Part shown: positions 1 through 64,000 of the stretch, piece by piece
Position numbering within the stretch: position 1 is the first letter of the stretch
Layout of the letters: each line of letters opens with the position of its first letter
NCBI RefSeq assembly: GCF_036250065.1
Contig: NZ_CP109199.1
Span: forward strand, 2,170,001-2,234,000
Origin: Micromonospora sp. NBC_01699
GTDB lineage: Bacteria > Actinomycetota > Actinomycetes > Mycobacteriales > Micromonosporaceae
Reading direction: 5' to 3'
DNA: 64,000 nucleotides
Program-made: the position numbers and the translations under genes
Notes under the pieces: generated by a model
Told to the model about the DNA's origin: nothing
What the model saw: only the letters and a program-made list of their open reading frames with translations
Databases searched by the model: none

Positions 1-1
1 G

Positions 2-310
2 CCCGCGGCAACCGCCGTCCTGGCGATCCTGACCGAGCGTCACCGCCACCCCGACCTCGTGCGGGCGCTGTACGCCGACGTCTTCGACGCGCGGGGTGGC
101 ACCTTCACCCGCACCGTCCTGCGTCACTACGCCGAACAGGGCCGGCTCGACCCGAAGCTCGTCACCGCGGTGGTGAGCGACATCGGCGAGGCCCTGGTGT
201 TCAAGCACAGTCTGGACAGCGGAGAACTACCCGACGAGCAACTGCTCGCCGACATTGTCGATCAGGCCATCCTGCCGGCGGTGGGTGTCGTGCCCGGCCG
301 CGAACGGTGA
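2..310 (+). CDS. TetR-family regulator, C-terminal part (5' truncated)
   Basis: The reading frame is open from the first bases of the window and ends at a TGA at 308-310, so only the C-terminal ~100 residues are present. The sequence is helical, with a pattern of the type RHPDLVRALYADVF followed by a glycine/arginine segment and a second amphipathic helix, which fits the C-terminal ligand-binding domain of TetR regulators that sense small molecules. The DNA-binding N-terminus lies outside the window. The assignment is by general character only; another all-helical regulator is possible. Confidence 0.5.
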   Translation, partial: PAATAVLAILTERHRHPDLVRALYADVFDARGGTFTRTVLRHYAEQGRLDPKLVTAVVSDIGEALVFKHSLDSGELPDEQLLADIVDQAILPAVGVVPGRER

Positions 311-333
311 CCTGCCCCGGCGTGGTGATCCTG

Positions 334-666
334 CTATGCGTGCGCCAGGTGGAGCTTTCTTCCGGACCAGTCGCCGAGTAGGGCGGGATTTTCGAAACCG
401 GCCTCGACACCTTCCGCTCGCTGGATTATCGACAGGAGGATGTCGACTATCGGGTAGGTGTCGCCTGCTTCCAGGGTCGCCTCAATGGCGAGCGTGCCTT
501 CGTCGAGGTCAACCGAGACCGTGCTGTTGTAGACCTCGGGGCGTTCGCTCTCGAGTTTGTGCAATTCTTCCATGAAGTGCGCCGCCTGTTTATCGAGGAG
601 GGAAGGCGATGGATGTCGTCCCCCATGGTCCCGGACCACGGCCCGAAGAGTGATCCGTACCCGCAT
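334..666 (-). CDS. Hypothetical protein, 110 aa
   Basis: I do not recognise this family. The ATG at 664-666 has a good ribosome binding site (AAGGAG, 11 bases upstream). The protein is acidic and soluble, with no membrane segment or signal. A helical part (about residues 25-45) is followed by alternating strands, including VDLDEGTLAIEATLE and a helix VDILLSIIQRAEG, so it probably has a small alpha/beta fold. A second frame (447-926) overlaps its first 220 bases; only one of the two is likely to be translated over that stretch. The base composition here is closer to coding than in the flanking 670-1080 region. Confidence 0.55.
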   Translation of the reverse strand: MRVRITLRAVVRDHGGRHPSPSLLDKQAAHFMEELHKLESERPEVYNSTVSVDLDEGTLAIEATLEAGDTYPIVDILLSIIQRAEGVEAGFENPALLGDWSGRKLHLAHA

Positions 667-926
667 GTCGCCCTATACTCCTTTTCGAGATCGCGCCAAC
701 AGCGCAGAAGGAATGCCCATTCCAAAAGGTCCCTCACGTAATCTTTTGGCTTGGGTGGCATAAAGGAAACAAAGCGGGAATGCCTTCCGCATGGGCAGTA
801 GAGCTTGGGCAGTGGAGCCGGCGGCTCGTCCGGTGACGCGTACCGCAAGGTGAACCCGTATGATGCTTCAAGAAGCGCCACCGTTCTCTCGACGATCGAA
901 TTCGATTGCGACCCGAAGTCCTGCAA
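447..926 (-). CDS. Possible hypothetical protein overlapping its downstream neighbour
   Basis: This frame opens at 926 and its first ~95 residues look protein-like, with a CPCG motif and a helical region rich in Trp, Leu and Glu (DLLEWAFLLRCWRDLEKEY). The last ~65 residues are Ser/Arg/Thr-rich, as expected of an out-of-frame reading of the 334-666 gene. Either the true protein ends by a frameshift into the next gene's frame (a broken or mis-sequenced single gene of about 200 residues), or the frame is spurious. The local GC content is below the window average, as in acquired DNA. Confidence 0.25.
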   Translation of the reverse strand: MQDFGSQSNSIVERTVALLEASYGFTLRYASPDEPPAPLPKLYCPCGRHSRFVSFMPPKPKDYVRDLLEWAFLLRCWRDLEKEYRATCGYGSLFGPWSGTMGDDIHRLPSSINRRRTSWKNCTNSRANAPRSTTARSRLTSTKARSPLRRPWKQATPTR

Positions 927-1184
927 GTTTCGCTCCTAAATCGCTTGTAAGCAATCTTGGAACGACGGACCCGGGTGTGAGGTTGCGCTGCTCAAGCCGA
1001 TCGCCGTAAGTCGTCGGACACCGTGTGCGTTTTTGTCGTTTCAATCCCGCGCCTTTGGTGCATGTTTAGTCCGATTTGGTCCCGAATGGGAAGCCTCGCC
1101 CGCTCCTCTGGGTCGGGCCGAACGACGTCGCATATCAGTTATGTAAGAAGGAATCCGACTTGCGCCGTAGTGATACAGCCGGGT
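927..1184. other. Gene-poor lower-GC stretch
   Basis: I see no convincing gene here. The stretch is visibly richer in A and T than the rest of the window (for example around 1020-1080 and 1135-1160) and has no coding-type third-position bias on either strand. Short open frames overlapping it lack a ribosome binding site. It lies between two small minus-strand genes in what looks like a mobile-element margin. Confidence 0.5.
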
Positions 1185-1610
1185 TCATTCCGATGAAAGG
1201 CGCTTGGTCCGTATTTCTCGTGCAATCGACGCGGACCTCGCTTCCACGGTCACCGGCCAGGGCCCCGGTGCTGCGGCGATCTCGCGAAGGTTTGTGGAGC
1301 CTTCCCCTGACGGGTAACGATGAGGTGCTCGACCGGGTGATGCGGAACGGTTGACGAGTTCCCGGGCTGCCGCCTTCGCCTCCTCGTGTTGCTTCTGGAC
1401 GTAGGCGAGCAGCGCGTCACGGCTGATCCGACGGGAGTCGCCGACCTTGAACGACTCGATCTCGCCCGAGCCGACCAGCGACCAGATGGTCCGCTCGCCG
1501 AGGTCCATGACCTTCGCGGCGTGCTTCACCGTGTAGGCGATCTGTTCGTCCGTGGTCCCGGAGACAGGACTGCAAGAGTGTGTGTTCCCATGCATGGGAT
1601 CACCGTACAT
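1185..1610 (-). CDS. Excisionase/MerR-like helix-turn-helix DNA-binding protein
   Basis: Residues about 25-75 hold a winged-helix excisionase-type (HTH_17) domain: YTVKHAAKVMDLGERTIW, then GSGEIESFKVGDSRRISRDALLAYV. This is the standard pattern of small DNA-bending proteins that control integrase direction, and of stand-alone regulators derived from them. The remaining ~65 residues are low-complexity and Arg/Pro/Ser-rich without a recognisable domain. I chose ATG 1610, with AGGA just upstream; GTG 1622 and ATG 1595 are alternatives in the same frame. No integrase lies beside it, so a role in excision is unproven. It is transcribed away from the XRE gene at 1804. Confidence 0.65.
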   Translation of the reverse strand: MYGDPMHGNTHSCSPVSGTTDEQIAYTVKHAAKVMDLGERTIWSLVGSGEIESFKVGDSRRISRDALLAYVQKQHEEAKAAARELVNRSASPGRAPHRYPSGEGSTNLREIAAAPGPWPVTVEARSASIAREIRTKRLSSE

Positions 1611-1632
1611 GTTCCTGACCACGGGAACGCAC
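1580..1632. promoter_or_regulatory. Palindromic site at the start of the excisionase-like gene
   Basis: Two nested symmetrical elements overlap the start codons of the excisionase-like gene. One is an inverted repeat with arms GTGTGTTCCC (1580-1589) and GGGAACGCAC (1623-1632), with one mismatch. The other is a perfect 14-bp palindrome, TCCCATGCATGGGA, at 1586-1599. They could be an operator for the encoded HTH protein or for the divergent XRE protein. This is inference from symmetry and position. Confidence 0.4.
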
Positions 1633-1803
1633 TAGTACGTTCGGCTGTTTTCGGCGCACTCTCTGTGTCCTGCCGCGTAACACGTGCAGCACAGCGCAGG
1701 ACACCGACCCGTTCGGCGGATCCTCGGGGAGGGTCGACGTCGACCGTGGCATTGGACCCGTCCACGGGACAATAGGCCCAAGATCGGGACTTACCTTGAC
1801 ACC

Positions 1804-2262
1804 GTGGCAGCAGCACCGAAACCCGTCTCCGTCGCAGTCGCACGCGCCCGCTTCGGCGCCTGGGTCCAACGCACCCTCGAAGCCGCACGCGACCGCGGCC
1901 TGACCGATCGGCAGATCGCCAAGGCAACCGGCGTCGGCACGTCCACATTCCACCGCTGGCGCATCGGCGACTGGAAGGAACTGCCCGAGGTGAGGCGCGT
2001 CGAGGCGTTCGCGGTCGGCCTCCAGGTCGACGTCGACCCCGCCTGGAAAGCACTCGGCATCGGTGGGGCCAGCGCGCCGGTAGCAACCCCCGAGTTGCCG
2101 CTGCCACCCGAGGTCCGGACCATCCTCCGCGCGCTCGCCGACCCCAACGTATCGTCCGCCCAGAAGGCGGTCATCCGGGAGATGCTGACCATGCTCGCCG
2201 ACCGGGCCGAATCGATCAGCCCCCGGCGGACCCGGAGCACCACCGACGAGGCGGCCGGCTGA
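1804..2262 (+). CDS. XRE-type helix-turn-helix regulator
   Basis: A 152-residue protein read from GTG 1804, preferred because the upstream part of the open frame is Arg/Trp-rich and not protein-like. Residues about 10-60 hold a Cro/C1-type HTH: TLEAARDRGLTDRQIAKATG, then VGTSTFHRWRIGDW, followed by the usual VEAFAVGLQVDVDPAW segment for counting into a size-limited helical bundle. The C-terminal half is a linker plus a helical tail (PEVRTILRALADPNV). It is divergent from the excisionase-like gene, an arrangement typical of mobile-element control regions. Its target is unknown. Confidence 0.65.
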   Translation: MAAAPKPVSVAVARARFGAWVQRTLEAARDRGLTDRQIAKATGVGTSTFHRWRIGDWKELPEVRRVEAFAVGLQVDVDPAWKALGIGGASAPVATPELPLPPEVRTILRALADPNVSSAQKAVIREMLTMLADRAESISPRRTRSTTDEAAG

Positions 2263-2269
2263 ACGTACG

Positions 2270-2301
2270 CCGAGCGCGGTCGGATTGCCGGTCGCGCTCG
2301 G
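2270..2301 (+). terminator. Hairpin terminator after the XRE gene
   Basis: Eight bases after the stop codon, CCGAGCGCG (2270-2278) is perfectly complementary to CGCGCTCGG (2293-2301) with a 14-base loop. There is no T-run, as is usual for high-GC actinobacterial terminators. Confidence 0.45.
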
Positions 2302-2685
2302 TACGGGGCCGACCGGCACTCGCGTACGCACTGTGCTTCCGAATGGCGGGCCGTCGGCGCCAGCACGGCCGCGTTGCTCGAACCGTTGACCGGCTCGCTG
2401 CTGTCGGCGGTCGTGTTCGGCGAGGCGGCCCGGTGCTCCCGGAACCGTGGGAACCGTGCTGCTCGCCGTCCCGATGATCGTTATCGGACGCGAGTCGAGA
2501 TGATCACCATCGGACCGTGTCGGCGGCTCTCGTCGGGTCCGTGTCGAGGGGTTCCGACCTGCGATGACACGTCGCGTACCGGTTGGTCCGGCTCGCCGGA
2601 ATGGCATTTACGGAGGGTGAACGACGGCCTGATTCGCCGTTAACAAAGCGAGATCGAATTGGCCTTGAACTGAGCAAGATTAAAG
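2302..2685. other. Non-coding upstream region of the biosynthetic operon
   Basis: I see no gene here. Reading frames crossing it are Arg/Ser-rich and lack ribosome sites. The 3' end (about 2640-2690) is AT-richer and is the likely promoter of the operon at 2794: TTGGCC at 2659-2664 and TAAAGA at 2681-2686 are separated by 16 bases, a weak sigma-70-like pair. The promoter call is tentative. Confidence 0.4.
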
Positions 2686-2754
2686 ATGAGCGACGGCAGC
2701 ATGCCGTGCAAGCTAGCGCGTGATGGACACGCCAATCGAGCATCTTTGCGCTAG
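2686..2754 (+). CDS. Putative 22-residue leader peptide
   Basis: An ATG at 2686 opens 22 codons (MSDGSMPCKLARDGHANRAS followed by LR) and stops with TAG at 2752-2754, six bases before the hairpin that covers the ribosome site of the next gene. There is no Shine-Dalgarno sequence, so it would have to be read from a near-leaderless transcript. A ribosome finishing this frame would cover or enter the left arm of the hairpin, the geometry used in translational attenuation. The peptide has no obvious run of one amino acid. This is an inference from layout. Confidence 0.3.
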   Translation: MSDGSMPCKLARDGHANRASLR

Positions 2755-2760
2755 ACACAT

Positions 2761-2791
2761 CGCTCCCTCGCCCACTCTCGGCGAGGGAGCG
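2761..2791 (+). promoter_or_regulatory. Hairpin sequestering the ribosome binding site of the PEP-utilising enzyme gene
   Basis: CGCTCCCTCGCC (2761-2772) and GGCGAGGGAGCG (2780-2791) form a perfect 12-bp stem with a 7-base loop. The right arm contains the only plausible Shine-Dalgarno sequence (AGGGAG, 2784-2789) and ends three bases before GTG 2794. In RNA this would hide the ribosome site. A T-run is absent, so it is not a standard terminator. It may act as a translational switch; as DNA it could also be an operator. Confidence 0.6.
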
Positions 2792-2793
2792 AC

Positions 2794-5589
2794 GTGATGT
2801 GGGTGGTCGAAGACGGCCCGGACCTGGTCGACCCGGAGAAGGTGGGGAACAAGTTCGCGAAGCAGGTCGTGCTGGCGCGTGCGGGGTTTCCGGTACCACC
2901 GCTGGTGTGCGTGCCCGCGTCGGTGTTCGACCACGTCGTCGGTACGACCCTGGCCGATCCGGCGGTCGCGGGGACGGCGGTCGCGGGAACCGCGTCGACC
3001 CCGGACCTGATCGGCCGGGCCGAGGAACTGCGCCATCGGGTACGGGCCGGGGGAGCGCCGCCGGAGTTGCGCCGCGCGCTGGCGGACCGGTTCGACCAAC
3101 TCGCCGGACCCGACGGCCTGCTCGCCGTACGCGCCTGCGTGGTGCCGTCCGCCGGCCAGGCGGACACGGGAGAGGATTCGGCCGACGACCCGTTCGCCGG
3201 ACTCAGTGACAGCTTTCTATATATAGGACGCGACGACCTCACCGAGCGTGTCGTCGACTGCTGGGCCTCGGGCTTCAATCCGGAGGCGGTGGCGTACCGG
3301 GCCCGGCGCGGGCTGCCCCCGTTCGCCGCGCGGGTGGCCGTGGGCATCCAGCGGATGGCCATGGGTACCCGCTCGTTCGTCGCCTTCACCCGTGACCCCC
3401 GCGACGGCTCGGCGCGCTGCGTGGTCGCGGCGGCCTACGGCATCGGCGAGGGGGTGGTGCAGGAGAAGGCCGACGTGGACCACTTCTTCGTCGACCGCGC
3501 GTCGGGTGTGATCGAGGCGCACACCGGTGTCAAGTCCCGGGCGGTCGGCTGGGACCCGACCCGCCCCGGCGACGGCCCGGTTGCGGTGCCGGTCGACGAG
3601 CGGCTCGCCGGCCTGCCGGTGCTCACCGACGACCAGGTACGCGAGGTGACCGCCCTGGCGCTGCGCGTCGAGGAGCGGTTCGGTGCCGCGCAGGACATCG
3701 AGGGCACGTTCACCGAGGACGGCACGATCCACCTGGTCCAGGCCAGGCCGGTCGTCACGGCCGGCCGGGCGACGCGGGGACGTCCGGAGACCGCGGGTGG
3801 ACCGCCGATCGTGTGGGACAACAACAACGTCACCGAGAGCTTTCCCGGGGTCAGCGGCGCGCTGACGTACTCCGTGGCCCGGGAACTGTACGAGGTGGGC
3901 TTCACCGACCTGTACCGCCGGATGGGCGTACCCGCCCGGACCCTGCGCCGCAACGCGCCGCTGCTGGCCCGGATGGTCGGACACCTGGACGGGCGGATCT
4001 ACTACCAGCTCGACGCCTGGTACCACCTGCACGGGCAGATGCGCTGCTTCCGGCCGCTCTGGTCGACCTGGGAGCAGTCGCTGGGGCTGGCCGAGCGCGC
4101 GGACCCCGACCGCCGGCCACCGTCGCGGCTGGCCGGGTTCTTCCACGTCGCCGAGATCGTGGCCCGGCTGGCCGTGCACCCGTGGCGGGTCCGCCGGTTC
4201 CTGCGCTGGTGGGACGGTTACCACCCGAGCCTGGCCGACGCGGCGTCGATGCGCCCGCACGAGGCGGTCCAGGCGTACCGAACACTGTGGACACACGTGG
4301 GCCGGCAGTGGGGTGTGACCCTGGTCAACGGCGTCTTCCTGTTCACGGCGGCCTGGGCGACCAACACGCTGTTCCGCAGGTGGCTGCCGAACGCGGACCG
4401 GAGCCTGCTCAACGGGATGCTGGTCGGCGGGCCGGACAACCGCTCGGCCCAGGCGCTGCACTCGGTGGTGGCGCTGGCCGCGACCGCCGCCGCGACGCCC
4501 CAACTGCGCGCCACCGTGCTGGCCGACCCGGACCCGGAGGAGCTGTGGGAGCGACTGACCGGCGGTGACCAGGCCCGCGACCAGTCGGGCGACGACCGGA
4601 CCGCGCGGTTCGGCGCCGCGCTGCGCGAGCACGTGCAGACGTACGGGGACCGGGGGCTGCACGACCTCAAGATCGAGGCGACGACACCGCGGGACCAGCC
4701 GTGGACGGTGCTGCACACCGTACGCGCGTTCCTGGAGCAGGGGCTCACCGTCGAGGCGAGCCGCGCGGTCGGGCGTGAGACCCGGCAACAGGCGGAACGG
4801 GACCTGCGCGAGCACTGCCGCAACCCGGTGAAGCGGGCCGTGCTGGGCGGGCTGTTCGGCGCCCTGCGGGTGCTGATGCGCTTCCGCGAGGACACCCGGT
4901 TCTGCCGTACCCAGCTCTTCGGCGACACCCGGGCGCTGCTGCTGCGCCTCGGCGCGGAACTCGCCGCGACCGGGCGCCTCGACCGGCCCCGGGACGTTCT
5001 CGACCTGACCGTCGAGGAGGTGCTCGGGGCGTTCGACGGTACGCTGCCCGGCGCCGACCTGCGGGCGCTGGCCGCCGTACGGGCCGCCGAACGGGTGCGC
5101 TGGGAGGCCGCCGAGCCGCTGCCGGCCCGGGTGACGACCGATTCGGACCTGCCGCTGGCGGTCGCCCTGTCGCGGTTGCGGGAGACCATCGAGGTCACCG
5201 GAGCGCGGCTGGCGGCGCAGGGCGGCGACGCCGCTGCCGGCCGGGTCGCCGGGGAGCCGATCGTGCTCACCGGACTCGCGTCCAGCTCCGGCACGGTACG
5301 GGGCAGGGCGAAGGTCGTACTCGATCCGTCGGTGACGGCCGACGCGTGCCGCGACCGGATCCTCGTGGCCCGCGAGACCGACCCGGGCTGGCTGTACCTG
5401 ATGATGTCGGCGAAGGCGCTGGTGGTGGAGCGGGGCACGATGCTGTCGCACACCGCCATCACCGGCCGGCTGCTCGGCATCCCGACGGTCGTGGCGGTAC
5501 CCGACGCCACCGCCCTGATCACCGACGACACCCTCCTGGAGGTCGACGGCGCCGCCGGCACGGTGCGGATCCTGGACGGCGAGTCGTGA
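2794..5589 (+). CDS. PEP-synthase / rifampin-phosphotransferase-like PEP-utilising enzyme
   Basis: A ~930-residue protein (GTG 2794 or ATG 2797). The N-terminal ATP-grasp domain of the pyruvate-phosphate-dikinase family starts with VGNKFAKQVVLARAGFPVPP and ends near residue 330 with IHLVQARPVV. A long helical middle domain (about 340-800) lacks an obvious catalytic signature and probably binds the substrate. The C-terminal swivelling phosphohistidine domain holds the motif GTMLSHTAITGRLLGIPTVV, with catalytic His at about residue 886. The order ATP-binding, substrate, His domain matches rifampin phosphotransferases, which move the beta-phosphate of ATP to a substrate, as well as PEP synthases. 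Its place at the head of a biosynthetic operon favours phosphorylation of a pathway intermediate; self-resistance is an alternative. Confidence 0.8.
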   Translation: MMWVVEDGPDLVDPEKVGNKFAKQVVLARAGFPVPPLVCVPASVFDHVVGTTLADPAVAGTAVAGTASTPDLIGRAEELRHRVRAGGAPPELRRALADRFDQLAGPDGLLAVRACVVPSAGQADTGEDSADDPFAGLSDSFLYIGRDDLTERVVDCWASGFNPEAVAYRARRGLPPFAARVAVGIQRMAMGTRSFVAFTRDPRDGSARCVVAAAYGIGEGVVQEKADVDHFFVDRASGVIEAHTGVKSRAVGWDPTRPGDGPVAVPVDERLAGLPVLTDDQVREVTALALRVEERFGAAQDIEGTFTEDGTIHLVQARPVVTAGRATRGRPETAGGPPIVWDNNNVTESFPGVSGALTYSVARELYEVGFTDLYRRMGVPARTLRRNAPLLARMVGHLDGRIYYQLDAWYHLHGQMRCFRPLWSTWEQSLGLAERADPDRRPPSRLAGFFHVAEIVARLAVHPWRVRRFLRWWDGYHPSLADAASMRPHEAVQAYRTLWTHVGRQWGVTLVNGVFLFTAAWATNTLFRRWLPNADRSLLNGMLVGGPDNRSAQALHSVVALAATAAATPQLRATVLADPDPEELWERLTGGDQARDQSGDDRTARFGAALREHVQTYGDRGLHDLKIEATTPRDQPWTVLHTVRAFLEQGLTVEASRAVGRETRQQAERDLREHCRNPVKRAVLGGLFGALRVLMRFREDTRFCRTQLFGDTRALLLRLGAELAATGRLDRPRDVLDLTVEEVLGAFDGTLPGADLRALAAVRAAERVRWEAAEPLPARVTTDSDLPLAVALSRLRETIEVTGARLAAQGGDAAAGRVAGEPIVLTGLASSSGTVRGRAKVVLDPSVTADACRDRILVARETDPGWLYLMMSAKALVVERGTMLSHTAITGRLLGIPTVVAVPDATALITDDTLLEVDGAAGTVRILDGES

Positions 5590-6494
5590 TCGGACGCTGG
5601 GGGCGGTACGTGGTGGCGGCGTACAAGCCGACCTTCCACCTGCCGTTCATGATCTTCTGGGCCGTCGGGCTGACCGCGCTGTTCGCCTGCGTCACCGGCG
5701 GCGTGCAGCGGTGGCGGCCCGACCTCGGGCTCGCCCTCACCGCCGGCACGCTGGTGATCGACATGCTGCTGCTGCGTGCCCTGGACGACATCCGCGACCA
5801 GGACTACGACCGCGAGCACAACCCTGGCCGCCCGCTGCCCAGCGGGGTGGTGAGCGAACGCGACCTGGTCGCCCTCGTCGGCTCGGGCATCGCCCTGCTG
5901 CTCCTGCTCAACGCCGGTCGCGAAGTGGTGCTGCTCGCGCTGGCCGGACAGCTCGGCTACGCGGTGCTGGTGATCGCGCTGGACCGGTACGCGGGCTGGC
6001 CACCGGGCGACCGGCTGGTGCTGCACCTCGCCGTGAACCTGCCGATCCAGACGTTGCTGAGCCTGTACGTGTACGCGGCGTTCCTCCGCGCCGAGCAGCA
6101 GCGGGTCAGCGTCGTCGGGCTGATGGCCGTCGTCGCGGTCACGTTCGGCGCGCTCTGCCTGGAGTTCGGCCGCAAGGCCACCCGCCGCCCCCGGCCCGGG
6201 GAGCGGACCTACGCCACCGTGTTCGGCCCGTCGGTGACCTCCGCCGCCGCGTTCGCCTCGGCCGCGATCGCCACCGCGATCGTGCTGGTGGCACTGCGGC
6301 CGTGGCAGCCCGACGCCGCCGGGTACGGCTGGGGCTGGCTGGTACTGGCGCCACTGGCGCTGCCGGCCGTCGCGGCGGTGCGCTTCGCCAGCGGTGCCAC
6401 CCGCTGGCCGGTCGCACCCACGCTCGCCTACATCCCGGTCATGTACGCCAGCTTCCTGGCGGTGGGCTGGCTGACGAAGGGAGCATCCGTGTGA
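5586..6494 (+). CDS. UbiA-family membrane prenyltransferase-like protein
   Basis: A 302-residue polytopic membrane protein. GTG 5586 overlaps the preceding stop by four bases. The first aspartate motif of UbiA enzymes is clear: DDIRDQDYD at residues 67-75, followed by the family-typical NPGRPLPSG. These enzymes move an isoprenyl group from a diphosphate donor to a lipid or aromatic acceptor in the membrane. The second Asp-rich motif seems degenerate: where DxxxD is expected, the sequence reads EFGRKATRRPRPGERTY. About eight hydrophobic segments are visible. Tight coupling to the PEP-utilising enzyme suggests a shared intermediate. The acceptor and donor cannot be told from sequence. Confidence 0.8.
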   Translation: MIGRWGRYVVAAYKPTFHLPFMIFWAVGLTALFACVTGGVQRWRPDLGLALTAGTLVIDMLLLRALDDIRDQDYDREHNPGRPLPSGVVSERDLVALVGSGIALLLLLNAGREVVLLALAGQLGYAVLVIALDRYAGWPPGDRLVLHLAVNLPIQTLLSLYVYAAFLRAEQQRVSVVGLMAVVAVTFGALCLEFGRKATRRPRPGERTYATVFGPSVTSAAAFASAAIATAIVLVALRPWQPDAAGYGWGWLVLAPLALPAVAAVRFASGATRWPVAPTLAYIPVMYASFLAVGWLTKGASV

Positions 6495-7144
6495 ACACTC
6501 ATCAGGAAGCCCGGGTACCCGAGTTCTGGACGCTGCTCGGCCCGGACTTCGCCGGCAAGTCGACCGTTCTGGACCGATTACACAACGACCACGGTTGGCG
6601 GGTCGTCTCCTACGACGACCAGTACCTCGAACGTTATCCACTGATCCGCCGGCTGCGGCAGCACTGGATCGCGGACGCCTTCGTCAGCGCCGGCACCCGC
6701 TACTCGTCGGAACTCGTGCTCGCCGCCCTGCACCCGATAGTGCTGCACCTGCGAGACGAACTGACCCGCTCGGCCGGTACGAAGCCGGTGATCGTCGACT
6801 CCTACTACTACAAGCTGCTCGCGAAGTGTCGGCTGCTCGGGGTGGAGCACTCGCCGACGTTCGACTACTGGCGCTCGTTCCCCCGCCCCCGGGGTGTGCT
6901 CTACACCGACGTACCACCCGAGGTGGCCTGGGCGCGCAGCTTCCACGGTGCCAGGGTCAACCCCTTCGAACACCACGGCGACACGCCCAACGAGGCGAAC
7001 TTCATCCGTCTCCAGTCCGACCTGCGGGCGGCGGTCCTGGCCGAGGTGGGGGACGTTCCAGTGGAGATCATCGACGGATCAGCCGCCCCGGACGCCGTCG
7101 TGACGGCGGTCCTGGCGGCCGTAGAGATGGCGGTGGCGCGATGA
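6491..7144 (+). CDS. P-loop kinase, thymidylate-kinase-like
   Basis: A 217-residue protein starting at GTG 6491, four bases inside the UbiA gene. The Walker A motif GPDFAGKST (residues 17-25) is followed by the pattern of the dTMP-kinase superfamily, including VIVDSYYYKLLAK and a Tyr/Asp-rich lid region. Identity to true dTMP kinases is low, and the operon context argues for phosphorylation of a pathway compound. Codon 30 (6578-6580) is TTA, the rare Leu codon read by the bldA tRNA in actinomycetes, which would tie translation to development. TTA is otherwise rare in this window. Confidence 0.65.
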   Translation: MNTHQEARVPEFWTLLGPDFAGKSTVLDRLHNDHGWRVVSYDDQYLERYPLIRRLRQHWIADAFVSAGTRYSSELVLAALHPIVLHLRDELTRSAGTKPVIVDSYYYKLLAKCRLLGVEHSPTFDYWRSFPRPRGVLYTDVPPEVAWARSFHGARVNPFEHHGDTPNEANFIRLQSDLRAAVLAEVGDVPVEIIDGSAAPDAVVTAVLAAVEMAVAR

Positions 7145-7854
7145 ACCGGACCACGATCCTGCCCCGGCCACCGTCCCAGGAGCGGCTGGCCGAGCTGCTG
7201 GAGGCGCGGGCCACCTGGGCGGGGACCACGGTGGCCGAGGCGGCGGAGACGGCCGAGACGACGGTGCTGGTGCTGTTGCGCGCGGTGGACATGACCGACC
7301 TGGTCGACGGGGCGCGTACCTTCGCGGCCGGCCTCACCGACGACGAGGCCGACGCCTGGCGGCGTTCCTGGACCAGAACCCGTTTCCTCTTCGGCAACCC
7401 GGGCAACGTGGCCCGGCGGACACCGGCACGCGTCGTCGCCCCGGGGGAGAGCGCGGCCTGGCTCGGCCCCTTCCCGTCCACCCGGTTGCCCGGAATGAGC
7501 CGGCTGCTCAAGCCGGTGTCCGGGGTGCTGCCGAAGATGCCGTCGGCCCTCACGTTCCCGCCCACCGACCGGGATGCCGGCAACCGGCCCGGGTACGGCG
7601 ACCACCGCGAGTTGCAGGTCGCCGTCCGGGACCTGACCCTCGCCGAGTATCTCGTGCACCTGCACCACACCCTGGCCGAATCGGTGCTGCTCGGGCTGTT
7701 GCGGCCGGAGGAGCCGCTGCGCCTGGTCCACCGGATGGACTTCGACGCCCGTACGGCCGAGGAGACCCCGGCCTACGCCCGGGTTCACTTCGGGCACGAC
7801 GATCCCACGACGCTGCGTCTCTTTACCTGGTTGTCCTCGCCAGCACAGCGATGA
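7141..7854 (+). CDS. Operon protein of unknown family, 237 aa
   Basis: I do not recognise the family. ATG 7141 overlaps the kinase stop codon (ATGA), so the two are translationally coupled. The protein is soluble, without signal or membrane segments. The N-terminal ~90 residues are helical (RLAELLEARATWAG, TDDEADAWRRSW). The C-terminal half contains a conserved-looking His/Tyr stretch (EYLVHLHHTLAESVLLGLL) and ends in beta-like segments. The HLHH cluster could bind metal or serve catalysis, but nothing in the sequence proves an enzyme. Confidence 0.65.
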   Translation: MNRTTILPRPPSQERLAELLEARATWAGTTVAEAAETAETTVLVLLRAVDMTDLVDGARTFAAGLTDDEADAWRRSWTRTRFLFGNPGNVARRTPARVVAPGESAAWLGPFPSTRLPGMSRLLKPVSGVLPKMPSALTFPPTDRDAGNRPGYGDHRELQVAVRDLTLAEYLVHLHHTLAESVLLGLLRPEEPLRLVHRMDFDARTAEETPAYARVHFGHDDPTTLRLFTWLSSPAQR

Positions 7855-7880
7855 GTCACGACTGACAGATGGAGAGCAAC

Positions 7881-8762
7881 GTGGACATTCCCGATCTCAC
7901 CGATACCGACCTGGCCCGTCTCGCGTTGTCCGGACAGTTGCGGAGGTTGTCCGAATCACTGCGGCTGGCGGTCGTCGCCGAGGACGACAAACCGCTGGCC
8001 GTCCGGGACGGCGCCCTCGCCGCCGACCTGTGGTCCCTGCTGGCCACCGAGGTACCGCAGTTGCGGGAGACGATCGTCGGCTACCTGCGCGCCAGCGGCG
8101 GCTCCTGGCAGGACGTCGCCGATCTGGACGACCGCACCGAGGACGAGGCGCGGGCCCGCTGGGCCGGAGCCTCGACGCGGCGCTCGCCGGACCCGGCCGC
8201 CGAGGTCGCGGAACTCGACGCCTGGTACGTCAAGCACGCGCAACTGGAGCCGCTGGCCCGGGTCCGTGACCCGTTCAGCCGCCTGCTCAGCGGACGTGAG
8301 CCGGGCGGGCGCGAATGCCTCGTCTGCGCGAAGTACGCCAACCTTCCGGTACCCGCGTGGGCCGGCTTCCCGACGCCGCCGGGCGGCCACCTCGTCGACG
8401 ACGGCACCTGGCGGGTCGGGCACGGCCCGACGCCGTACTGGCCGGCGGGCACCCTGCTGATCGAGTCCCGCCGGCACTTCCTCGACTACGCCGACTTCAG
8501 CACCGAGGAGGCGAGCACCCTCGGGCCGCTGATCAAGCGGTTCACCGAACCGCTCAAGGAGGCCACCGGCGCGTCCCGGGTGCACATCTTCTCCTGCATG
8601 GAGGGGACCGAGCACTTCCATCTGTGGATGGTGCCCCGGGTCGACGGGGAGACGGCCGGCCGGACCTTCATCGCCGACCCCGGGTACTGCACCTTCCCGG
8701 AGGCCGAGGAGGTCATCGGCCGCGTCCGGTCGGCCCTGGAACGCGCGGCGGCGGACCGGTGA
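7881..8762 (+). CDS. HIT-superfamily protein
   Basis: A 293-residue protein. GTG 7881 is chosen because GGAGAG lies directly upstream; ATG 7869 has no ribosome site. The C-terminal domain carries a histidine-triad-type motif, TEHFHLWMVPR (first His near residue 245), preceded by a CLVC pair and a hydrophobic strand ending in RRHFLDYADF, as in HIT and GalT-like nucleotidyl hydrolases or transferases. The third His of the classical HxHxHxx motif is replaced by Trp. The N-terminal ~100 residues are helical and resemble a small regulatory HTH-like region (GSWQDVADLDDRTEDEARARW). A nucleotide-cleaving or nucleotidyl-transfer step in the pathway is likely. Confidence 0.6.
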   Translation: MDIPDLTDTDLARLALSGQLRRLSESLRLAVVAEDDKPLAVRDGALAADLWSLLATEVPQLRETIVGYLRASGGSWQDVADLDDRTEDEARARWAGASTRRSPDPAAEVAELDAWYVKHAQLEPLARVRDPFSRLLSGREPGGRECLVCAKYANLPVPAWAGFPTPPGGHLVDDGTWRVGHGPTPYWPAGTLLIESRRHFLDYADFSTEEASTLGPLIKRFTEPLKEATGASRVHIFSCMEGTEHFHLWMVPRVDGETAGRTFIADPGYCTFPEAEEVIGRVRSALERAAADR

Positions 8763-10000
8763 TCCGGTCGCCACTGCTCGCCTCCCCGCGTGGCCCCGGG
8801 CACCCGCACGCACGGGTCGACGCCGGCCGGGCACCGGCCGGCGTCGACCCCGGCAGCCGCCCGCGTGTCCTGCTCGCACCGGTCACGGTCAGCCCCACCA
8901 AGCCACTGACGCCGACCCACCTGAAGTACCTGCTGTCACTGGACATGCTGTACCGCGCCACGGCCACGTTCGCCGACGTGACGTTCCAGTACCACCACGC
9001 GACGTACTCCGGCAGCCAGCAGATCGCCGGGTTCTGGGAGTACCTCGACCGGTGCCACCCGGGAACGGAGTACGCGGCCTGCACCGAGGAGAACATCGGC
9101 GAGCTGTACACGGCGTACCACCGGGCCGACCGGGTGCCGTACGCGGCGGTCGCGCCGACGATTCGACGGGCCGAGGCGGGCTGGACGCATCCGGCGAGCG
9201 CCCGGCTGCTCGACCTGTGGGAGGAGCACTACCGCTCGCTGGGCATGTTCGACCCGGAACTGGGCCGGACCGGGCCCGCGATGGCCGGTCAGGAGGAGAT
9301 CCTGGACCTGCTCGCCGGCCGTGACCTGTGCATCGACGGCCGCCCGCTGGGTGCCCCGGTGTACCTGGACGCGACCGAGGCAGGCCAGCCGCTGCGGGTC
9401 GTACTCAGCTCGGACGGGCAGCCGAACTACCTGCTCTACCTGCTGCGCGAGCTGGTGCCGCTGGTGGCGGGGCACGATCTCGTGGTCCTGGCGCACGACA
9501 CGGAGCTGCGCGCCGACTACCAGACGGTCGCCCACGTACTGGGTGCGTTCGGGGCCACCGTCGTCCGGTTCGAGGTATCCCGGGTGCCGCTCGGCGGCGT
9601 CGCACAGTCCACCCGGTTCGGCGGCTGGCAGGGGCACACACTCGGCGCCTTCGCCGGCCCGTTCGTGGACGAGTTCGGTCCGGCGGCGTTCCGGCTCGGC
9701 CTGCGGCTGTACCTGGTGGCCGGGCTGGGGCGTACCGCCCGGGAGTCGTTCTCGACGCAGCACCTGGGCCGGTGGGTACGCCGGGCCGCCCGCCTGCTCG
9801 CCGAGCACGGCCAGCAGGGGCCGGAGGCCGGCGGTGCCGACTCCCGGGATCCGGGACGGTACCTCGCCGAACTCGCCGGCACGCGCGGGTACGCGGACCC
9901 GTACCGGGTGGCGACCCAGCTGATGAGCCGCGACGCCGGCGTACCGGTGGCGGACCTGCTCCGCGTGGTGGTCGGTCCGACGCGCGACGAGGGGAGGTAG
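8759..10000 (+). CDS. Operon protein of unknown family, 413 aa (weak class I aminoacyl-tRNA synthetase resemblance)
   Basis: GTG 8759 overlaps the preceding stop by four bases; the protein ends at TAG 9998-10000. After a disordered ~35-residue start, a segment PTKPLTPTHLKYLLSLDMLYRA looks like the first strand-loop-helix of a nucleotide-binding Rossmann-like domain with an HxxH-like signature. A later part (LLYLLRELVPLVAGHDLVVLAHDTEL, written here as two helices and a strand) and a helical C-terminal part recall class I aminoacyl-tRNA synthetases. This is a weak impression without a KMSKS motif. If right, the protein could activate a carboxylate by adenylation. Otherwise the function is unknown. 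Confidence 0.55.
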   Translation: MIRSPLLASPRGPGHPHARVDAGRAPAGVDPGSRPRVLLAPVTVSPTKPLTPTHLKYLLSLDMLYRATATFADVTFQYHHATYSGSQQIAGFWEYLDRCHPGTEYAACTEENIGELYTAYHRADRVPYAAVAPTIRRAEAGWTHPASARLLDLWEEHYRSLGMFDPELGRTGPAMAGQEEILDLLAGRDLCIDGRPLGAPVYLDATEAGQPLRVVLSSDGQPNYLLYLLRELVPLVAGHDLVVLAHDTELRADYQTVAHVLGAFGATVVRFEVSRVPLGGVAQSTRFGGWQGHTLGAFAGPFVDEFGPAAFRLGLRLYLVAGLGRTARESFSTQHLGRWVRRAARLLAEHGQQGPEAGGADSRDPGRYLAELAGTRGYADPYRVATQLMSRDAGVPVADLLRVVVGPTRDEGR

Positions 10001-10004
10001 CGGG

Positions 10005-11102
10005 ATGTCGATCACCGCCCGGGACCCCGGGCTCCTGGAGTCCCCGTCCGGTCTGGACTTCTCCCGTACCGTCGACCGGACCCTGGTACACCGGCGGAAC
10101 CTCACCGAGGTGTTCCTGACCGACGTGCAACGGACCGACGGTGAGAGTTTCGCCGCGGCGGCGCTGCTGCCGGTCGTGCACCCGCACTACACCAGCCACA
10201 CCGGTACGGCGAACCGGACGCTGGACCCGATGCTGCTGATCGAGTGCTGCCGGCAGGCCGAGACGTACGCCGCGCACGCCCTCTTCGACGTGGAGATGGG
10301 CGCGAGTTTCGTACTGCGGAGCTGGTCGGCCGAACTGTTCCCGGACGCCCTCGGTCAGCCGACGTACGACGGCACGACCGGTGGCGCGGCACCGGGCCCG
10401 GTACCCACCGGCCCGAGGGAACTGCTGCTCAGTGCGGTCACCCGCAACGCGAGGCGGGTCGGCGGCCGGATTCGTGGACTGGACTACGACTTCCAGCTCT
10501 GGATCGCCGGCAACCGGGTCGGCCGGGTCCGGATGGAGGTCGGGTACGTCGCCTCGGTGGCGTACGTCGTCATCCGGGGGCGTGGACGCGACGGCCCACC
10601 ACCCTGGTCCGACGGGCTACTTCCGGTGCGTACCGGTCGTCCGGTCGTACCGGCCGCGGTGGGCCGGGTCAACGCCACCGACACCCTGCTGCTCGACGTG
10701 GTGGCCCGCCCCGACCGGGTGGCCGCGACGCTGCGCGTACCGGTGGAGAACGTCAGCCTCTTCGACCACCCCCAGGACCACGTCCCGGGGATGGTGCTGC
10801 TGGAGGCGGCGCGGCAGATCGCGGCGCTCGCGGCCCGGCAGTGGGACGGGGCCGCCGTACACACGTTGACGATGGTCGCGATGGAGTCGTCGTTCGCCGC
10901 CTACGCCGAACTCGACGAGGCCGTCACCGTGACGGCGACCCGGGCCGAGGGGACGCAACCGGGGCCGGTGGACGCCGGCCCGCCGTGGCGGCGGCCCGTC
11001 GAGGTCGTGTTCCAGCAGGCCACGGGCGAGATCTCGCGCGTGTCGGTGGTCATGGAGCTCGCCTCCGGTACGCCCTCGGCACGCGCAGAGCGGGGAGGAT
11101 GA
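10005..11102 (+). CDS. AfsA-type double-hotdog protein (gamma-butyrolactone/butenolide synthase family)
   Basis: A 365-residue protein with a strong ribosome site (GGGGAGG). The first half holds the A-factor biosynthesis hotdog signature: LLPVVHPHYTSH, then DPMLLIECCRQAETYAAHALF. The second half repeats it: VENVSLFDHPQDHVPGMVLL and EAARQIAALAARQW, so it is a tandem hotdog, as in AfsA and ScbA. Characterised members join a beta-ketoacyl-ACP to dihydroxyacetone phosphate to make a butenolide phosphate. Here it sits directly before KAS III, ACP and KAS II, which could supply its acyl substrate. It may make a signalling lactone or a butenolide-derived final product. Confidence 0.8.
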   Translation: MSITARDPGLLESPSGLDFSRTVDRTLVHRRNLTEVFLTDVQRTDGESFAAAALLPVVHPHYTSHTGTANRTLDPMLLIECCRQAETYAAHALFDVEMGASFVLRSWSAELFPDALGQPTYDGTTGGAAPGPVPTGPRELLLSAVTRNARRVGGRIRGLDYDFQLWIAGNRVGRVRMEVGYVASVAYVVIRGRGRDGPPPWSDGLLPVRTGRPVVPAAVGRVNATDTLLLDVVARPDRVAATLRVPVENVSLFDHPQDHVPGMVLLEAARQIAALAARQWDGAAVHTLTMVAMESSFAAYAELDEAVTVTATRAEGTQPGPVDAGPPWRRPVEVVFQQATGEISRVSVVMELASGTPSARAERGG

Positions 11103-11105
11103 ACT

Positions 11106-12158
11106 ATGGGTTCAGCGGCGATCGTCGCCGGACTGGGAGCCTGCGTACCGCTGACCGTGGTGACCAACCACGACCTCGCGGCACGTCTGGACACCGACGA
11201 CGAGTGGATCCGTACCCGGACGGGTATTCGGCAGCGGCAGGTGGTCGCCCCGGGCGAGGCAACCGGCGACCTGGCGGTGGAGGCGGCGCGGCGTGCGCTC
11301 GCGTCGGCGGGTACGGACACCGCCGACGCGGTCGTCCTCGCGACGAGTACGCCGGACCGGTTGTGCCCGGCGACCGCCCCGCACGTCGCCAGCCGACTCG
11401 GCCTCGGCAACGTCCCCGCGTTCGACGTGGCGGCCGTCTGCGCGGGCTTCGTGTACGCGCTGGCCACGGCGTCGGGCCTGATCGCCATGCGGGCTGCCGA
11501 CCGGGTGGTGGTCATCGGCGCGGACACGTTCTCCACGATCCTCGACCCGGACGACCGGACGACCGGCGCCGTCTTCGGCGACGGCGCCGGGGCGGTGGTC
11601 CTGCGGGCCGGTACCGACGACGAGCCGGGCGCCCTGCTGGGGCTGAGTCTCGGCAGCGACGGCAGCCGCAGCGACCTGATGGGGATTCCGGGCGGCGGGT
11701 CCCGTCAACGCTCCACCGGGCTGCCGATCAAGGAGGAGGAGACCTACTTCGGCATGCAGGGACAGGCCGTCTTCACCCAGGCGGTACGGCGGATGTCCGC
11801 CTCGGTGCAGGAGACGGTGGCCCGGTGCGGCTGGCGGCTGGCCGACGTCGACCGGTTCGTGCTGCACCAGGCGAACGCCCGAATCCTGGTGGCCGTGGCC
11901 CGCAAACTCGACGTACCGGTCGAGCGGTTCGTCACCGACATCGAGCGGGTCGGCAACACCGTGGCCGCCTCCGTACCCCTGGCCCTGGTCGACGGCGCCG
12001 TGTCCGGCGACCTCGACCCGGGGCACCGCGTGGTGCTGGCCAGCTTCGGCGGCGGTCTCGCCTGGGGTTCGGTGGCCCTCGTCTGGCCACGGTTGGGAAC
12101 TGTCCAGGCCCCCGCGCTCACCGACGCGGCCGAGTCCTACCAGTCAGGAGCACGATGA
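11106..12158 (+). CDS. 3-oxoacyl-ACP synthase III (KAS III, FabH-like)
   Basis: A 350-residue condensing enzyme of normal length. The catalytic triad is intact: Cys112 in FDVAAVCAGF, His254 in LHQANARI and Asn284 in GNTVAAS. It starts chains by joining an acyl-CoA to malonyl-ACP. The gene begins three bases after the AfsA-like gene and ends inside the ACP start. Its place next to a dedicated ACP and KAS II indicates a pathway-specific starter enzyme, separate from housekeeping fatty-acid synthesis. The starter acyl group is unknown. Confidence 0.9.
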   Translation: MGSAAIVAGLGACVPLTVVTNHDLAARLDTDDEWIRTRTGIRQRQVVAPGEATGDLAVEAARRALASAGTDTADAVVLATSTPDRLCPATAPHVASRLGLGNVPAFDVAAVCAGFVYALATASGLIAMRAADRVVVIGADTFSTILDPDDRTTGAVFGDGAGAVVLRAGTDDEPGALLGLSLGSDGSRSDLMGIPGGGSRQRSTGLPIKEEETYFGMQGQAVFTQAVRRMSASVQETVARCGWRLADVDRFVLHQANARILVAVARKLDVPVERFVTDIERVGNTVAASVPLALVDGAVSGDLDPGHRVVLASFGGGLAWGSVALVWPRLGTVQAPALTDAAESYQSGAR

Positions 12159-12397
12159 TGAACGCGATCGAAGAACGAATAGCCAATGTTCTGTCCACAC
12201 AGCTCAGGCTCGACCGCAGTGTGCTCGGCTCCGATGTGACCTTCGAGTCGGTCGACCTCGACTCGCTGGTGCTCGTCGAGTTCGCGCTGCTGCTCGGCGA
12301 CGAGTTCGGGATCGAGATCGACGACGGCGACCTGACCAAGGAGATGACGCTGCGGGACACGGCCGAGCTGGTGACGGCCAAGGGGGCAGTGCTCTGA
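12158..12397 (+). CDS. Acyl carrier protein
   Basis: A 79-residue ACP read from ATG 12158 (ATG 12155 is one codon upstream); AGGAG lies at 12146-12150. The phosphopantetheine site is the serine in DLDSLVLVE, followed by the acidic helix II pattern LLGDEFGIEIDD. It carries the growing chain between the KAS III encoded before it and the KAS II encoded after it. Its stop codon shares a base with the KAS II start, so the three genes are translated together. No phosphopantetheinyl transferase is in the window. Confidence 0.9.
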   Translation: MNAIEERIANVLSTQLRLDRSVLGSDVTFESVDLDSLVLVEFALLLGDEFGIEIDDGDLTKEMTLRDTAELVTAKGAVL

Positions 12398-13632
12398 TGG
12401 GGCACGGGGCGGCGTCCTTCGGGGCGGCGATCACCGGCATCGGACTCGTCACACCGGCCGGCATCGGGGTGAAGGAGAACTGGGACACCCTCCTGTCCGG
12501 CCAGTCCTGCGCGACGGTCGACGAGGCGCTGGGCGGGCTGCCGGTGACCTTCGACTGCCGGGTGCCGGGGTTCGACGCGGAGGCGCTGCTCGGCGGCTTC
12601 TCGGCCTGGCAGCTGGAGCGCTTCGTGCAACTGGCGATAGTCGCCGCCCGGCAGGCGGTCGAGGACGCCGGTTGGGACCCGGACACCTGGGACGCGACCC
12701 GGGTCGGCGTCGTGCTCGGCAACTCGCTCGGCGGGGTACGGACCGTCGAGCGGCAGCACGACGTGCTCGCCGAGGGCGGGCCGCGCCGGGTCTCGCCGCT
12801 GCTGGTGCCGATGTACATGGTGAACATGGTCGCCGGGTACGTGGCCATCGACGTGGATGCCCGCGGACCGAGCCAGGTCACCGCTACCGCCTGCGCCTCG
12901 GGTACGACGGCGGTGGGCACGGCCCGGGAACTGCTCCGCTCCGGGGCATGCGACATCGTGCTCGCCGGCGGCACCGAGTCCGCGCTGACGCCGCTGGTCA
13001 TCGCGGGGCTGAACCGAATGGGTGCGCTCTCCCGGCGGGTCGAGGAGCCGGGTCGCGCCTCCCGACCGTTCGACGCCGACCGGGACGGGTTCGTGGCCGC
13101 CGAGGGTGCGGCCGTGCTCGTCCTCGAACGGGCGGAGGACGCCCGCGCCCGGGGGGCCAGGGTGCGCGCCGTGGTGCGGGGGTACGGCTGCGCCACCGAC
13201 GCGCACCACGCGACGGCGCTGCACCCGGACGGTCGGGGCATCGAGCAGGCGCTGCGGGCGGCGCTCGCCGACGCCGGAGTCGCCGGCTCGGACGTCGACC
13301 ACGTGAACGCGCACGGCACCTCGACCCCGCAGAACGACGTCACCGAGGGGCGGGTACTGCACCGGGTGCTGGGCGACCGGGCCCTGGTCACGTCGACGAA
13401 GGGGGTCACCGGCCACGCGTTGGCGGCGGCGGGGGCGATGGAGGCGGCGTACGCGGCGCTCGCCATCGAGCACCACAGCGTCCCGCCCACGGCCAACCAC
13501 ACCCGGCTCGATCCCGAGCTGGCCATCGACGTGGTCAGCGGTGCCCCGCGACCCGCGCCGATCGACGTCGCCGTGAGCACGTCGCTCGGGTTCGGCGGGC
13601 ACAACGCGGCGCTCGTGCTGACGGCGAGCTGA
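12397..13632 (+). CDS. 3-oxoacyl-ACP synthase II (KAS II, FabF-like)
   Basis: A 411-residue elongating ketosynthase. The active-site Cys166 lies in VTATACASGTTAVG; the two catalytic His residues are in NAHGTSTPQND and KGVTGHALAAAGAME. A single KAS without chain-length-factor partner suggests type II fatty-acid-like chemistry, with reduction steps taken from the host synthase or not needed. It starts on the last base of the ACP stop codon. Together with KAS III and the ACP it would yield a beta-ketoacyl-ACP, the expected substrate of the AfsA-like protein. Confidence 0.9.
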   Translation: MGHGAASFGAAITGIGLVTPAGIGVKENWDTLLSGQSCATVDEALGGLPVTFDCRVPGFDAEALLGGFSAWQLERFVQLAIVAARQAVEDAGWDPDTWDATRVGVVLGNSLGGVRTVERQHDVLAEGGPRRVSPLLVPMYMVNMVAGYVAIDVDARGPSQVTATACASGTTAVGTARELLRSGACDIVLAGGTESALTPLVIAGLNRMGALSRRVEEPGRASRPFDADRDGFVAAEGAAVLVLERAEDARARGARVRAVVRGYGCATDAHHATALHPDGRGIEQALRAALADAGVAGSDVDHVNAHGTSTPQNDVTEGRVLHRVLGDRALVTSTKGVTGHALAAAGAMEAAYAALAIEHHSVPPTANHTRLDPELAIDVVSGAPRPAPIDVAVSTSLGFGGHNAALVLTAS

Positions 13633-13709
13633 GGGCCGCCGGGACCTCCGGCAGTTCCGACAATTTCGAGACCTCCGTTACGACGACCATGAGAACCGGG
13701 AGACAACGA

Positions 13710-14417
13710 GTGAGCAAGCTGCAAAAGATCCGCCTCGTCGCGCTGGACAGCGACGGGGTGGTGCTCAACGACACCTACAGCCCCGTCATCGAGCGCTTCG
13801 TCACCAAGCACGGCGGCCGGTACACCGCCGAGGTCGAGCGCGGCGTCTGGGGCTCGCCCCAACTGGCGGCCGGGCAGAACATGGCCCTGGCCTGCAAGCT
13901 GCCGTGGTCGGCGAAGGAGACGATCGCCGCGTTCTTCGTCGAGCGCGACGAGTACCTCAAGGAGCACCCGGTCGAGGTGACCGAGGGCGCCGAGGAACTG
14001 CTCGCCACGCTGCGCGAGGCCGGCGTCCGGGTCACCTGCTACGGGGGTCGCAACCGCGAGTACACGTTCGACAAGTACCTGGGCCACCTGGCGGAGTTCT
14101 TCGACCCGGAGATCCCGTACGTCGACGTGAACGACTTCCGGCCCGGTACGAAGGAGATCGTCCGGGACGTCTTCGGCTACGAGTTCGACGAGGTCCTGTT
14201 CGTCGACGACATCAACCGGGTCGCCGAGGTCACCAAGGTGCTGGGTGCCGGTTTCGTCGGGGTACCGGCCAGCCTGCCGCACAACTTCCAGCGCGCCGAG
14301 ATGGAGGCGACCGGGGTGCGGTACACGGTCGACGACATCCGGCAGATCGATGCCGAGCTGCTGGAGAAGGTCGACGAGGAACTGGCCGCGGGGACCCTCT
14401 GGTCCGGCCGGCACTGA
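13710..14417 (+). CDS. HAD-superfamily phosphatase
   Basis: A 235-residue haloacid-dehalogenase-type hydrolase. GTG 13710 is preferred over ATG 13689 because GGGAG lies seven bases upstream. Motif I is ALDSDGVVLND (nucleophile Asp13, acid/base Asp15); motif II/III region includes RVTCYGGRNRE and motif IV is VLFVDDINRV. These enzymes cleave phosphate esters or phosphonates. In this operon it could remove the phosphate left by the AfsA-like condensation or one added by the PEP-utilising enzyme or kinase. The gap after KAS II (77 bases) is the largest inside the operon apart from small ones. Confidence 0.75.
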   Translation: MSKLQKIRLVALDSDGVVLNDTYSPVIERFVTKHGGRYTAEVERGVWGSPQLAAGQNMALACKLPWSAKETIAAFFVERDEYLKEHPVEVTEGAEELLATLREAGVRVTCYGGRNREYTFDKYLGHLAEFFDPEIPYVDVNDFRPGTKEIVRDVFGYEFDEVLFVDDINRVAEVTKVLGAGFVGVPASLPHNFQRAEMEATGVRYTVDDIRQIDAELLEKVDEELAAGTLWSGRH

Positions 14418-14440
14418 CGGGCGAAGGGACACACCGGCGC

Positions 14441-15484
14441 ATGACCACGGGGACGGAACAGCCGACCGTACGACTGGGCACGACGGGACCTGACGTCGGC
14501 GTCCAGGGGCTCGGCTGCATGGGCATGAGCGAGTTCTACGGCCCGAGTGACCCGGAGGAGTCCAGGCGTACGCTCGACCGGGCACTGGAACTCGGCGTGA
14601 CCCTGTTCGACACCGCCGACGCCTACGGTACGGGCCACAACGAGGAGCTGATCGGCCCGTTCGTGCGCGCACACCGCGACCGGGTGGTGCTCGCCACGAA
14701 GTTCGGTCTGGTACGCCGGGCCGAAGACCCGCAGTACCGGGGGATCGACAACTCACCGGCGTACCTGCGTACGGCGGTCGAGGCGAGTCTGCGGCGGCTC
14801 GGTGTCGACACGATCGACCTCTACTACGCGCACCGGCTCGATCCGGCCGTACCGGTGGCGGAGACCGTTGGCGCGATGGCGGAACTGGTCACCCGAGGCA
14901 AGGTCCGGCACCTGGGACTGTCCGAGGTGACCGCGGCGCAGTTGCGTACGGCGTACGGGGTCCACCCGATCGCCGCCGTACAGTCGGAGTGGTCGATCTT
15001 CTCCCGTGACGTCGAGCCGGACGTCGTCGCCACGGCCGCCGAACTCGGCGTGGCGATGGTGCCGTACTCGCCGCTGGGACGGGGCTTCCTCACCGGACGG
15101 ATCGCCAGCGCCGGGGAACTCGCCCCGGACGACTTCCGCCGCCGGATGCCGCGTTTCGCCGACGGGAACTTCGCGCACAACGTGGACCTGCTCGCGCCCG
15201 TGCGCCGGATCGCCGCCGAGCGGGACGTGACACCGGCACAGGTCGCCCTGGCCTGGGTACACCAACGGGCGCCGGTCCACGGCGTCGCGGTGGTACCCAT
15301 TCCGGGTACGCGTAACCGGGGCCGCCTGGAGGAGAACCTCGCGGCGGCGGATCTGACCCTGACCGACGCGGAACTCGCCGAGTTGGAACCCGTCGCCGGT
15401 CGGGTGGCCGGACACCGGAACGCCGGCCTGGCCTTCAGCGCCGTCGCCAACCAGGGCGGCGCGTCCACGGCCGGGAAGGCGTAG
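14441..15484 (+). CDS. Aldo/keto reductase
   Basis: A 347-residue NADP(H)-dependent oxidoreductase of the AKR superfamily. It shows LGCMGMSEFYG at the start, the catalytic Asp and Tyr in DTADAYGTGHNEE, Lys in VVLATKFG and His in YYAHRLD, and the cofactor-binding end VVPIPGTRNRGRLEEN. It most likely reduces a ketone or aldehyde near the end of the pathway. It is the last gene before a strong terminator. It resembles the IolS/YhdN type rather than the second aldo/keto reductase at 35853. Confidence 0.85.
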   Translation: MTTGTEQPTVRLGTTGPDVGVQGLGCMGMSEFYGPSDPEESRRTLDRALELGVTLFDTADAYGTGHNEELIGPFVRAHRDRVVLATKFGLVRRAEDPQYRGIDNSPAYLRTAVEASLRRLGVDTIDLYYAHRLDPAVPVAETVGAMAELVTRGKVRHLGLSEVTAAQLRTAYGVHPIAAVQSEWSIFSRDVEPDVVATAAELGVAMVPYSPLGRGFLTGRIASAGELAPDDFRRRMPRFADGNFAHNVDLLAPVRRIAAERDVTPAQVALAWVHQRAPVHGVAVVPIPGTRNRGRLEENLAAADLTLTDAELAELEPVAGRVAGHRNAGLAFSAVANQGGASTAGKA

Positions 15485-15509
15485 CGGACGGCCGCTTCCG
15501 CTGAATGCC

Positions 15510-15555
15510 CCTGTGGCCGCGCCCCGGACGCCGTTGTCCGGGACGCGGCCACAGG
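15510..15555 (+). terminator. Strong terminator of the biosynthetic operon
   Basis: CCTGTGGCCGCG (15510-15521) pairs perfectly with CGCGGCCACAGG (15544-15555); the inner eight bases also pair with one mismatch, giving a 20-bp stem and 6-base loop. It lies 26 bases after the aldo/keto reductase stop and closes the operon. Confidence 0.75.
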
Positions 15556-15727
15556 TACGGTGGCTCGCCCGCGTGGCGCGGTCCGCCGACAGCGCTGGGC
15601 GTGTTTCCCCGGGCCACGGGATCGTCACCGGCCCAGATCACTACCGGGTACGTCGTCCCGACGCCGGACGCTGACATCTCCGCCTGGGGCTGTCGTTGGC
15701 TGGGCGTCGACAGGCTAGTTTGCTCGG

Positions 15728-16168
15728 ATGAGTCTTCTCGATGATGTCGCAAGGCGTGACGGTTGGCGATGCTGGGTGTGCGACGAGCCGGTCGACGCCG
15801 ACATGTCGGTGAACGACCCGCGCGGTCCCAGCGTCGACAGCCGCACCGCCGACAAGAAGGCCAAGGTGGCCGAGCGACTTGCGCACCGTGCGTGCAACAC
15901 CCGCAAGGGCGCGGTCAAGGTCGTTATCGCCTGGCCGGACCGTCTGCACGTGGTGGAGCCCGCACCGCTGATCACCGTCGCCGAACGACTCGAACGCAAG
16001 GGTGGCAGGGAGCTGGTCGCCCGCTGTCCGAGTAAGAAGGACGCCCAGGAGACGGCGGACTGGCTGGTCGATCGGTTCTCCCGGCTGGTGCCGGGACTGC
16101 CGGTGACCGCGAGTGTCGACGCGGGCGGCGGACAGTACCTCGTCGCGCTGGCCACCGGCCGCCGCTGA
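15728..16168 (+). CDS. HNH-like zinc-binding protein
   Basis: A 146-residue protein. An RCWVCDEP pair of cysteines near residue 15 and a later HRACNTRKG segment form a C-x2-C ... H-x2-C-N pattern, as in HNH endonuclease-type zinc folds. The central histidine expected in a fully active HNH site is not obvious (the middle reads SVDSRTADKKAKVAERLAHR). The C-terminal half is an alpha/beta segment of unknown role. It may be a small nuclease or a structural zinc protein. It stands alone. Confidence 0.6.
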   Translation: MSLLDDVARRDGWRCWVCDEPVDADMSVNDPRGPSVDSRTADKKAKVAERLAHRACNTRKGAVKVVIAWPDRLHVVEPAPLITVAERLERKGGRELVARCPSKKDAQETADWLVDRFSRLVPGLPVTASVDAGGGQYLVALATGRR

Positions 16169-16175
16169 CCGGTGG

Positions 16176-16207
16176 CCCTGGGGCGGCGGGCCGCCGCCGA
16201 CCCAGGG
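16176..16207. terminator. Bidirectional terminator between convergent genes
   Basis: CCCTGGG (16176-16182) pairs with CCCAGGG (16201-16207). After one mismatch a further six GC pairs continue to a 4-base loop. It lies between the HNH-like gene and the convergent gene at 16266. Confidence 0.6.
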
Positions 16208-16265
16208 CATGCGCATTGACATCGACAGGGTCGCCTACCGGCGTCGGCGGCGATCGGTTTCCTGG

Positions 16266-16553
16266 TCAGAAGGGAGGTGCGTCCTCGCCCATCAGCGCCA
16301 GCACGACGCCTCCCTTGCCGTTCTTGAGGCTCTGGACCACGACCTTGCCGGTGCTGCCGTCGGGCAACTCCAACGTAAAGGTCTTCCCGACCGCGTTTTT
16401 GGGGCCATTGCCGGCGCTGTTGGCGGGTCGGAAGTCGCCTGCCCACGGCTGGGTCCCACCCTTGCGGGCGGGCTCGGCGAAGAGCGCGGCGGTGCCGGGG
16501 GTTCTGGTGCCGTCCGAGGCGAGAAGCACTGAGGCGCTGCGATAGGTAGCCAT
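16266..16553 (-). CDS. Small hypothetical protein, 95 aa
   Basis: I cannot name the family. The ATG is at 16551-16553. The protein is soluble and glycine-rich, with beta-like segments (KTFTLELPDGSTGKVVVQSL and GGVVLALMGED) that suggest a small barrel or sandwich. The N-terminus, MATYRSASVLLASDG, and the mention-like motif TPGTAALFAEPARKGGTQPW are not diagnostic. It is convergent with the HNH-like gene and not in an operon. Confidence 0.55.
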   Translation of the reverse strand: MATYRSASVLLASDGTRTPGTAALFAEPARKGGTQPWAGDFRPANSAGNGPKNAVGKTFTLELPDGSTGKVVVQSLKNGKGGVVLALMGEDAPPF

Positions 16554-16735
16554 ATGCGCTAAGGCTATCCCGGACTGCGCTCGTTTGCGTCACGACGACC
16601 GCCCCGCGACGCGAACGGCCACGGGGAGCGACCTTGATCTGCTCTCACCGCGTGGGTTGACCGGACGGCGGTCGGCACTTCAGCCGGGGCGATCTCGGCG
16701 AGCTTCTGGGCGATGAGCAGCCCTGTTGTGACCGG

Positions 16736-16812
16736 TAGGGTGGGCGGGACTCGAACCCGCGACCGAAGGATTATGAGTCCCCCGCTCGAACTCGACCTCG
16801 GACCAGCCCCAC
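16736..16812 (-). tRNA. tRNA-Met-like sequence (CAU), 3' part intact, 5' part degenerate
   Basis: Read on the minus strand, the 3' part fits a tRNA. The anticodon loop is CTCATAA with CAT at 16775-16773, closed by a stem containing two G-U pairs. A perfect T arm follows (GCGGG, loop TTCGAGT, CCCGC), and the end is CCACCCTA then CC but not CCA. The 3' strand of the D stem, GAGC, is present. The 5' part does not supply a matching D stem or a 7-bp acceptor stem in register and runs into the rnhA stop codon. It is either a tRNA fragment left by an integration event or a divergent tRNA gene. Confidence 0.45.
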
Positions 16813-17286
16813 CTACCGACCCGGCAGAGCGCTCCGGGCATCGGTCACGCCGCGGTTGGCCAGGGCGTCGGCGCGTTCGTTGCCGGGGTCGCCGTTGTGT
16901 CCCTTCACCCAGAGCCACTCGACCCTGTGTGACTTGACCGCCAGCTCCAGCCGCTGCCACAGGTCGGCGTTCTTGACCGGCTGCTTGGCCGAGGTCTGCC
17001 AGCCGTTCCGCTTCCAGTTCGCCATCCAGCTCGTGATGCCGCTGCGGACGTACGTGCTGTCGGTGTGCAGGCGTACGGTCACCGGGCGGTTCAGGCTCTC
17101 CAGAGCCCGGATGGCGGCCATGAGTTCCATCCGGTTGTTCGTGGTGGGTGCAGACTCACCGCCGTACAGCTCGCGCTCGTGCTCGCCGTAGCGCAGCACC
17201 GCACCCCAGCCGCCCGGTCCGGGGTTTCCGCTGCACGCGCCGTCGGTGTAGATCACCACGACCTTCTCGGCCGCCTGGTCCGTCAT
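16813..17286 (-). CDS. rnhA: Ribonuclease HI
   Basis: A 157-residue RNase HI of standard length, which cuts the RNA strand of RNA/DNA hybrids. The catalytic carboxylates are all present: Asp15 in [12 protein letters not shown], Glu54 in [10 protein letters not shown], Asp76 in LHTDSTYV and Asp140 in GNERADALA, with His130 in VKGHNGDPG. It is cytosolic and stands alone. Its TAG stop touches the tRNA-like element downstream. Confidence 0.95.
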
Positions 17287-17433
17287 GCCGGCAATCTACC
17301 GGTCCCACCCAGCGGTGCCCCTCCGACGCCACACCCCGATGCATCGGTACGCCTCTGCCCGCCGTACCCATCGATGCCGTGCCGACGGCGGACGGCGAAC
17401 CGTCGCCCGCAGCTCGGAGCCGGATTTCGCCGC

Positions 17434-17997
17434 CTATTCCACGTGCTCGGTGGGCGAGGTCTGCAACAGCCACGCCAACGGCATCCGCGCCCGCTCCTCG
17501 TAGCCGCCGCGCGCGGTCAGCCGGTGCAGGGCAACCGTCTGTGCCCCGTCCCGGTCCACCACCCAGTACTCGGGGATTCCCGCCGATGCGTACTCGCAAA
17601 CCTTGGTGACCGAATCCATCGCCTCGGAGCCGGGCGACACGATCTCGATCACCAGCACGATGTCACCCACGGCCGACCAGACGCTCCGGGGCGGCGGCTT
17701 GCGCCACACGGTCAGGTCGGGGATCCGGCCTCCGTCGCCCTGAGGTCCGCTGATACGGACGCCTGCGGCCTGGAGCACCTGCTCGGCGGGCCAGCCGGCG
17801 AGGATGAACCACGCGAAGATCCGACTGGCGATCATCGCGTGTTCCGAGTCGGGCGGCGGCATGACCGACAGGACCCCCTCGGGGCTCGTCTCGTAGCGGT
17901 GGCCGTTCGGGTCGGCGGCGTTCATCGCCGCCACGTCGTCGAGCGTCACGATGGCGGGCATGTGCATGCCGACGGCCTCAGCGCTCATGGGCCTCAT
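17434..17997 (-). CDS. Uma2-family (DUF820) PD-(D/E)XK-like protein
   Basis: A 187-residue protein with the Uma2 family hallmarks: RYETSPEGVLSVMPPPDSEH, IPDLTVW, then VLVIEIVSPGSEAMDSVTKV and CEYASAGIPEYWVVD. The Asp of PDLTVW, Glu of VIEIVS and Lys of TKVCEY form a nuclease-like active site. The family is abundant in actinobacteria and cyanobacteria as stand-alone genes, and its biological role is unclear. Start ATG 17997; a second ATG is three codons downstream. Confidence 0.8.
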   Translation of the reverse strand: MRPMSAEAVGMHMPAIVTLDDVAAMNAADPNGHRYETSPEGVLSVMPPPDSEHAMIASRIFAWFILAGWPAEQVLQAAGVRISGPQGDGGRIPDLTVWRKPPPRSVWSAVGDIVLVIEIVSPGSEAMDSVTKVCEYASAGIPEYWVVDRDGAQTVALHRLTARGGYEERARMPLAWLLQTSPTEHVE

Positions 17998-18042
17998 CCT
18001 AGGCGAAGTGTGGAGCTGATCCTGGTAGCGCCGCCTCGGCCG

Positions 18043-19338
18043 TCAGTCGCCTGCCCCGGCGTGCGCGGTCGGACGTACGCGGCCCTGTTGCGCTCGTTGT
18101 TCGGTACGTTCGCCGGCGCGGTCGAGTAGCCGCATGACCGGCGTGGCCGCCACCCCGTGCAGCACCACCGACACGATGATCACCAGGCCGACGGTCGCCC
18201 ACACCAGCTCGATCTGCGGAATATCGGCGTGACTCGTGGCGTACCCGAGGTAGTAGATCGAGCCGACGCCGCGGATGCCGAAGAATGCGATCACCCAGTG
18301 CTCGGTCGGTCGCCCCGGTGCCCCGCGCAGCGAGAGCCAGGCGACCAGCGGCCGGATCACGAACAGCAGCGCCAGCCCGGCCAGGGCGGCGGGCCAGGTC
18401 AGCGGCGCCAGCAGGCCGTCGACCACCGCCCCGCCGAGGAACAACAGCAGCAGTACGGTCAGCAGCCGCTCGATCTGCTCGGCGAAGTTGTGCAGCACCC
18501 CGTGGAACTCGTGCGTACGTTCCGCCGATCGGATGGCTCGCGCGGCGAAGAACACGGCGAGGAAGCCGTAGCCGCCGACCACCTCGATCAGCCCGTACGC
18601 GAGGAAGGTGGCGGCGATGGCGACGAAGCCCTCGGCGTGGTGGGCCAGCCGCAACTGTGCCGGGGCCCGGAAGAACAGCTTGCCGAGCAGCCAGCCGACG
18701 AACAGCCCGCCACCCACCCCCACCGCGATTTTGTAGAGCACGTCCACGGTGAGCCAGTGACCGAGCCAGCCGGCGGGGGCGAGGCCGGTGCCGGCGATCG
18801 CGATCGCGGCGTACACGAAGGGGAACGCCAGCCCGTCGTTGAGCCCGGCTTCCGAGGTGAGCGCGAACCTGACCTCGTCCTCGTTGTCCTCGACGTCGGT
18901 CGGCTCGCCCACCTGCACGTCGGCGGCGAGGACCGGGTCGGTGGGCGCGAGTGCGGCGGCGAGCAGCAGCGCGGCGGCCGGCACCAGCCCCGCCCACCAC
19001 CAGCCGAGCAGGGCGACGCAGACGATGCAGAGCGGCATCCCGATGGCCAGCAGTCGCCAGGTCGACGACCAGCGTCGCCACCCCGCCGGGCGGTCGATCT
19101 TCAGCCCGGCGCCCATCAGGGCGACGATCACCCCGATCTCGGTCAGGTGGGTGGTCAGTTGCGGGTGGGCCAGGGGATCGGGGCTGGGCAGCCCGGTCGG
19201 CAGCAGGAAGACCAGCATGCCGAGGCCGAGGAAGGCGATCGGCATGGACAGCGGCCGGTGTTCCAGCATCCGGGGCAGGATGCCGGCCAGCAGTGCACCG
19301 ACCCCGACCAGAGCGAACGCCACGTCGACCGGCTCCAC
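18043..19338 (-). CDS. Cation/proton antiporter (CPA1-type)
   Basis: A 431-residue integral membrane protein with about twelve hydrophobic segments. It shows the CPA1 signatures: LAPTDPVLAADV, EAGLNDGLAFPFV with the transport Asp, and FFGIRGVGSIYYL. It exchanges Na+ or K+ for protons across the plasma membrane and helps pH and ion balance. The soluble C-terminal tail is short and charged. It has no operon partner; TetR at 19510 is on the same strand upstream, 170 bases away. Confidence 0.85.
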   Translation of the reverse strand: MEPVDVAFALVGVGALLAGILPRMLEHRPLSMPIAFLGLGMLVFLLPTGLPSPDPLAHPQLTTHLTEIGVIVALMGAGLKIDRPAGWRRWSSTWRLLAIGMPLCIVCVALLGWWWAGLVPAAALLLAAALAPTDPVLAADVQVGEPTDVEDNEDEVRFALTSEAGLNDGLAFPFVYAAIAIAGTGLAPAGWLGHWLTVDVLYKIAVGVGGGLFVGWLLGKLFFRAPAQLRLAHHAEGFVAIAATFLAYGLIEVVGGYGFLAVFFAARAIRSAERTHEFHGVLHNFAEQIERLLTVLLLLFLGGAVVDGLLAPLTWPAALAGLALLFVIRPLVAWLSLRGAPGRPTEHWVIAFFGIRGVGSIYYLGYATSHADIPQIELVWATVGLVIIVSVVLHGVAATPVMRLLDRAGERTEQRAQQGRVRPTAHAGAGD

Positions 19339-19509
19339 GCCACCACCCCTCCCGATCTGCCCGACGGGCAGGTGTGGTGCCTAGCCTTTCCCCGGCCCGG
19401 GTCCGCCCACTCCCTTAGTGGCCGACGACTCAGGCCGGGACCGGACCACGGGCTCAGGACAGGGCGGCGATCGGGGGAGCACTCCCGCGGGTTTGTCCAT
19501 GGCACCCGA

Positions 19510-20115
19510 CTACCCCGCCGGCTGTCTCCGTACGCCGTCGAGGGCGATCCCGAGCACCCGTTCGCGTTGCCGCTCGTCGACGAACCCGGTCGCGGTGAGC
19601 CCGCTGATCATGCGCAGTACGTCGTCGAAGCTGACGTCGGCACGCGCCGCGCCGGCCGCCTGGGCGCGTACGAACAGTGGTTCGCCGGCGCCGTAGATGG
19701 CGGTGCGGCAGGAGCGGAACGCCTCCGAGTCCCGGTTGAGCGACTCGTAGATCGCCCGTTTGGTGGCGGCGTAGTCGACGAAGCGCCGCAGCCAGACCAC
19801 GAAGCCGTCCCAGGGCGGTAGTTCGGTGACCTCGTCGGCGGCCCGGCACAGCTCCTCGACCTCGCCGAGGTAGACGGTGTCGAAGAGGTCCTGGCGGGTG
19901 GGGAAGTTCCGGTAGAGGGTGCCGATGCCGACTCCGGCCCGCCGGGCGATCTCCTCCAGCGAGGCGGCGGTGCCGCTCTCGGCGAAGACGTCGCGGGCCG
20001 CGCCGAGCAGCGCGTCGAAGTTGCGGCGGGCGTCGGCCCGGTGCGGCCGCCGTACGGCGACGCGGGCTGCCTCGGCGGCCTCGCCGGCCGTGCCCGGCGG
20101 CGTCTGCTCCGTCAC
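19510..20115 (-). CDS. TetR-family transcriptional regulator
   Basis: A 201-residue repressor-type protein. The N-terminal DNA-binding domain (residues about 30-75) reads NFDALLGAARDVFAESG, then TAASLEEIARRAGVGIGTLYRNF. The C-terminal ligand domain carries the common actinobacterial pattern GFVVWLRRFVDYAATKRAI. It lies upstream of the antiporter gene and on the same strand, so it may control itself, the antiporter or neither. No clear palindrome was seen close to its start. Confidence 0.85.
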   Translation of the reverse strand: MTEQTPPGTAGEAAEAARVAVRRPHRADARRNFDALLGAARDVFAESGTAASLEEIARRAGVGIGTLYRNFPTRQDLFDTVYLGEVEELCRAADEVTELPPWDGFVVWLRRFVDYAATKRAIYESLNRDSEAFRSCRTAIYGAGEPLFVRAQAAGAARADVSFDDVLRMISGLTATGFVDERQRERVLGIALDGVRRQPAG

Positions 20116-20175
20116 CGTTCCTCCTGGTGGACCCGCCCACGACTGTATCGGAGGCGCTCCTCCACTTTATCGCCG

Positions 20176-22299
20176 TCAGCGGGGGGCCGGGCGCAGCCAG
20201 AGCACGCCGAGCGGCGGGATCCGCAGCGTGGCCGAGGCCGGCTGGCCGTGCCAGGGCACCGGCTCGGCCCGTACGGTTCCGAGGTTGCCCACCCCGGAAC
20301 CGCCGTAGCTCTCCGCGTCGGTGTTCACCGTCTCCCGCCAGACACCCGCCACCGGCATGCCCAGCCGGTAGTCGTCGTGCGGTACGGCGGAGAAGTTCGC
20401 CACGCAGACCAGCGGCGACCCGTCGGCGGCGATCCGGATGAACGCCACCGTGTTGTTGCCCGCGTCGTTGCCGACGATCCAGCGGAACCCGTCCGGGGTG
20501 GTGTCCAACGACCACAGCGGCGGGGCCGCCCGGTACGCCGCGTTCAGGTCCCGGACCAGCCGCTGCACCCCGGCCCGCGCCGGGTCGTACAGCAGGTTCC
20601 AGTCCAGCCCCCGGTCCTCGCTCCACTCCCGGTCGTCGGCGAGCTCACTGCCCATGAAGAGCAACTGCTTGCCCGGATGCGCCCACATGTACGCCAGCAG
20701 CGCGCGGGTGTTGGCCAGCCGCTGCCAGGTGTCGCCGGGCATCTTGCCGGCCAGCGAGCCCTTGCCGTGCACCACCTCGTCGTGGCTGATCGGCAGCAGG
20801 TAGTTCTCGCTCCAGGCGTACACCAGGGAGAAGGTGAGCTCGTTGTGGTGGAACTGCCGGTGCACCGTCTCTTTGCTCAGGTAGGTCAGGGTGTCGTGCA
20901 TCCAGCCCATGTTCCACTTGAAGCCGAAGCCGAGCCCGCCGCCGTGGGTCGGCTGGGTCACCCCCGGCCAGGCGGTGGACTCCTCGGCGATCATCACCAC
21001 GCCGGGGTGCTCCCGGTAGACGGTCGCGTTCGTCTCCTGGAGCAGGCCGATCGCCTCCAGGTTCTCCCGGCCGCCGTGCTGGTTCGGCAGCCACTTGCCG
21101 TCCTCGCGGGAGTAGTCCAGGTAGAGCATCGAGGCGACCGCGTCCACCCGCAGCCCATCGACGTGGAACTCCGCACACCAGTAGAGCGCGTTCGCGACCA
21201 GGAAGTTGCGCACCTCACGGCGGCCGAAGTCGAAGACGTACGTGCCCCAGTCGGGGTGCTCGCCGCGCCTCGGGTCGGCGTGCTCGTACAGCGGGGTGCC
21301 GTCGAACCGGGCCAGCGCCCACTCGTCCTTGGGGAAGTGCGCCGGCACCCAGTCCAGCAGCACCCCGATGCCGGCCGCGTGCAGCCGGTCGACCAGGTAG
21401 CGGAAGTCGTCCGGCTCGCCGAACCGGGAGGTCGGGGCGTAGTAGCCGGTGACCTGGTAACCCCAGGAACCGCCGAACGGGTGCTCCGCGACCGGCATGA
21501 ACTCCACGTGGGTGAAGCCGAGGTCCACCACGTACGCGGTGAGCTGCTCGGCCAGCTCGCGGTAGCCGAGGCCGGGGCGCCACGAGCCGAGGTGCACCTC
21601 GTACACGCTCATCGGCTCCTGGTGCGGGTGCCGTCGGGTGCGGGCGGCCAGCCACTCGCCGTCGTTCCACTCGTACGACGAGCGGTAGATCACCGAGGCG
21701 GTCCGGGGCGGGACCTCGGTGTGCGCGGCCAGCGGGTCGGCCTTGTCCCGCCAGGTCCCGTCCTGGCCGAGGATCCGGTACTTGTAACGCTGGCCGGGCA
21801 TCGCCTCGGGGACGACGATCTCCCACACGCCGCTGCCGCCGAGCGAGCGCATCGGCCAGCCCTCGTGCGCGCCCCAGCCGGTGAAGTCGCCGACCACGCG
21901 TACGCTGCGGGCGTTCGGCGCCCAGACGGCGAAGGCGACCCCGCCACCGGGGCGGGGGCGGGCGCCGAGGGCGGTCCAGAGCCGCTCGTGCCGGCCCTCG
22001 CCGATCAGGTGCAGGTCCACCTCGCCCAGACTCGGCGGGTAGCGGTACGGGTCGTCGCGCGGTTCGCCGTCGACCTCGATCCGGTAGTCGAGCACGGTGC
22101 CGGGCACGGTCGCCTCGAAGACGCCCTCGTCGTGCACCCGGCGCATCGGGTAGCGGTCCCCGGCGACCAGCACCGAAACCTCCCGCGCGCCGCGCCGCCA
22201 GGTCCGGACCAGGGTCTGACCGCCGCGCGGGTGCGCCCCCAGCAGGGCATGCGGGTCGTACGCCACCCCGGCGACCAGCGAGTCCAAGGTAACGTCCAT
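20176..22299 (-). CDS. glgB: 1,4-alpha-glucan branching enzyme
   Basis: About 707 residues. An N-terminal CBM48 part ([13 protein letters not shown], then [13 protein letters not shown]) precedes a GH13 catalytic domain. The nucleophile Asp is in [16 protein letters not shown], the acid/base Glu in [13 protein letters not shown], and the third carboxylate in [15 protein letters not shown]. It cuts alpha-1,4 chains and re-attaches them as alpha-1,6 branches. ATG 22299 is used; GTG 22311 overlaps the glgE stop codon by four bases and is an equally likely start. It is the downstream partner of GlgE. Confidence 0.95.
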
Positions 22300-22307
22300 C
22301 AGCGGGC

Positions 22308-24326
22308 TCACTTCGCGGTCTCGGTGGTGGCGGGCACGGTCGGGACAGTAGTCGGTGGCGGTGGCGGCGGGTCGTTGCGGTGCACGGTGAACACGTGCGC
22401 CGGGTGGTTCGGGTCGAGGCCGACGACGTTGTGCTGGCCCCAGTCGTACCGGGCGCCGCTCAGCTCGTCGTAGACGGTGAACCGGTCGGGCCAGTCCAGG
22501 CCGAGTGCCGGCAGGTCGAGGCTGAGGTTGCCCCACTGGACGTGCTGCGGGTCGAGCGAGCAGACCACCAGGACGGTGTTGCCGGTGCGCTCGTCCCGCT
22601 TGGACCAGCAGAACAGTGCCGGGTTGTCGCTGTGGTGGAACCGCAGGTTGCGCAGCCAGTGCAGCGCCGGGTTCTTCCGCCGTACGGCGTTGAGCCGGGC
22701 GATGTACGGCGCCAGCGAGCGGCCCTGCGCCTCGGCGGCGGTCCAGTCCCGGGGGCGCAGCTCGAACTTCTCGCTGTCGGCGTACTCCTCGGCGCCGGGC
22801 AGGGCCTGGTGTTCGAGCAGTTCGAAGCCGGTGTAGATGCCCCAGGAGGGGGAGAGCAGGCTGGCCAGCACCGCCCGGATCTTGAAAATCGACGGTACGC
22901 CGAGCTTCAGCGGCTCGGGCAGGATGTCGGGCGTGTTCGGCCAGAAGTTGGGCCGCATGTAGTCGGCCGCGTTGACCAGTTCCGTGCAGTACTCGCGCAG
23001 CTCGTCGGCGCTGTACCGCCAGCTGAAGTAGGTGTACGACTGGGTGAAGCCGATCCTGCCGAGGCCGTGCATGACCGAGGGCCGGGTGAACGCCTCGGCG
23101 AGGAAGAGCACGTCCGGGTCGAGCCGTTTCACCTCGCCGATCAGCCAGTGCCAGAAGTCGAACGGCTTGGTGTGCGGGTTGTCCACCCGGAAGATCCGTA
23201 CGCCCTGGCTGATCCAGTGCGTCACCACCCGCAGCACCTCGGCCCGGATGCCCTCGGGGTCGCGGTCGAAGTCCAGCGGGTAGATGTCCTGGTACTTCTT
23301 CGGCGGGTTCTCGGCGTAGGCGATCGATCCGTCGGCGAGGGTGGTGAACCACTCCGGGTGCTCGGTCACCCAGGGGTGGTCGGGCGCGGCCTGCAACGCC
23401 AGGTCCATCGCGACCTCCAGGCCGAGTTCGCCGGCCGCGCCGACGAACCGGCGGAAGTCCTCGGCCGTACCCAGGGCCGGGTGGATGGCGTCGTGGCCGC
23501 CCTCGGCCGCGCCGATCGCCCACGGCGAACCGACGTCGTCCGGGCCGGCGGCCAGGGAGTTGTTCGGGCCCTTGCGGTTGACCCGGCCGATCGGGTGGAT
23601 CGGCGGCAGGTACAGCACGTCGAAGCCCATCGCCGCGACGCCGGGGAGCCGGGCGGTGGCGGTGGCGAACGTACCGTGCTCGGCTGGCTTGCCCTCGCCC
23701 GGTGGGGCGACCCCCTCGGAGCGGGGGAAGAACTCGTACCAGGCGGAGAAGAGGGCGCGTGGCCGATCCGTCCACAACGGATGATCGTCGCTTCGGGTGA
23801 CCAACCGCCGGACCGGGTACGCCCACAGCAGCTCGGCCAGGTCCAGCGCGGGGTGCAGGCGCTGATCCAACGGCAGCTCCGGATCGCGCAGTGCCGCCGC
23901 TGCGGCCCGTACGGTGGCTCGGGAATCGGCCGGGACCAGCGCGGACGCGGCCTCCATCAGCGCGGCGCCCTCGGCCAGGTCGTTGCCGAGTTCGGCCGCG
24001 TCCTGCCCGGCGGCGGTCTTCTTGGTGACCGCGTCCCGCCAGGTCAGGTACGGGTCGTCGAACGCCTCGATGGCGAAGGTCCAGTCGCCGACCGCGTCCG
24101 GGGTGATGGTGGCGTGCCAGTGGTCGTCCCAGCCGGGGCGCATCCGGGTGAACGGGCGCGCCTCGCCGTCCGGGCCGGACCAGACAACGTTGCAGCCCAG
24201 TGCCCGGTGACCCTCCCGGTACGCCCGCGCGGAAACCGGCACCAGTTCACCGACCACCGCCTTGGCCGGGTAGCGACCGCACGCCACCGAGGGGGTGATC
24301 TCTTCGATCGGAAACCGTCCCGTCAC
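22308..24326 (-). CDS. glgE: Maltosyltransferase GlgE (alpha-1,4-glucan:maltose-1-phosphate)
   Basis: About 672 residues from GTG 24326. A GH13_3 enzyme that adds maltosyl units from maltose-1-phosphate to alpha-glucan. The nucleophile is the Asp in [15 protein letters not shown] and the acid/base Glu is in [16 protein letters not shown]. The N-terminal beta-domain starts [20 protein letters not shown]. The C-terminal tail is Pro/Thr-rich. The frame remains open upstream past the true start only as a shadow of glgM. It overlaps glgB by 4 bases if GTG 22311 is used. No TreS or Pep2 gene is in the window, so maltose-1-phosphate comes from the glgM/glgC route here. Confidence 0.95.
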
Positions 24327-24400
24327 GGTGCCCAACCTACTGCCCCGGCCGTCCCGGCGCCCGGTCGAAATCCGATCATCCCCGCGCGGGCGGGTTGCCG

Positions 24401-25642
24401 TCAGCGGACGGGCAGGACCGAGCGGTAGACCCCCATCGTCCGCTCCGCGATGGCGTCCCAGGAGAAGTGCTCGACCGCGCGCCGCCGCCCGGCCCGGCCG
24501 AACTCGGCGGTACGGGCGGGGTCGGCCAGCAGTTCGTTGATCGCGGCGGCCAGGTCGGCGACGAACACCTCCGGCGCAAGCGGGGTGCCGGTGCCGTCGC
24601 CGGCCTGCTCGATCGGCACCAGCAGCCCGGTCTTCCCGTCGTCGACCACCTCCGGGATGCCGCCGGTGGCGGTCGCCACCACCGCCGTCTCGCAGGCCAT
24701 CGCCTCCAGGTTGACGATCCCCATCGGCTCGTAGATCGACGGGCAGACGAAGACCGTGCTGTGGCTGAGCACCTGGATCACCTCGTGCTTGGGCAGCATC
24801 TCGGCCACCCAGACCACACCCGACCGGCTGGCCCGCAGCTCGGCGACCAGGGATTCGACCTCGGCCGCTATGTCGGCCGTGTCCGGGGCACCGGCGAGCA
24901 GTACGAGCTGGGTCTCCGGCGGTAGCGAGCTGGCCGCCCGGAGCAGGTACGGCAGGCCCTTCTGCCGGGTCACCCGGCCGACGTAGGTCACGCTCGGCCG
25001 GTCGGGGTCGATCCCGAGCCGGTGCAGCACGTCGGTCGCCGGGTCCGGGGCGTACTGGCGGGTGTCGATGCCGTTGTGCACCACCCGGACCCGCTCGGCG
25101 GCCACCTCCGGGTAGGCGGCGAGCAGGTCCCGCCGCATCCCGGCCGACACCGCGATCACCGCGTCGGCGGCGGCCAGCGCGGTCCGCTCGCACCAGGAGG
25201 AGAGCGCGTAGCCGCCGCCGAGCTGCTCGGCCTTCCACGGCCGCAGCGGCTCCAGGCTGTGTACGGTCACCACGTGCGGCACCCCGTGCAGCAGCTTCGC
25301 CACGTGGCCGGCGAGGTTGGCGTACCAGGTGTGGCTGTGCACCAGGTCGGTCCCGGCGCAACCGGCGGCCATCGCCAGGTCGACGCCCATGGTCCGCAGC
25401 GCCGCGTTGCTGCCGGAAAGCTCCACCGGTTCCGGGTACGCGGTCACCCCCGGCGGGTCGTCCGGCCCGGTACGCGGCGCGCCGAAGCAGTGCACCCGCA
25501 GATCGGCCAGGGGTCGCAGGTCCCGGGCGAGGTACTCGACGTGCACCCCGGCCCCGCCATACACCTCCGGTGGGTATTCGCGGGTCAGCAGGTCGATCCG
25601 GAGTTCGCGGTCGTACGGTGCGGTTTCAGCCACGTTCCGCAC
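24401..25642 (-). CDS. glgM: GT4 glucosyltransferase, GlgM/GlgA type (maltose-1-phosphate or glycogen synthase)
   Basis: A 413-residue GT-B glycosyltransferase. The N-terminal domain begins LLTREYPPEVYGGAGVHVEYL and holds VHSHTWYANLAGH; the nucleotide-binding C-terminal domain has YVGRVTRQKG and the GT4 motif SIYEPMGIVNLEAMACE. In mycobacteria the orthologue, transcribed divergently from glgC just as here, makes maltose-1-phosphate from ADP-glucose and glucose-1-phosphate. Its position beside glgE and glgB supports that role. The start is GTG 25642 or GTG 25633. An older annotation for such genes is glgA. Confidence 0.85.
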   Translation of the reverse strand: MRNVAETAPYDRELRIDLLTREYPPEVYGGAGVHVEYLARDLRPLADLRVHCFGAPRTGPDDPPGVTAYPEPVELSGSNAALRTMGVDLAMAAGCAGTDLVHSHTWYANLAGHVAKLLHGVPHVVTVHSLEPLRPWKAEQLGGGYALSSWCERTALAAADAVIAVSAGMRRDLLAAYPEVAAERVRVVHNGIDTRQYAPDPATDVLHRLGIDPDRPSVTYVGRVTRQKGLPYLLRAASSLPPETQLVLLAGAPDTADIAAEVESLVAELRASRSGVVWVAEMLPKHEVIQVLSHSTVFVCPSIYEPMGIVNLEAMACETAVVATATGGIPEVVDDGKTGLLVPIEQAGDGTGTPLAPEVFVADLAAAINELLADPARTAEFGRAGRRRAVEHFSWDAIAERTMGVYRSVLPVR

Positions 25643-25705
25643 ACTAGTCCAGCATGTTGCCCGGTACGACTGGTGCGAACGGCCGGGTGTGGTTAGCGTC
25701 GGGGC

Positions 25706-26938
25706 ATGTCGCCCAAGGTCCTCGCCATCGTCCTGGCCGGCGGCGAGGGCAAGCGCCTGATGCCGCTCACCACGGACCGCGCCAAACCGGCCGTGCCGTT
25801 CGGCGGCATGTACCGGATGATCGACTTCGTCCTGTCGAACCTGGCGAACGGCGGCTACCTCAAGATCGTCGTCCTGACCCAGTACAAGTCGCACTCGCTG
25901 GACCGGCACGTGACCAAGACCTGGCGGATGTCGAACCTGCTCGGCAACTACGTCGCCCCGGTCCCGGCCCAGCAGCGCCGCGGCCCGTGGTGGTTCGCCG
26001 GCTCGGCGGACGCCATCTACCAGAGCTTCAACCTGATCAACGACGAGAAGCCGGACTACGTGATCGTGTTCGGCGCCGACCACATCTACCGGATGGACCC
26101 CCGGCAGATGGTGGAGGATCACATCGCCTCCGGCGCCGGGGTCACCGTCGCCGGGATCCGCCAGCCGCTCAGCCAGGCGGACCAGTTCGGGGTGATCGAG
26201 GTGGCCGCCGACGGCCGCCGGATCCAGGCGTTCCGGGAAAAGCCGACCGACGCCCGTGGGCTGCCGGACGCGCCGGGGGAGATCTACGCCTCGATGGGCA
26301 ACTACGTCTTCACCACCGACGTGCTCTGCGAGGTGGTCGAGCGCGACGCGGCCGACAAGGGCAGCCGGCACGACATGGGCGGCAGCATCATCCCGATGCT
26401 GGTCGAGCGGGGCGAGGCCAACGTCTACGACTTCCGCGACAACGAGGTCCCCGGCAGCACCGAGCGGGACCAGGGCTACTGGCGCGACGTCGGGACGCTG
26501 GACTCGTTCTACGAGGCGCACATGGACCTGATCGCCATCCACCCGATCTTCAACCTCTACAACTCGGCCTGGCCGATCTACACCGACCACCCGCCGTGGC
26601 CGCCGGCCAAGTTCGTACACGGCTGGCAGGAGCGGGTGGGCCGGGCGATCGGCTCGATGATCTCGCCCGGCGTGATCGTCTCCGGGGCGCTGGTGGAGAA
26701 CTCGGTCGTCTCACCGAACGTCCGGATCAACTCGTGGGCGCACGTCGAGGGCTCGGTGCTGATGGAGGGCGTCGACATCGGCCGGCACGCGGTCGTCCGC
26801 AACGCCATCCTGGACAAGAATGTCGTGGTCCCGGAGGGGGCCGAGATCGGCGTGGACCTGGAACTCGACCGGACCCGCTACACCGTCTCCGACGGCGGGA
26901 TCGTCGTCATCGGCAAGGGCCAGCGGGTGGAGCCGTAA
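25706..26938 (+). CDS. glgC: Glucose-1-phosphate adenylyltransferase
   Basis: A 410-residue enzyme making ADP-glucose, the sugar donor of the glucan pathway. It shows the pyrophosphorylase start [17 protein letters not shown], the activator-site region [17 protein letters not shown], the substrate motif [10 protein letters not shown] and [15 protein letters not shown], and a C-terminal left-handed beta-helix ([20 protein letters not shown]). It is divergent from glgM with only 63 bases between, so the promoters are shared or back to back. Confidence 0.95.
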
Positions 26939-26981
26939 GGTCAGCCTGTACCCCTTGTCAGATCCAGGAGGAGAATCGCCG

Positions 26982-28628
<1,647 letters not shown>

Positions 28629-28649
28629 CCCGGCGGCGGTGGCCCCGGA

Positions 28650-29489
28650 TCAGCGCAGGAAGCCCGCCACCAGGCGGGTGAAGGCGTCGGCGTCGTCCAG
28701 CCACGGGTAGTGCGCGGCACCCGGCTGGACGGCGCTCTCGCCCTTCGGGAAGAGCGCTGCCCCCTCCCGGGCGGTCGCCGGTCGTGGGCCGGTGTCCAGC
28801 TCTCCGGCCAGGACCAGCACCGGGGCACCGAGCGCCGACAGGGCCGCCCTGACGCCGGGCGGATCGGCCGCCTCCACGGCGTAGTAAAGCTCGGCCGCCG
28901 CGAGGTTGCGCTGCCCGGCACCGGCCCCGGCGTGCGCCTGTGCGGCGGCATCCCAGCGGCCGTAGGTGAACGGGACGACCGCCCGCCAGTCCTCGTCGGT
29001 CGGGCTGCCGGCGAGGATGTTCGCGAAGCCGGCCGCCGCGTCCGCGTACCACGGCTCGTCGGCGCGCAGGGCGACCGCCTCCTGCCGCTGCTCGCCGGTG
29101 AACTCGACGCCGAGCGAGTACAGGGCCGGTGTGATCAGCACCAGTCGGCTGACCCGTTCGGGGTGGCTGGCCGCGTACAGGGTGGCGAGGTCGCCGCCGG
29201 CCGAGTGGGCGAGCAGGTCGATTTGGTCCAGGCCCAGGCGCTCGCGGAGCGCCTCGACGTCGGCCACCTGTCGGTCGCAGCGGTACGACGCCGGATCGGC
29301 CGGGGTGCCCGAGTCGCCGGTGCCGCGCAGGTCCAGCCGGTAGAGGGTCCGGTGCGCGCCGAGCCCGCCCAGGTCACCGAGGTACGCCGAGGCGCGCATC
29401 GGCCCGCCGGGCAGGACGACCAGCGGCTCACCCGTGCCGGTGACGTGATAGGCGAGCGTGGTCCCGTCCGCACTGGTGAAGGTCGGCAT
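28650..29489 (-). CDS. Alpha/beta hydrolase (proline-iminopeptidase-like)
   Basis: A 279-residue alpha/beta-hydrolase. The start is ATG 29489; the open frame extends 12 codons further without support. The nucleophile elbow is LLAHSAGGDLA, preceded by the oxyanion region VVLPGGPMRAS and YRLDLRGTGDSG; the acid is in LAGELDTGPRPAT and the His in PGAAHYPWLDD. It is cytosolic. The HGGPG-like PGGP segment resembles proline iminopeptidases, but substrate cannot be told. It is convergent with pgm and 22 bases from it. Confidence 0.8.
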   Translation of the reverse strand: MPTFTSADGTTLAYHVTGTGEPLVVLPGGPMRASAYLGDLGGLGAHRTLYRLDLRGTGDSGTPADPASYRCDRQVADVEALRERLGLDQIDLLAHSAGGDLATLYAASHPERVSRLVLITPALYSLGVEFTGEQRQEAVALRADEPWYADAAAGFANILAGSPTDEDWRAVVPFTYGRWDAAAQAHAGAGAGQRNLAAAELYYAVEAADPPGVRAALSALGAPVLVLAGELDTGPRPATAREGAALFPKGESAVQPGAAHYPWLDDADAFTRLVAGFLR

Positions 29490-29541
29490 CGGGCGATTGT
29501 CCCAGCGCCCGCACCGGCACCGCAAAGGGTTTGTACGCCGA

Positions 29542-29571
29542 CGGGGCGGCCGGCTCGTGCCGACCGCCCCG
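29542..29571 (-). terminator. Terminator of the M14 peptidase gene
   Basis: CGGGGCGG (29542-29549) pairs with CCGCCCCG (29564-29571). After one mismatch, CGGC/GCCG continue to a 4-base loop, so the stem is about 13 bp. It lies 66 bases downstream of the peptidase stop. Confidence 0.6.
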
Positions 29572-29578
29572 CCGTGTC

Positions 29579-29640
29579 GCGTTGGTGCCGTTACGCGTGG
29601 CGCGTTGGTCCCGCTACGCGTGGTGCGTTGGAGCCGTTAG
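29579..29640. repeat. 23-bp tandem repeat, 2.7 copies
   Basis: Copies start at 29579, 29602 and 29625 (the last is cut off after 16 bases). Each begins GCGTTGG and contains CG-rich TACGCGTGG. The partial third copy overlaps the stop codon of the peptidase gene. The repeats differ at three or four positions, so they are not a recent duplication. Confidence 0.7.
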
Positions 29641-32600
29641 GACAGCGGTTGCTTGCCGGCGCTGGCCGGACTGTCGAACAGGTGCAGCAGCGACTTGGCG
29701 ACCAGGTCGTTGCGGGCCGCCGGGGCGAGCCCTTCCAGACCGAAACCGAAGTAGACGGTGTCCGGGGTGGTCACCACGGAACCCTCCTCGAACGCCGTCT
29801 GGCCACGCGACCAGTCGTTCGAACCGGGGGCGGAACCGGCCGGCGGACCGGCCACCGTCCAGCCACCGAGGTCGGACTCGAACGACGTCTCCGCGACGGT
29901 GACCCCGTCCCTGGTCACCTTGGTGTCGTCGACGAAGACACCGAGGCCCTGGGTGGACCAGTCCGACGCGTACGAGATCGACAGCTCGACCTGCTTGCCG
30001 GCGTACGCCGACAGGTCGATCGACCACTCCTGCCAGCCACCGGAGGCACCGGTGCCCGCGTTCCAGGTCCCGGTGCTGCCGGTGGGCGAGCAGTCCGCGC
30101 CGATGTAGTGGCCGAGCTGCGGGTGCAGCGTCTCCACCCAGCCGGACGCGCAGCTCTCGCCGGTGCCGGTGCCGGTGTGTCCGTTGGCGTCCGGCAACGT
30201 GGTCCAGTTGTCGGTGCCCACCTCGTGTGCCTCGACGAACACGTAGTCCCAGTCCGCCTCGACGTCGTGCGAGATGAAGAAGTTCAACGCGCCGCTGGTC
30301 GCCCCGGTCAGGTCGACGGTCCGGGTCAGCCGCTTGTACGCGGAGTCCGCCTGGCCGCTGAACAGGTACCACTCACCGGTGCGCGGGTCGAACGGTGCGC
30401 CGCCCGGCCGGCCCCAGCCGACCGGAGCCGAGCTGCTGAACTGCGGGAACTGGTCCGGCGGCAGGAAGCTCGACGTGGTCAGGAACGACGCCGTGTGGTC
30501 CTGGTTCGCCGCCGAGCCCGGCGCGTTGAGCACCCCGTTGAAGTCGGCGAACGGCCCGTCCTTGCCGACCACCGGGTACGGGTTGCCGTCGCCGTCCTGG
30601 CCGCCGCCACCGACGTAGGTGTGCGCGCCCAGGTAGTACTGCTGGAAATCGTTGAGGATCGGCAGGCAGGTGCCACCCGGCGCGGCACACTCCGGCGGGG
30701 CGCCCGGTGCGTAGTAGTAGCCACCGTCCGCCGACTGGGCCAGCAGCGCGTTCTTGCCGCTGACCAGGAGCTTGCCGCCCTCGTTGAGGTAGTCCCGAAC
30801 GGCGAACTCGGTTTCGATAGCGGCCTTGGCCGTGGTGCCGGGCACCTGGCCCGGCGCCCGCAGGATCACGTCGTCGCCGGTCTCCCAGACCACCGCCGGG
30901 TAGTGCGACAGCACGCCGAGCGGGTGCGGCGCCTTGCGGCCCCGGGTGTCGAAGTCGTAGACGTCGCTGGTCTTGCCGGCGGCGGTGAGCGCCGCGGCCA
31001 CCTCGTCGGCGTACTTGGCGCTGGTGCCGGTCTGCGCCGGGCTGAGCCCGGTCACGTCCTCGACGGCCAACACCAGCACGTCGCCACCGATGTCGGTGCT
31101 GACCTGGTAGGTGAAGTGCTCACTGGCGGTGGTCCCGCCGCCCTTGGGCTTGGTGCCGGTGAACCAGACCTCCACCCGGTCACCGGCCTTGGTGCCGGTC
31201 ACCGTGCCGCGTACCTCGGCGTAGTAGTCGTCGTGGGTGTCGCCGTACCGTTCGCCGCCGCGCCATTCCTTGACCGCGACCGACTTCGGCTTGCCGCCGT
31301 TGACGACGTAGTGCATCTGTACGTTCTTCAGCGAGCGCCGGGCGACGGTGGCCACCGGCTGGCGGGTGCCGTACGAGACGTCGAACTTGTCGACCTCGAA
31401 GTCCGGGGTGCTGCGCCCGACCACCGACACCGGATTGTCCGGGGTGGCGGCGGACTTGGCGACGGCGAGCGCGAACGGCAGGTTCTTCGCCACCTCGGCG
31501 GCGATCAGGTCCTCGTCGTCCGGGAAGTTGAAGCCGCTGGCGCAGTCCTCGACCAGCCACTCGTCGTTGGGGTCGGAGGCGGACACGGTCTCGCAGGTGG
31601 TCATCTCGGGGGTGAAGCCGAGCGTGCCGTAGCGGACCGTGGCGTGGGTGTCGGTGTCACCGTTGGTGGTGTACAGCTCGGCCGAGATGTCCGGGTCGTA
31701 GCCGGGGATCGCCGGGTTGGCGTCGTCACCCGCCATCGCCTTGTAGATCACGTCGTCCGGGGTGGGGGTGTCGACCTGCCAGCCGACGCCGTAGAGCAGC
31801 AGCTCGGCGGCCGAGTGGTAGTTGATGTAGAACTCGAAGCCCACCCGCCGGAACAGGCCGTCCAGCGCCTTGGTCTCCGGCTCCGAGTTCGGGCCGGGGC
31901 CGCGGTAGGTCTCGCTCGACGGGTCCGAGGACGAGCCCTCGTTGTCGTAGCCCCACTTGTAGGAGAAGTTCCGGTTCAGGTCGACGCCGTCACCGCTGGT
32001 GATCTGACCGTCGCCGTTGTTGTCGCGCAGGTTCTTGCGCCACAACCGGTTGCCCTCGGTGAAGGTGAAGTCGTAGCCGTCCGGGTTCGACACCGGCAGG
32101 AACCACAGTTCGGTGGTGTCGACCAACCGGGTGATCTCCGGGTCGGTGCCGTAGTTGTCCAGCACGTGGTGCAGCAGCCGGCGGGTCATCTCCGGGGTGA
32201 TCCACTCACGGGCGTGCTGGGCGGCGCCGTAGAGCACGGCGGGGCGCTTGCCGTCCTCGACGTTCTTGGCGTTCTTGGTGACCTTGACGGCGAGGATCGG
32301 CTTGCCCTGGGTGGTCCGACCGATCGTCTCGACCTTGGTCAGCTTCGGGAACCGGGCCGCGGTCGAGGTGATCTCGTCCCGGATGCCGCCGGGCTCGCTG
32401 TACGACCGGAACGCCGTCCAGCCGTTGGCGGACTGCTCGCGCAGCGCCCGGGAGGCTTCCTTGCCGCGTACCTTCTTGACCGACAGCGCGACGCCCTTGG
32501 AGGCGAGCCGGGCGGCCTGCTCCGGGGTCAGCACGACCTGGAGGGCGGACTTGCCGGCCTTGTCGACGCCGCCGACCGCGTGTCCCACGTCGACACCGCT

Positions 32601-32768
32601 ATCTCGGAGTACGTCGAGCTGTTTGGCATCGGCCGAGCCGACGTACACCTCCAGGTTGCTGTTGTTGCCGTTCGGTGTGGCCGGTGGTTTCGCACTGACC
32701 GGTGCGGTCAGCACCATGACGCCGACCAAAGTGAACACGCCGGCGATCGCCAGCCGTGTTTTGCGCAT
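29637..32768 (-). CDS. Secreted zinc carboxypeptidase (M14) with C-terminal jelly-roll domain
   Basis: A 1043-residue secreted protein. The signal peptide is about residues 1-26 (RKTRLAIAG, hydrophobic core, cut near VSA-K). A propeptide-like part follows. The M14 domain has zinc ligands His185 and Glu188 (QHAREWI) and His318 (INYHSAAE), with catalytic Glu388 (GFTPEMTTCE). The long remainder includes a region that repeats strand patterns and a jelly-roll as in immune-inhibitor-A peptidases (WDYVFVEAHEVGTDNW; YAGKQVELSISYASDW). It digests proteins outside the cell. The C-terminal half is far larger than in plain carboxypeptidases. Confidence 0.9.
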   Translation of the reverse strand: MRKTRLAIAGVFTLVGVMVLTAPVSAKPPATPNGNNSNLEVYVGSADAKQLDVLRDSGVDVGHAVGGVDKAGKSALQVVLTPEQAARLASKGVALSVKKVRGKEASRALREQSANGWTAFRSYSEPGGIRDEITSTAARFPKLTKVETIGRTTQGKPILAVKVTKNAKNVEDGKRPAVLYGAAQHAREWITPEMTRRLLHHVLDNYGTDPEITRLVDTTELWFLPVSNPDGYDFTFTEGNRLWRKNLRDNNGDGQITSGDGVDLNRNFSYKWGYDNEGSSSDPSSETYRGPGPNSEPETKALDGLFRRVGFEFYINYHSAAELLLYGVGWQVDTPTPDDVIYKAMAGDDANPAIPGYDPDISAELYTTNGDTDTHATVRYGTLGFTPEMTTCETVSASDPNDEWLVEDCASGFNFPDDEDLIAAEVAKNLPFALAVAKSAATPDNPVSVVGRSTPDFEVDKFDVSYGTRQPVATVARRSLKNVQMHYVVNGGKPKSVAVKEWRGGERYGDTHDDYYAEVRGTVTGTKAGDRVEVWFTGTKPKGGGTTASEHFTYQVSTDIGGDVLVLAVEDVTGLSPAQTGTSAKYADEVAAALTAAGKTSDVYDFDTRGRKAPHPLGVLSHYPAVVWETGDDVILRAPGQVPGTTAKAAIETEFAVRDYLNEGGKLLVSGKNALLAQSADGGYYYAPGAPPECAAPGGTCLPILNDFQQYYLGAHTYVGGGGQDGDGNPYPVVGKDGPFADFNGVLNAPGSAANQDHTASFLTTSSFLPPDQFPQFSSSAPVGWGRPGGAPFDPRTGEWYLFSGQADSAYKRLTRTVDLTGATSGALNFFISHDVEADWDYVFVEAHEVGTDNWTTLPDANGHTGTGTGESCASGWVETLHPQLGHYIGADCSPTGSTGTWNAGTGASGGWQEWSIDLSAYAGKQVELSISYASDWSTQGLGVFVDDTKVTRDGVTVAETSFESDLGGWTVAGPPAGSAPGSNDWSRGQTAFEEGSVVTTPDTVYFGFGLEGLAPAARNDLVAKSLLHLFDSPASAGKQPLS

Positions 32769-32957
32769 TGCGCCCCCTCGTTCGAAGGATCTCTAGGCGC
32801 GAGCATTCTGTGCTGGATCAGACGTGTCAATGATTCGATCGGTTGGTCCGGGGCGATCAGTGACCGGGTGATGACCCACTGCTCTGCCATTCCCGACGGC
32901 ACCCCGTCGCGGTACCGTGGCGCAGCCCTGATGTCGCCGTCTGTTGTGGAGGTTTCC

Positions 32958-35390
32958 GTGCCGGCCGACCTCGACGAAGCACCAACCGAGGACCGGGTCA
33001 CCGGCACCGCGCCGCACCTGGTGTCGCTGGTCGACGGCGAGTGGGCGCTCTGGTGGTCGGTCTGTCTGCGCGGCACGGGTTTCGCGTTCGACCTGCTCGA
33101 CGGGCTGGCCAGCCCCGACCTCGCCGCCGCCGCCGACCGACTGATCGGCACCGCCGGGCCGGACGCACCGGCGACCGAGGCGTACCGGGAGCGGTTCCGG
33201 GTGGCCGGTCGGGAGTTGGCGGCGGCGTTGCACCGGGTCGCGGCGCAGCCGCGCTTCCGGGAGGCGGTCACCTGGCAGAACCCGCACGCCGTACGCACCG
33301 GCCTGGACACCCTGCTGCGTCGCGACCCGGACACCGTCGTACGGACCGGCCGGCACCGCCGGTACGAGGCGCTGGTCACCAACTACCTGCACCGGTACTG
33401 CGCGAAGAACGACACGATCGGCTTCTTCGGCCCGGTCGGCTGGGCCGCGATCGTCCCCGACCAGCTGACACCGCTGCGGCACACCCGGACGGCGGACCCG
33501 GTCGCCGCCCGTACGCTCTATTTCGAGCACTGGGCGGTGGCGGCGGTGGCCTCGGCCCACGCCCCGGCCCTGCGCCGCTGGTTGGCGCCCCGCCGGATGC
33601 CGCTGGTCGACGTGGTCGACGGTCGACTGCGGGTGCCGCTGGCCGACCCGATCGAGTTGGACCCGTGCGCGGCGGCCGTCCTGCGCGCCTGCGACGGCGT
33701 ACGTCTGCCGGTGGCGATAGTGGCCGAGGTGCTGGCCGACCCGACCGCCGGCACCACCGACCCGGCCGAGGTGTTCGCCACCCTCGACCGCCTGCACGCC
33801 GCCCGGTGGATCACCTGGGAGCTGGAGGCGCCGGCCGACGACCTCCGCTCGGAGATCACCCTGCGCCGGATTCTGGACCGGGTGGACGACCCGGCGGTCC
33901 GCGACCCGGCGGTCGCCGCGCTGACCGAGCTGACCTCGGCCCGCGACGAGGTCGCGGCGGCGGCCGGCGACGCGGCGCTGCTGCTGCCGGCCCTGGACCG
34001 GCTCGACGCCACCTTCACTCGGCTCACCGACCGGGCCGCGCAACGCGAGAGCGGCCAGACGTACGCGGGCCGCACGCTGCTGTTCGAGGAGTGCCGGCGG
34101 GCCGACCGGGTGACCCTGGGCCCGGCGCTGCTGGATCCGTTGCGGGCCCCGCTCGGGCTGGTGCTGGACAGTGCCCGCTGGTACACCTCGGCCGGCGCGG
34201 CGCTCTACCGCCGGGCGTTCCGCGATCTCTACCGCGACCTCGCCGGCCCGTCCGGTGCCGGCCCGGTGCCGTTCGCCGACTTCTGGCTGCTCGCCCACGA
34301 CCTGCTGGTTCAACCGACGGAGACGCTGGCCCGGCCGCTGACCCGGGCGCTACAGGCCCGCTGGGCGCAACTGTTGGCGCTGCCCGGAGCCGACGCCGCC
34401 GACGGTGTCGCGCCGCAGCGCCGGGTGCACCGGGACAGCGCCGCACTGCGGGCGGCGGTCCGGGCCGCGTTCCCGGCCACCCGGCCCGGCTGGGCCGGCG
34501 CGGTGCAGCACAGCCCGGACCTGATGCTCGCCGCCGCCGACCCGGCCGCCGTCGAGGCCGGCGACTTCCGGTGGATCCTGGGCGAGCTGCACCCCGGCGC
34601 GAACACCATGCGGTACGCGAGCTGGTTCGCCCACCACCCGGAGCCGGAGCGGATGCGGGCGGCGATGGCCGCCGACCTGGCGCCGGGGGTGGTGCTGATG
34701 GGGGCGACCGAGGCGCAGGGCGGCACCCCGGTTCGGGTCGCCCCGGAGCTGGCCGGGCCGGGTGACGTACGGCTGGTCTTCGCCCCGGACACCTGCGGTT
34801 ACGACCCGGACCGGGACCTGTTGGTCGGCGCCTGCGAGCTGACCGAGGTCGGCGGCCGGCTGATGGTCCGTCGTCGTTCCGGCGGCCCGGAGTACGAGTT
34901 GCTGGAGGTCGTCGCCGAGCTGGTGGCGGCCAAGTTGTTGCAGCGGTTCCGGCTGCTGCCGCCGGCCCCGCACACGCCCAGGGTGCAGCTCGACCGGCTG
35001 GTGGTGCAGCGCGAGTCGTGGAGCTTCGGGATGGTGGACCTGGCCCTGCTCGCCGAGCCCGACGAGGCAAACCGTTTCCTGGCCGTACGCCGCTGGGTCA
35101 ATCGACACAACCTGCCCCGGTACGTCTTCGTCCGGGTCACCGGGGAGCGTAAGCCGATCCACCTGGACCTGACGAGTCTCGCCTCGGTGGACGTGCTGGC
35201 GCGGGCGGTCCGCCGGGCCACCCGGCTCGACCCGGCCGGTGCCCGGGTGACCGTCACCGAGATGCTGCCCGGCCCGGACCAGCTCTGGCTCGCCGACACC
35301 GCCGGCCGCCGCTACTGCGCCGAGTTCCGGTTCGTCGCCGTGGACCAGTGGGCCACGCCGTCGTCCGGCGGCGCTACCGGGCGGGGATGA
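32958..35390 (+). CDS. LanB-like (lantibiotic dehydratase N-domain) protein without elimination domain
   Basis: About 810 residues. GTG 32958 follows GGAGG by five bases; ATG 32931 in frame has no ribosome site. The protein matches the glutamylation part of class I lanthipeptide dehydratases: YLHRYCAKNDTIGFFGPVGW near residue 150 and a C-terminal end RRYCAEFRFVAVDQW. Where NisB has a RTTP-FG motif, this has KNDTIGFFG. No SpaB_C elimination domain follows (NisB has ~990 residues), so it resembles stand-alone aminoacyl-tRNA-dependent peptide ligases (PEARLs) or split LanBs. No precursor peptide, cyclase or transporter is nearby. Confidence 0.75.
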   Translation: MPADLDEAPTEDRVTGTAPHLVSLVDGEWALWWSVCLRGTGFAFDLLDGLASPDLAAAADRLIGTAGPDAPATEAYRERFRVAGRELAAALHRVAAQPRFREAVTWQNPHAVRTGLDTLLRRDPDTVVRTGRHRRYEALVTNYLHRYCAKNDTIGFFGPVGWAAIVPDQLTPLRHTRTADPVAARTLYFEHWAVAAVASAHAPALRRWLAPRRMPLVDVVDGRLRVPLADPIELDPCAAAVLRACDGVRLPVAIVAEVLADPTAGTTDPAEVFATLDRLHAARWITWELEAPADDLRSEITLRRILDRVDDPAVRDPAVAALTELTSARDEVAAAAGDAALLLPALDRLDATFTRLTDRAAQRESGQTYAGRTLLFEECRRADRVTLGPALLDPLRAPLGLVLDSARWYTSAGAALYRRAFRDLYRDLAGPSGAGPVPFADFWLLAHDLLVQPTETLARPLTRALQARWAQLLALPGADAADGVAPQRRVHRDSAALRAAVRAAFPATRPGWAGAVQHSPDLMLAAADPAAVEAGDFRWILGELHPGANTMRYASWFAHHPEPERMRAAMAADLAPGVVLMGATEAQGGTPVRVAPELAGPGDVRLVFAPDTCGYDPDRDLLVGACELTEVGGRLMVRRRSGGPEYELLEVVAELVAAKLLQRFRLLPPAPHTPRVQLDRLVVQRESWSFGMVDLALLAEPDEANRFLAVRRWVNRHNLPRYVFVRVTGERKPIHLDLTSLASVDVLARAVRRATRLDPAGARVTVTEMLPGPDQLWLADTAGRRYCAEFRFVAVDQWATPSSGGATGRG

Positions 35391-35796
35391 CGCAGGAGCC
35401 GGACGGGTCGGCGGAGAGGATGTCCTCGTACACGCCGACCTTGTGGTTGATCAGGTCGAGGGACTGGGTGAGCCGGGCGATCTGGGCGTTGACCCGGTCG
35501 CGGTGTTCGAGCATGAGGGCGAGGCGTTCGGTCTCGTTGCCGGTGCCCTGCCGAACCATCTCGGTGTAGCGGCGGATCGTCGGCAGCGGCATGCCGGAGG
35601 TGCGCAGGATGATGCAGACCCGCAGCCAGGCCACGTCGTACTCGGTGTAGACCCGGCGGCCGCCGCTGTCGCGGCGTACGGCCTGTTCGAGGATGCCCTC
35701 GCGCTCGTAGAAGCGGAGCGCGTGGACGCTCAGCCCGGTGCGTTCGGCGACCTGCCCGATGCTCAAGCCGGGGTTTTCCGTGGGGCGGCTGTCCAT
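35374..35796 (-). CDS. MerR-family regulator
   Basis: A 140-residue MerR regulator. The winged-helix domain reads LSIGQVAERTGLSVHALRFY, followed by EREGILEQAVRRDSGGRRVY and a long dimerisation helix. The short C-terminal tail holds a Cys in SADPSGSCV. It is divergent from the aldo/keto reductase gene, with the 24-bp operator between them, and probably activates that gene. Its 3' end overlaps the LanB-like gene by 17 bases. It resembles regulators that sense aldehydes or oxidative stress in other bacteria. Confidence 0.9.
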   Translation of the reverse strand: MDSRPTENPGLSIGQVAERTGLSVHALRFYEREGILEQAVRRDSGGRRVYTEYDVAWLRVCIILRTSGMPLPTIRRYTEMVRQGTGNETERLALMLEHRDRVNAQIARLTQSLDLINHKVGVYEDILSADPSGSCVIPAR

Positions 35797-35814
35797 GCGG
35801 CCAAGGATACGAGC

Positions 35815-35845
35815 TTGACCTAGAGTCGACTCTAGGTCATAGGTT
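35815..35845 (+). promoter_or_regulatory. MerR-type promoter with 24-bp operator palindrome
   Basis: A perfect palindrome spans 35816-35839 (arms TGACCTAGAGTC and GACTCTAGGTCA). It lies between a -35 box TTGACC (35815-35820) and a -10 box TAGGTT (35840-35845). The spacer is 19 bases, the over-long spacing that MerR activators correct by twisting DNA. Transcription would start near 35852-35853, at or just before ATG 35853, so the message is probably leaderless. Confidence 0.75.
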
Positions 35846-35852
35846 GCCGACC

Positions 35853-36902
35853 ATGCGTTATCGAATCCTCGGCGGCACCGGCATCGAAGTCAGCGTCCAC
35901 TGCCTCGGCACCATGATGTTCGGCTCCGCCGGCAACCCCGACCACGACGACAGCGTCCGGATCATCCACGCCGCGCTCGACCAGGGCATCAACTTCGTCG
36001 ACACCGCGGACATGTACTCGATGGGGGAGTCCGAGGAGATCGTCGGCAAGGCTCTGAAGGGCCGGCGGGACGACGTGGTGCTCGCCACCAAGGTCCACTT
36101 CCAGATGGGCGAGGGCCGCAACCGGGGCGGGAACTCCCGCCGTTGGATCCTCAGGGAGGTCGAGGACAGTCTGAAGCGGTTGCAGACCGACTGGATCGAC
36201 CTCTACCAGATCCACCGCCCCGACCACACCACCGACATCGAGGAAACCCTCTCGGTCCTGGACGACCTGGTACGCCAGGGCAAGATCCGTACGTTCGGCT
36301 GTTCGACCTTCCCGGCGGAGGAGATTGTCGAGGCGCACCACGCGGCCGACCGGCGCGCCATCGGGCGGTTCCGGACCGAGCAGCCGCCGTACTCGATACT
36401 GGCCCGGGGAATCGAGACGTCCGTGCTCCCGGTGACCCAGCGGTACGGCATGGGCGTGCTCGTCTGGAGCCCGCTCGCCTCCGGCTTCCTGTCCGGCCGC
36501 TACCGCCGGGGTCAGTCCGTCGACCTGTCGGTCGGCCGTGCCCGGCTCACCCCGGCCCGCTTCGATCCCTCGCTGCCGGTGAACGTGACCAAGCTGGAGA
36601 TCGTCGAACAGCTCGTCGAAGTCGCCGAGAGCATCGGCTGCACGCTGCCCGAACTGGCCCTGGCCTTCACCGTCACCCACCCCGGCGTCACCTCGGCCAT
36701 CATCGGCCCGCGCACGATGGAACACCTGGAGTCCGCGCTCAAGGGCGCCTCGCTCACCCTGGACGACGCCACCCTGGACCGGATCGACCAAATCGTCCCG
36801 CCGGGCACCAACGTCTACCAGCCCGACGGCGCCTGGAACCCGCCGTCACTGACCAACCCGACCCACCGCCGCCGCCCCCTGTCCGACCGCCCCGCCGCCT
36901 AA
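35853..36902 (+). CDS. Aldo/keto reductase under MerR control
   Basis: A 349-residue AKR. It starts at ATG 35853, at the predicted transcription start. It shows YRILGGTGIEVSVHCLGT, the catalytic Asp/Tyr in FVDTADMYSMGESE, Lys in VVLATKVHF and His in LYQIHRPDH, and the NADP-binding SAIIGPRTMEHLESALKG. The regulator and operator beside it suggest induction by reactive aldehydes or ketones. It is not part of the biosynthetic operon at 2794-15484. Confidence 0.9.
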   Translation: MRYRILGGTGIEVSVHCLGTMMFGSAGNPDHDDSVRIIHAALDQGINFVDTADMYSMGESEEIVGKALKGRRDDVVLATKVHFQMGEGRNRGGNSRRWILREVEDSLKRLQTDWIDLYQIHRPDHTTDIEETLSVLDDLVRQGKIRTFGCSTFPAEEIVEAHHAADRRAIGRFRTEQPPYSILARGIETSVLPVTQRYGMGVLVWSPLASGFLSGRYRRGQSVDLSVGRARLTPARFDPSLPVNVTKLEIVEQLVEVAESIGCTLPELALAFTVTHPGVTSAIIGPRTMEHLESALKGASLTLDDATLDRIDQIVPPGTNVYQPDGAWNPPSLTNPTHRRRPLSDRPAA

Positions 36903-36935
36903 CCCACCCCCACCCCCACCCCAGGGACGGCACTA

Positions 36936-36987
36936 ATGTAGAGAAATAGTGGTTATTCCCTCGGGAGTAGCCACTATTTCTCTACAT
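36936..36987. repeat. 52-bp AT-rich perfect palindrome between convergent genes
   Basis: Seventeen bases at 36936-36952 (beginning ATGTAGAG) are perfectly complementary to 36971-36987, and pairing continues inward for several more bases with G-U pairs, so nearly the whole element is one hairpin. It lies between the aldo/keto reductase and the convergent GNAT gene and would serve as a bidirectional terminator. Its AT content is much higher than its surroundings, more like an inserted repeat than a native GC hairpin. Confidence 0.7.
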
Positions 36988-37000
36988 GAGGGGCTCTTGT

Positions 37001-37702
37001 TCAGGGGGTGCGGACGGCGGCGAAGGTGATTTCCGTGCGTACCTTGAAGCCCATTGACTCGTACAGTCGAATGGCGTTGGTGTTGAAGTCGGCTGCGTGG
37101 AGGAACGGCGTCTCGCCGCGTGCGCGGATGCCGGCCGCCACTGCCTTGACGAGCCGGCTGGCCAGACCCTGGCCGCGATAGCCGGGATCGGTGCAGACCG
37201 CGCTGATCTCCGTCAGGCCGGGCACCCGCAGCCGCTCACCCGCCATCGCGACGAGCGCGCCGTCGCGGCGAATACCCAGGTACGTTCCCAGCTCGATCGT
37301 GCGCGGCGCGAACGGCCCCGGTTCCGTACGCGCAACCAGGTCCAGCATCTCCGGTACGTCCTCGGCGGTCAGCCGTACGGCCTCCGCGTCCTCGGTGGCC
37401 TCCACGGCGACGTCGACCAGTTGCAGACCCTCCCCGTGCCACACCACGTCCCAGCCGGCGGGCAGGACGAGTCCGACACCGGCCACCGCGACCACGCTCT
37501 GCGGTCCGGCCAGCTTCGCCAGGTCGGCCCAGGCGCCTTCGTCGTTCCAGTCGGTCACGGCGGCAAACGGTGAGATGTCCGGCTCGAACATGACGGCCCG
37601 ACCGTGGGAGGTGGTGAAGCGGGCGTGCCGACCGGTGAGCGAGGTCCAGACGGGGTTAGCTGAGATGTCGAGTTCGTCCGGCTTGATGTTCATCGCTGCC
37701 AC
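37001..37702 (-). CDS. GNAT-family acetyltransferase
   Basis: A 233-residue protein. The C-terminal GNAT domain has the acetyl-CoA pyrophosphate loop in VCTDPGYRGQGLASRLVKAV and the end motif NTNAIRLYESMGFKVRTE. The N-terminal ~90 residues are a separate domain, as in FR47-like acetyltransferases. The acceptor is unknown. The start is GTG 37702 or ATG 37693; neither has a strong ribosome site. Confidence 0.8.
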   Translation of the reverse strand: MAAMNIKPDELDISANPVWTSLTGRHARFTTSHGRAVMFEPDISPFAAVTDWNDEGAWADLAKLAGPQSVVAVAGVGLVLPAGWDVVWHGEGLQLVDVAVEATEDAEAVRLTAEDVPEMLDLVARTEPGPFAPRTIELGTYLGIRRDGALVAMAGERLRVPGLTEISAVCTDPGYRGQGLASRLVKAVAAGIRARGETPFLHAADFNTNAIRLYESMGFKVRTEITFAAVRTP

Positions 37703-37839
37703 ATTTCCCGGTCGGGGTCATCGTCCAACGCGCAAGGCTATCCGGCGCGTGCGGCGTACGACCCCGAGCGTGATCAGGCGAAGAGCTGTGAAGCCCACCA
37801 CGTTGCCGACGCCGGCAGACGGCGACTACCGGCAGCGGG

Positions 37840-38031
37840 TCAGCGGCGCCCGGTGGCGACGATGAAGGCGCGCCAGGCAACGGGGGTGAACGCCAGCGTC
37901 GCGCCGTCGGGGTCCTTGCTGTCCCGGACGAGTACGTGTCCGGGCAGGTTGTCGGCCACCTCGACACAGTCGCCGCCGTTGGTGCTGCTGCGGGTGCTCG
38001 TGCGCCAGATCGCTCCGGTCGGGTTCACCAT
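37840..38031 (-). CDS. DUF397 protein
   Basis: A 63-residue protein with the DUF397 signature: WRTSTRSSTNGGDCVEVADN, then VLVRDSKDPDGATLAFTP and AWRAFI. ATG 38031 is used; the frame runs 67 codons further upstream without protein-like sequence. In actinobacteria these proteins are found beside XRE regulators, with which they may form an antagonistic pair (as WhiJ/BldB-type pairs). The XRE gene at 38529 is divergent, 500 bases away. Confidence 0.85.
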   Translation of the reverse strand: MVNPTGAIWRTSTRSSTNGGDCVEVADNLPGHVLVRDSKDPDGATLAFTPVAWRAFIVATGRR

Positions 38032-38313
38032 CTCGTCCGCCCTTTCGTCGTTAGGGGGTGCGATGCCCCCGGCCGGGTCGGCGCGGGGGCATCGCGTGGG
38101 ATTGGATAGCAGCCGGTCATCCATCGGATCCCACACCGTCCTCACAAAATCAGTCGCGTGTCTCACGCGAACCGTCGATTCGATACCAACCCACGCAGAG
38201 GCGTAACCGCTCTCGACAGTAGGGGGTTCCACAGCAGAGTGTCACTAGCGGGAGCGCTCGAATTCGTCGGCAACAAACCCGACCGGGCGCGACCAACCAC
38301 GAGAGGGAGAGCG

Positions 38314-38529
38314 ATGTCCAACGAGGAACGTGAATCGCAAGTGACGCTCGGTTCGGATAGCCCGGTGACCCCCGATGAGGGGACAACAACCGCAGGTCCG
38401 CCGCCAGTGACGGAAAATCGCAAGCAACCCCGTAATCGTGGAAGGTTTGATTCCCCGACGGGCTCGATGCCGTACGAATTCTTTTCGATTGGGGTGTCCG
38501 GTCGGATCCGGCGCAACCCGACCGCCTGA
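38314..38529 (+). CDS. Short acidic/Arg-rich protein coupled to the XRE regulator, 71 aa
   Basis: ATG 38314 follows GAGGGAGAG closely. The product begins MSNEERESQVTLGSDSPVTP and ends in a positively charged segment (FFSIGVSGRIRRNPTA). I do not recognise it. It is low-complexity and probably unstructured. Its TGA overlaps the start of the XRE gene (TGATG), so translation of the two is linked. The codon use is less GC-rich than in neighbours. Confidence 0.45.
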   Translation: MSNEERESQVTLGSDSPVTPDEGTTTAGPPPVTENRKQPRNRGRFDSPTGSMPYEFFSIGVSGRIRRNPTA

Positions 38530-39752
38530 TGGACGAGTTGCCGATCGGGCGTCGGGTCGCCTACTGGCGTGGCCAGCGGAAGATGTCCCAGCAGGTGTTC
38601 GCCGATCGTATCGGCAGGTCGAAGAGCTGGGTCGACAAGGTCGAGCGGGGCGACCGTCGGCTGGACAAGTTCTCGATGCTCTACCAGATCGCCGTGGTGC
38701 TCCAGATCGACGTGGCGATGCTGCTCGACCGGGACCTGGAGCGCGGATCCACCGCCCTGGGCAGCTACGAGCAGCGGGAACTGGACGATCTCCGGCAGGC
38801 GCTGGAGCGGTCCGCCCCGGCCGCCGCGATCGGCCGTGCCCCGGCCACGCCGCTGCACGAGTTGGCCCAGTCGGTCAACCACGCCTGGCTCACCTACCAG
38901 TACGCCCGCTACGGCGTGCTGGTACGCGGGCTGCCCGGACTGTTGCGGGACAGCCGGGCGGCGGACGCCTATCACCGGGGGGATGCCGGTCGGCAGGCGG
39001 CGAGCCTGCACGGGCAGGTGCTTCAGATCGCCTCCTCGGCGCTGCGGAAGTTCGGCGAGTCCGAGCTTGCCCGGCTCGCCGCGGACCGGGCGATCGGGAG
39101 TGCGCTGCGTGCCGAGGACGAACTGCTCGCCGCCATCGCGACCAGCAGGATGGCCAACGCCCTGCTCGCGATGGGCCGGGCCCGGCCGGCGTTCGAGGCG
39201 AACATGGTGATGGCGCAGCGACTCGCACCGGCCGATCCCGGCGCCGCCGACCCGGCCCGGCTCTCGGTGTACGGGTCGCTGCTGCTCCAGGCCGCGATGG
39301 CGGCGGCCCGGCTCGGTGACAACGAGGGCGTGCGCGAGCTGTTCCGCCTCGCCGACGAGGCCGCGAGGGTGCTCGGCGGGGACCGGAACGAGTACTGGAC
39401 CAGCTTCGGGCCGACGAACGTGGAACTGCACCGGGCGGCGGCCGCGGTCGAGTTGGGCGAGGGGCGGCAGGCGGTCGCCATCCACGAGAACCAGATCGAT
39501 CATCGGGCGCTCGCCGCGCTGCTGCCGGAGCGTCGGGCGCACCACCTGCTCGACCTCGCCCGTGGCTACCTGCTGGTCGGGGAGACCGGCCACGCCGGTG
39601 AGGCGCTGGTCGAGGCGGATCGGGTCGCGCCGTGGGAGATCCGGGGGCGGCCGATCGCGCACGAGCTGATGGCGGACATCCTTCGGCGTACGAAGGGTGC
39701 GGCACCGGCGCTGGTCACGGACCTGGCGACGCAGATGGGGGCGCGAGTGTGA
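38529..39752 (+). CDS. XRE-family regulator with TPR-like C-terminal domain
   Basis: A 407-residue regulator common in actinobacteria. The HTH is residues about 5-60 (IGRRVAYWRGQRKMSQQVFA, then DRIGRSKSWVDKVERGDRRL). The rest is a long series of helical pairs of tetratricopeptide type (LARLAADRAIGSALRAEDEL; ANALLAMGRARPAFEANM). Such proteins bind peptides or small molecules and pair with DUF397 proteins. It overlaps the preceding small gene by one base of its start. Confidence 0.85.
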   Translation: MDELPIGRRVAYWRGQRKMSQQVFADRIGRSKSWVDKVERGDRRLDKFSMLYQIAVVLQIDVAMLLDRDLERGSTALGSYEQRELDDLRQALERSAPAAAIGRAPATPLHELAQSVNHAWLTYQYARYGVLVRGLPGLLRDSRAADAYHRGDAGRQAASLHGQVLQIASSALRKFGESELARLAADRAIGSALRAEDELLAAIATSRMANALLAMGRARPAFEANMVMAQRLAPADPGAADPARLSVYGSLLLQAAMAAARLGDNEGVRELFRLADEAARVLGGDRNEYWTSFGPTNVELHRAAAAVELGEGRQAVAIHENQIDHRALAALLPERRAHHLLDLARGYLLVGETGHAGEALVEADRVAPWEIRGRPIAHELMADILRRTKGAAPALVTDLATQMGARV

Positions 39753-39801
39753 CCGGCTTGCGTACGGGTTCCGCGCTGCCATACCCTCTCCCTCGGGCAG
39801 G

Positions 39802-39831
39802 GCGTGACCAGATAGTCAAATCTGGTCACGC
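39802..39831. promoter_or_regulatory. 30-bp operator upstream of the TetR-P450 operon
   Basis: GCGTGACCAGAT (39802-39813) and ATCTGGTCACGC (39820-39831) are perfect inverted arms separated by AGTCAA. It lies 20 bases before GTG 39852 of the TetR gene. Its size and position fit an autoregulatory TetR operator. A partial extra half-site, GGTCACG, follows at 39832-39838. Confidence 0.75.
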
Positions 39832-39851
39832 GGTCACGAGAGGGGATCCGG

Positions 39852-40565
39852 GTGGACCAGATCGAACGACGTGCCGCCGATCCGGTCGATGTCGAGCGCG
39901 GTCTGCGGGCCGATCGGATCATCGATGCCGCCGGCCGCCTGCTGGTCTCCTGGGGCTACCAGCGGATCACCATCGGCGAGGTCGCACGCCGGGCCGGTGT
40001 CGGCAAGGGCACCGTCTACCTGCACTTCCCGACGAAAGAGGCGCTCTTCCTGGCCGTGCTGACCCGGTCGGTGGTGGTGCTGGTCGACGCGCTGACGCGG
40101 GAGATCGACGACGACCCGGCCGCCGTACTGCCGGGTCGGGTGGCCCGGTTCGGCTACCGCCGACTGCGGGAGGACCCGATCGGCCGGGCACTGTTCACCG
40201 GCGACGCCGACACCCTGGGCGCGCTGGCACACAGCCCCGAGCTCGGCGACGTACCGCAGGAGCGGGACCGGGTGATCGGCGACTACCTCGCCATCCTGCG
40301 CGAGCACGGTGTCGCCCGTACCGACGACGACCCCGAACAGCAGCGGCACGGGTTCGTCGCGCTGTTGACGGGTTACCTGGCCACCGAGCCGGGGGCGCCG
40401 GACGCCGAAGGCACCGCCGACTTCGTCGCCCGGATCGCGGGCGCGGCCTTCGAGACCCCGGCCGCCGACCGGTCACCCGACCCGGCGGCCCAACAGGTAC
40501 GCGCCCTGCTGCACCGCACCCTCGACCAACTGCACCAGCGGTTGAGTCGGCAGTTCGCCTTCTGA
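39852..40565 (+). CDS. TetR-family regulator
   Basis: A 237-residue regulator. The DNA-binding domain reads RIIDAAGRLLVSWGYQRITI, then GEVARRAGVGKGTVYLHFPT (residues about 20-65). The ligand domain follows. It is the first gene of a two-gene operon with the cytochrome P450, 18 bases downstream, and the 30-bp palindrome lies just upstream, so it most likely represses its own operon until a P450 substrate or product is present. Confidence 0.9.
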   Translation: MDQIERRAADPVDVERGLRADRIIDAAGRLLVSWGYQRITIGEVARRAGVGKGTVYLHFPTKEALFLAVLTRSVVVLVDALTREIDDDPAAVLPGRVARFGYRRLREDPIGRALFTGDADTLGALAHSPELGDVPQERDRVIGDYLAILREHGVARTDDDPEQQRHGFVALLTGYLATEPGAPDAEGTADFVARIAGAAFETPAADRSPDPAAQQVRALLHRTLDQLHQRLSRQFAF

Positions 40566-40583
40566 CCAGCATGGGGGAAAGTC

Positions 40584-41864
40584 ATGACCGCTACCCGGCC
40601 CGACGCTGCCGAGGGCACCTTCGACCTGATGGACGAGCGGTTGCTGCGCGACCCGTTCACCGGATACTCCCGGATCCGGGAGCAGACCCCGATCACCCGC
40701 GTCACGATTCCGGGCATCGCACCACCGTGGGTCGTCACCCGCCACGAGGACGTCCGGGCGGTGCTGGCGGACCCTCGGTTCGTCACCAACCCCGCCAACG
40801 TGCCGGGCGGTGCCGGGGTCAACCTCGCCGAGATGGTGCTCCGGTCCCGGGGCGTCGCCGAGGAACACATCCGCTACCTGCTGGCCAACATCCTCGAATT
40901 CGACGGCGCCGACCACCACCGACTCCGCCGGCTGGTCTCCCGCGCGTTCACCGCCCGCCGGGTCGAGCTGCTGCGCCCCAGGATCGAGCAGATCGCCGAG
41001 GACCTGCTCGACCGGCTGCCCGGCGCGGTGCGGGACGACGCCGTCGACCTGCTCCGACACTTCGCGTACCCGCTGCCGGTGGTGGTGATCTGCGAGCTGG
41101 TCGGCATCCCGGCGCAGGACCGGCCGGGCTGGCAGCGGGCCAGCGCCGCGCTGGTCGAGCCGTCCGGCGCGGGCATGGCCGAGGCCCTGCGCGAGCTGGT
41201 CGAGTCGACCGAACGGGTGATCGCGGCGCGGCGGGCCGAACCGGCGGACGACCTGGTCTCCGCGCTGATCCGGGCCCAGGACGAGGACGGCGACCGGCTC
41301 AGCGACACCGAGCTGATCGCCATGGTGCTGACCCTGCTGATCGCCGGCCACGAGACCACCGCGCACCTGATCGGCAACGGCACCGCCGCCCTGCTCACCC
41401 ATCCCGACCAGCTCGCCCGGCTGCGCGACGAGCCCGAGCTGATGCCGGGTGCCGTACCCGAGCTGCTGCGCTGGTGCGGCCCGGCGACGGCGACCCGGAT
41501 GCGGTACGCGACCGAGGACCTCCGGGTCGGGGACGTACCGATCCGTCGGGGTGAGGCGGTGATGCCGATCCTCGTCGCGGCGAACTTCGACCCGCGCGCG
41601 TTCGACGACCCGGATCGGCTCGACCTCGGCCGGGACCGGGACGGGCACCGGGAACGGCACGTCGCCTTCGCCCACGGGCTGCACTACTGCCTCGGCGCGC
41701 CGCTGGCCCGGCTGGAGGGGGAGGTGGCGTTCGGGGCGCTGCTGCGCCGGTTCCCCGATCTGACGCTGGCCGTAGCCCCGGACGAGTTGGACCGCGAGCT
41801 GGTGCCGGGTGCGTGGCGGTTGCGCGCGCTACCGGTACGACTCGGCGGTCAGCGGATCGGGTAA
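40584..41864 (+). CDS. Cytochrome P450
   Basis: A 426-residue bacterial CYP. The I-helix motif is LLIAGHETTAHLIG (Glu257/Thr258), the ExxR motif is in VPELLRWC, and the heme-binding loop is FAHGLHYCLGAPLARLEG with ligand Cys369. It is soluble and needs an external ferredoxin and reductase, which are not encoded here. Co-transcription with the TetR gene suggests an inducible oxidation, probably of a xenobiotic or secondary metabolite. Its 3' end overlaps the convergent polysaccharide gene by 16 bases. Confidence 0.95.
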   Translation: MTATRPDAAEGTFDLMDERLLRDPFTGYSRIREQTPITRVTIPGIAPPWVVTRHEDVRAVLADPRFVTNPANVPGGAGVNLAEMVLRSRGVAEEHIRYLLANILEFDGADHHRLRRLVSRAFTARRVELLRPRIEQIAEDLLDRLPGAVRDDAVDLLRHFAYPLPVVVICELVGIPAQDRPGWQRASAALVEPSGAGMAEALRELVESTERVIAARRAEPADDLVSALIRAQDEDGDRLSDTELIAMVLTLLIAGHETTAHLIGNGTAALLTHPDQLARLRDEPELMPGAVPELLRWCGPATATRMRYATEDLRVGDVPIRRGEAVMPILVAANFDPRAFDDPDRLDLGRDRDGHRERHVAFAHGLHYCLGAPLARLEGEVAFGALLRRFPDLTLAVAPDELDRELVPGAWRLRALPVRLGGQRIG

Positions 41865-43759
41865 CCGTCCGCCGGGCGGCCGTCGCGGGTGTTCGGGACC
41901 AGCACGACCGGCGGGCCGAAGGTGGCCGGCTGCTCGCAGAGCCAGGCGAGCCGATCGATCACCCTGGCCGGGTCGTCGAACGGGTCCAGCGCGCTGGCCT
42001 CGATCGGGTCGAGCGGCGGCACGCTCACGTGCGAGATCAGCGGGTGCAGCGGCCGGAGGTCGATCTCGCCGGTGCCGATCAGGTCCTCGTGCAGTTTCTC
42101 CCCGGGACGCAGGCCGGTGTAGACGATCCGCGGGGCGCCGGGGGCCTGCGCGGCGAGCTGCCGGGCGATGTCGTCGATGCGTACGGGGTCGCCCATGTCC
42201 AGCACCAGCGCCTCGCCGTCGCGGCCGATCGCCGATGCCTGCAACACCAGTTGCACCGCCTCCTGCACCGTCATCAGGTAGCGGGTCACCTCGGGGTGGG
42301 TGACGGTGATCGGCAGTCCGGCCTCGATCTGGGCCTGGAACGCGCCGACCACCGACCCCCGGCTGGCCAGTACGTTGCCGAAGCGCACGCTGAGGAAGGT
42401 GCCGTCGGTGGCGGCGGCGGTGTGCGCGGTCAGCCGTTCGGTGATCCGCTTCGAGTAGCCGAGCACGCTGATCGGGTTCGCCGCCTTGTCGGTGGAGATG
42501 TTGACGAACCGGGCCACGTCCCGGCAGGCGCTGAGCACCGCGAGGGTGCCCCAGACGTTGGTCTTGATCGCCTCGCCGGGGTGCCGTTGCAGCAGCGTGA
42601 GGTGCTTGAGCGCGGCGGCGTGGAAGACGATGTCCGGCTTGCGTTCGGCGACCACCCGGGCGATCCCCTCGGCGTCGCGTACGTCGGCGAGGATGAGTTC
42701 CGGGCCGTCGAGCAGGGCCCGGCCGGTCAGCGACAGTTGCAGGGCGTGCAGGGCCGACTCGTCCCGGTCGAGCATCATCAGCTCGCCGGGGTTGGCCCGC
42801 ATCAGCTGCCGGCACAGTTCGGAGCCGATCGAGCCGCCGGCACCGGTCACCAGCACCCGCCGGCCGGTCACCTCCGCACCCCGGGTGCCGAGGTCGGCGA
42901 CGGCGTGCGGGCGTCCCAACAGGTCGGTGATCTTCAGGTCGCGTACGTCGGCGACGCTGATCCGGTGGTCGACGAGTTCGCGTACCGGGGGTAGCACCTT
43001 GAACTCGGCGCCGGCCTCCAGGGTGGTCGCGCGGACCTGGCGGATCAGCTCCGGCCCGGCGCTGGCGATCGCCAGGATCAGGGTGTTCGCCCTGGTCAGG
43101 TTGATCGCGGCGGTGATCTCCGGGCGCCCGCCGAGCACCGGTACGCCGTCCAGGCGAAGGTGCCGCTTCTCCGGATCGTCGTCGAGCAGCCCGACCGGCA
43201 GGTACTTGCCCCGCGGGTCGCTGACCATGGCCTTGAGCAGCGACTGACCGGCCGAGCCGAGACCGAACAACAGCACCGGTACGGCCGAACCGGTGCTCGG
43301 GCGCAGCGACCGGCTGCGCCGGTGCCGGTGCACCGACCGGACGGCGAGCATGAGCAGCAGGGCGATCGCCCCGCCGACCGGGGGCGTGCTGGCCGGGATC
43401 GGGTGGGTGGCCAGCGGCAGCACGCCGAGCACGATCAGGGCGGCGGTGCCGGCGACCGCGCCGGTCAGCGCGCGTGCCTCCAGCAGGCTGCCCAGCGGGT
43501 GCCGCCCGAGCCGGCGGCGGTGCACGGTGGTCAGCCCGGTGAAGATGGCGCTGGCGACCAGGCCGGCGACCAGCACCCGGCTCACCACGTGGGTGCTCAG
43601 GTCGAACTCGTACCGGGTCCAGGCGGCGGTGAGGAAACCGGCGATCCAGGCGACGGTGTCGACACCGAGCAGCGCCACCGTGCGACGCCGGGCACCGGGT
43701 CGGCGGCGTACGGGCTGCGGGTGGGGGGTGGGGGCTGCGGCGAGTGGCATACCAAACAC
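41849..43759 (-). CDS. CapD/PglF-like membrane NDP-sugar dehydratase
   Basis: A 636-residue polysaccharide biosynthesis protein. The N-terminus has four hydrophobic segments (to residue about 140), then a CoA-binding-like domain ([17 protein letters not shown]) and the catalytic SDR domain with [14 protein letters not shown], then [19 protein letters not shown]. Family members are UDP-GlcNAc 4,6-dehydratases giving precursors for amino sugars, fitting the aminotransferases at 51749 and 54001. GTG 43759 is taken as start; ATG 43750 is possible. It opens the polysaccharide locus, divergent from the gene at 43918. Confidence 0.85.
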
Positions 43760-43917
43760 CTAGTCCCTCTTTTCATCTTAGGTGGACTGTTTCACATTAT
43801 TTAGGCGCTTCATTCGCTTTGTTTGCGTGCTCGGGCTATTTGCGTGACTCGTGGAAGGTGCCGTCGTTGACGACAGAGGACCGGTCCCGGCAGGTGGGAA
43901 GGAGCGTGGAGGGCGAC
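43760..43917. promoter_or_regulatory. AT-rich divergent promoter region of the polysaccharide locus
   Basis: The stretch 43765-43850 is unusually AT-rich (runs such as TTTTCATCTTAG and CACATTATTTAG) between divergent genes. It probably holds promoters for both directions. I could not fix a single -35/-10 pair. Confidence 0.45.
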
Positions 43918-44646
43918 ATGCACGTGGTGATCATGGCCGGCGGCAAGGGAGTCCGGCTGCGGCCGTACACCACGTCGCTGCCGAAGCCGCTGGTGCCGAT
44001 CGGGGACAGCCACGCGATCCTGGAGATCGTCCTGCTCCAGTTGGCCGACCACGGATTCACCCACGCCACCCTGGCGATCAACCACATGGGATCGTTGATC
44101 CGCGCGTTCGTCGGCGACGGCTCCCGGTACGGCCTGCGGGTGGACTACGTGGAGGAACGCGTACCGCTCTGCACGGTCGGTCCGCTGTTCGGGCTGCGCG
44201 ACCGGTTGCCGGAGCACTTCCTGGTGATGAACGGGGACATCCTCACCGACATCAACTACGCCGACCTGCTGGCCGCGCACCGCACCTCGGGGGCGCCGCT
44301 GACCGTGGCCACCTTCCGGCGCAGCGTCAAGATCGATTTTGGGGTGCTGGTCAGCCGGGGCGACCGGGTGGTCGAGTTCACCGAGAAGCCCACCCTCGAC
44401 TACGAGGTCAGCATGGGCCTCTACGGCCTGTCCCGGGACACCATCGCGCCGTACCCGGTCGGACTGCCGTTCGGGTTCGACCAGCTCATGATCGATCTGA
44501 TCCGTACCGGTCGGCACCCGGCCAGCTACCCGTTCGACGGCTACTGGCTCGACATCGGCCGGCCCGAGGACTACGACGAGGCGAACCGGACCTTCGACGA
44601 CCTCCGCTCGACCCTGCTCCCCACCGGGGTACGGGAGCCGGTGTGA
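43918..44646 (+). CDS. NDP-sugar nucleotidyltransferase (RmlA/ManC-like)
   Basis: A 242-residue protein. The nucleotidyltransferase motif is [20 protein letters not shown] with [10 protein letters not shown], and the metal site is in [13 protein letters not shown]. It ends at the core domain and has no left-handed helix extension, so it belongs to the short type that activates hexose-1-phosphate with CTP, GTP, UTP or dTTP. GGAGG precedes ATG 43918. It is the first gene of an operon of at least four genes. Confidence 0.85.
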
Positions 44647-45566
44647 GCCGGGTCCTGCTCTTCGGTGCGTCCGGCTTCGTCGGCGCACGGGTCCGGGCCG
44701 TACTCGCACCCGACACGGAACTGATCTGCCCCGGACGGGTCGAGTGCGACCTGCTCTCCGCCGGGGTGACGGAGCTGACCGAACTGGTCCACGCGACCCG
44801 GCCGGACGCCGTGGTCAACTGCACCGGACGGCTCACCGGCGACGGGGCCACGATGGTCCACGCGCACACCCTGGTCACCGCCAAGCTGATCGAGGCGATC
44901 GCGGTGGGCTTCCCCCGGGCCCGGCTGGTCCGACTCGGCTCGGCCGGCGAGTACGGCCCGGTCCCGTTCGGTGCGCCGGTCGCCGAGGACGAACCCGCCG
45001 CCCCGGTCAGCGCGTACGGACTCAGCCACCTGGCCGGCACCCGACTGGTCGAACTGGCCCGGTCCACCGGCCGGATCGACGCGGTGGTGCTGCGGGTGTT
45101 CAACCCGATCGGCCCCGGACTGTCCACCGAGAACGTGCTCGGCCGGGCGGCGGCGCTGCTGCTGGAAGCCGGCGAGACCGGGGCGCCGGAGATCGAGTTG
45201 GGACCGCTCGGTGCGTACCGTGATTTTGTCGACGTCCGCGACGTGGCGCTCGCGGTCCGGGCGGTGATCCGCGCGGCCGACCCGCCCCACCTCGTGTTCA
45301 ACATCTCCAGCGGGCACGCGGTCGCCACCCGGCACGCGGTCCGGCTGCTCGCCCGGACCGCCGGGTTCGACGGCACCATCCGCGAGGAGGCTCCGGCCGC
45401 CGCGGCGGCCCGGACGGCGAACGTGCCCTGGATGTGCGGGGACAACTCGCTCGCGCTGCGGGTGCTCGGCTGGGCACCCGGCCACGACCTGGTCGACTCG
45501 GTCCGGGACCTGTGGGACGCCGCGGTCATCGCCCGGACGCCACTGACCAGCGGAGCATCCGTCTGA
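44643..45566 (+). CDS. NAD-dependent sugar epimerase/dehydratase (SDR)
   Basis: A 307-residue extended SDR. The Rossmann start is [14 protein letters not shown] (GxxGxxG), and the catalytic Tyr/Lys-type region is [14 protein letters not shown]; the Lys is replaced by His (YGLSH), which is unusual and may affect activity. FNPIGPGLS follows, as in GDP- or UDP-sugar epimerases. GTG 44643 overlaps the preceding stop by four bases. It acts on the nucleotide sugar made by its neighbours. Confidence 0.8.
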
Positions 45567-45619
45567 CCCGACGGCGGCACGCGCCCCTTCCCTATGCGTT
45601 CTCACCAAGGAGGCCGGAG

Positions 45620-46960
45620 TTGTACGGAAAGATCGGGGTCGTCGGACTCGGCTATGTCGGCCTGACCCTGGCCGCCGCGCTCGCGCGCAAGGGCTACGAG
45701 GTGCACGGCGTGGACACCTCCCCGGCCGTCCGGGAGGCGCTGCGCGCGGGGCGGGTCCACCTGTTCGAGCCCGGCATCGAGGAGGTGTTCGCCGAAACCG
45801 TGGGCAGGAATGTCTTCGTACCCACCGAACTGCCGGCCGACGTGGACGTGGCGGTCATCTCGGTCTCCACACCGGTGGACGACCGCACCCGGCAACCCGA
45901 CCTGACCAACCTCGCCGCCGCCGCCGAACAGGTCGCCGATTGGTGCGGACCGGACACACTGGTGGTGGTCCGCAGCACCGTACCGGTCGGCACCAGCCGC
46001 CGGGTGGTGCTGCCCGCGCTGCTCGCCGCCTGGGGCCGGGCCAGGCTGGTGATGGCCCCCGAACGGACCATCCAGGGCCAGGCGCTGCGCGAACTGGTCG
46101 AGCTGCCGCAGGTCGTCGGCGGGCTGGACGACGAGAGCCGGCAGGCCGGCATCGACTTCTTCGGCGGGCTCGCCAACCGGGTCGTACCGGTGTCCAGCCT
46201 GGAGGCGGCCGAACTGGTCAAGCTCTCCAACAACTGCCACACCGACCTGATCTACTCGTTCGGCAACGAGCTGGCGCTGATCGCCGAACGGCACGGGCTC
46301 GACCCGCTGGAGGTGATCGGGGCGGCCAACCTGGACTATCCCCGGCCGGACCTGAGCAAGCCCGGGTACGTCGGCGGTGGCTGCCTCTCCAAGGACCCGT
46401 ACATCATGATCAACAGTGCCGGGGGCGAACCCGGACCGTTCCTGGTCGGCGCGGCCCGGCGACTCAACGAGTACCTGCCGGTGCACGTCGCCAACCGGGT
46501 GGTCGACCTGCTCCGCCAGGTACGCGGCGGCACCGTCGGCGCCCGGCTGGCCGTACTCGGGTGGGCCTACAAGGGCTGGCCGCCCACCGACGACATGCGC
46601 GGCACCCCGATCGCCACCATGATGCCGGTGTTCCGGTCGGCCGGCATGACCGTCGTCGGCCACGACCCGATGGTCCCGGACGAGGTGATCCACCGCCACG
46701 GCGGCGAGCCGACCAGCATCGACAAGGCGTTCAGTGACGCCGACGCGGTCCTGGTCATCAACGACCACCCGGACTACCGGGCGATCCGGATCGAAACCCT
46801 GCTCGGCGGGGGCGGCCCGCGACCCGCGCTGGTCTACGACTCCTGGCGGATCCTGGACGAGGCGGCCATCACCGCCGCCGGCATCCGCTACGCCGGCATC
46901 GGCTACCTGCCCTACCCGCGTACGCCGGCACCCGTGCCCGCTCCGGCGAGAGGTGCCTGA
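45620..46960 (+). CDS. UDP-glucose/GDP-mannose dehydrogenase family protein
   Basis: A 446-residue dehydrogenase read from TTG 45620, with a strong AAGGAGG seven bases upstream. The N-terminal NAD-binding motif is IGVVGLGYVGLTLAAALA, the middle domain has ELVKLSNNCHTDLIYSFGNE, and the catalytic Cys255 is in GGGCLSKDPY. Such enzymes oxidise the C6 alcohol of a nucleotide sugar to the uronic acid. The product could feed the decarboxylase-like epimerase that starts on its last base. Confidence 0.9.
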   Translation: MYGKIGVVGLGYVGLTLAAALARKGYEVHGVDTSPAVREALRAGRVHLFEPGIEEVFAETVGRNVFVPTELPADVDVAVISVSTPVDDRTRQPDLTNLAAAAEQVADWCGPDTLVVVRSTVPVGTSRRVVLPALLAAWGRARLVMAPERTIQGQALRELVELPQVVGGLDDESRQAGIDFFGGLANRVVPVSSLEAAELVKLSNNCHTDLIYSFGNELALIAERHGLDPLEVIGAANLDYPRPDLSKPGYVGGGCLSKDPYIMINSAGGEPGPFLVGAARRLNEYLPVHVANRVVDLLRQVRGGTVGARLAVLGWAYKGWPPTDDMRGTPIATMMPVFRSAGMTVVGHDPMVPDEVIHRHGGEPTSIDKAFSDADAVLVINDHPDYRAIRIETLLGGGGPRPALVYDSWRILDEAAITAAGIRYAGIGYLPYPRTPAPVPAPARGA

Positions 46961-47976
46961 TGCGCGCGCTGATCCTCGGCGGGGCCGGCTTCGTCGGCCT
47001 GCACCTCGCCGACCGGCTGGTGGCCGACGGGCACACCGTCACCGTCGTGGACGACTTCTCCCGGGGCCGCGACGACGAGCGGATCGGCGCGCTGCGCGCG
47101 CATCCCGAAGTTGACATCCGCTCCGCCGACCTGACCAGCGCACGGGCCTGGGCCGAACTGCCGCCCGGCTACGACCAGATCTACCTGCTCGCGGCGGTGG
47201 TCGGCGTACGCAACGTCGAAGCCGACCCGGCCCGGGTGATCCGGGTCAACACGCTCACCGCCCTGCACCTGCTGGACTGGGTCGGCCCCGGTGGACGGAT
47301 CTTCTTCAGCTCCACCAGCGAGGTGTACGCCGGCGGCGTCGACGCCGGCATCGTGGCCGTACCCACGGCCGAGGACGTGCCGGTGATGGTGGCCGACGTG
47401 ACCTCGCCCCGGTTCGCGTACGCGATCAGCAAACTGCTCGGCGAGGCGGCCTTCGTCCACGGGGCGGCGGCAAAGGGCTGCACCGCCGTCGTCGGCCGGT
47501 TCCACAACGTCTACGGCCCGAGGATGGGCGCCGACCACGTCATCCCCGAGATGGCCCTGCGGGCGCTGCGCGGCGAGAACCCGTTCCGGGTCTGGGGCGC
47601 CGACCAGTACCGGGCGTTCTGCCACGTCGACGACGCCGTCGAGGCGATGCTGCGGCTGATGGCCTGCCCCGAGGCGGCCGGCGAGATCGTGCACATCGGC
47701 GACGACACCGCCGAGACCAACATCGCCGACCTGGCCCACCTGGTGCTGGACCTGGCCGGCGCCAGCCCCACCATCCAGCGCCTGCCGGCCCCACCCGGTT
47801 CCGTCCCCCGACGTTGCCCCGACCTGGGCAAACTGCGCCGGCTGACCGGCTTCGAACCGACCGTGCCACTGGCCGACGGCGTCCGCCGCACCTTCGAGTG
47901 GTACCGCGACCGGCTCGACCGCACCGGCGGCGCCACTCCTCGGCAGCCGGGCCCGCTGGTCAGCCCGGCCCACTGA
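46960..47976 (+). CDS. NAD-dependent epimerase, UDP-glucuronate decarboxylase-like
   Basis: A 338-residue extended SDR. It has ALILGGAGFVGLHLADRL, the active-site Tyr/Lys in RFAYAISKLLGEAA and FHNVYGPRMGADHVIPEM. The SSTSEVYAGG segment and PRMG motif are typical of UDP-xylose synthases and related epimerases. It overlaps the dehydrogenase stop (TGATG), which supports successive oxidation and decarboxylation or epimerisation of one sugar. Confidence 0.85.
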   Translation: MRALILGGAGFVGLHLADRLVADGHTVTVVDDFSRGRDDERIGALRAHPEVDIRSADLTSARAWAELPPGYDQIYLLAAVVGVRNVEADPARVIRVNTLTALHLLDWVGPGGRIFFSSTSEVYAGGVDAGIVAVPTAEDVPVMVADVTSPRFAYAISKLLGEAAFVHGAAAKGCTAVVGRFHNVYGPRMGADHVIPEMALRALRGENPFRVWGADQYRAFCHVDDAVEAMLRLMACPEAAGEIVHIGDDTAETNIADLAHLVLDLAGASPTIQRLPAPPGSVPRRCPDLGKLRRLTGFEPTVPLADGVRRTFEWYRDRLDRTGGATPRQPGPLVSPAH

Positions 47977-47996
47977 GCCCGATCGGAGCACCAACC

Positions 47997-48839
47997 ATGC
48001 CGAGCAGCCTCCGCAAGCGGCTCTTCGACACCCTGGACGAGCGGGTCGACCGGCGGGTCGTCGCCGGGCTCGGCTCGCTGTTCCTGTCCGCCCGCTCCCA
48101 GTCCCGCTGCCGGGTCCGGTACACCGAGGGCCACTGGGTGCACCGCTACCCGACCGGCGTCGTGGTCAACACCACCCTCGGCGGGCTCACCGCCCGCGCC
48201 CAGGACCAGGCCACCCGGGACCTCTTCCTCTTTGACTACCAACCACAGCCGGGCGACACCATCTTCGACGTCGGGGCCGGTGTCGGCAGCGAGGTCCGGC
48301 TGCTGTCCCGGCTGGTCGGACTCGCCGGGCGGGTGGTCAGCATCGAGGCGCACCCCCGGACGTTCGCCTGCCTGCGCCGTACGGTCGAGCTGAACGGCCT
48401 GTCCAACGTGACCGCGCTGGAGTGCGCCGTGGTCGGCGACCCCGGTCCGGTGTACCTCGGGGACGACCGGGTCGACCACATCCGCAACGGACTCACCGGC
48501 GCGGCCACCGGCGGGGTCGAGGTCGTCGGCCGTACGCTCGGCGAGATCGTACGCAAGCTCGGGGTGGACCGGATCGACCTGCTCAAGATGAACATCGAGG
48601 GTGCCGAACTGCCGGTGCTGGAGAAGTCGCTCGACGAGCTCGCGATGGTGGAGAACCTGGTCGTCTCCTGCCACGACTTCCTCTCCGAACCCCCGTACGC
48701 CGACGGCACCGACCGGGCCTGGCAACGTACCTTCGGCCCGGTCACCGCCCTGTTGCAGGACGCCGGTTACACCATCCGGACCCGCCCGCAGGACCCCCGA
48801 CCCTGGGTCCGCCACTACGTCTACGCCTCCCGGCCCTGA
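47997..48839 (+). CDS. FkbM-family methyltransferase
   Basis: A 280-residue SAM-dependent methyltransferase. Motif I is TIFDVGAGVGSEVRLLS, with VVSIEAHPRTFACLRRTVEL and the FkbM-typical IDLLKMNIEGAELPVL. FkbM enzymes put methyl groups on sugar hydroxyls, so a methylated sugar in the glycan is likely. It lies at the end of the plus-strand group and overlaps the convergent gene at 48821 by 19 bases. Confidence 0.9.
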   Translation: MPSSLRKRLFDTLDERVDRRVVAGLGSLFLSARSQSRCRVRYTEGHWVHRYPTGVVVNTTLGGLTARAQDQATRDLFLFDYQPQPGDTIFDVGAGVGSEVRLLSRLVGLAGRVVSIEAHPRTFACLRRTVELNGLSNVTALECAVVGDPGPVYLGDDRVDHIRNGLTGAATGGVEVVGRTLGEIVRKLGVDRIDLLKMNIEGAELPVLEKSLDELAMVENLVVSCHDFLSEPPYADGTDRAWQRTFGPVTALLQDAGYTIRTRPQDPRPWVRHYVYASRP

Positions 48840-50017
48840 CCCAGCCGGCGGGGCGCGCCCAGGACCGCGCCGAGGGCGTCGAGGTCCAGGACGGCGTTCG
48901 CGGCGCGTTCGAGCATCCCGAAATTGCTCGGGTCGGGCGGGAACCTCGGCTGGACCAGGCTGCGGCCGGTGGCGAGCAGCCGACCGAAGTAGGGCCAGAG
49001 CGTCTGCTGCCGGTAGGCCAACCAGGCGTCGTCGAAATCCGGCGCCGCCACCCCGGTCGCGGTCAACCGGCCCAGGTAGGAGCCGAGCAGGTCACGCTCC
49101 CAGGCCCGGCGGTCCTCGACGGTCAGCCCGGTCACGATCGCGTACGCGACGTCGTACGCCCAACTGCCGCGCATGACCAGCTGCCAGTCGGTGATTCCCA
49201 TCCGCCCGGCACCGGTCCGGTACACGTTGCCGATGTGCGGTTCGCCGTGCAGCAGTGTCAGCGGTCCCTCGGCGGTCAGCTCCAGCGACCGCCACAGGGC
49301 CGAGTAGAGATCGTCGTAGCGCGGCACGACGGCGTCCGGGATGACCATCCGGGCCCGTCGGGCGCCGACCCGTCCCCGCCGTCGCAGCCGGGCGAACCGG
49401 GCGAGGTTGGCGACGAACGCGTCCGGGGTCCGGTGCGCGAACGGGGGCCGGGCCAACGCCGGATCGTCCCAGTACCGTCCGTGCCAGCCGGCCATGCCGG
49501 TGAGCAGGTCCGCCATCTCGGCCCGGGAGACCGGCGTCTGGGCCGTACGGAAGATCGCCCCCCTGGTGGCGGCGACGTCCTCCAGCAGCACCATCGAGCG
49601 CCCCGACGCCGGGTCGACCGCCCCGTGGTAGCCGTACGGTGTCTCGATCTCCAGGTGCGGGCGCAGGTGCCGGTAGAAGTCCGGTTCCCCGGTGAGCACG
49701 TCGGCCGTGCCCAGCAGTAGCCGCTGGGTCCAGCGCGCGGTGGTCTTGGCGAACAGCGCGGTGGGCAGGGCGGCGTCCCGGCCGTCGTCGTTGTAGTCGA
49801 CCCGTACCCGCCAGCGGGTGGTGGTGCCGCTGCTCACCTCGGCCACCTCGTACGCCTCGACCGCCGCACCCGGGCAACCGGCGCAGAGTACGGCGGTCAG
49901 CCACTCGCGGGTGACCTCGTTCGTCCGTACGGGTATGTCGGTCGGGCCGGTGGCGCGGCGGCGGGCGAGACGCTCCCGGAGCACGTGCCCGCCGTACCGC
50001 GCCATTCTCGCGACCAT
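48821..50017 (-). CDS. Aminoglycoside-phosphotransferase/ecdysteroid-kinase-like protein
   Basis: A 398-residue protein from ATG 50017, chosen for GGAG six bases upstream. It has the phosphotransferase catalytic loop LLHGEPHIGNVY and the metal-binding Asp in GITDWQLVMRGS, with a nucleotide-binding-like VLLEDVAAT. This fits the APH/EcKinase fold. The usual substrate classes are small hydroxylated compounds. In this setting it may phosphorylate a sugar or a carrier; its link with the glycan pathway is unproven. Confidence 0.75.
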   Translation of the reverse strand: MVARMARYGGHVLRERLARRRATGPTDIPVRTNEVTREWLTAVLCAGCPGAAVEAYEVAEVSSGTTTRWRVRVDYNDDGRDAALPTALFAKTTARWTQRLLLGTADVLTGEPDFYRHLRPHLEIETPYGYHGAVDPASGRSMVLLEDVAATRGAIFRTAQTPVSRAEMADLLTGMAGWHGRYWDDPALARPPFAHRTPDAFVANLARFARLRRRGRVGARRARMVIPDAVVPRYDDLYSALWRSLELTAEGPLTLLHGEPHIGNVYRTGAGRMGITDWQLVMRGSWAYDVAYAIVTGLTVEDRRAWERDLLGSYLGRLTATGVAAPDFDDAWLAYRQQTLWPYFGRLLATGRSLVQPRFPPDPSNFGMLERAANAVLDLDALGAVLGAPRRLGQGREA

Positions 50018-50240
50018 CGTGGACTCCGGGTCAGTGGTGGTACGCGCACCCGTGTTCAACCACCGTTCTCCTCGCCTACGGCCCCCGACCCCTCAATTGA
50101 CCGTGTTCTATGCGAAGTATGCCGGATCGGGTGTCCGGCAGAAAGGTGTCGAATGAGGACCGAAAGCGATCCGTGACCCGACCGGCTCGACGTCGGCGGG
50201 CAGACGGCGGGACGTCAACCGTGACGGAAAATGATCGGCC

Positions 50241-51557
50241 CTACGTGGATCGTCCGATCCGGATCGGTGGTGAGACCGTCTCGCGTGGACGGGGTGCGAC
50301 GTTGCGGCCGAGCCGGCGGCGCAGCAGCCGCCAGGAGGCCACCGACAACCCGGCGTACGTGAGGATGCAGGCGACGGCCGCGCCGTACCCGCCCCAGAGC
50401 GGGATCGCCAGCGCGAACAGGATCAGTGCGGCCACACTGCCGCCGGCACCGAGCAGCCCTGCGGTGGTCATCCAGCCGCCACCGAGCAGCGCCCGGCTGG
50501 CCACCGCGAACGGCGCGAAGGCGATCTCGGCGACCAGCAGCACCAGCAGCAGCGGGCGCGCGTCGGCGAACGCGTCACCGAACACCGGTACGACCAGGAA
50601 CCAGCCGCCGACCGCCACCACCAGGCCCATCAGTGCCGACGAGATCAGGGCGCTGCGCCGGGCTCGGGCCACCTGGGACAGTCCGCCACCGAGTGACACC
50701 TCCCGGTTGACGATCTGACCCAGGGCGGCGGGCACCAGCCTGGGCCCCTCGCTCAGGGTGGCGGCGACGGAGTAGATGCCGACCGTGGCCGCGCCGGCCA
50801 CCGCGCCGAGCACGTACCGGTCGGCGCGCAGGGCCAGGGCGAGTCCCATGGTCAGGCCGAGCGCCCGGCAGCCGTGCCGGAGCAGGTCGACCAGTTCCCG
50901 TCGGTCGGGGGAGCGCAGTCGGAACAGTCCGACCACCCGCAGTTGGTAACCCTGGACCACGGTGACCGCCACCATGCCGAGCCCCTGGGCCAGCAGCAGG
51001 GCCCACGCGGTCCGGTCGAGCAGGGCGCCGACCAGCACGCCGACCAGGCCACCGGCGGCAATGGCGGCCGCCCAGCCGCTGCCGGCGTGGAACCGGCCGG
51101 CGGCGTACCAGACGTCGGGGAACTGAGTCAGGGCCACGTAGCCGACCGTGATCACCAGTACCGCCAGCAGGAACGGTGGATCGGCGAGGCCGGGGTCGAT
51201 CAGCGGTGCGGACAGCACCGTCAGCGCCACGGCCAGCCCGCTCCCGGCCACCGCCGACACCACCGACCACCAGGTGTACGAGGCGAGCAGGTGCCGACCG
51301 GCCGGCGTGCCGGTGACGGTGGGCAGGCGGGAGCGCAGGGCCGAGCCGGTGCCCAGCCCGGAGAGCAGGCCGGCGATGCTGGCGGTGGTGATGCCCAGCA
51401 CCATCAGCCCGCGCTGGTGCGGCCCGAGCAACTTGCTGGCCAGTACGGCACTGAGCGCGTAGCTGGCCGACTGGGCCAGGCTGGAACCGGTCAGGAAGGC
51501 CAGCGGGGATTGCCGGCGGTGAGCCGCGACCCGCCTGCCCGTTCCCGCGTTCTCCAT
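50241..51557 (-). CDS. Polysaccharide flippase (Wzx-like)
   Basis: A 438-residue membrane protein with about twelve to fourteen hydrophobic segments, Arg-rich at the C-terminal end. The features fit oligosaccharide flippases that move lipid-linked repeat units across the membrane (LASKLLGPHQRGLMVLGITT; LALRADRYVLGAVAGAATVG). It would supply the Wzy-like polymerase at 59660. It is divergent from the aminotransferase at 51749 across an AT-richer gap. Confidence 0.85.
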   Translation of the reverse strand: MENAGTGRRVAAHRRQSPLAFLTGSSLAQSASYALSAVLASKLLGPHQRGLMVLGITTASIAGLLSGLGTGSALRSRLPTVTGTPAGRHLLASYTWWSVVSAVAGSGLAVALTVLSAPLIDPGLADPPFLLAVLVITVGYVALTQFPDVWYAAGRFHAGSGWAAAIAAGGLVGVLVGALLDRTAWALLLAQGLGMVAVTVVQGYQLRVVGLFRLRSPDRRELVDLLRHGCRALGLTMGLALALRADRYVLGAVAGAATVGIYSVAATLSEGPRLVPAALGQIVNREVSLGGGLSQVARARRSALISSALMGLVVAVGGWFLVVPVFGDAFADARPLLLVLLVAEIAFAPFAVASRALLGGGWMTTAGLLGAGGSVAALILFALAIPLWGGYGAAVACILTYAGLSVASWRLLRRRLGRNVAPRPRETVSPPIRIGRST

Positions 51558-51748
51558 GCTGTACCGCCTTGTCCGGGCAGGTCAGTGAATTCGACCAGAA
51601 TAGCCAAAACGCACCCTTGTACGGGCCTCGAACTGATACAAACCCTTTGAATACTTTGGGAGCGTTTGGGGTCGGAGGCCGTGTCTGTGAAGCTTCGTCC
51701 TGGCAACTCCGGGCGGCGTCGCGCCGTCCCCGACCGGGCGCCAGCACG
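51558..51748. promoter_or_regulatory. Divergent promoter region of the second polysaccharide operon
   Basis: A 190-base gap between divergent genes is AT-rich at about 51575-51660 (for example GATACAAACC and TTTGAATACTTT). It likely carries promoters for the flippase and for the long operon beginning at 51749. No single box pair is certain. Confidence 0.45.
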
Positions 51749-52945
51749 ATGACCGGCCGGGTGTACCTCTCCCCGCCCGACGTCGGAGCGCTGGAGGAGT
51801 CGTACCTGGTCCGGGCGTTGCGCTCGGGCTGGGTGGCGCCGGTCGGCCCGGAGGTGGACGCGTTCGAGCGCGAGGTCGCCGAACGGGTCGGAGCCGCCCA
51901 CGCGGTCGCGGTCAGCTCCGGCACCGCCGCACTGCACCTCGCCCTGCTGTCCCTCGGCGCCGGTCCGGGTCGGGTGGTGGTGGTACCCACGCTGACCTTC
52001 GTGGCCACCGCCAACGCGGTGGTCTACACCGGTGCCGAACCGGTCTTCGTGGACTGCGAACCGGCCACCGGCAACATCGACGTCAACCTGCTCGCCGAGC
52101 TGCTGCACCGGCTGCGCGTCGCCGGTCGGCAGGTCGCCGCGGTGGTGCCGGTGGACATGTTCGGCGCCTGCGCCGACTACGACGAACTGCTGCCGGTCTG
52201 CGCCGCCGCCCGGGTGCCGGTGCTGGTCGACGCGGCCGAGTCGCTCGGCGCGACGTACCGGGGTCGACCGGCCGGGTCGTTCGGCCGGATCACCGCGTTC
52301 TCGTTCAACGGAAACAAGATCATTACCACCTCGGGCGGCGGCATGCTCGTCTCCGACGACGCCGGGCTGATCGCCCGCAGCCGCCACCTCGCCACCCAGG
52401 CCCGGCAACCCATGCCGCACTACGAACACCACGACATCGGCTACAACTACCGGCTCAGCAACCTGCTCGCCGCCCTCGGCCGGGCCCAGCTCAGCCGGCT
52501 GGACGAGATGCTCGCCCGACGCCGTGAACTGCGCGAACGGTACGCCAAACTGTTCGCCGCCGTGCCCGGCGTACGGCTGCTCGGTGAGGGTGACGAGCAC
52601 GGGCCCGGCGGCGACGGCGGGCCGGTCGGGGTCCGGATCGCCGCCGACGGGGCCGGCGCGCGCGGCGCCAACTGCTGGCTCACCACCATCGTCGTGGACC
52701 CCGACCGGGCCGGCTGGCGGGCCGAGCAGCTCGGCGCCCACCTCGCCGGCCACGACATCGAAACCCGTCCGGTGTGGAAACCCATGCACCTGCAACCAGT
52801 CTTCGACCAGGCCCGCGCGGTACTCACCGGTGCCGCCCAGCGTTTGTTCGAGGACGGCCTCACCCTGCCCAGCGGTTCGGCGCTGGACGACACCCAGACC
52901 GGCAGGATCTTCCACGCCATCGAGCAGTTCCTGGTGCGGCGATGA
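51749..52945 (+). CDS. DegT/DnrJ/EryC1 sugar aminotransferase
   Basis: A 398-residue PLP enzyme. It shows YLSPPDVGALEESYLVRALR, SSGTAALHLALLSLGAGPG, the PLP-binding VDAAESLGATY and the Schiff-base Lys190 in SFNGNKIITTSGGG. It adds an amino group to a keto-sugar nucleotide, probably the product of the CapD-like dehydratase. It is the first gene of an eight-gene operon. The amino group is the likely target of the acyltransferases that follow. Confidence 0.9.
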   Translation: MTGRVYLSPPDVGALEESYLVRALRSGWVAPVGPEVDAFEREVAERVGAAHAVAVSSGTAALHLALLSLGAGPGRVVVVPTLTFVATANAVVYTGAEPVFVDCEPATGNIDVNLLAELLHRLRVAGRQVAAVVPVDMFGACADYDELLPVCAAARVPVLVDAAESLGATYRGRPAGSFGRITAFSFNGNKIITTSGGGMLVSDDAGLIARSRHLATQARQPMPHYEHHDIGYNYRLSNLLAALGRAQLSRLDEMLARRRELRERYAKLFAAVPGVRLLGEGDEHGPGGDGGPVGVRIAADGAGARGANCWLTTIVVDPDRAGWRAEQLGAHLAGHDIETRPVWKPMHLQPVFDQARAVLTGAAQRLFEDGLTLPSGSALDDTQTGRIFHAIEQFLVRR

Positions 52946-53997
52946 GCACCGACCTGGCGCCGGTCGACGGCGACACCACCGGGGCCATGTTCGAGGCGAA
53001 CTGCCCGGACGTCTACTTCACCGCCGGCTACGGCCGGGCCGCCGCCGGCACCGAGCCCGGCACCTGGCAACTCGTCCACCGGGCCGACCGGATCCTGCTG
53101 CCGTACGTGGTCCGCCGGCTCGACGACAGCACATCCGACGCGGTCAGCCCGTACGGCTACTCCGGGATCCACGTCGACCCCGGCTGCACCCCGGCCGAAC
53201 TGGAGCGGTTCTGGAACGGCGCCGTCGAGCACTGGCGGGACGCCGGACTGGTCACCCTGTTCCTCCGGTTCTCCCCGCTCGACCCGGCCTCGGTCGGCGC
53301 CGTACAGCAGTTGGGCGTGATCGAGCTGACCCGGCGCGCGGACACCGTCACCGTTGCGGTCAGCCGGGGCAGCACCGCCATCTGGGCCGGGATGGAGGGG
53401 CGCTCCCGTACCGCCATCCGCAAGGCCCGCAACGCCGGCCTCGCCGGCACCATCCGGTCCGCCGGTCACGACGACGTGGTCGCCGGCTCACCCTTCCGAC
53501 GACTGTACGAGCAGACCATGCTCCGGGTCGGCAGCGCTCCCGGATACCTGTTCGCCGAGGACTACTACCGTTCCCTGGTCGACGGCCTCGGCAAGGCCCT
53601 GCTGATCGCCGAGGTACGCGACCCGAGCGGCGCCGTGGTCGCCGCCGCCCTCGTCCTGCGCCACCGGGACCGGGCGCACTACCATCTCGCCGGCTCCGAC
53701 CCGAGGACCGTCCGCGACGGCGCCAACAACCTGCTGCTCTGGACCATCCTGGAGTGGGCCTCGGAGAGCGGCTGCACCCTGGTCCACCTCGGTGGCGGGG
53801 TCCGCGCCGACGACGGCCTGTTCCAGTTCAAGCGCGCTTTCGGAGGCCGACGGACCCCGTTCTGGACCGGGTCGGTGGTGCTGGACGAGCGGCACTACAC
53901 CGCCCTGCTCGACGAGCACGCCCGTACGCTCGGCCGGACCGCCGACGACCTGCGCTGCTCGGGTTACTTCCCGGGCTACCGGCTGGGTCGGGGCTGA
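52942..53997 (+). CDS. FemAB/GNAT-type acyltransferase
   Basis: A 351-residue protein overlapping the aminotransferase stop (ATGA). The central part, WAGMEGRSRTAIRKARNAGL, and the end segment GANNLLLWTILEWASESGCT with HLGGGVRADDGLFQFKRAFGG match the FemAB-like fold (the K-x-x-R-R-x-GG pattern) of aminoacyl-tRNA or acyl-CoA dependent N-acyltransferases. It may add an amino acid or acyl group to the amino sugar or to the glycan. Confidence 0.75.
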   Translation: MSTDLAPVDGDTTGAMFEANCPDVYFTAGYGRAAAGTEPGTWQLVHRADRILLPYVVRRLDDSTSDAVSPYGYSGIHVDPGCTPAELERFWNGAVEHWRDAGLVTLFLRFSPLDPASVGAVQQLGVIELTRRADTVTVAVSRGSTAIWAGMEGRSRTAIRKARNAGLAGTIRSAGHDDVVAGSPFRRLYEQTMLRVGSAPGYLFAEDYYRSLVDGLGKALLIAEVRDPSGAVVAAALVLRHRDRAHYHLAGSDPRTVRDGANNLLLWTILEWASESGCTLVHLGGGVRADDGLFQFKRAFGGRRTPFWTGSVVLDERHYTALLDEHARTLGRTADDLRCSGYFPGYRLGRG

Positions 53998-54000
53998 CCG

Positions 54001-55269
54001 ATGGCCGACGATCGCCGCGACCCCGGCCCCGCCCTGCTCGGACGGCCCTGGGAGGTCGGTTCCAGCTTCCCGCTGCACCTGCCGGCCGAGCCCGACTGGG
54101 CCGGTACGCCCGCCCACCCCGACCCGGCCCCCACGTACGGCGAACTGTTCGGCTCCGGCCGCCAGGCCCTGCGCGCCCTGGTCGAGTTCGGCCGGCGCGA
54201 GTACGGCTGGACCGCGCTGCACCTGCCCGCGTACTACTGCGATGACGTGGTCGACGCGGTGGTCGACGTACTGCCGGTCCGGCGCTATCCGGTCGGGCCG
54301 ACCGGTGGGACGCCGCCGGTGGCCGAGCCGACCGACGCGGTGGTGGCGGTGTCGTACTTCGGTGCGCCCCCGGTGGTGCCGGCGGCGTCCGGTGCGACGC
54401 TGGTGGTCGACGCCACCCACGATCCGCGTGCGCCCTGGCTCGCCTCGGTCCGCGCCGACTACGTCTTCGCCTCGCTGCGCAAGACGCTGCCGCTGCCCGA
54501 CGGCGGGGCCCTTTGGTCGGACACCGGCCGTCCGGTGCCCCCGGCGGGCCCACCGACCGCACGGCACCTGGGCCTGGTCGACCGGGTCCTGTCCGCGATG
54601 TACCTGAAGGCGGCGTACCTGGCCGGCGGGCCGGTGGACAAGGAGCAGTACCTGGCCCGGTACGCGGCCGGCGAGGATCTGTTCCGGGACAGCGGCGTCA
54701 GCGGCATCTCGGAGCTGTCCCGTCAGATGCTGCGGGTGCTGCCGGTCGACCGGCTGCGGCGCCGCCGGATCGAGAACGCGGCCCTGCTCGCCGCCGGCCT
54801 GTCCGGGCTGTCCGGGCTTCGGGCCCGCGCGCACACCCTCGGGGTGGTGCTGGAGTTCGATTCGCACCGGCGACGCGAGGCGGTCCGGCAGGCGCTGGTC
54901 GACCGCCGGGTCTATCCGGCGGTGCTCTGGCGGCTCGGCCTCGACCCGGCGCCGACGGACCGGCTGCCGGTCGAGTTGACCATGGACGAGCGGGTCGGCT
55001 TCTCCCGCCGGATGCTCTTCCTGCACACCGACTACCGCAGCACCGGCTCCGACCTGGCCCGGGTCGCCGAACTGGTACGCGAGATCCACCCGGCAACAGC
55101 CGCGAACGCCGTCCCGACCGGCGGCGGTGGCGTCCCGAAGGCCGTTCCCGCCGATGGTGGCGGTGCTGTCCCGAAGGCCGTTCCCGCCGATGGTGGCGGT
55201 GCCGTCCCGAAGGTCATCCCCACCGACGGTGGCGTCCCGAGCAGCAGCCGACGAGGAGAACCATGCTGA
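54001..55269 (+). CDS. DegT-like PLP enzyme with tandem-repeat tail
   Basis: A 422-residue protein. The first ~370 residues follow the fold of DegT aminotransferases; the PLP-lysine candidate is in VFASLRKTLPLPDGG, preceded by VVDATHDPRAPW. The classical aminotransferase motifs are weaker than in the gene at 51749, so the activity is uncertain. The C-terminal ~50 residues consist of a 12-residue repeat (VPKAVPADGGGA type), encoded by a 36-bp tandem repeat, and look disordered. It follows the FemAB-like gene after three bases. Confidence 0.75.
   Translation: MADDRRDPGPALLGRPWEVGSSFPLHLPAEPDWAGTPAHPDPAPTYGELFGSGRQALRALVEFGRREYGWTALHLPAYYCDDVVDAVVDVLPVRRYPVGPTGGTPPVAEPTDAVVAVSYFGAPPVVPAASGATLVVDATHDPRAPWLASVRADYVFASLRKTLPLPDGGALWSDTGRPVPPAGPPTARHLGLVDRVLSAMYLKAAYLAGGPVDKEQYLARYAAGEDLFRDSGVSGISELSRQMLRVLPVDRLRRRRIENAALLAAGLSGLSGLRARAHTLGVVLEFDSHRRREAVRQALVDRRVYPAVLWRLGLDPAPTDRLPVELTMDERVGFSRRMLFLHTDYRSTGSDLARVAELVREIHPATAANAVPTGGGGVPKAVPADGGGAVPKAVPADGGGAVPKVIPTDGGVPSSSRRGEPC
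55132..55233 (+). repeat. 36-bp in-frame tandem repeat
   Basis: Units start at 55132, 55168 and 55204 (the third is 30 bases long and diverged). Units 1 and 2 are identical except at the last base. Each codes for VPKAVPADGGGA. The length keeps the reading frame, so the number of units can change without breaking the gene. Confidence 0.85.
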
Positions 55270-55898
55270 CCGGCCGACTGGTCGGACTGCGCCCGATGCA
55301 GGCCGACGACCTCGACTTTCTCACCGACCTGGCGAACGCGCCGCAGGTACGCGGCAACGTCGTGGGCTGGGACTGGCCGGTGGCGCGCGACGCCCAGCGG
55401 GACTGGTTCCAGGGCGCCTCCCGCGATCCCCGCAACCGCCGGCTCACCGTGGTCGACCGGATCACCGGGGGACCGGTCGGCCTGACCGGGTTGTGGGAGG
55501 TCGACTGGCACAACCGGTCCGCCCTGACCGCCGTCAAGCTCATGCCCGGCGCGACGCCGAGGGGCGCCGGCACCGACTCGATCATGCTGACCATGGCCTG
55601 GGCGTTCTACGACGTCGGGCTGCGCCGGCTGCACAGCACCATCCTCGACTTCAATGCCGGCAGTCTCGGCGCCTACGTGCGGCGATGCGGCTGGCAGGTC
55701 GAGGGGTGCGACCGGGAGGCGGTGTTCCGCCGGGGCCGGTGGCACGACCTGACCCGGGTGGCGATCCTGCGGCCGGAGTTCGACGCCCTGCCCGACGCCC
55801 CGGAGTACGTCGAGCGCGCCTGCGGCCCGACCCCGGTGCCGGTCCAGCCCACCCCGGACCACCCGGCCCGGCACCTCGACCCGGCCGCCCGTATTTGA
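55263..55898 (+). CDS. GNAT-family N-acetyltransferase (RimJ/RimL-like)
   Basis: A 211-residue acetyltransferase overlapping the preceding gene by seven bases. It starts RLVGLRPMQADDLDFLTDLA and holds the acetyl-CoA region KLMPGATPRGAGTDSIML (a degenerate R-G-x-G-x-G/A loop), then RLHSTILDFNAGSLGAYVRR and GWQVEGCDREAV. In this operon it probably acetylates an amino sugar. The tail is Pro-rich. Confidence 0.8.
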   Translation: MLTGRLVGLRPMQADDLDFLTDLANAPQVRGNVVGWDWPVARDAQRDWFQGASRDPRNRRLTVVDRITGGPVGLTGLWEVDWHNRSALTAVKLMPGATPRGAGTDSIMLTMAWAFYDVGLRRLHSTILDFNAGSLGAYVRRCGWQVEGCDREAVFRRGRWHDLTRVAILRPEFDALPDAPEYVERACGPTPVPVQPTPDHPARHLDPAARI

Positions 55899-55913
55899 CG
55901 TTCGACCGTTCCC

Positions 55914-55961
55914 CGTCCAGCACCCGAACCGTCCAGCACCCGAACCGTTCAGCACCCGAAC
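55914..55961 (+). repeat. 16-bp tandem repeat, three copies, upstream of a glycosyltransferase gene
   Basis: Copies CGTCCAGCACCCGAAC start at 55914 and 55930; a third with one change starts at 55946, and a partial one follows. They lie in the only sizeable gap of the operon, before GTG 55985. They may be binding sites or slippage products. Confidence 0.8.
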
Positions 55962-55984
55962 AGTCCAGAAGGGACAGACCGACA

Positions 55985-57280
55985 GTGACAGGACTGCGCG
56001 TGGCCATCCTGTTCAAGCACCGGCAGAGCGGCCGATGGCTCCTCCCGCAGGTGGAGGAGCTCCGCCGCCGTGGCCACCAGGTGCTGGTGGTGCTGCCACC
56101 GGGCCCCGGACCACTGCCGGCGGAACTGGCCCGGCGCGGGTTCGAGGTGGTCGAGTCGCCGTTCGACTTCCGCTTCCGGCCCAGCCCGGCGACGCTGCGC
56201 GGCCTGTGGCGGCTGCGCCGGCTGCTGCGCGACCTGCGGCTCGACATCCTCAAATACCACCTGTACGCGTCCGCCCTCGCCGCCCGGTTCACCTCGGTCG
56301 GGCTCCGGCTCGGCCGGGTGCACGTGGTCGTCGGCCCGCTGTTCCTCGAATCCCGAATCATCCGGCTGGTCGAACGCTGGCTCTGGCGCGCGGACGACGT
56401 CATCGTCTGCGGCACCGAGTACACCTCCCGCCGCTACGGCGCCCTCGGCGTACCGGCGGAACGCCGCCCGTCGACCACCCCCGGCATCGACACCGGCCAC
56501 TTCAGCCGGGAACGTTTCGTCGCCGAGCAGCGTGCCGTGGCCGGGCCGGCGGTCACCGGGCGGCAACCGGTGGTGGCCCAGCGGCGTTCCGACGGGCAGC
56601 GGTCGGGACCGACCGGGACCGACGGGCCGACCGCAGCGGACCTGCGGGCCAAGATCCGGGCCGAGCTGGGCATCGACCAGGACGCGTTCGTCGTGGTCAT
56701 GGTCGCCTACGTGTACGCGCCCAAGCGGCTGACGTACCACGGGCGGGGGATCAAGGGGCACGACATCCTGCTCCCCGCCTGGCAGTCGTTCCAGGCCCGA
56801 CGCCCCCGCTCCCACCTGCTGCTGATCGGCGGCGGGTTCTCCCCGGCCGGCGAGCGGCACCGCCGGGAACTCGTGCACCGGTTCGAGGTGGACGCCGACC
56901 CGAGCATCACCTGGCTGGAATCGGTGACCGAGGTACGCCCGTACTACAACGCGTCCGACCTGAGCGTCAGCCCGTCGCTGTCGGAGGGGCACGGCGCCCC
57001 GGTCGAGGCGGGCGCGATGAGCCTGCCGAGCATCGTCAGCGACGCCGGAGGGCTGCCCGAGGTGGTCGACAAGGCCAGCGGTTGGGTCGTACCGGCGGGC
57101 CGGGTCGGGCCGCTGGAGGCGGCGCTGGCGTCGGCGTACCGGGAGTTCGGTGCGGGGGTGCTGCCGCGCCGGGGCGACGCCGCCCGCGAACGGATGGTGC
57201 GGTTCTTCGACCACGGACCGGCGGCCGAGGCGATCGCCGACATCGTGGAACGGACGGCGGCGGAGGTACGGTCCCGATGA
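55985..57280 (+). CDS. GT4-family glycosyltransferase
   Basis: A 431-residue GT-B enzyme. It starts with VAILFKHRQSGRWLLPQVEE, and the C-terminal nucleotide-binding half includes LLLIGGGFSPAGERHR and the acceptor/donor motif SPSLSEGHGAPVEAGAMSLP. An insertion of about 60 residues with Arg/Gly/Thr-rich sequence (QRRSDGQRSGPTGTDG) lies in the middle and looks disordered. It adds a sugar to the lipid-linked oligosaccharide. GTG 55985 was chosen; AAGGGA lies upstream. Confidence 0.85.
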   Translation: MTGLRVAILFKHRQSGRWLLPQVEELRRRGHQVLVVLPPGPGPLPAELARRGFEVVESPFDFRFRPSPATLRGLWRLRRLLRDLRLDILKYHLYASALAARFTSVGLRLGRVHVVVGPLFLESRIIRLVERWLWRADDVIVCGTEYTSRRYGALGVPAERRPSTTPGIDTGHFSRERFVAEQRAVAGPAVTGRQPVVAQRRSDGQRSGPTGTDGPTAADLRAKIRAELGIDQDAFVVVMVAYVYAPKRLTYHGRGIKGHDILLPAWQSFQARRPRSHLLLIGGGFSPAGERHRRELVHRFEVDADPSITWLESVTEVRPYYNASDLSVSPSLSEGHGAPVEAGAMSLPSIVSDAGGLPEVVDKASGWVVPAGRVGPLEAALASAYREFGAGVLPRRGDAARERMVRFFDHGPAAEAIADIVERTAAEVRSR

Positions 57281-58479
57281 GAGTGGTGGTGACCAGCGAG
57301 ACCCGGTTCTCCCGTACGCCGGACGGCTCGGTCTGGACCCAGGACGGTCCCGCGTACCCGTTCTTCAGCCGGTACCTGGCGGCGTTCGACACCGTCCGGG
57401 TGGTGGCCCGGATCCGGCAGGTCGACGAGCCGGCCGGCGGCTCGCACCGGGTCGACGGTCCCGGGGTCGAACTCTGGCCGGTGCCGCACTACATCGGGCC
57501 GCGCCAGTACCTGTCCCGCTGGCGGGAGATCCGGCAGGCGGTGTGCGCCGCCGCCCGGCCCGGCGACGCGGTGATCCTGCGCGTTCCGTCGCCCACCGGG
57601 TCGATGCTGGCCGGCTGGCGGGAGCGGCAACGGCTGCCGTACGCGGTGGAGGTCGTCGGCGACCCGTACGACGTGTTCGCCCCCGGTGTGGTGGACCACC
57701 CGCTGCGCCCGTTCCTGCGGCACTGGGGCACCACCCGGTTGCGCCACCTGTGCCGCCGCGCCGGCGCGGTCGCGTACGTCACCGAGCGCCACCTCCAGTC
57801 CCGCTACCCGACCCGGCCCGGTACGGTCAGCGCCGCCTACTCCAGCGTGGACCTGCCCGCCGACGCGTTCGTGTCCGGCCCCCGGCGGATCGAGCGGTCA
57901 CCGAGGCCGGGCACCCTGATCTCGATCGGTTCGCTGGACCAGCTCTACAAGGGCATCGACACCGTGATCGAGGCGCTCGCCCAGCTCACCGGCACCGGAA
58001 TCGACGCCCGGCTGGTGCACCTCGGCGACGGCCGGTTCCGGCCCCGCCTCGAACAGCTCGCCGCCCGACTCGGGGTGGCCGACCGGGTCACCTTCGCCGG
58101 CACCGTACCGGCGGGCGCGGCGGTCCGCGCGCACCTGGACGCGGCCGACCTGGTGGTGATGCCGTCCCGGACCGAGGGCCTGCCCCGCGCGTTGATCGAG
58201 GCGATGGCGCGCGGCCTGCCGGCGGTCGGCTCCACCGTCGGCGGCATCCCCGAACTGCTCGCCGACGCCGACCTGGTGTCGCCGGACGACCCGGCCGCCC
58301 TGACCGAGGCGATCCGCCGGTTCCTCACCCAGCCGGAGCGGCTCTCCGCCGCCTCGGCCCGGAACCTGAACCGGGCCCGGGACTACTCGCTCGCCTCGCT
58401 GCGCCCGCGCCGGGACCAGTTCTACCGCACGGTGCGCGACGCGACCGCACGCCGCACCCCGGTCGGTGGTCGGACATGA
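57277..58479 (+). CDS. GT4-family glycosyltransferase
   Basis: A 400-residue glycosyltransferase starting four bases inside the previous gene. It has VVVTSETRFSRTPDGSVWTQ at the start, ISIGSLDQLYKGIDTVIEAL in the donor domain and the GT4 motif SRTEGLPRALIEAMARGLP. It is likely a second sugar-adding step of the repeat unit. Donor and linkage cannot be read from sequence. Confidence 0.9.
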   Translation: MRVVVTSETRFSRTPDGSVWTQDGPAYPFFSRYLAAFDTVRVVARIRQVDEPAGGSHRVDGPGVELWPVPHYIGPRQYLSRWREIRQAVCAAARPGDAVILRVPSPTGSMLAGWRERQRLPYAVEVVGDPYDVFAPGVVDHPLRPFLRHWGTTRLRHLCRRAGAVAYVTERHLQSRYPTRPGTVSAAYSSVDLPADAFVSGPRRIERSPRPGTLISIGSLDQLYKGIDTVIEALAQLTGTGIDARLVHLGDGRFRPRLEQLAARLGVADRVTFAGTVPAGAAVRAHLDAADLVVMPSRTEGLPRALIEAMARGLPAVGSTVGGIPELLADADLVSPDDPAALTEAIRRFLTQPERLSAASARNLNRARDYSLASLRPRRDQFYRTVRDATARRTPVGGRT

Positions 58480-59663
58480 CCAGCTCACCGACCCGCCGGG
58501 ACCGGCTCGGCGACCACCCCACCCGGCCGGGCGAGTGCCCGTACCCGGTCACCGACCGGGCGGTACGGGTGACGCACGTGATTGGCTGGCTGGACCGGGG
58601 CGGGGCGGAGACCGTCTCGCTCGACCTGTGCCGGGCGATCCCGTCCACCGACGTACGGCAGACCTTCGTCACCCTGAACGGGCGCGAGGGCAGCCTCGCC
58701 GACGACTTCCGGGCCACCGGCGCCGGGGTGACCCAGTGCCCGGTTACCCCGCTGCGTACCTTCGGGCCCCGGCTGTGGCGCTGCCTGCGGGCGCTGCGAC
58801 CCGACGTGGTCGTCTCCCACGTCAGCCTCACCAGCGCGGTGATCCTGCTGGTCGCCCGCTTCGCCGGGGTGCCGGTGCGGATCGCCCGGATGTGGAGCGA
58901 GGGCGACGGCCGCCCCGACACCCGCGCCCGCCGGATCCGCAGGGCCGTGCTGCGCCGACTGCTCCGCCGGGTCGCCACCGACGTGCTCGGCGTGACCACG
59001 GCGGCGCTCGCCCTCGCCGGCCCGCCGACCGGGGACCGCCGCTACCGGGTGCTCTACAACAGCGTCGACCCGAGCCGGGTGGGCGGCTGGGAACGCGAGG
59101 CCGCCCGGTCCCGGTGGCGGTTGCCGAGCGACGTGCCGGTGCTGGCGTACCTGGGTCGGTCGGCACCGGAGAAGAACCGGCCGTTCCTGATCGAGGTGCA
59201 CCGCGCCGTACGCGCCCACCGGCCGGACGCCCGGCTGTTCGTGGTCGGGCCGGGCGGCGCCGACGACCTGCTCGGGGCGTACCCGGAGATTGTCGACGAC
59301 CCGCTGGTGGTGCTCGCCGGGGAGTCCGACGAGATCGCCTCCGTGCTCGCCGCCACCGACGTGCTGCTGCTGCCGTCGCGGCGGGAGGGACTGCCGGGCG
59401 TGGTGCTGGAGGCGCTGGCCGCCGGGGTTCCGGTGCTCGCGACCGACCTGCCGTGCCTGCGCGAGGTCGAACCCCGCGTACGCGGACTCGCCCTGCTGCC
59501 GCTCGCCGACGGCCCGCAGCGGTGGGCGGACGCGGCGGTGGCCCAGATCCAACTCGGCCCGGTGGAGCGTGCGGAGATCCGCCGGAGCCTGCACTCGTCG
59601 CCGTTCCTGCTGGCCAACGCCGTCGCGCAGTGGCGGACCCTCTGGACGATCGGCCGCCGATGA
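58476..59663 (+). CDS. GT4-family glycosyltransferase
   Basis: A 395-residue glycosyltransferase. The acceptor domain starts THVIGWLDRGGAETVSLDLC, typical of GT4; the donor domain has LAYLGRSAPEKNRPFLIEVH and SRREGLPGVVLEALAAGVP. It overlaps both neighbours by four bases. With the two preceding enzymes it gives a repeat unit of at least three or four sugars. Confidence 0.9.
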   Translation: MTSSPTRRDRLGDHPTRPGECPYPVTDRAVRVTHVIGWLDRGGAETVSLDLCRAIPSTDVRQTFVTLNGREGSLADDFRATGAGVTQCPVTPLRTFGPRLWRCLRALRPDVVVSHVSLTSAVILLVARFAGVPVRIARMWSEGDGRPDTRARRIRRAVLRRLLRRVATDVLGVTTAALALAGPPTGDRRYRVLYNSVDPSRVGGWEREAARSRWRLPSDVPVLAYLGRSAPEKNRPFLIEVHRAVRAHRPDARLFVVGPGGADDLLGAYPEIVDDPLVVLAGESDEIASVLAATDVLLLPSRREGLPGVVLEALAAGVPVLATDLPCLREVEPRVRGLALLPLADGPQRWADAAVAQIQLGPVERAEIRRSLHSSPFLLANAVAQWRTLWTIGRR

Positions 59664-61339
59664 GGTCCACACCGCCCGGTCCGGCGGGCCACCTCAACGG
59701 TCAGGTCGGCCACGTCGGCGGTCCGCCGAACCAGGTCAGCGGTCCGGTCGACCGGGCCGGCTCGCCCCGTACCGTGGACGCGCCACGCCCGGCGGGCCGG
59801 ATCGGGCCGGCGGGCCGCAACCGGCCCACCGGTCGCGGCCGGCGGTCGGGCCGGACCGGGCCGGACACCGTGAACTGGGCCCTGGCCGGCGGGCTGGTGT
59901 CGGCGGTCAGCCTGCTGCTGGCGATCCTCGACGCCCGGCTGCACCACTGGTTCCTGCTCCCGGTCACCGCCTGCGGGGTGCTGATCGCCCTCGACGTGGT
60001 CGGCTGGTTCCGCCGCCAGTTCGACATCTTCGACCCGCAGGCCCTGCTCGGACTGCTCGGGCTGCACTTCTTCTACCTGGCCCCGATCCTGCACGTCACA
60101 CTCGACCACTGGGCACTGTTCGTCAGCCCGCCACAGGAGTGGCGCGACGCGCTCGGCGCGATGGCGATCCTGAACCTGATCGGCCTGCTGATCTACCGGT
60201 GGCTGCTGTCGTACCCGGTCCGCGGCCGGCACACCGCGTGGCGCGTGCGACTCAACGTGTCCCGGTTCTACCTGGTCGGCTCGCTGGCGGTGGCCGCCGG
60301 GGTGCTCGCGTTCGGCTTCGAGATCGTCGTGTTCGGCGGCCTGAGCGGATTCCTGGCCGTGATGACCCAGGACCGCGAGGCGCTCACCGGCATGGGTTGG
60401 CTGCTGATGCTCGCCGAGTCGTTCCCGCTGATCGCCTTCGCGCTGGTCCTGGTCAGGTGGCGGGAGGCGCTGGCCCGGCGCCGGTCGCTGGTGGTGTGGC
60501 TGCTGGTCAGCCTGGCCGCGGTCCAGTTCCTGGTCGGCGGGCTGCGGGGCAGCCGGAGCAACACCGTCTGGCCGATGCTGCTCGCCCTGATCCTGGTCCA
60601 CCTCATCGTCTTCACCATCTCCCGCAAGGCGTTGCTGGTCTGCGGGCTGATCTTCGTGCTGTTCATGTACCTGTACGGCCTCTACAAGAGCGCCGGGGTC
60701 GAGGTGGTCGACGTCGTACGCGGTGACCGCAGCATCGAGCAGATCTCCTCGGAAACCGGGCGGGACCTGCCGAAAGTCCTGCTCAACGACCTCGCTCGGG
60801 CCGACATGCAGGCGGTGCTGCTGGAACGCAAGCGCCACGGCGAGGGCGACCTCGGGTACGGCGTCACGTACCTCGGTGCGGTCACCCTGCTGGCGCCGGG
60901 CTGGCTGCTGCCCGAGCGCCCGACCACCAAGCTCGTCATCGGCACCGAGGTCCTGCTCGGGCCGGGCAGCTACGACCGGGAGACCGGCCAGTGGGCGACC
61001 AGGATCTACGGCATCGCGGGCGAGGCGATGCTCAACTTCGGCCCGGTCGGCGCGGTCGCCTCGTTCGTCCCGCTCGGCCTGCTGGTCCGCTGGTCCCGAC
61101 GGTTCTACCGACGTGCCCGTGACCAGCCCGACCTGGTGCCGAAACTGCTGGCTCCCGCACTAGGCGTGGCAACCGTCCTGGTCCTCAGCAGCGACCTCGA
61201 CAACATCGTCGTCTTCCTCCTCGGCCGCTTCATCCCCCTAGCCACCATAACCCTCCTAGCCCTAACCTCCACCCCCCTCTCCCCCCGCCCCCTCTCCCCC
61301 CGCCCCCTGTCTCCGCGATCTAGGGCGAATGGGGGCTAG
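59660..61339 (+). CDS. Wzy-like polysaccharide polymerase (O-antigen ligase/polymerase type)
   Basis: A 559-residue integral membrane protein. The first ~70 residues are cytoplasmic, Gly/Arg/Pro-rich and disordered. About ten to twelve membrane segments follow, with one large external loop (VEVVDVVRGDRSIEQISSET through VLLGPGSYDRETGQ). This layout fits Wzy-type polymerases of surface polysaccharides. The C-terminus is a repeat PLSPRPLSPRPLSPRS encoded by a C-rich tract, next to the terminal hairpin, and may be a recent 3' extension. Confidence 0.75.
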   Translation: MRSTPPGPAGHLNGQVGHVGGPPNQVSGPVDRAGSPRTVDAPRPAGRIGPAGRNRPTGRGRRSGRTGPDTVNWALAGGLVSAVSLLLAILDARLHHWFLLPVTACGVLIALDVVGWFRRQFDIFDPQALLGLLGLHFFYLAPILHVTLDHWALFVSPPQEWRDALGAMAILNLIGLLIYRWLLSYPVRGRHTAWRVRLNVSRFYLVGSLAVAAGVLAFGFEIVVFGGLSGFLAVMTQDREALTGMGWLLMLAESFPLIAFALVLVRWREALARRRSLVVWLLVSLAAVQFLVGGLRGSRSNTVWPMLLALILVHLIVFTISRKALLVCGLIFVLFMYLYGLYKSAGVEVVDVVRGDRSIEQISSETGRDLPKVLLNDLARADMQAVLLERKRHGEGDLGYGVTYLGAVTLLAPGWLLPERPTTKLVIGTEVLLGPGSYDRETGQWATRIYGIAGEAMLNFGPVGAVASFVPLGLLVRWSRRFYRRARDQPDLVPKLLAPALGVATVLVLSSDLDNIVVFLLGRFIPLATITLLALTSTPLSPRPLSPRPLSPRSRANGG

Positions 61340-61375
61340 ATGATCTCCGATCGCCACCATTCGCCCTAGATCGCG
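61314..61375. terminator. Hairpin between convergent wzy-like and kinase genes
   Basis: Nineteen bases at 61314-61332 (starting CGCGATCTAGGG) are perfectly complementary to 61357-61375. The left arm covers the end of the wzy-like gene including its last codons. It would terminate both convergent transcripts. A C-rich tract lies before it and a G-rich tract after it. Confidence 0.75.
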
Positions 61376-61445
61376 AAAGAGGGGGGTGGGGGAGGGGGGA
61401 GAGGGGAGGGGAGGGAGGGGGTTATGGGAGGGGGAGGGTGAGGGT
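61376..61445 (+). repeat. G-rich tract, possible quadruplex-forming
   Basis: From 61385 to about 61440 the plus strand is almost only G with single A or T (GGGGGGTGGGGGAGGGGGG). The mirror C-rich tract is 61269-61310. The tract overlaps the end of the kinase gene (minus strand), where it codes for TLPLP-type residues. At least six runs of four or more G could form quadruplexes. Confidence 0.7.
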
Positions 61446-63191
61446 GAAGGTGGTGCCGGTGCCGGGGGTGCTGGTTACGGTGATGGTGCCGCCGTGGGCG
61501 GTGACGATCTGTTGGGTGATGGCGAGTCCGAGGCCGCTGCCGCCGGTGCCCCGCCCACGGGCCGAGTCCGCCCGCCAGAACCGGTCGAACACGTGCGGCA
61601 GTGCGTCGGGCGCGATGCCCGAGCCGTCGTCGGACACCCGTACGAGCGCGGACGTGGTGTCGATCCGGGAGGCGTACAGGGTGACGTTGCCGCCCGGTGC
61701 GGTGGCCCGCAGCGCGTTGGTGATCAGGTTGCCCACCACCTGCCGTAACCGGTCCGGGTCGGCGTGCACGGTGACCGGCTCGGCGACCGCCCGCAGGGTG
61801 ATCCCGGCCGCCTCGGCCAGCGCCAGGTGGGCGGTACGGCAGGTCTCCAGCAACTCGGCCAGGTCGACGAACACCCTGTGGTACGCGAGCGTGCCCGCCT
61901 CGGCCAGCGCCAGCTCCTGGAGGTCGTCGACGATCCGCTGCTGGAGCACCGCCTCCTCGTGCAGCGAGGCGAACAGCTCCGGGTCCGGGGTGATCACCCC
62001 GTCCTTGAGCGCCTCCAGGTAGCCGCGCAGGTTCGCCAGCGGGCTGCGCAGTTCGTGCGCGACGTCGGCGACCAGCCGGCGTTGTCGCTCCTCACCCCGT
62101 TGCAGCGAGTCGGCCATCTGGTTGAACGAGCGGCCCAGTTCGGCCAGCTCGTCCCGGCCCTCGACCGGCACCCTGCCCCCGAGGTCGCCCCGGCCGAGCC
62201 GCTGCGCGGCGGCGGTGAGCCGGCCGATCGGGCGGAGCACCCGGTGGCTCAGCAACGCGGTGCAGAGGATCGCGACCCCGGCCACGCCGGCCACCCCGGC
62301 CAGCATCGGCCCGCTGGTCAGCGCCGCTGCCGGGTCGCCCTGCGCGCCCAGGTAGAGCCGCGCCGGCTGCGGCGCCACGTCGTTGATCTGAAGGTTGAAG
62401 ACCTGGGTCAGGCAGTTGATCGTGTCGTCCGGGGTCGTGGAGCCATCGGTGGGGATCGGTACGGGTCGCACCGAGCTGCTGCCCGTCGGTTGCGTCGGCG
62501 CGAGCGGGCTGCCGCTATCCGGCGTGGCCCGGTCGGGGCTGTTGGGTGCCGGCAAGGAGTCTTTCGAGGCGATGCAGTTGTCGGTCCTGGTCAGGTCGGC
62601 CTCGGTGTCCCGTCCCGCCTGGGCGGTGCCGACCCGGCAGTTTTCGGTCAGGTCCGGGGCGAACCGCTCGTCGTCCGCGGTGGGCTCGAACGCGGGCACA
62701 CCGAGCGCGCCGGGTGTGGTGGTCACTCCGACCCCCGATCGGGTGAGGCAGGCGGCGAGGAGAATCCCGGAGCGGTAGTTCCCGATCGCGTTGACCGTGC
62801 TCGCGGCGAGCTGCGCGGTGGGTACGCCGGCCAGCGACAGGGTCGGTCGCGGGTTGACCAAGGCGCTGAGCGGGCCGAGCGGTCGGGTGGCCCGGTCCGG
62901 GTTCTCCTCGGTGTCGGTGTCGACCACCACGTCGACGTCGGTTTCCAGATGGATCCGCTGGCCGGTGTCGCGGTGCAGCCGCTGGACCAGGGTGGGTACC
63001 CCCTCCCAGGTGCCCTGGCGGCTGGCGTACGCCCTGAGTTCGGAGCTGATCATGTCGATCTGTGCCTGGTCGGCGCTGGCCGTGGCGCTGAGCTGCTGAC
63101 GGGCCTGGCGCAGGGTCAGCCAGGCGGTTGCCCCGGTCGCACTGAGCGCCACGAGCATGACCAGCCCCAGCACCCGGAACCGGAAGCTCAC
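61422..63191 (-). CDS. Sensor histidine kinase
   Basis: A 589-residue membrane kinase (GTG start, overlapping the regulator stop). The first membrane segment is residues about 5-25 and the second about 295-320; the extracellular part between them is ~270 residues with four Cys (in AACLTRSG, ENCRVG, DNCIAS and INCLTQ). HAMP follows, then the DHp domain with phosphorylated His in VADVAHELRSPL, and the ATPase domain with GNLITNALRATAPG, DDGSGIAPDALP and GGSGLGLAITQQ. It signals to the regulator at 63188. Confidence 0.9.
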   Translation of the reverse strand: MSFRFRVLGLVMLVALSATGATAWLTLRQARQQLSATASADQAQIDMISSELRAYASRQGTWEGVPTLVQRLHRDTGQRIHLETDVDVVVDTDTEENPDRATRPLGPLSALVNPRPTLSLAGVPTAQLAASTVNAIGNYRSGILLAACLTRSGVGVTTTPGALGVPAFEPTADDERFAPDLTENCRVGTAQAGRDTEADLTRTDNCIASKDSLPAPNSPDRATPDSGSPLAPTQPTGSSSVRPVPIPTDGSTTPDDTINCLTQVFNLQINDVAPQPARLYLGAQGDPAAALTSGPMLAGVAGVAGVAILCTALLSHRVLRPIGRLTAAAQRLGRGDLGGRVPVEGRDELAELGRSFNQMADSLQRGEERQRRLVADVAHELRSPLANLRGYLEALKDGVITPDPELFASLHEEAVLQQRIVDDLQELALAEAGTLAYHRVFVDLAELLETCRTAHLALAEAAGITLRAVAEPVTVHADPDRLRQVVGNLITNALRATAPGGNVTLYASRIDTTSALVRVSDDGSGIAPDALPHVFDRFWRADSARGRGTGGSGLGLAITQQIVTAHGGTITVTSTPGTGTTFTLTLPLP

Positions 63192-63898
63192 GACGTGACC
63201 GCCGCCGGAACACCCGTGTCGGAGAACCGGTAGCCGCGGCCGAAGACGGTCTGCACGTACCGGGGTTCGGTGGCGTCGGCCTCGATCTTGCGGCGCAGGT
63301 TCATCACGTGTACGTCGACCGTGCGTTCCAGTACGTAGTGGTCGAACCCGAACGCCTTGTCGATGATCTGTGCCCGGGTGAACGCCCGGCCCGGTTCGCT
63401 GGCCAGCACCTCCAGGATGCCGAACTCCTTGGCGGTCAGCACTATCGGCCGCCCGGAGATCCGTACCTCGAACCGGCCGGCGTCGATCTCCAGGTCACCG
63501 ACCCGCAGTACCGCCTGCCCGCCCGCGCTGACCACACCGGCGCGGCGCAGCAGTGCCCGTACCCGGGCGGCCAGCTCACGAGGGCTGTACGGCTTGGTCA
63601 GGTAGTCGTCGGCGCCGAGATCGAGACCGAGCAGGATGTCGTCCTCGGTGGTACGGGCGGTCAGCAGCAGGATCGGCAGGTCCGACTCGGCCCGCAGCAC
63701 CCGACACACGTCCAGCCCGTCGACCACCGGCATCATCACGTCGAGCACCACCAGGTCGGGGCGGCGGGCCCGTACCTGGTCGAGGGCGGCCCGACCGTCG
63801 CCGACCAGCAGGACGCTGTGTCCCTCCCGTTCGAGGTAGATCCGAACGAGGTTCGCCTGCTTGCGATCGTCCTCGGCAACCAGGATCCGTGCGCCCAT
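63188..63898 (-). CDS. OmpR-family response regulator
   Basis: A 236-residue regulator. The receiver domain has Asp10/Asp11 in VAEDD, phospho-acceptor Asp53 in LVVLDVMMP and Lys in LTKPYSPRE; the C-terminal winged helix has VLTAKEFGILEVLASEPGRA and RTVDVHVMNLRRKI. ATG 63898 follows GGGGAG; a longer frame to 63937 is not favoured. It is the first gene of the two-gene operon with the kinase. Its targets are unknown; the polysaccharide locus next door is one candidate. Confidence 0.95.
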   Translation of the reverse strand: MGARILVAEDDRKQANLVRIYLEREGHSVLLVGDGRAALDQVRARRPDLVVLDVMMPVVDGLDVCRVLRAESDLPILLLTARTTEDDILLGLDLGADDYLTKPYSPRELAARVRALLRRAGVVSAGGQAVLRVGDLEIDAGRFEVRISGRPIVLTAKEFGILEVLASEPGRAFTRAQIIDKAFGFDHYVLERTVDVHVMNLRRKIEADATEPRYVQTVFGRGYRFSDTGVPAAVTS

Positions 63899-64000
63899 GA
63901 CTCCCCATCCTGACGGGTATCGGTCGGGCGGATTCAACCGGTGACCCGTTAAGTATTCGTGAAGACAGGATGCGGAAGCCGTACGGCACCGAACGTCCGG

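Follow-up and report, generated by a model that had tools for sequence, protein, structure and literature searches.

A twelve-gene operon in Micromonospora and other actinobacteria, a candidate sister branch of the salinipostin (spt) pathway with an arginyl-tRNA-synthetase-like protein

The Micromonospora sp. NBC_01699 window, i.e., the whole stretch of 64,000 nucleotides that was analysed, carries an operon of twelve genes (A-L) on the + strand from 2797 to 15484, with a hairpin at its end (Table 1). Judging from sequence, we lean slightly towards the operon encoding one biosynthetic pathway, which would be an undescribed sister branch of the salinipostin (spt) pathway. The set of AfsA, UbiA, and PEP-synthase is already known from spt; the window-type branch with C, D, E, and F appears to be undescribed. 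Salinipostins are antimalarial, and spt is reportedly the subject of a study by Kudo et al. 2020. A table in PMC7888443 gives spt as butyrolactone/salinipostin.

Organization of the operon

That genes A-L form one transcription unit, as the preliminary description proposed, is supported by the same-strand genes, the terminal hairpin, and the gene order kept in other loci. The same description counted eleven genes; there are twelve on this strand, the earlier count being one short and without a name for F. Packing by 4-base overlaps holds for four of the eleven junctions, all in the first half of the operon, whereas the other seven have 1-base overlaps (two) or gaps of 3-56 bases (five). The strong terminator corresponds to a terminator-like hairpin with 20-nt arms (fold of 15500-15575, -48 kcal/mol, z -4.1), yet it has no T run and is absent from the list of a consensus terminator scan. 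A TetR-family regulator of an SbtR-like kind, with no tie to a lactone, lies 4 kb downstream of the operon (19510-20115, - strand).

Table 1 Features of the operon, with positions in the window
Feature	Position	Strand	Basis
Gene A, PEP-synthase/rifampin-phosphotransferase-like	2797..5589	+	PF01326 7e-48, PF00391 6e-20; GTG at 2794 is an alternative start
Gene B, UbiA-family membrane transferase	5586..6494	+	PF01040 4e-7, 30 bits; alignment with spt UbiA
Gene C, P-loop kinase	6491..7144	+	AAA_33 0.004, below cut-off
Gene D, DUF6182 protein, usual partner of F	7141..7854	+	PF19680 1.6e-41; present in 52/54 F loci
Gene E, putative HIT-superfamily domain, HxHxW at 8613-8627	7869..8762	+	Profile match to HIT protein 2oik, E 0.007
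Gene F, arginyl-tRNA-synthetase-like catalytic core	8759..10000	+	hhalign against 11-row ArgRS profile
F HIGH-equivalent motif PTKPLTPTHLK	8894..8926	+	Aligned with NPTGPLHxGH/NPTKPLHMGH of ArgRS
F KMSKS-equivalent stretch QSTRFGGW	9605..9628	+	Aligned with MSKR stretch of ArgRS
Gene G, AfsA-type butenolide/gamma-butyrolactone synthase	10005..11102	+	Two PF03756 stretches, 2.7e-42
Gene H, KAS III (FabH)	11106..12158	+	PF08541/PF08545; fabH 310.8 bits vs cut-off 292.1
Gene I, acyl carrier protein	12158..12397	+	PF00550 1.3e-10
Gene J, KAS II	12397..13632	+	PF00109 3.6e-53, PF02801 1e-30
Gene K, HAD phosphatase	13689..14417	+	PF00702 5e-7; GTG start at 13710 possible
Gene L, aldo/keto reductase	14441..15484	+	PF00248 5.8e-75
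Terminator-like hairpin	15510..15555	+	20-nt inverted repeat, 95% complementary, 6-nt loop, no T run

Gene A consists of an ATP-binding domain (PPDK_N), a middle domain, and a PEP-utiliser His domain (His codon 5449-5451); PPDK_N and the PEP-utiliser domain are the only Pfam domains at E up to 1, and a TIM-barrel PEP domain is absent. With PPDK_N first, the His domain last, and the His kept, A matches the architecture of rifampin phosphotransferase, and its catalytic His aligns with that of PEP synthase. The PDB matches of A (9dae, 5fbs, and 5hv1) are all named PEP synthase; 5fbs and 5hv1 are presumably rifampin phosphotransferases. While the order of ATP-binding and His domains is shared with rifampin phosphotransferase, RedH/PigC, and PEP synthase, A falls under the curated cut-off of all 24 NCBIfam models listed (e.g., 475.9 of 883, 248.9 of 1350, and 196.3 of 999 bits).

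Canonical UbiA prenyltransferases have two Asp-rich motifs. In gene B, the first is kept (DDIRDxxYD, 5784-5810), while the second (6159-6212) is replaced by an unusual motif, E[FL].R[KR]..R.P....RTY, that is found in the window-type and spt proteins alike (10/10 rows). B lies below the Pfam gathering score (30 vs 34.2 bits), spt UbiA reaches 38.7 bits, and B has no other match in its own genome.

Gene C is possibly thymidylate-kinase-like, as thymidylate kinase is the best PDB match of its profile (E 0.03). The best PDB match of DUF6182, mitoribosomal mL65, covers a 21-residue stretch (E 0.017) and was taken as chance; no paper on DUF6182 was found in the open-licence literature, and a description elsewhere is possible. 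Gene E has no Pfam match. The histidine triad HxHxH is absent from E, HxHxW standing in 9/9 rows with the middle His kept (H249, H251, and W253 invariant). The 2oik match and the other HIT-like frames that the E profile picks up suggest that E belongs to the HIT superfamily at the fold level. A role of C, D, E, and F in phage defence was rejected, as PADLOC gave no matches for any of the four.

Gene G comprises two AfsA hotdog domains (144.4 bits vs a cut-off of 24) and is under the NCBIfam ScbA/BarX equivalog cut-off (184.1 vs 200 bits). A two-hotdog AfsA protein is common to the window and A-factor/SCB-type loci (AfsA/ScbA); we know of no such butyrolactone locus with UbiA, PEP-synthase, or a tRNA-synthetase-like protein. 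Gene K is the best conserved of ten proteins compared, with 76-88% identity to the window.

Comparison with the spt operon

In the preliminary description, UbiA and the PEP-synthase-like enzyme were placed outside any known butyrolactone pathway; this was mistaken, since the nine-gene spt operon contains both, together with AfsA and ACP. The window and spt thus have AfsA, UbiA, PEP-synthase-like, and ACP genes in one compact operon, the spt ACP being an ORF between the nucleotidyltransferase and reductase genes, seen by translation. Identities between the two are 33% for PEP-synthase, 31% for UbiA, and 37% for AfsA, and in genome G687, presumed to be that of Salinispora tropica, the spt copies are the sole matches to A and B of the window at E 0.001.

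The two operons differ in their remaining genes. Five of the nine spt functions are confined to spt: an AMP ligase, an NTP_transf_2-like nucleotidyltransferase, an NAD_binding_4 fatty-acyl reductase, an NDK-like protein, and a luciferase-like reductase. None of the five is in the domain list of the window, and tblastn for them was blank in related loci L006, L007, L009, L011, and L075; spt queries gave an SDR match in L008 (an epimerase after F) and a luciferase-like match in L076 that lies immediately upstream of A on the opposite strand. Conversely, kinase C, DUF6182, HIT, the ArgRS-like F, KAS III, KAS II, HAD, and the aldo/keto reductase are confined to the window.

A described product of the operon was not found in the open-licence literature, nor was a description found there of a cluster combining AfsA, UbiA, and PEP synthase or of an AfsA-linked phosphotriester/butyrolactone. 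No cyclipostin gene cluster in Streptomyces is given in the passages of open-licence literature found.

Related loci

The combination of AfsA, KAS/ACP, UbiA, and PEP-type phosphotransferase genes is conserved, the operon being common to the window and seven other loci in at least four genera. Complete A-L in the same order is seen in four of the eight (the window, L006, L007, and L075), A-K without an adjacent reductase in three (L009, L011, and L076), and A-F with a divergent AfsA gene preceding A in one (L008, from S. silaceus; E 4e-19). This AfsA gene was found by profile search and overturned a first tblastn result that S. silaceus lacked AfsA; no KAS II, KAS III, HAD, or reductase match was obtained in L008. 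The KAS/HAD/reductase part is the less constant part of the operon, and relatives of AfsA, ACP, and KAS also occur apart from A-F in L108. In a second genome where a P450 separates E from F (L010), a different contig carries a weak AfsA match (E 6e-5) close to a fragment of PEP-synthase.

A and B occur together in eight of 54 F loci, and all eight have an AfsA gene, so the arrangement named beforehand as speaking against a joint operon, an AfsA-KAS part alone with phosphotransferase and UbiA in a separate cluster, was not encountered among these. The loci were reached via F, DUF6182, or AfsA, and A+B clusters with none of the three would thus be missed.

Gene F and its partners

F is similar to arginyl-tRNA synthetase (ArgRS) in its catalytic core. 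Its conserved part starts at 8855, and its length, about 380 residues, is a further difference from ArgRS. Using hhalign, F matched ArgRS with a probability of 91.7 (P 7.7e-7) in an alignment of 298 columns that takes in both signature regions, against an ArgRS profile built from 11 of 30 fetched loci that were chosen by an ArgRS-kind HIGH motif and so lean slightly towards it. Controls against this profile (D, C, and 20 shuffled sequences) all reached at most 1%. The F profile scored 8.9% against CysRS, and low scores against CysRS and Trp/TyrRS are compatible with kinship because the method is insensitive between distant synthetases (ArgRS vs Trp/TyrRS 37.5, CysRS vs Trp/TyrRS 93.6; CysRS profile from 19/25 loci, Trp/Tyr profile from 10/25).

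F lacks signature residues of active synthetases. HIGH reads [TGSL]-[PL]-[TS]-H, with the last His in 47/47 rows and the first replaced in all 47 (Thr 38, Gly 7, Ser 1, Leu 1). The Lys of MSK is found in 0/47 rows, the following position being Arg in 43 and Lys in four. An Asp four residues past a conserved Tyr, which we take to help bind arginine, is present in 11/11 ArgRS rows and 0/47 F rows. This makes the arginine specificity of F doubtful. No Pfam match was obtained for F and no anticodon domain is recognisable, and neither tRNA-synt_1d nor an anticodon-binding domain was found in any of the 47 members at E up to 1. Alignment A3 comprises the window and 46 of 49 loci, with L022, L052, and L053 dropped as near-duplicates; alignments A4 (41 rows) and A5 (21 rows) derive from 50 and 27 matches, including repeats of the window's own genome.

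Among the 54 F loci, DUF6182 occurs in 52 and the P-loop kinase in 49. F and DUF6182, mostly with the kinase, recur in two further uncharacterised cluster types, one with GH3/HMG-CoA reductase and one with GH3/methyltransferase; in the latter, six Streptomyces loci also carry a second AfsA that is divergent. No AfsA gene was seen in 40 of the 54 by an AfsA profile that was trained on sets including L015 and six window-type loci, whose own matches are partly by construction. What F, D, and the kinase do chemically is therefore not tied to butyrolactones, and a dependence of F on AfsA was dropped. It is conceivable, though put forward tentatively, that F represents an unrecognised ArgRS-derived family of tRNA-independent ligases and that F, DUF6182, and the P-loop kinase form a portable three-protein module, installing a group yet to be described, in at least three actinobacterial pathways. 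The idea of a synthetase core freed from tRNA is shared with other tRNA-independent synthetase paralogues such as MshC, which is derived from CysRS. Neither an ArgRS paralogue in a Streptomyces gene cluster nor a GH3/HMG-CoA reductase cluster was found described in the open-licence literature.

Proposed pathway and alternatives

The reactions and product outlined here are a proposal built on gene content, conservation, kinship with spt, and the likeness of F to ArgRS; how the steps are ordered, what A acts on, and what UbiA takes as its donor are guesswork. Going by their families, H, I, and J would form a beta-ketoacyl-ACP, which G would condense with dihydroxyacetone phosphate to a butenolide phosphate that L may reduce and K dephosphorylate. 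A, built like rifampin phosphotransferase, could place a phosphate onto a hydroxyl of the lactone or its partner, with ATP converted to AMP, while B, given the presence of UbiA in spt, may attach an activated partner at the phosphate or oxygen of the lactone. C, E, and F would form an activation branch: C would act as the kinase, F would form an adenylate of a carboxylate or phosphate at its tRNA-synthetase-type site, and the nucleotide would be transferred or removed by E. This branch might stand in for what the ligase, fatty-acyl reductase, nucleotidyltransferase, and NDK-like protein do in spt, and the expected product would be a phosphate- or acyl-conjugated butyrolactone with a substituent other than a salinipostin-type fatty alcohol.

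Instead of one pathway, the transcript may carry two independent functions, with G-L making a diffusible gamma-butyrolactone hormone or a furan like the methylenomycin furans in a purely regulatory role and A-F an unrelated conjugate. Such a division would be in line with L108, which has relatives of AfsA, ACP, KAS II (63%), KAS III (36%), and the reductase (49%) and no A-F match within 19 kb, with HAD and reductase genes being common in butyrolactone loci, with G being the sole AfsA gene found in the Micromonospora genome, and with the downstream TetR-family gene, SbtR-like though it is. Yet AfsA stands beside PEP-synthase and UbiA in both spt and S. silaceus, with no KAS II, KAS III, or HAD match there, and the two halves are strongly correlated: mean pairwise identities of A-F vs G, H, J, and K in seven genomes gave r 0.92, reached by the true order alone of 5040 label orders, which could also reflect each half following the same lineages. 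Individual gene pairs co-vary unevenly (K vs others r 0.37-0.61, H vs J 0.30). The comparison covers ten proteins (A-H, J, and K); the L075 D protein was cut to 236 residues, and L006 KAS II, which looks frameshifted from its matches in two overlapping frames, has too low an identity as the frameshift was left unmended. Two separate functions appear unlikely.

Two other readings concern the product. A true phosphotriester of the salinipostin/cyclophostin kind, whose alcohol part is small or derived from an amino acid and not a fatty alcohol, would agree with the shared PEP-synthase, UbiA, AfsA, and ACP. It would also fit a window that has neither AMP ligase nor NAD_binding_4 reductase, the two probable sources of the alkyl chain in spt. 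According to PMC6681047, cyclophostin and the cyclipostins are bicyclic enolphosphates related to the salinipostins, a kinship that also favours this product. It is nevertheless improbable, as the window has no counterpart of the spt nucleotidyltransferase or NDK-like gene and the best conserved gene, the HAD phosphatase, has no match in the spt locus. By analogy, the lactone could rather be aminoacylated, with F making an aminoacyl adenylate and handing it over to the lactone or ACP, as MshC does for mycothiol. The extent of the ArgRS likeness points this way, and synthetase-like AcmF, SbzA, and MetRS-like hydrazine synthetases acting in natural-product pathways offer precedents (PMC12945691, PMC11705231), in whose passages on such enzymes neither 'arginyl' nor 'ArgRS' appears. 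The loss of the HIGH, MSK, and Asp residues in F argues against it, leaving aminoacylation rather unlikely, if a little less so than the preceding readings.

Significance

The combination of AfsA, UbiA, and PEP-synthase has a second, sequence-distinct branch, present in several actinobacterial genera and equipped with other activation enzymes. Comparing the branches suggests that PEP-synthase, UbiA, and AfsA are the constant heart of the pathway, while the remaining enzymes are replaceable. Finally, the functions of the unnamed ArgRS-related family and of DUF6182 are now directly testable.

Operon organization and genomic context

The operon comprises twelve genes encoding, in order, a PEP-synthase-like protein (A), UbiA (B), a P-loop kinase (C), a DUF6182 protein (D), a HIT-like protein (E), a protein without a family name (F), AfsA (G), KAS III (H), an ACP (I), KAS II (J), a HAD protein (K), and an aldo/keto reductase (L). 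The preliminary description had the genes packed with 4-base overlaps; such overlaps occur at four of the 11 junctions, while two overlap by one base and five have gaps of 3-56 bases. A hairpin with two 20-nt arms lies 3' of L (z -4.1 against shuffles) and lacks a T run. On the upstream side of the operon, a helix-turn-helix protein is encoded at a distance of ~530 bases and an HTH_17 protein farther away; on its downstream side, 4 kb away, lies a gene for a TetR-family regulator. A second AfsA gene was not found in the window's own genome (one contig, 8.28 Mb).

Coordinates of the operon, its surroundings, and selected features of related loci
Feature	Location	Strand
Operon, genes A-L	window 2797-15484	+
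HTH_17 protein	window 1185-1622	-
Helix-turn-helix protein	window 1804-2262	+
TetR-family regulator	window 19510-20115	-
KAS II gene matching in two overlapping frames (apparent frameshift or sequencing error), genome G023	L006:16504-16508	
Split PEP-utilising pair: His-domain protein, then ATP-binding-domain protein	L076:13641-16480	
GH3/HMG-CoA reductase type, example	L040:9998-16667	
GH3/methyltransferase type, example	L020:5518-11107	
GH3/methyltransferase type, example	L015:3610-12000	

Conservation and inheritance of the operon

Scanning genome contigs with the F alignment gave 49 loci, in which the twelve proteins were mapped by tblastn and profiles; one plasmid locus and loci from further genomes were added. 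Genes A-F occur together with an AfsA gene in eight loci: the window, L006 (same class), L007 (Kitasatospora sp. SUK 42), L008 (Streptomyces silaceus), L009 (Actinophytocola xinjiangensis), L011 (a metagenome-assembled Actinophytocola sp.), and L075 and L076 (both same family). All twelve genes are present in the same order in the window, L006, L007, and L075. Both Actinophytocola loci keep A-K in order, with the reductase upstream on the opposite strand; L076 also has A-K, and tblastn of 18 kb of this locus gave no reductase match. These last three loci carry an additional split PEP-utilising pair behind K, a His-domain protein and then an ATP-binding-domain protein, with Pfam run on one half. 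In S. silaceus, a P450 gene lies between E and F, an epimerase gene follows F, and a divergent AfsA gene precedes A. A 4.8-kb contig of Streptosporangium minutum (L010) holds D, E, a P450 gene, and F, and another contig of this genome has a weak AfsA match (E 5.8e-5) near a PEP-synthase fragment.

When mean pairwise identities were compared over seven genomes, the values for A-F tracked those for G, H, J, and K (r 0.92), a correlation reached by the true labelling alone out of 5040 relabellings. K correlates less (0.37-0.61), and H versus J gives 0.30, the KAS II values being touched by the apparent frameshift in L006. Judging from these correlations, most of the operon has probably descended as one unit, its downstream end having seen some exchange; less probably, the two halves kept to the same lineages independently of each other. 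L108 in genome G591 holds a free-standing relative of the downstream half, in which AfsA, ACP, KAS II (63% identical to J), and KAS III genes occur with one for an aldo/keto reductase, and the 19 kb searched there contained no match to A-F.

Within the window's family, protein F was found in 15 of 354 genomes, in three of which (the window's own, G681, and G595) it is adjoined by E and G; it is absent from two other genomes of the genus. Some match to E occurs in 194 of 394 class genomes, and among the matches listed nearly all are to the HIT part, with full-length matches in two (own and G023). DUF6182 was found in the same two genomes of a phylum sample of 396. Identity to the window does not clearly favour L075 over Kitasatospora: L075 is closer for B, D, and E, equal for G and H, and further for A, C, F, J, and K, while L076 is further than Kitasatospora in all ten proteins compared. 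This identity pattern would fit horizontal transfer.

Relationship to the salinipostin operon

L106, the AfsA neighbourhood of the presumed Salinispora tropica genome (G687), was taken as the salinipostin (spt) operon from a table row in PMC7888443, which lists spt as a butyrolactone cluster for salinipostin, RS20900-RS20940, of 11.1 kb. These tags would number nine in steps of five, and L106 has nine genes over ~11.1 kb, the first reaching the stretch edge: PEP-synthase-like, AMP ligase, weak NTP_transf_2-like, ACP, NAD_binding_4 reductase, NDK-like, UbiA, luciferase-like, and AfsA. By tblastn, spt-type operons were also found in L107 and L119 (8/8 tested genes each) and L120 (7/8, the first gene lying outside the stretch).

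The window's A and B were searched against G687, two further genomes (G600 and G465), and the window's own genome. In the first three, the spt gene was the best match to A (E 2e-71 to 1e-77) and to B (E 5e-22 to 9e-32); it was the sole match for both in G687 and for B in G600 and G465. The window-type UbiA resembles that of spt in keeping the first Asp motif and sharing an unusual second motif. Together, these searches and motifs make the trio of PEP-synthase, UbiA, and AfsA a specific feature common to both operons. Still, the window operon cannot be called an spt operon: it lacks counterparts of five spt genes, and C-F and H-L gave no match in the L106 search, where the spt ACP is visible by translation only.

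Protein F and its partners

Pfam gave only scattered chance matches for 47 F members. In a profile search of PDB sequences, arginyl-tRNA synthetase (ArgRS) ranked top, not significantly (E 0.12) and level with a ribosomal protein, the PTKPL...H of F aligning to NPTKPLHMGH of ArgRS. Profile-profile comparison aligned F with ArgRS over 298 columns, the KMSKS region among them, at a probability of 91.7 (P 7.7e-7), against 0.7 for D, 0.5 for C, and at most 1.0 for twenty column-shuffled F controls. The F profile scored 8.9 with CysRS and 0.2 with Trp/TyrRS; by the same method, the known relatives ArgRS-CysRS scored 98.2, CysRS-Trp/TyrRS 93.6, and ArgRS-Trp/TyrRS only 37.5. All 47 F rows retain the final His of HIGH, have its first His replaced, and have lost the Lys of MSK; the Asp after a conserved Tyr, present in 11/11 ArgRS rows, occurs in 0/47. 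Given this core resemblance and these losses, F is best described as a putative synthetase-related core of uncertain catalytic detail.

The 54 F loci (window, L005-L055, L075, and L076), some of which stop at contig ends, include two same-genome pairs (L033/L045 and L048/L055). Of these loci, 52 have DUF6182 and 49 have a P-loop kinase of either of two types (C-type 28, thymidylate-kinase-like 21). With GH3, HMG-CoA reductase, and LCM-type methyltransferase named from single representatives, 20 loci (L005, L034, L036-L047, and L049-L054), from Streptomyces, Kitasatospora, Actinomadura, Paractinoplanes, and others, combine the thymidylate-kinase-like protein with GH3 and HMG-CoA reductase, and 18 among L013-L035 combine the C-type kinase with GH3 and the methyltransferase. 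These represent two uncharacterised cluster types with F and DUF6182. Eight further loci have the window's gene set, and the remaining eight, incomplete or divergent in content, include L048, with neither D nor kinase within 21 kb. L055 resembles the HMG-CoA reductase type but is without GH3.

AfsA genes accompany F in 14 loci, namely the eight window-type loci and six Streptomyces loci of the GH3/methyltransferase type with divergent AfsA (L015, L016, L023, L025, L028, and L030; Pfam 7.9e-19 for L015). None was found in the other 40, so the F/D/kinase module is not tied to AfsA. A HAD gene is also seen in L016, and a YcaO protein in L015. The DUF6182 profile gave a short W..FTKTVFLSGLP match to mL65 of the mitoribosome (E 0.017), which is probably fortuitous.

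Proposed pathway

AfsA condenses beta-ketoacyl-ACP with dihydroxyacetone phosphate, and rifampin phosphotransferase uses a phosphohistidine route. In the proposed pathway, H, I, and J would supply beta-ketoacyl-ACP for such a condensation by G; we infer the later steps from protein families and the spt comparison. L may reduce and K dephosphorylate the G product, A may phosphorylate through the phosphohistidine route, and B may join an activated partner. Activation of the partner would fall to C, F, and E, in place of the spt steps assigned to the ligase, reductase, nucleotidyltransferase, and NDK-like proteins. The operon is real, conserved, and coherent, and appears to be a sister branch of spt-type pathways; what was unexpected in it is an ArgRS-like family alongside DUF6182.
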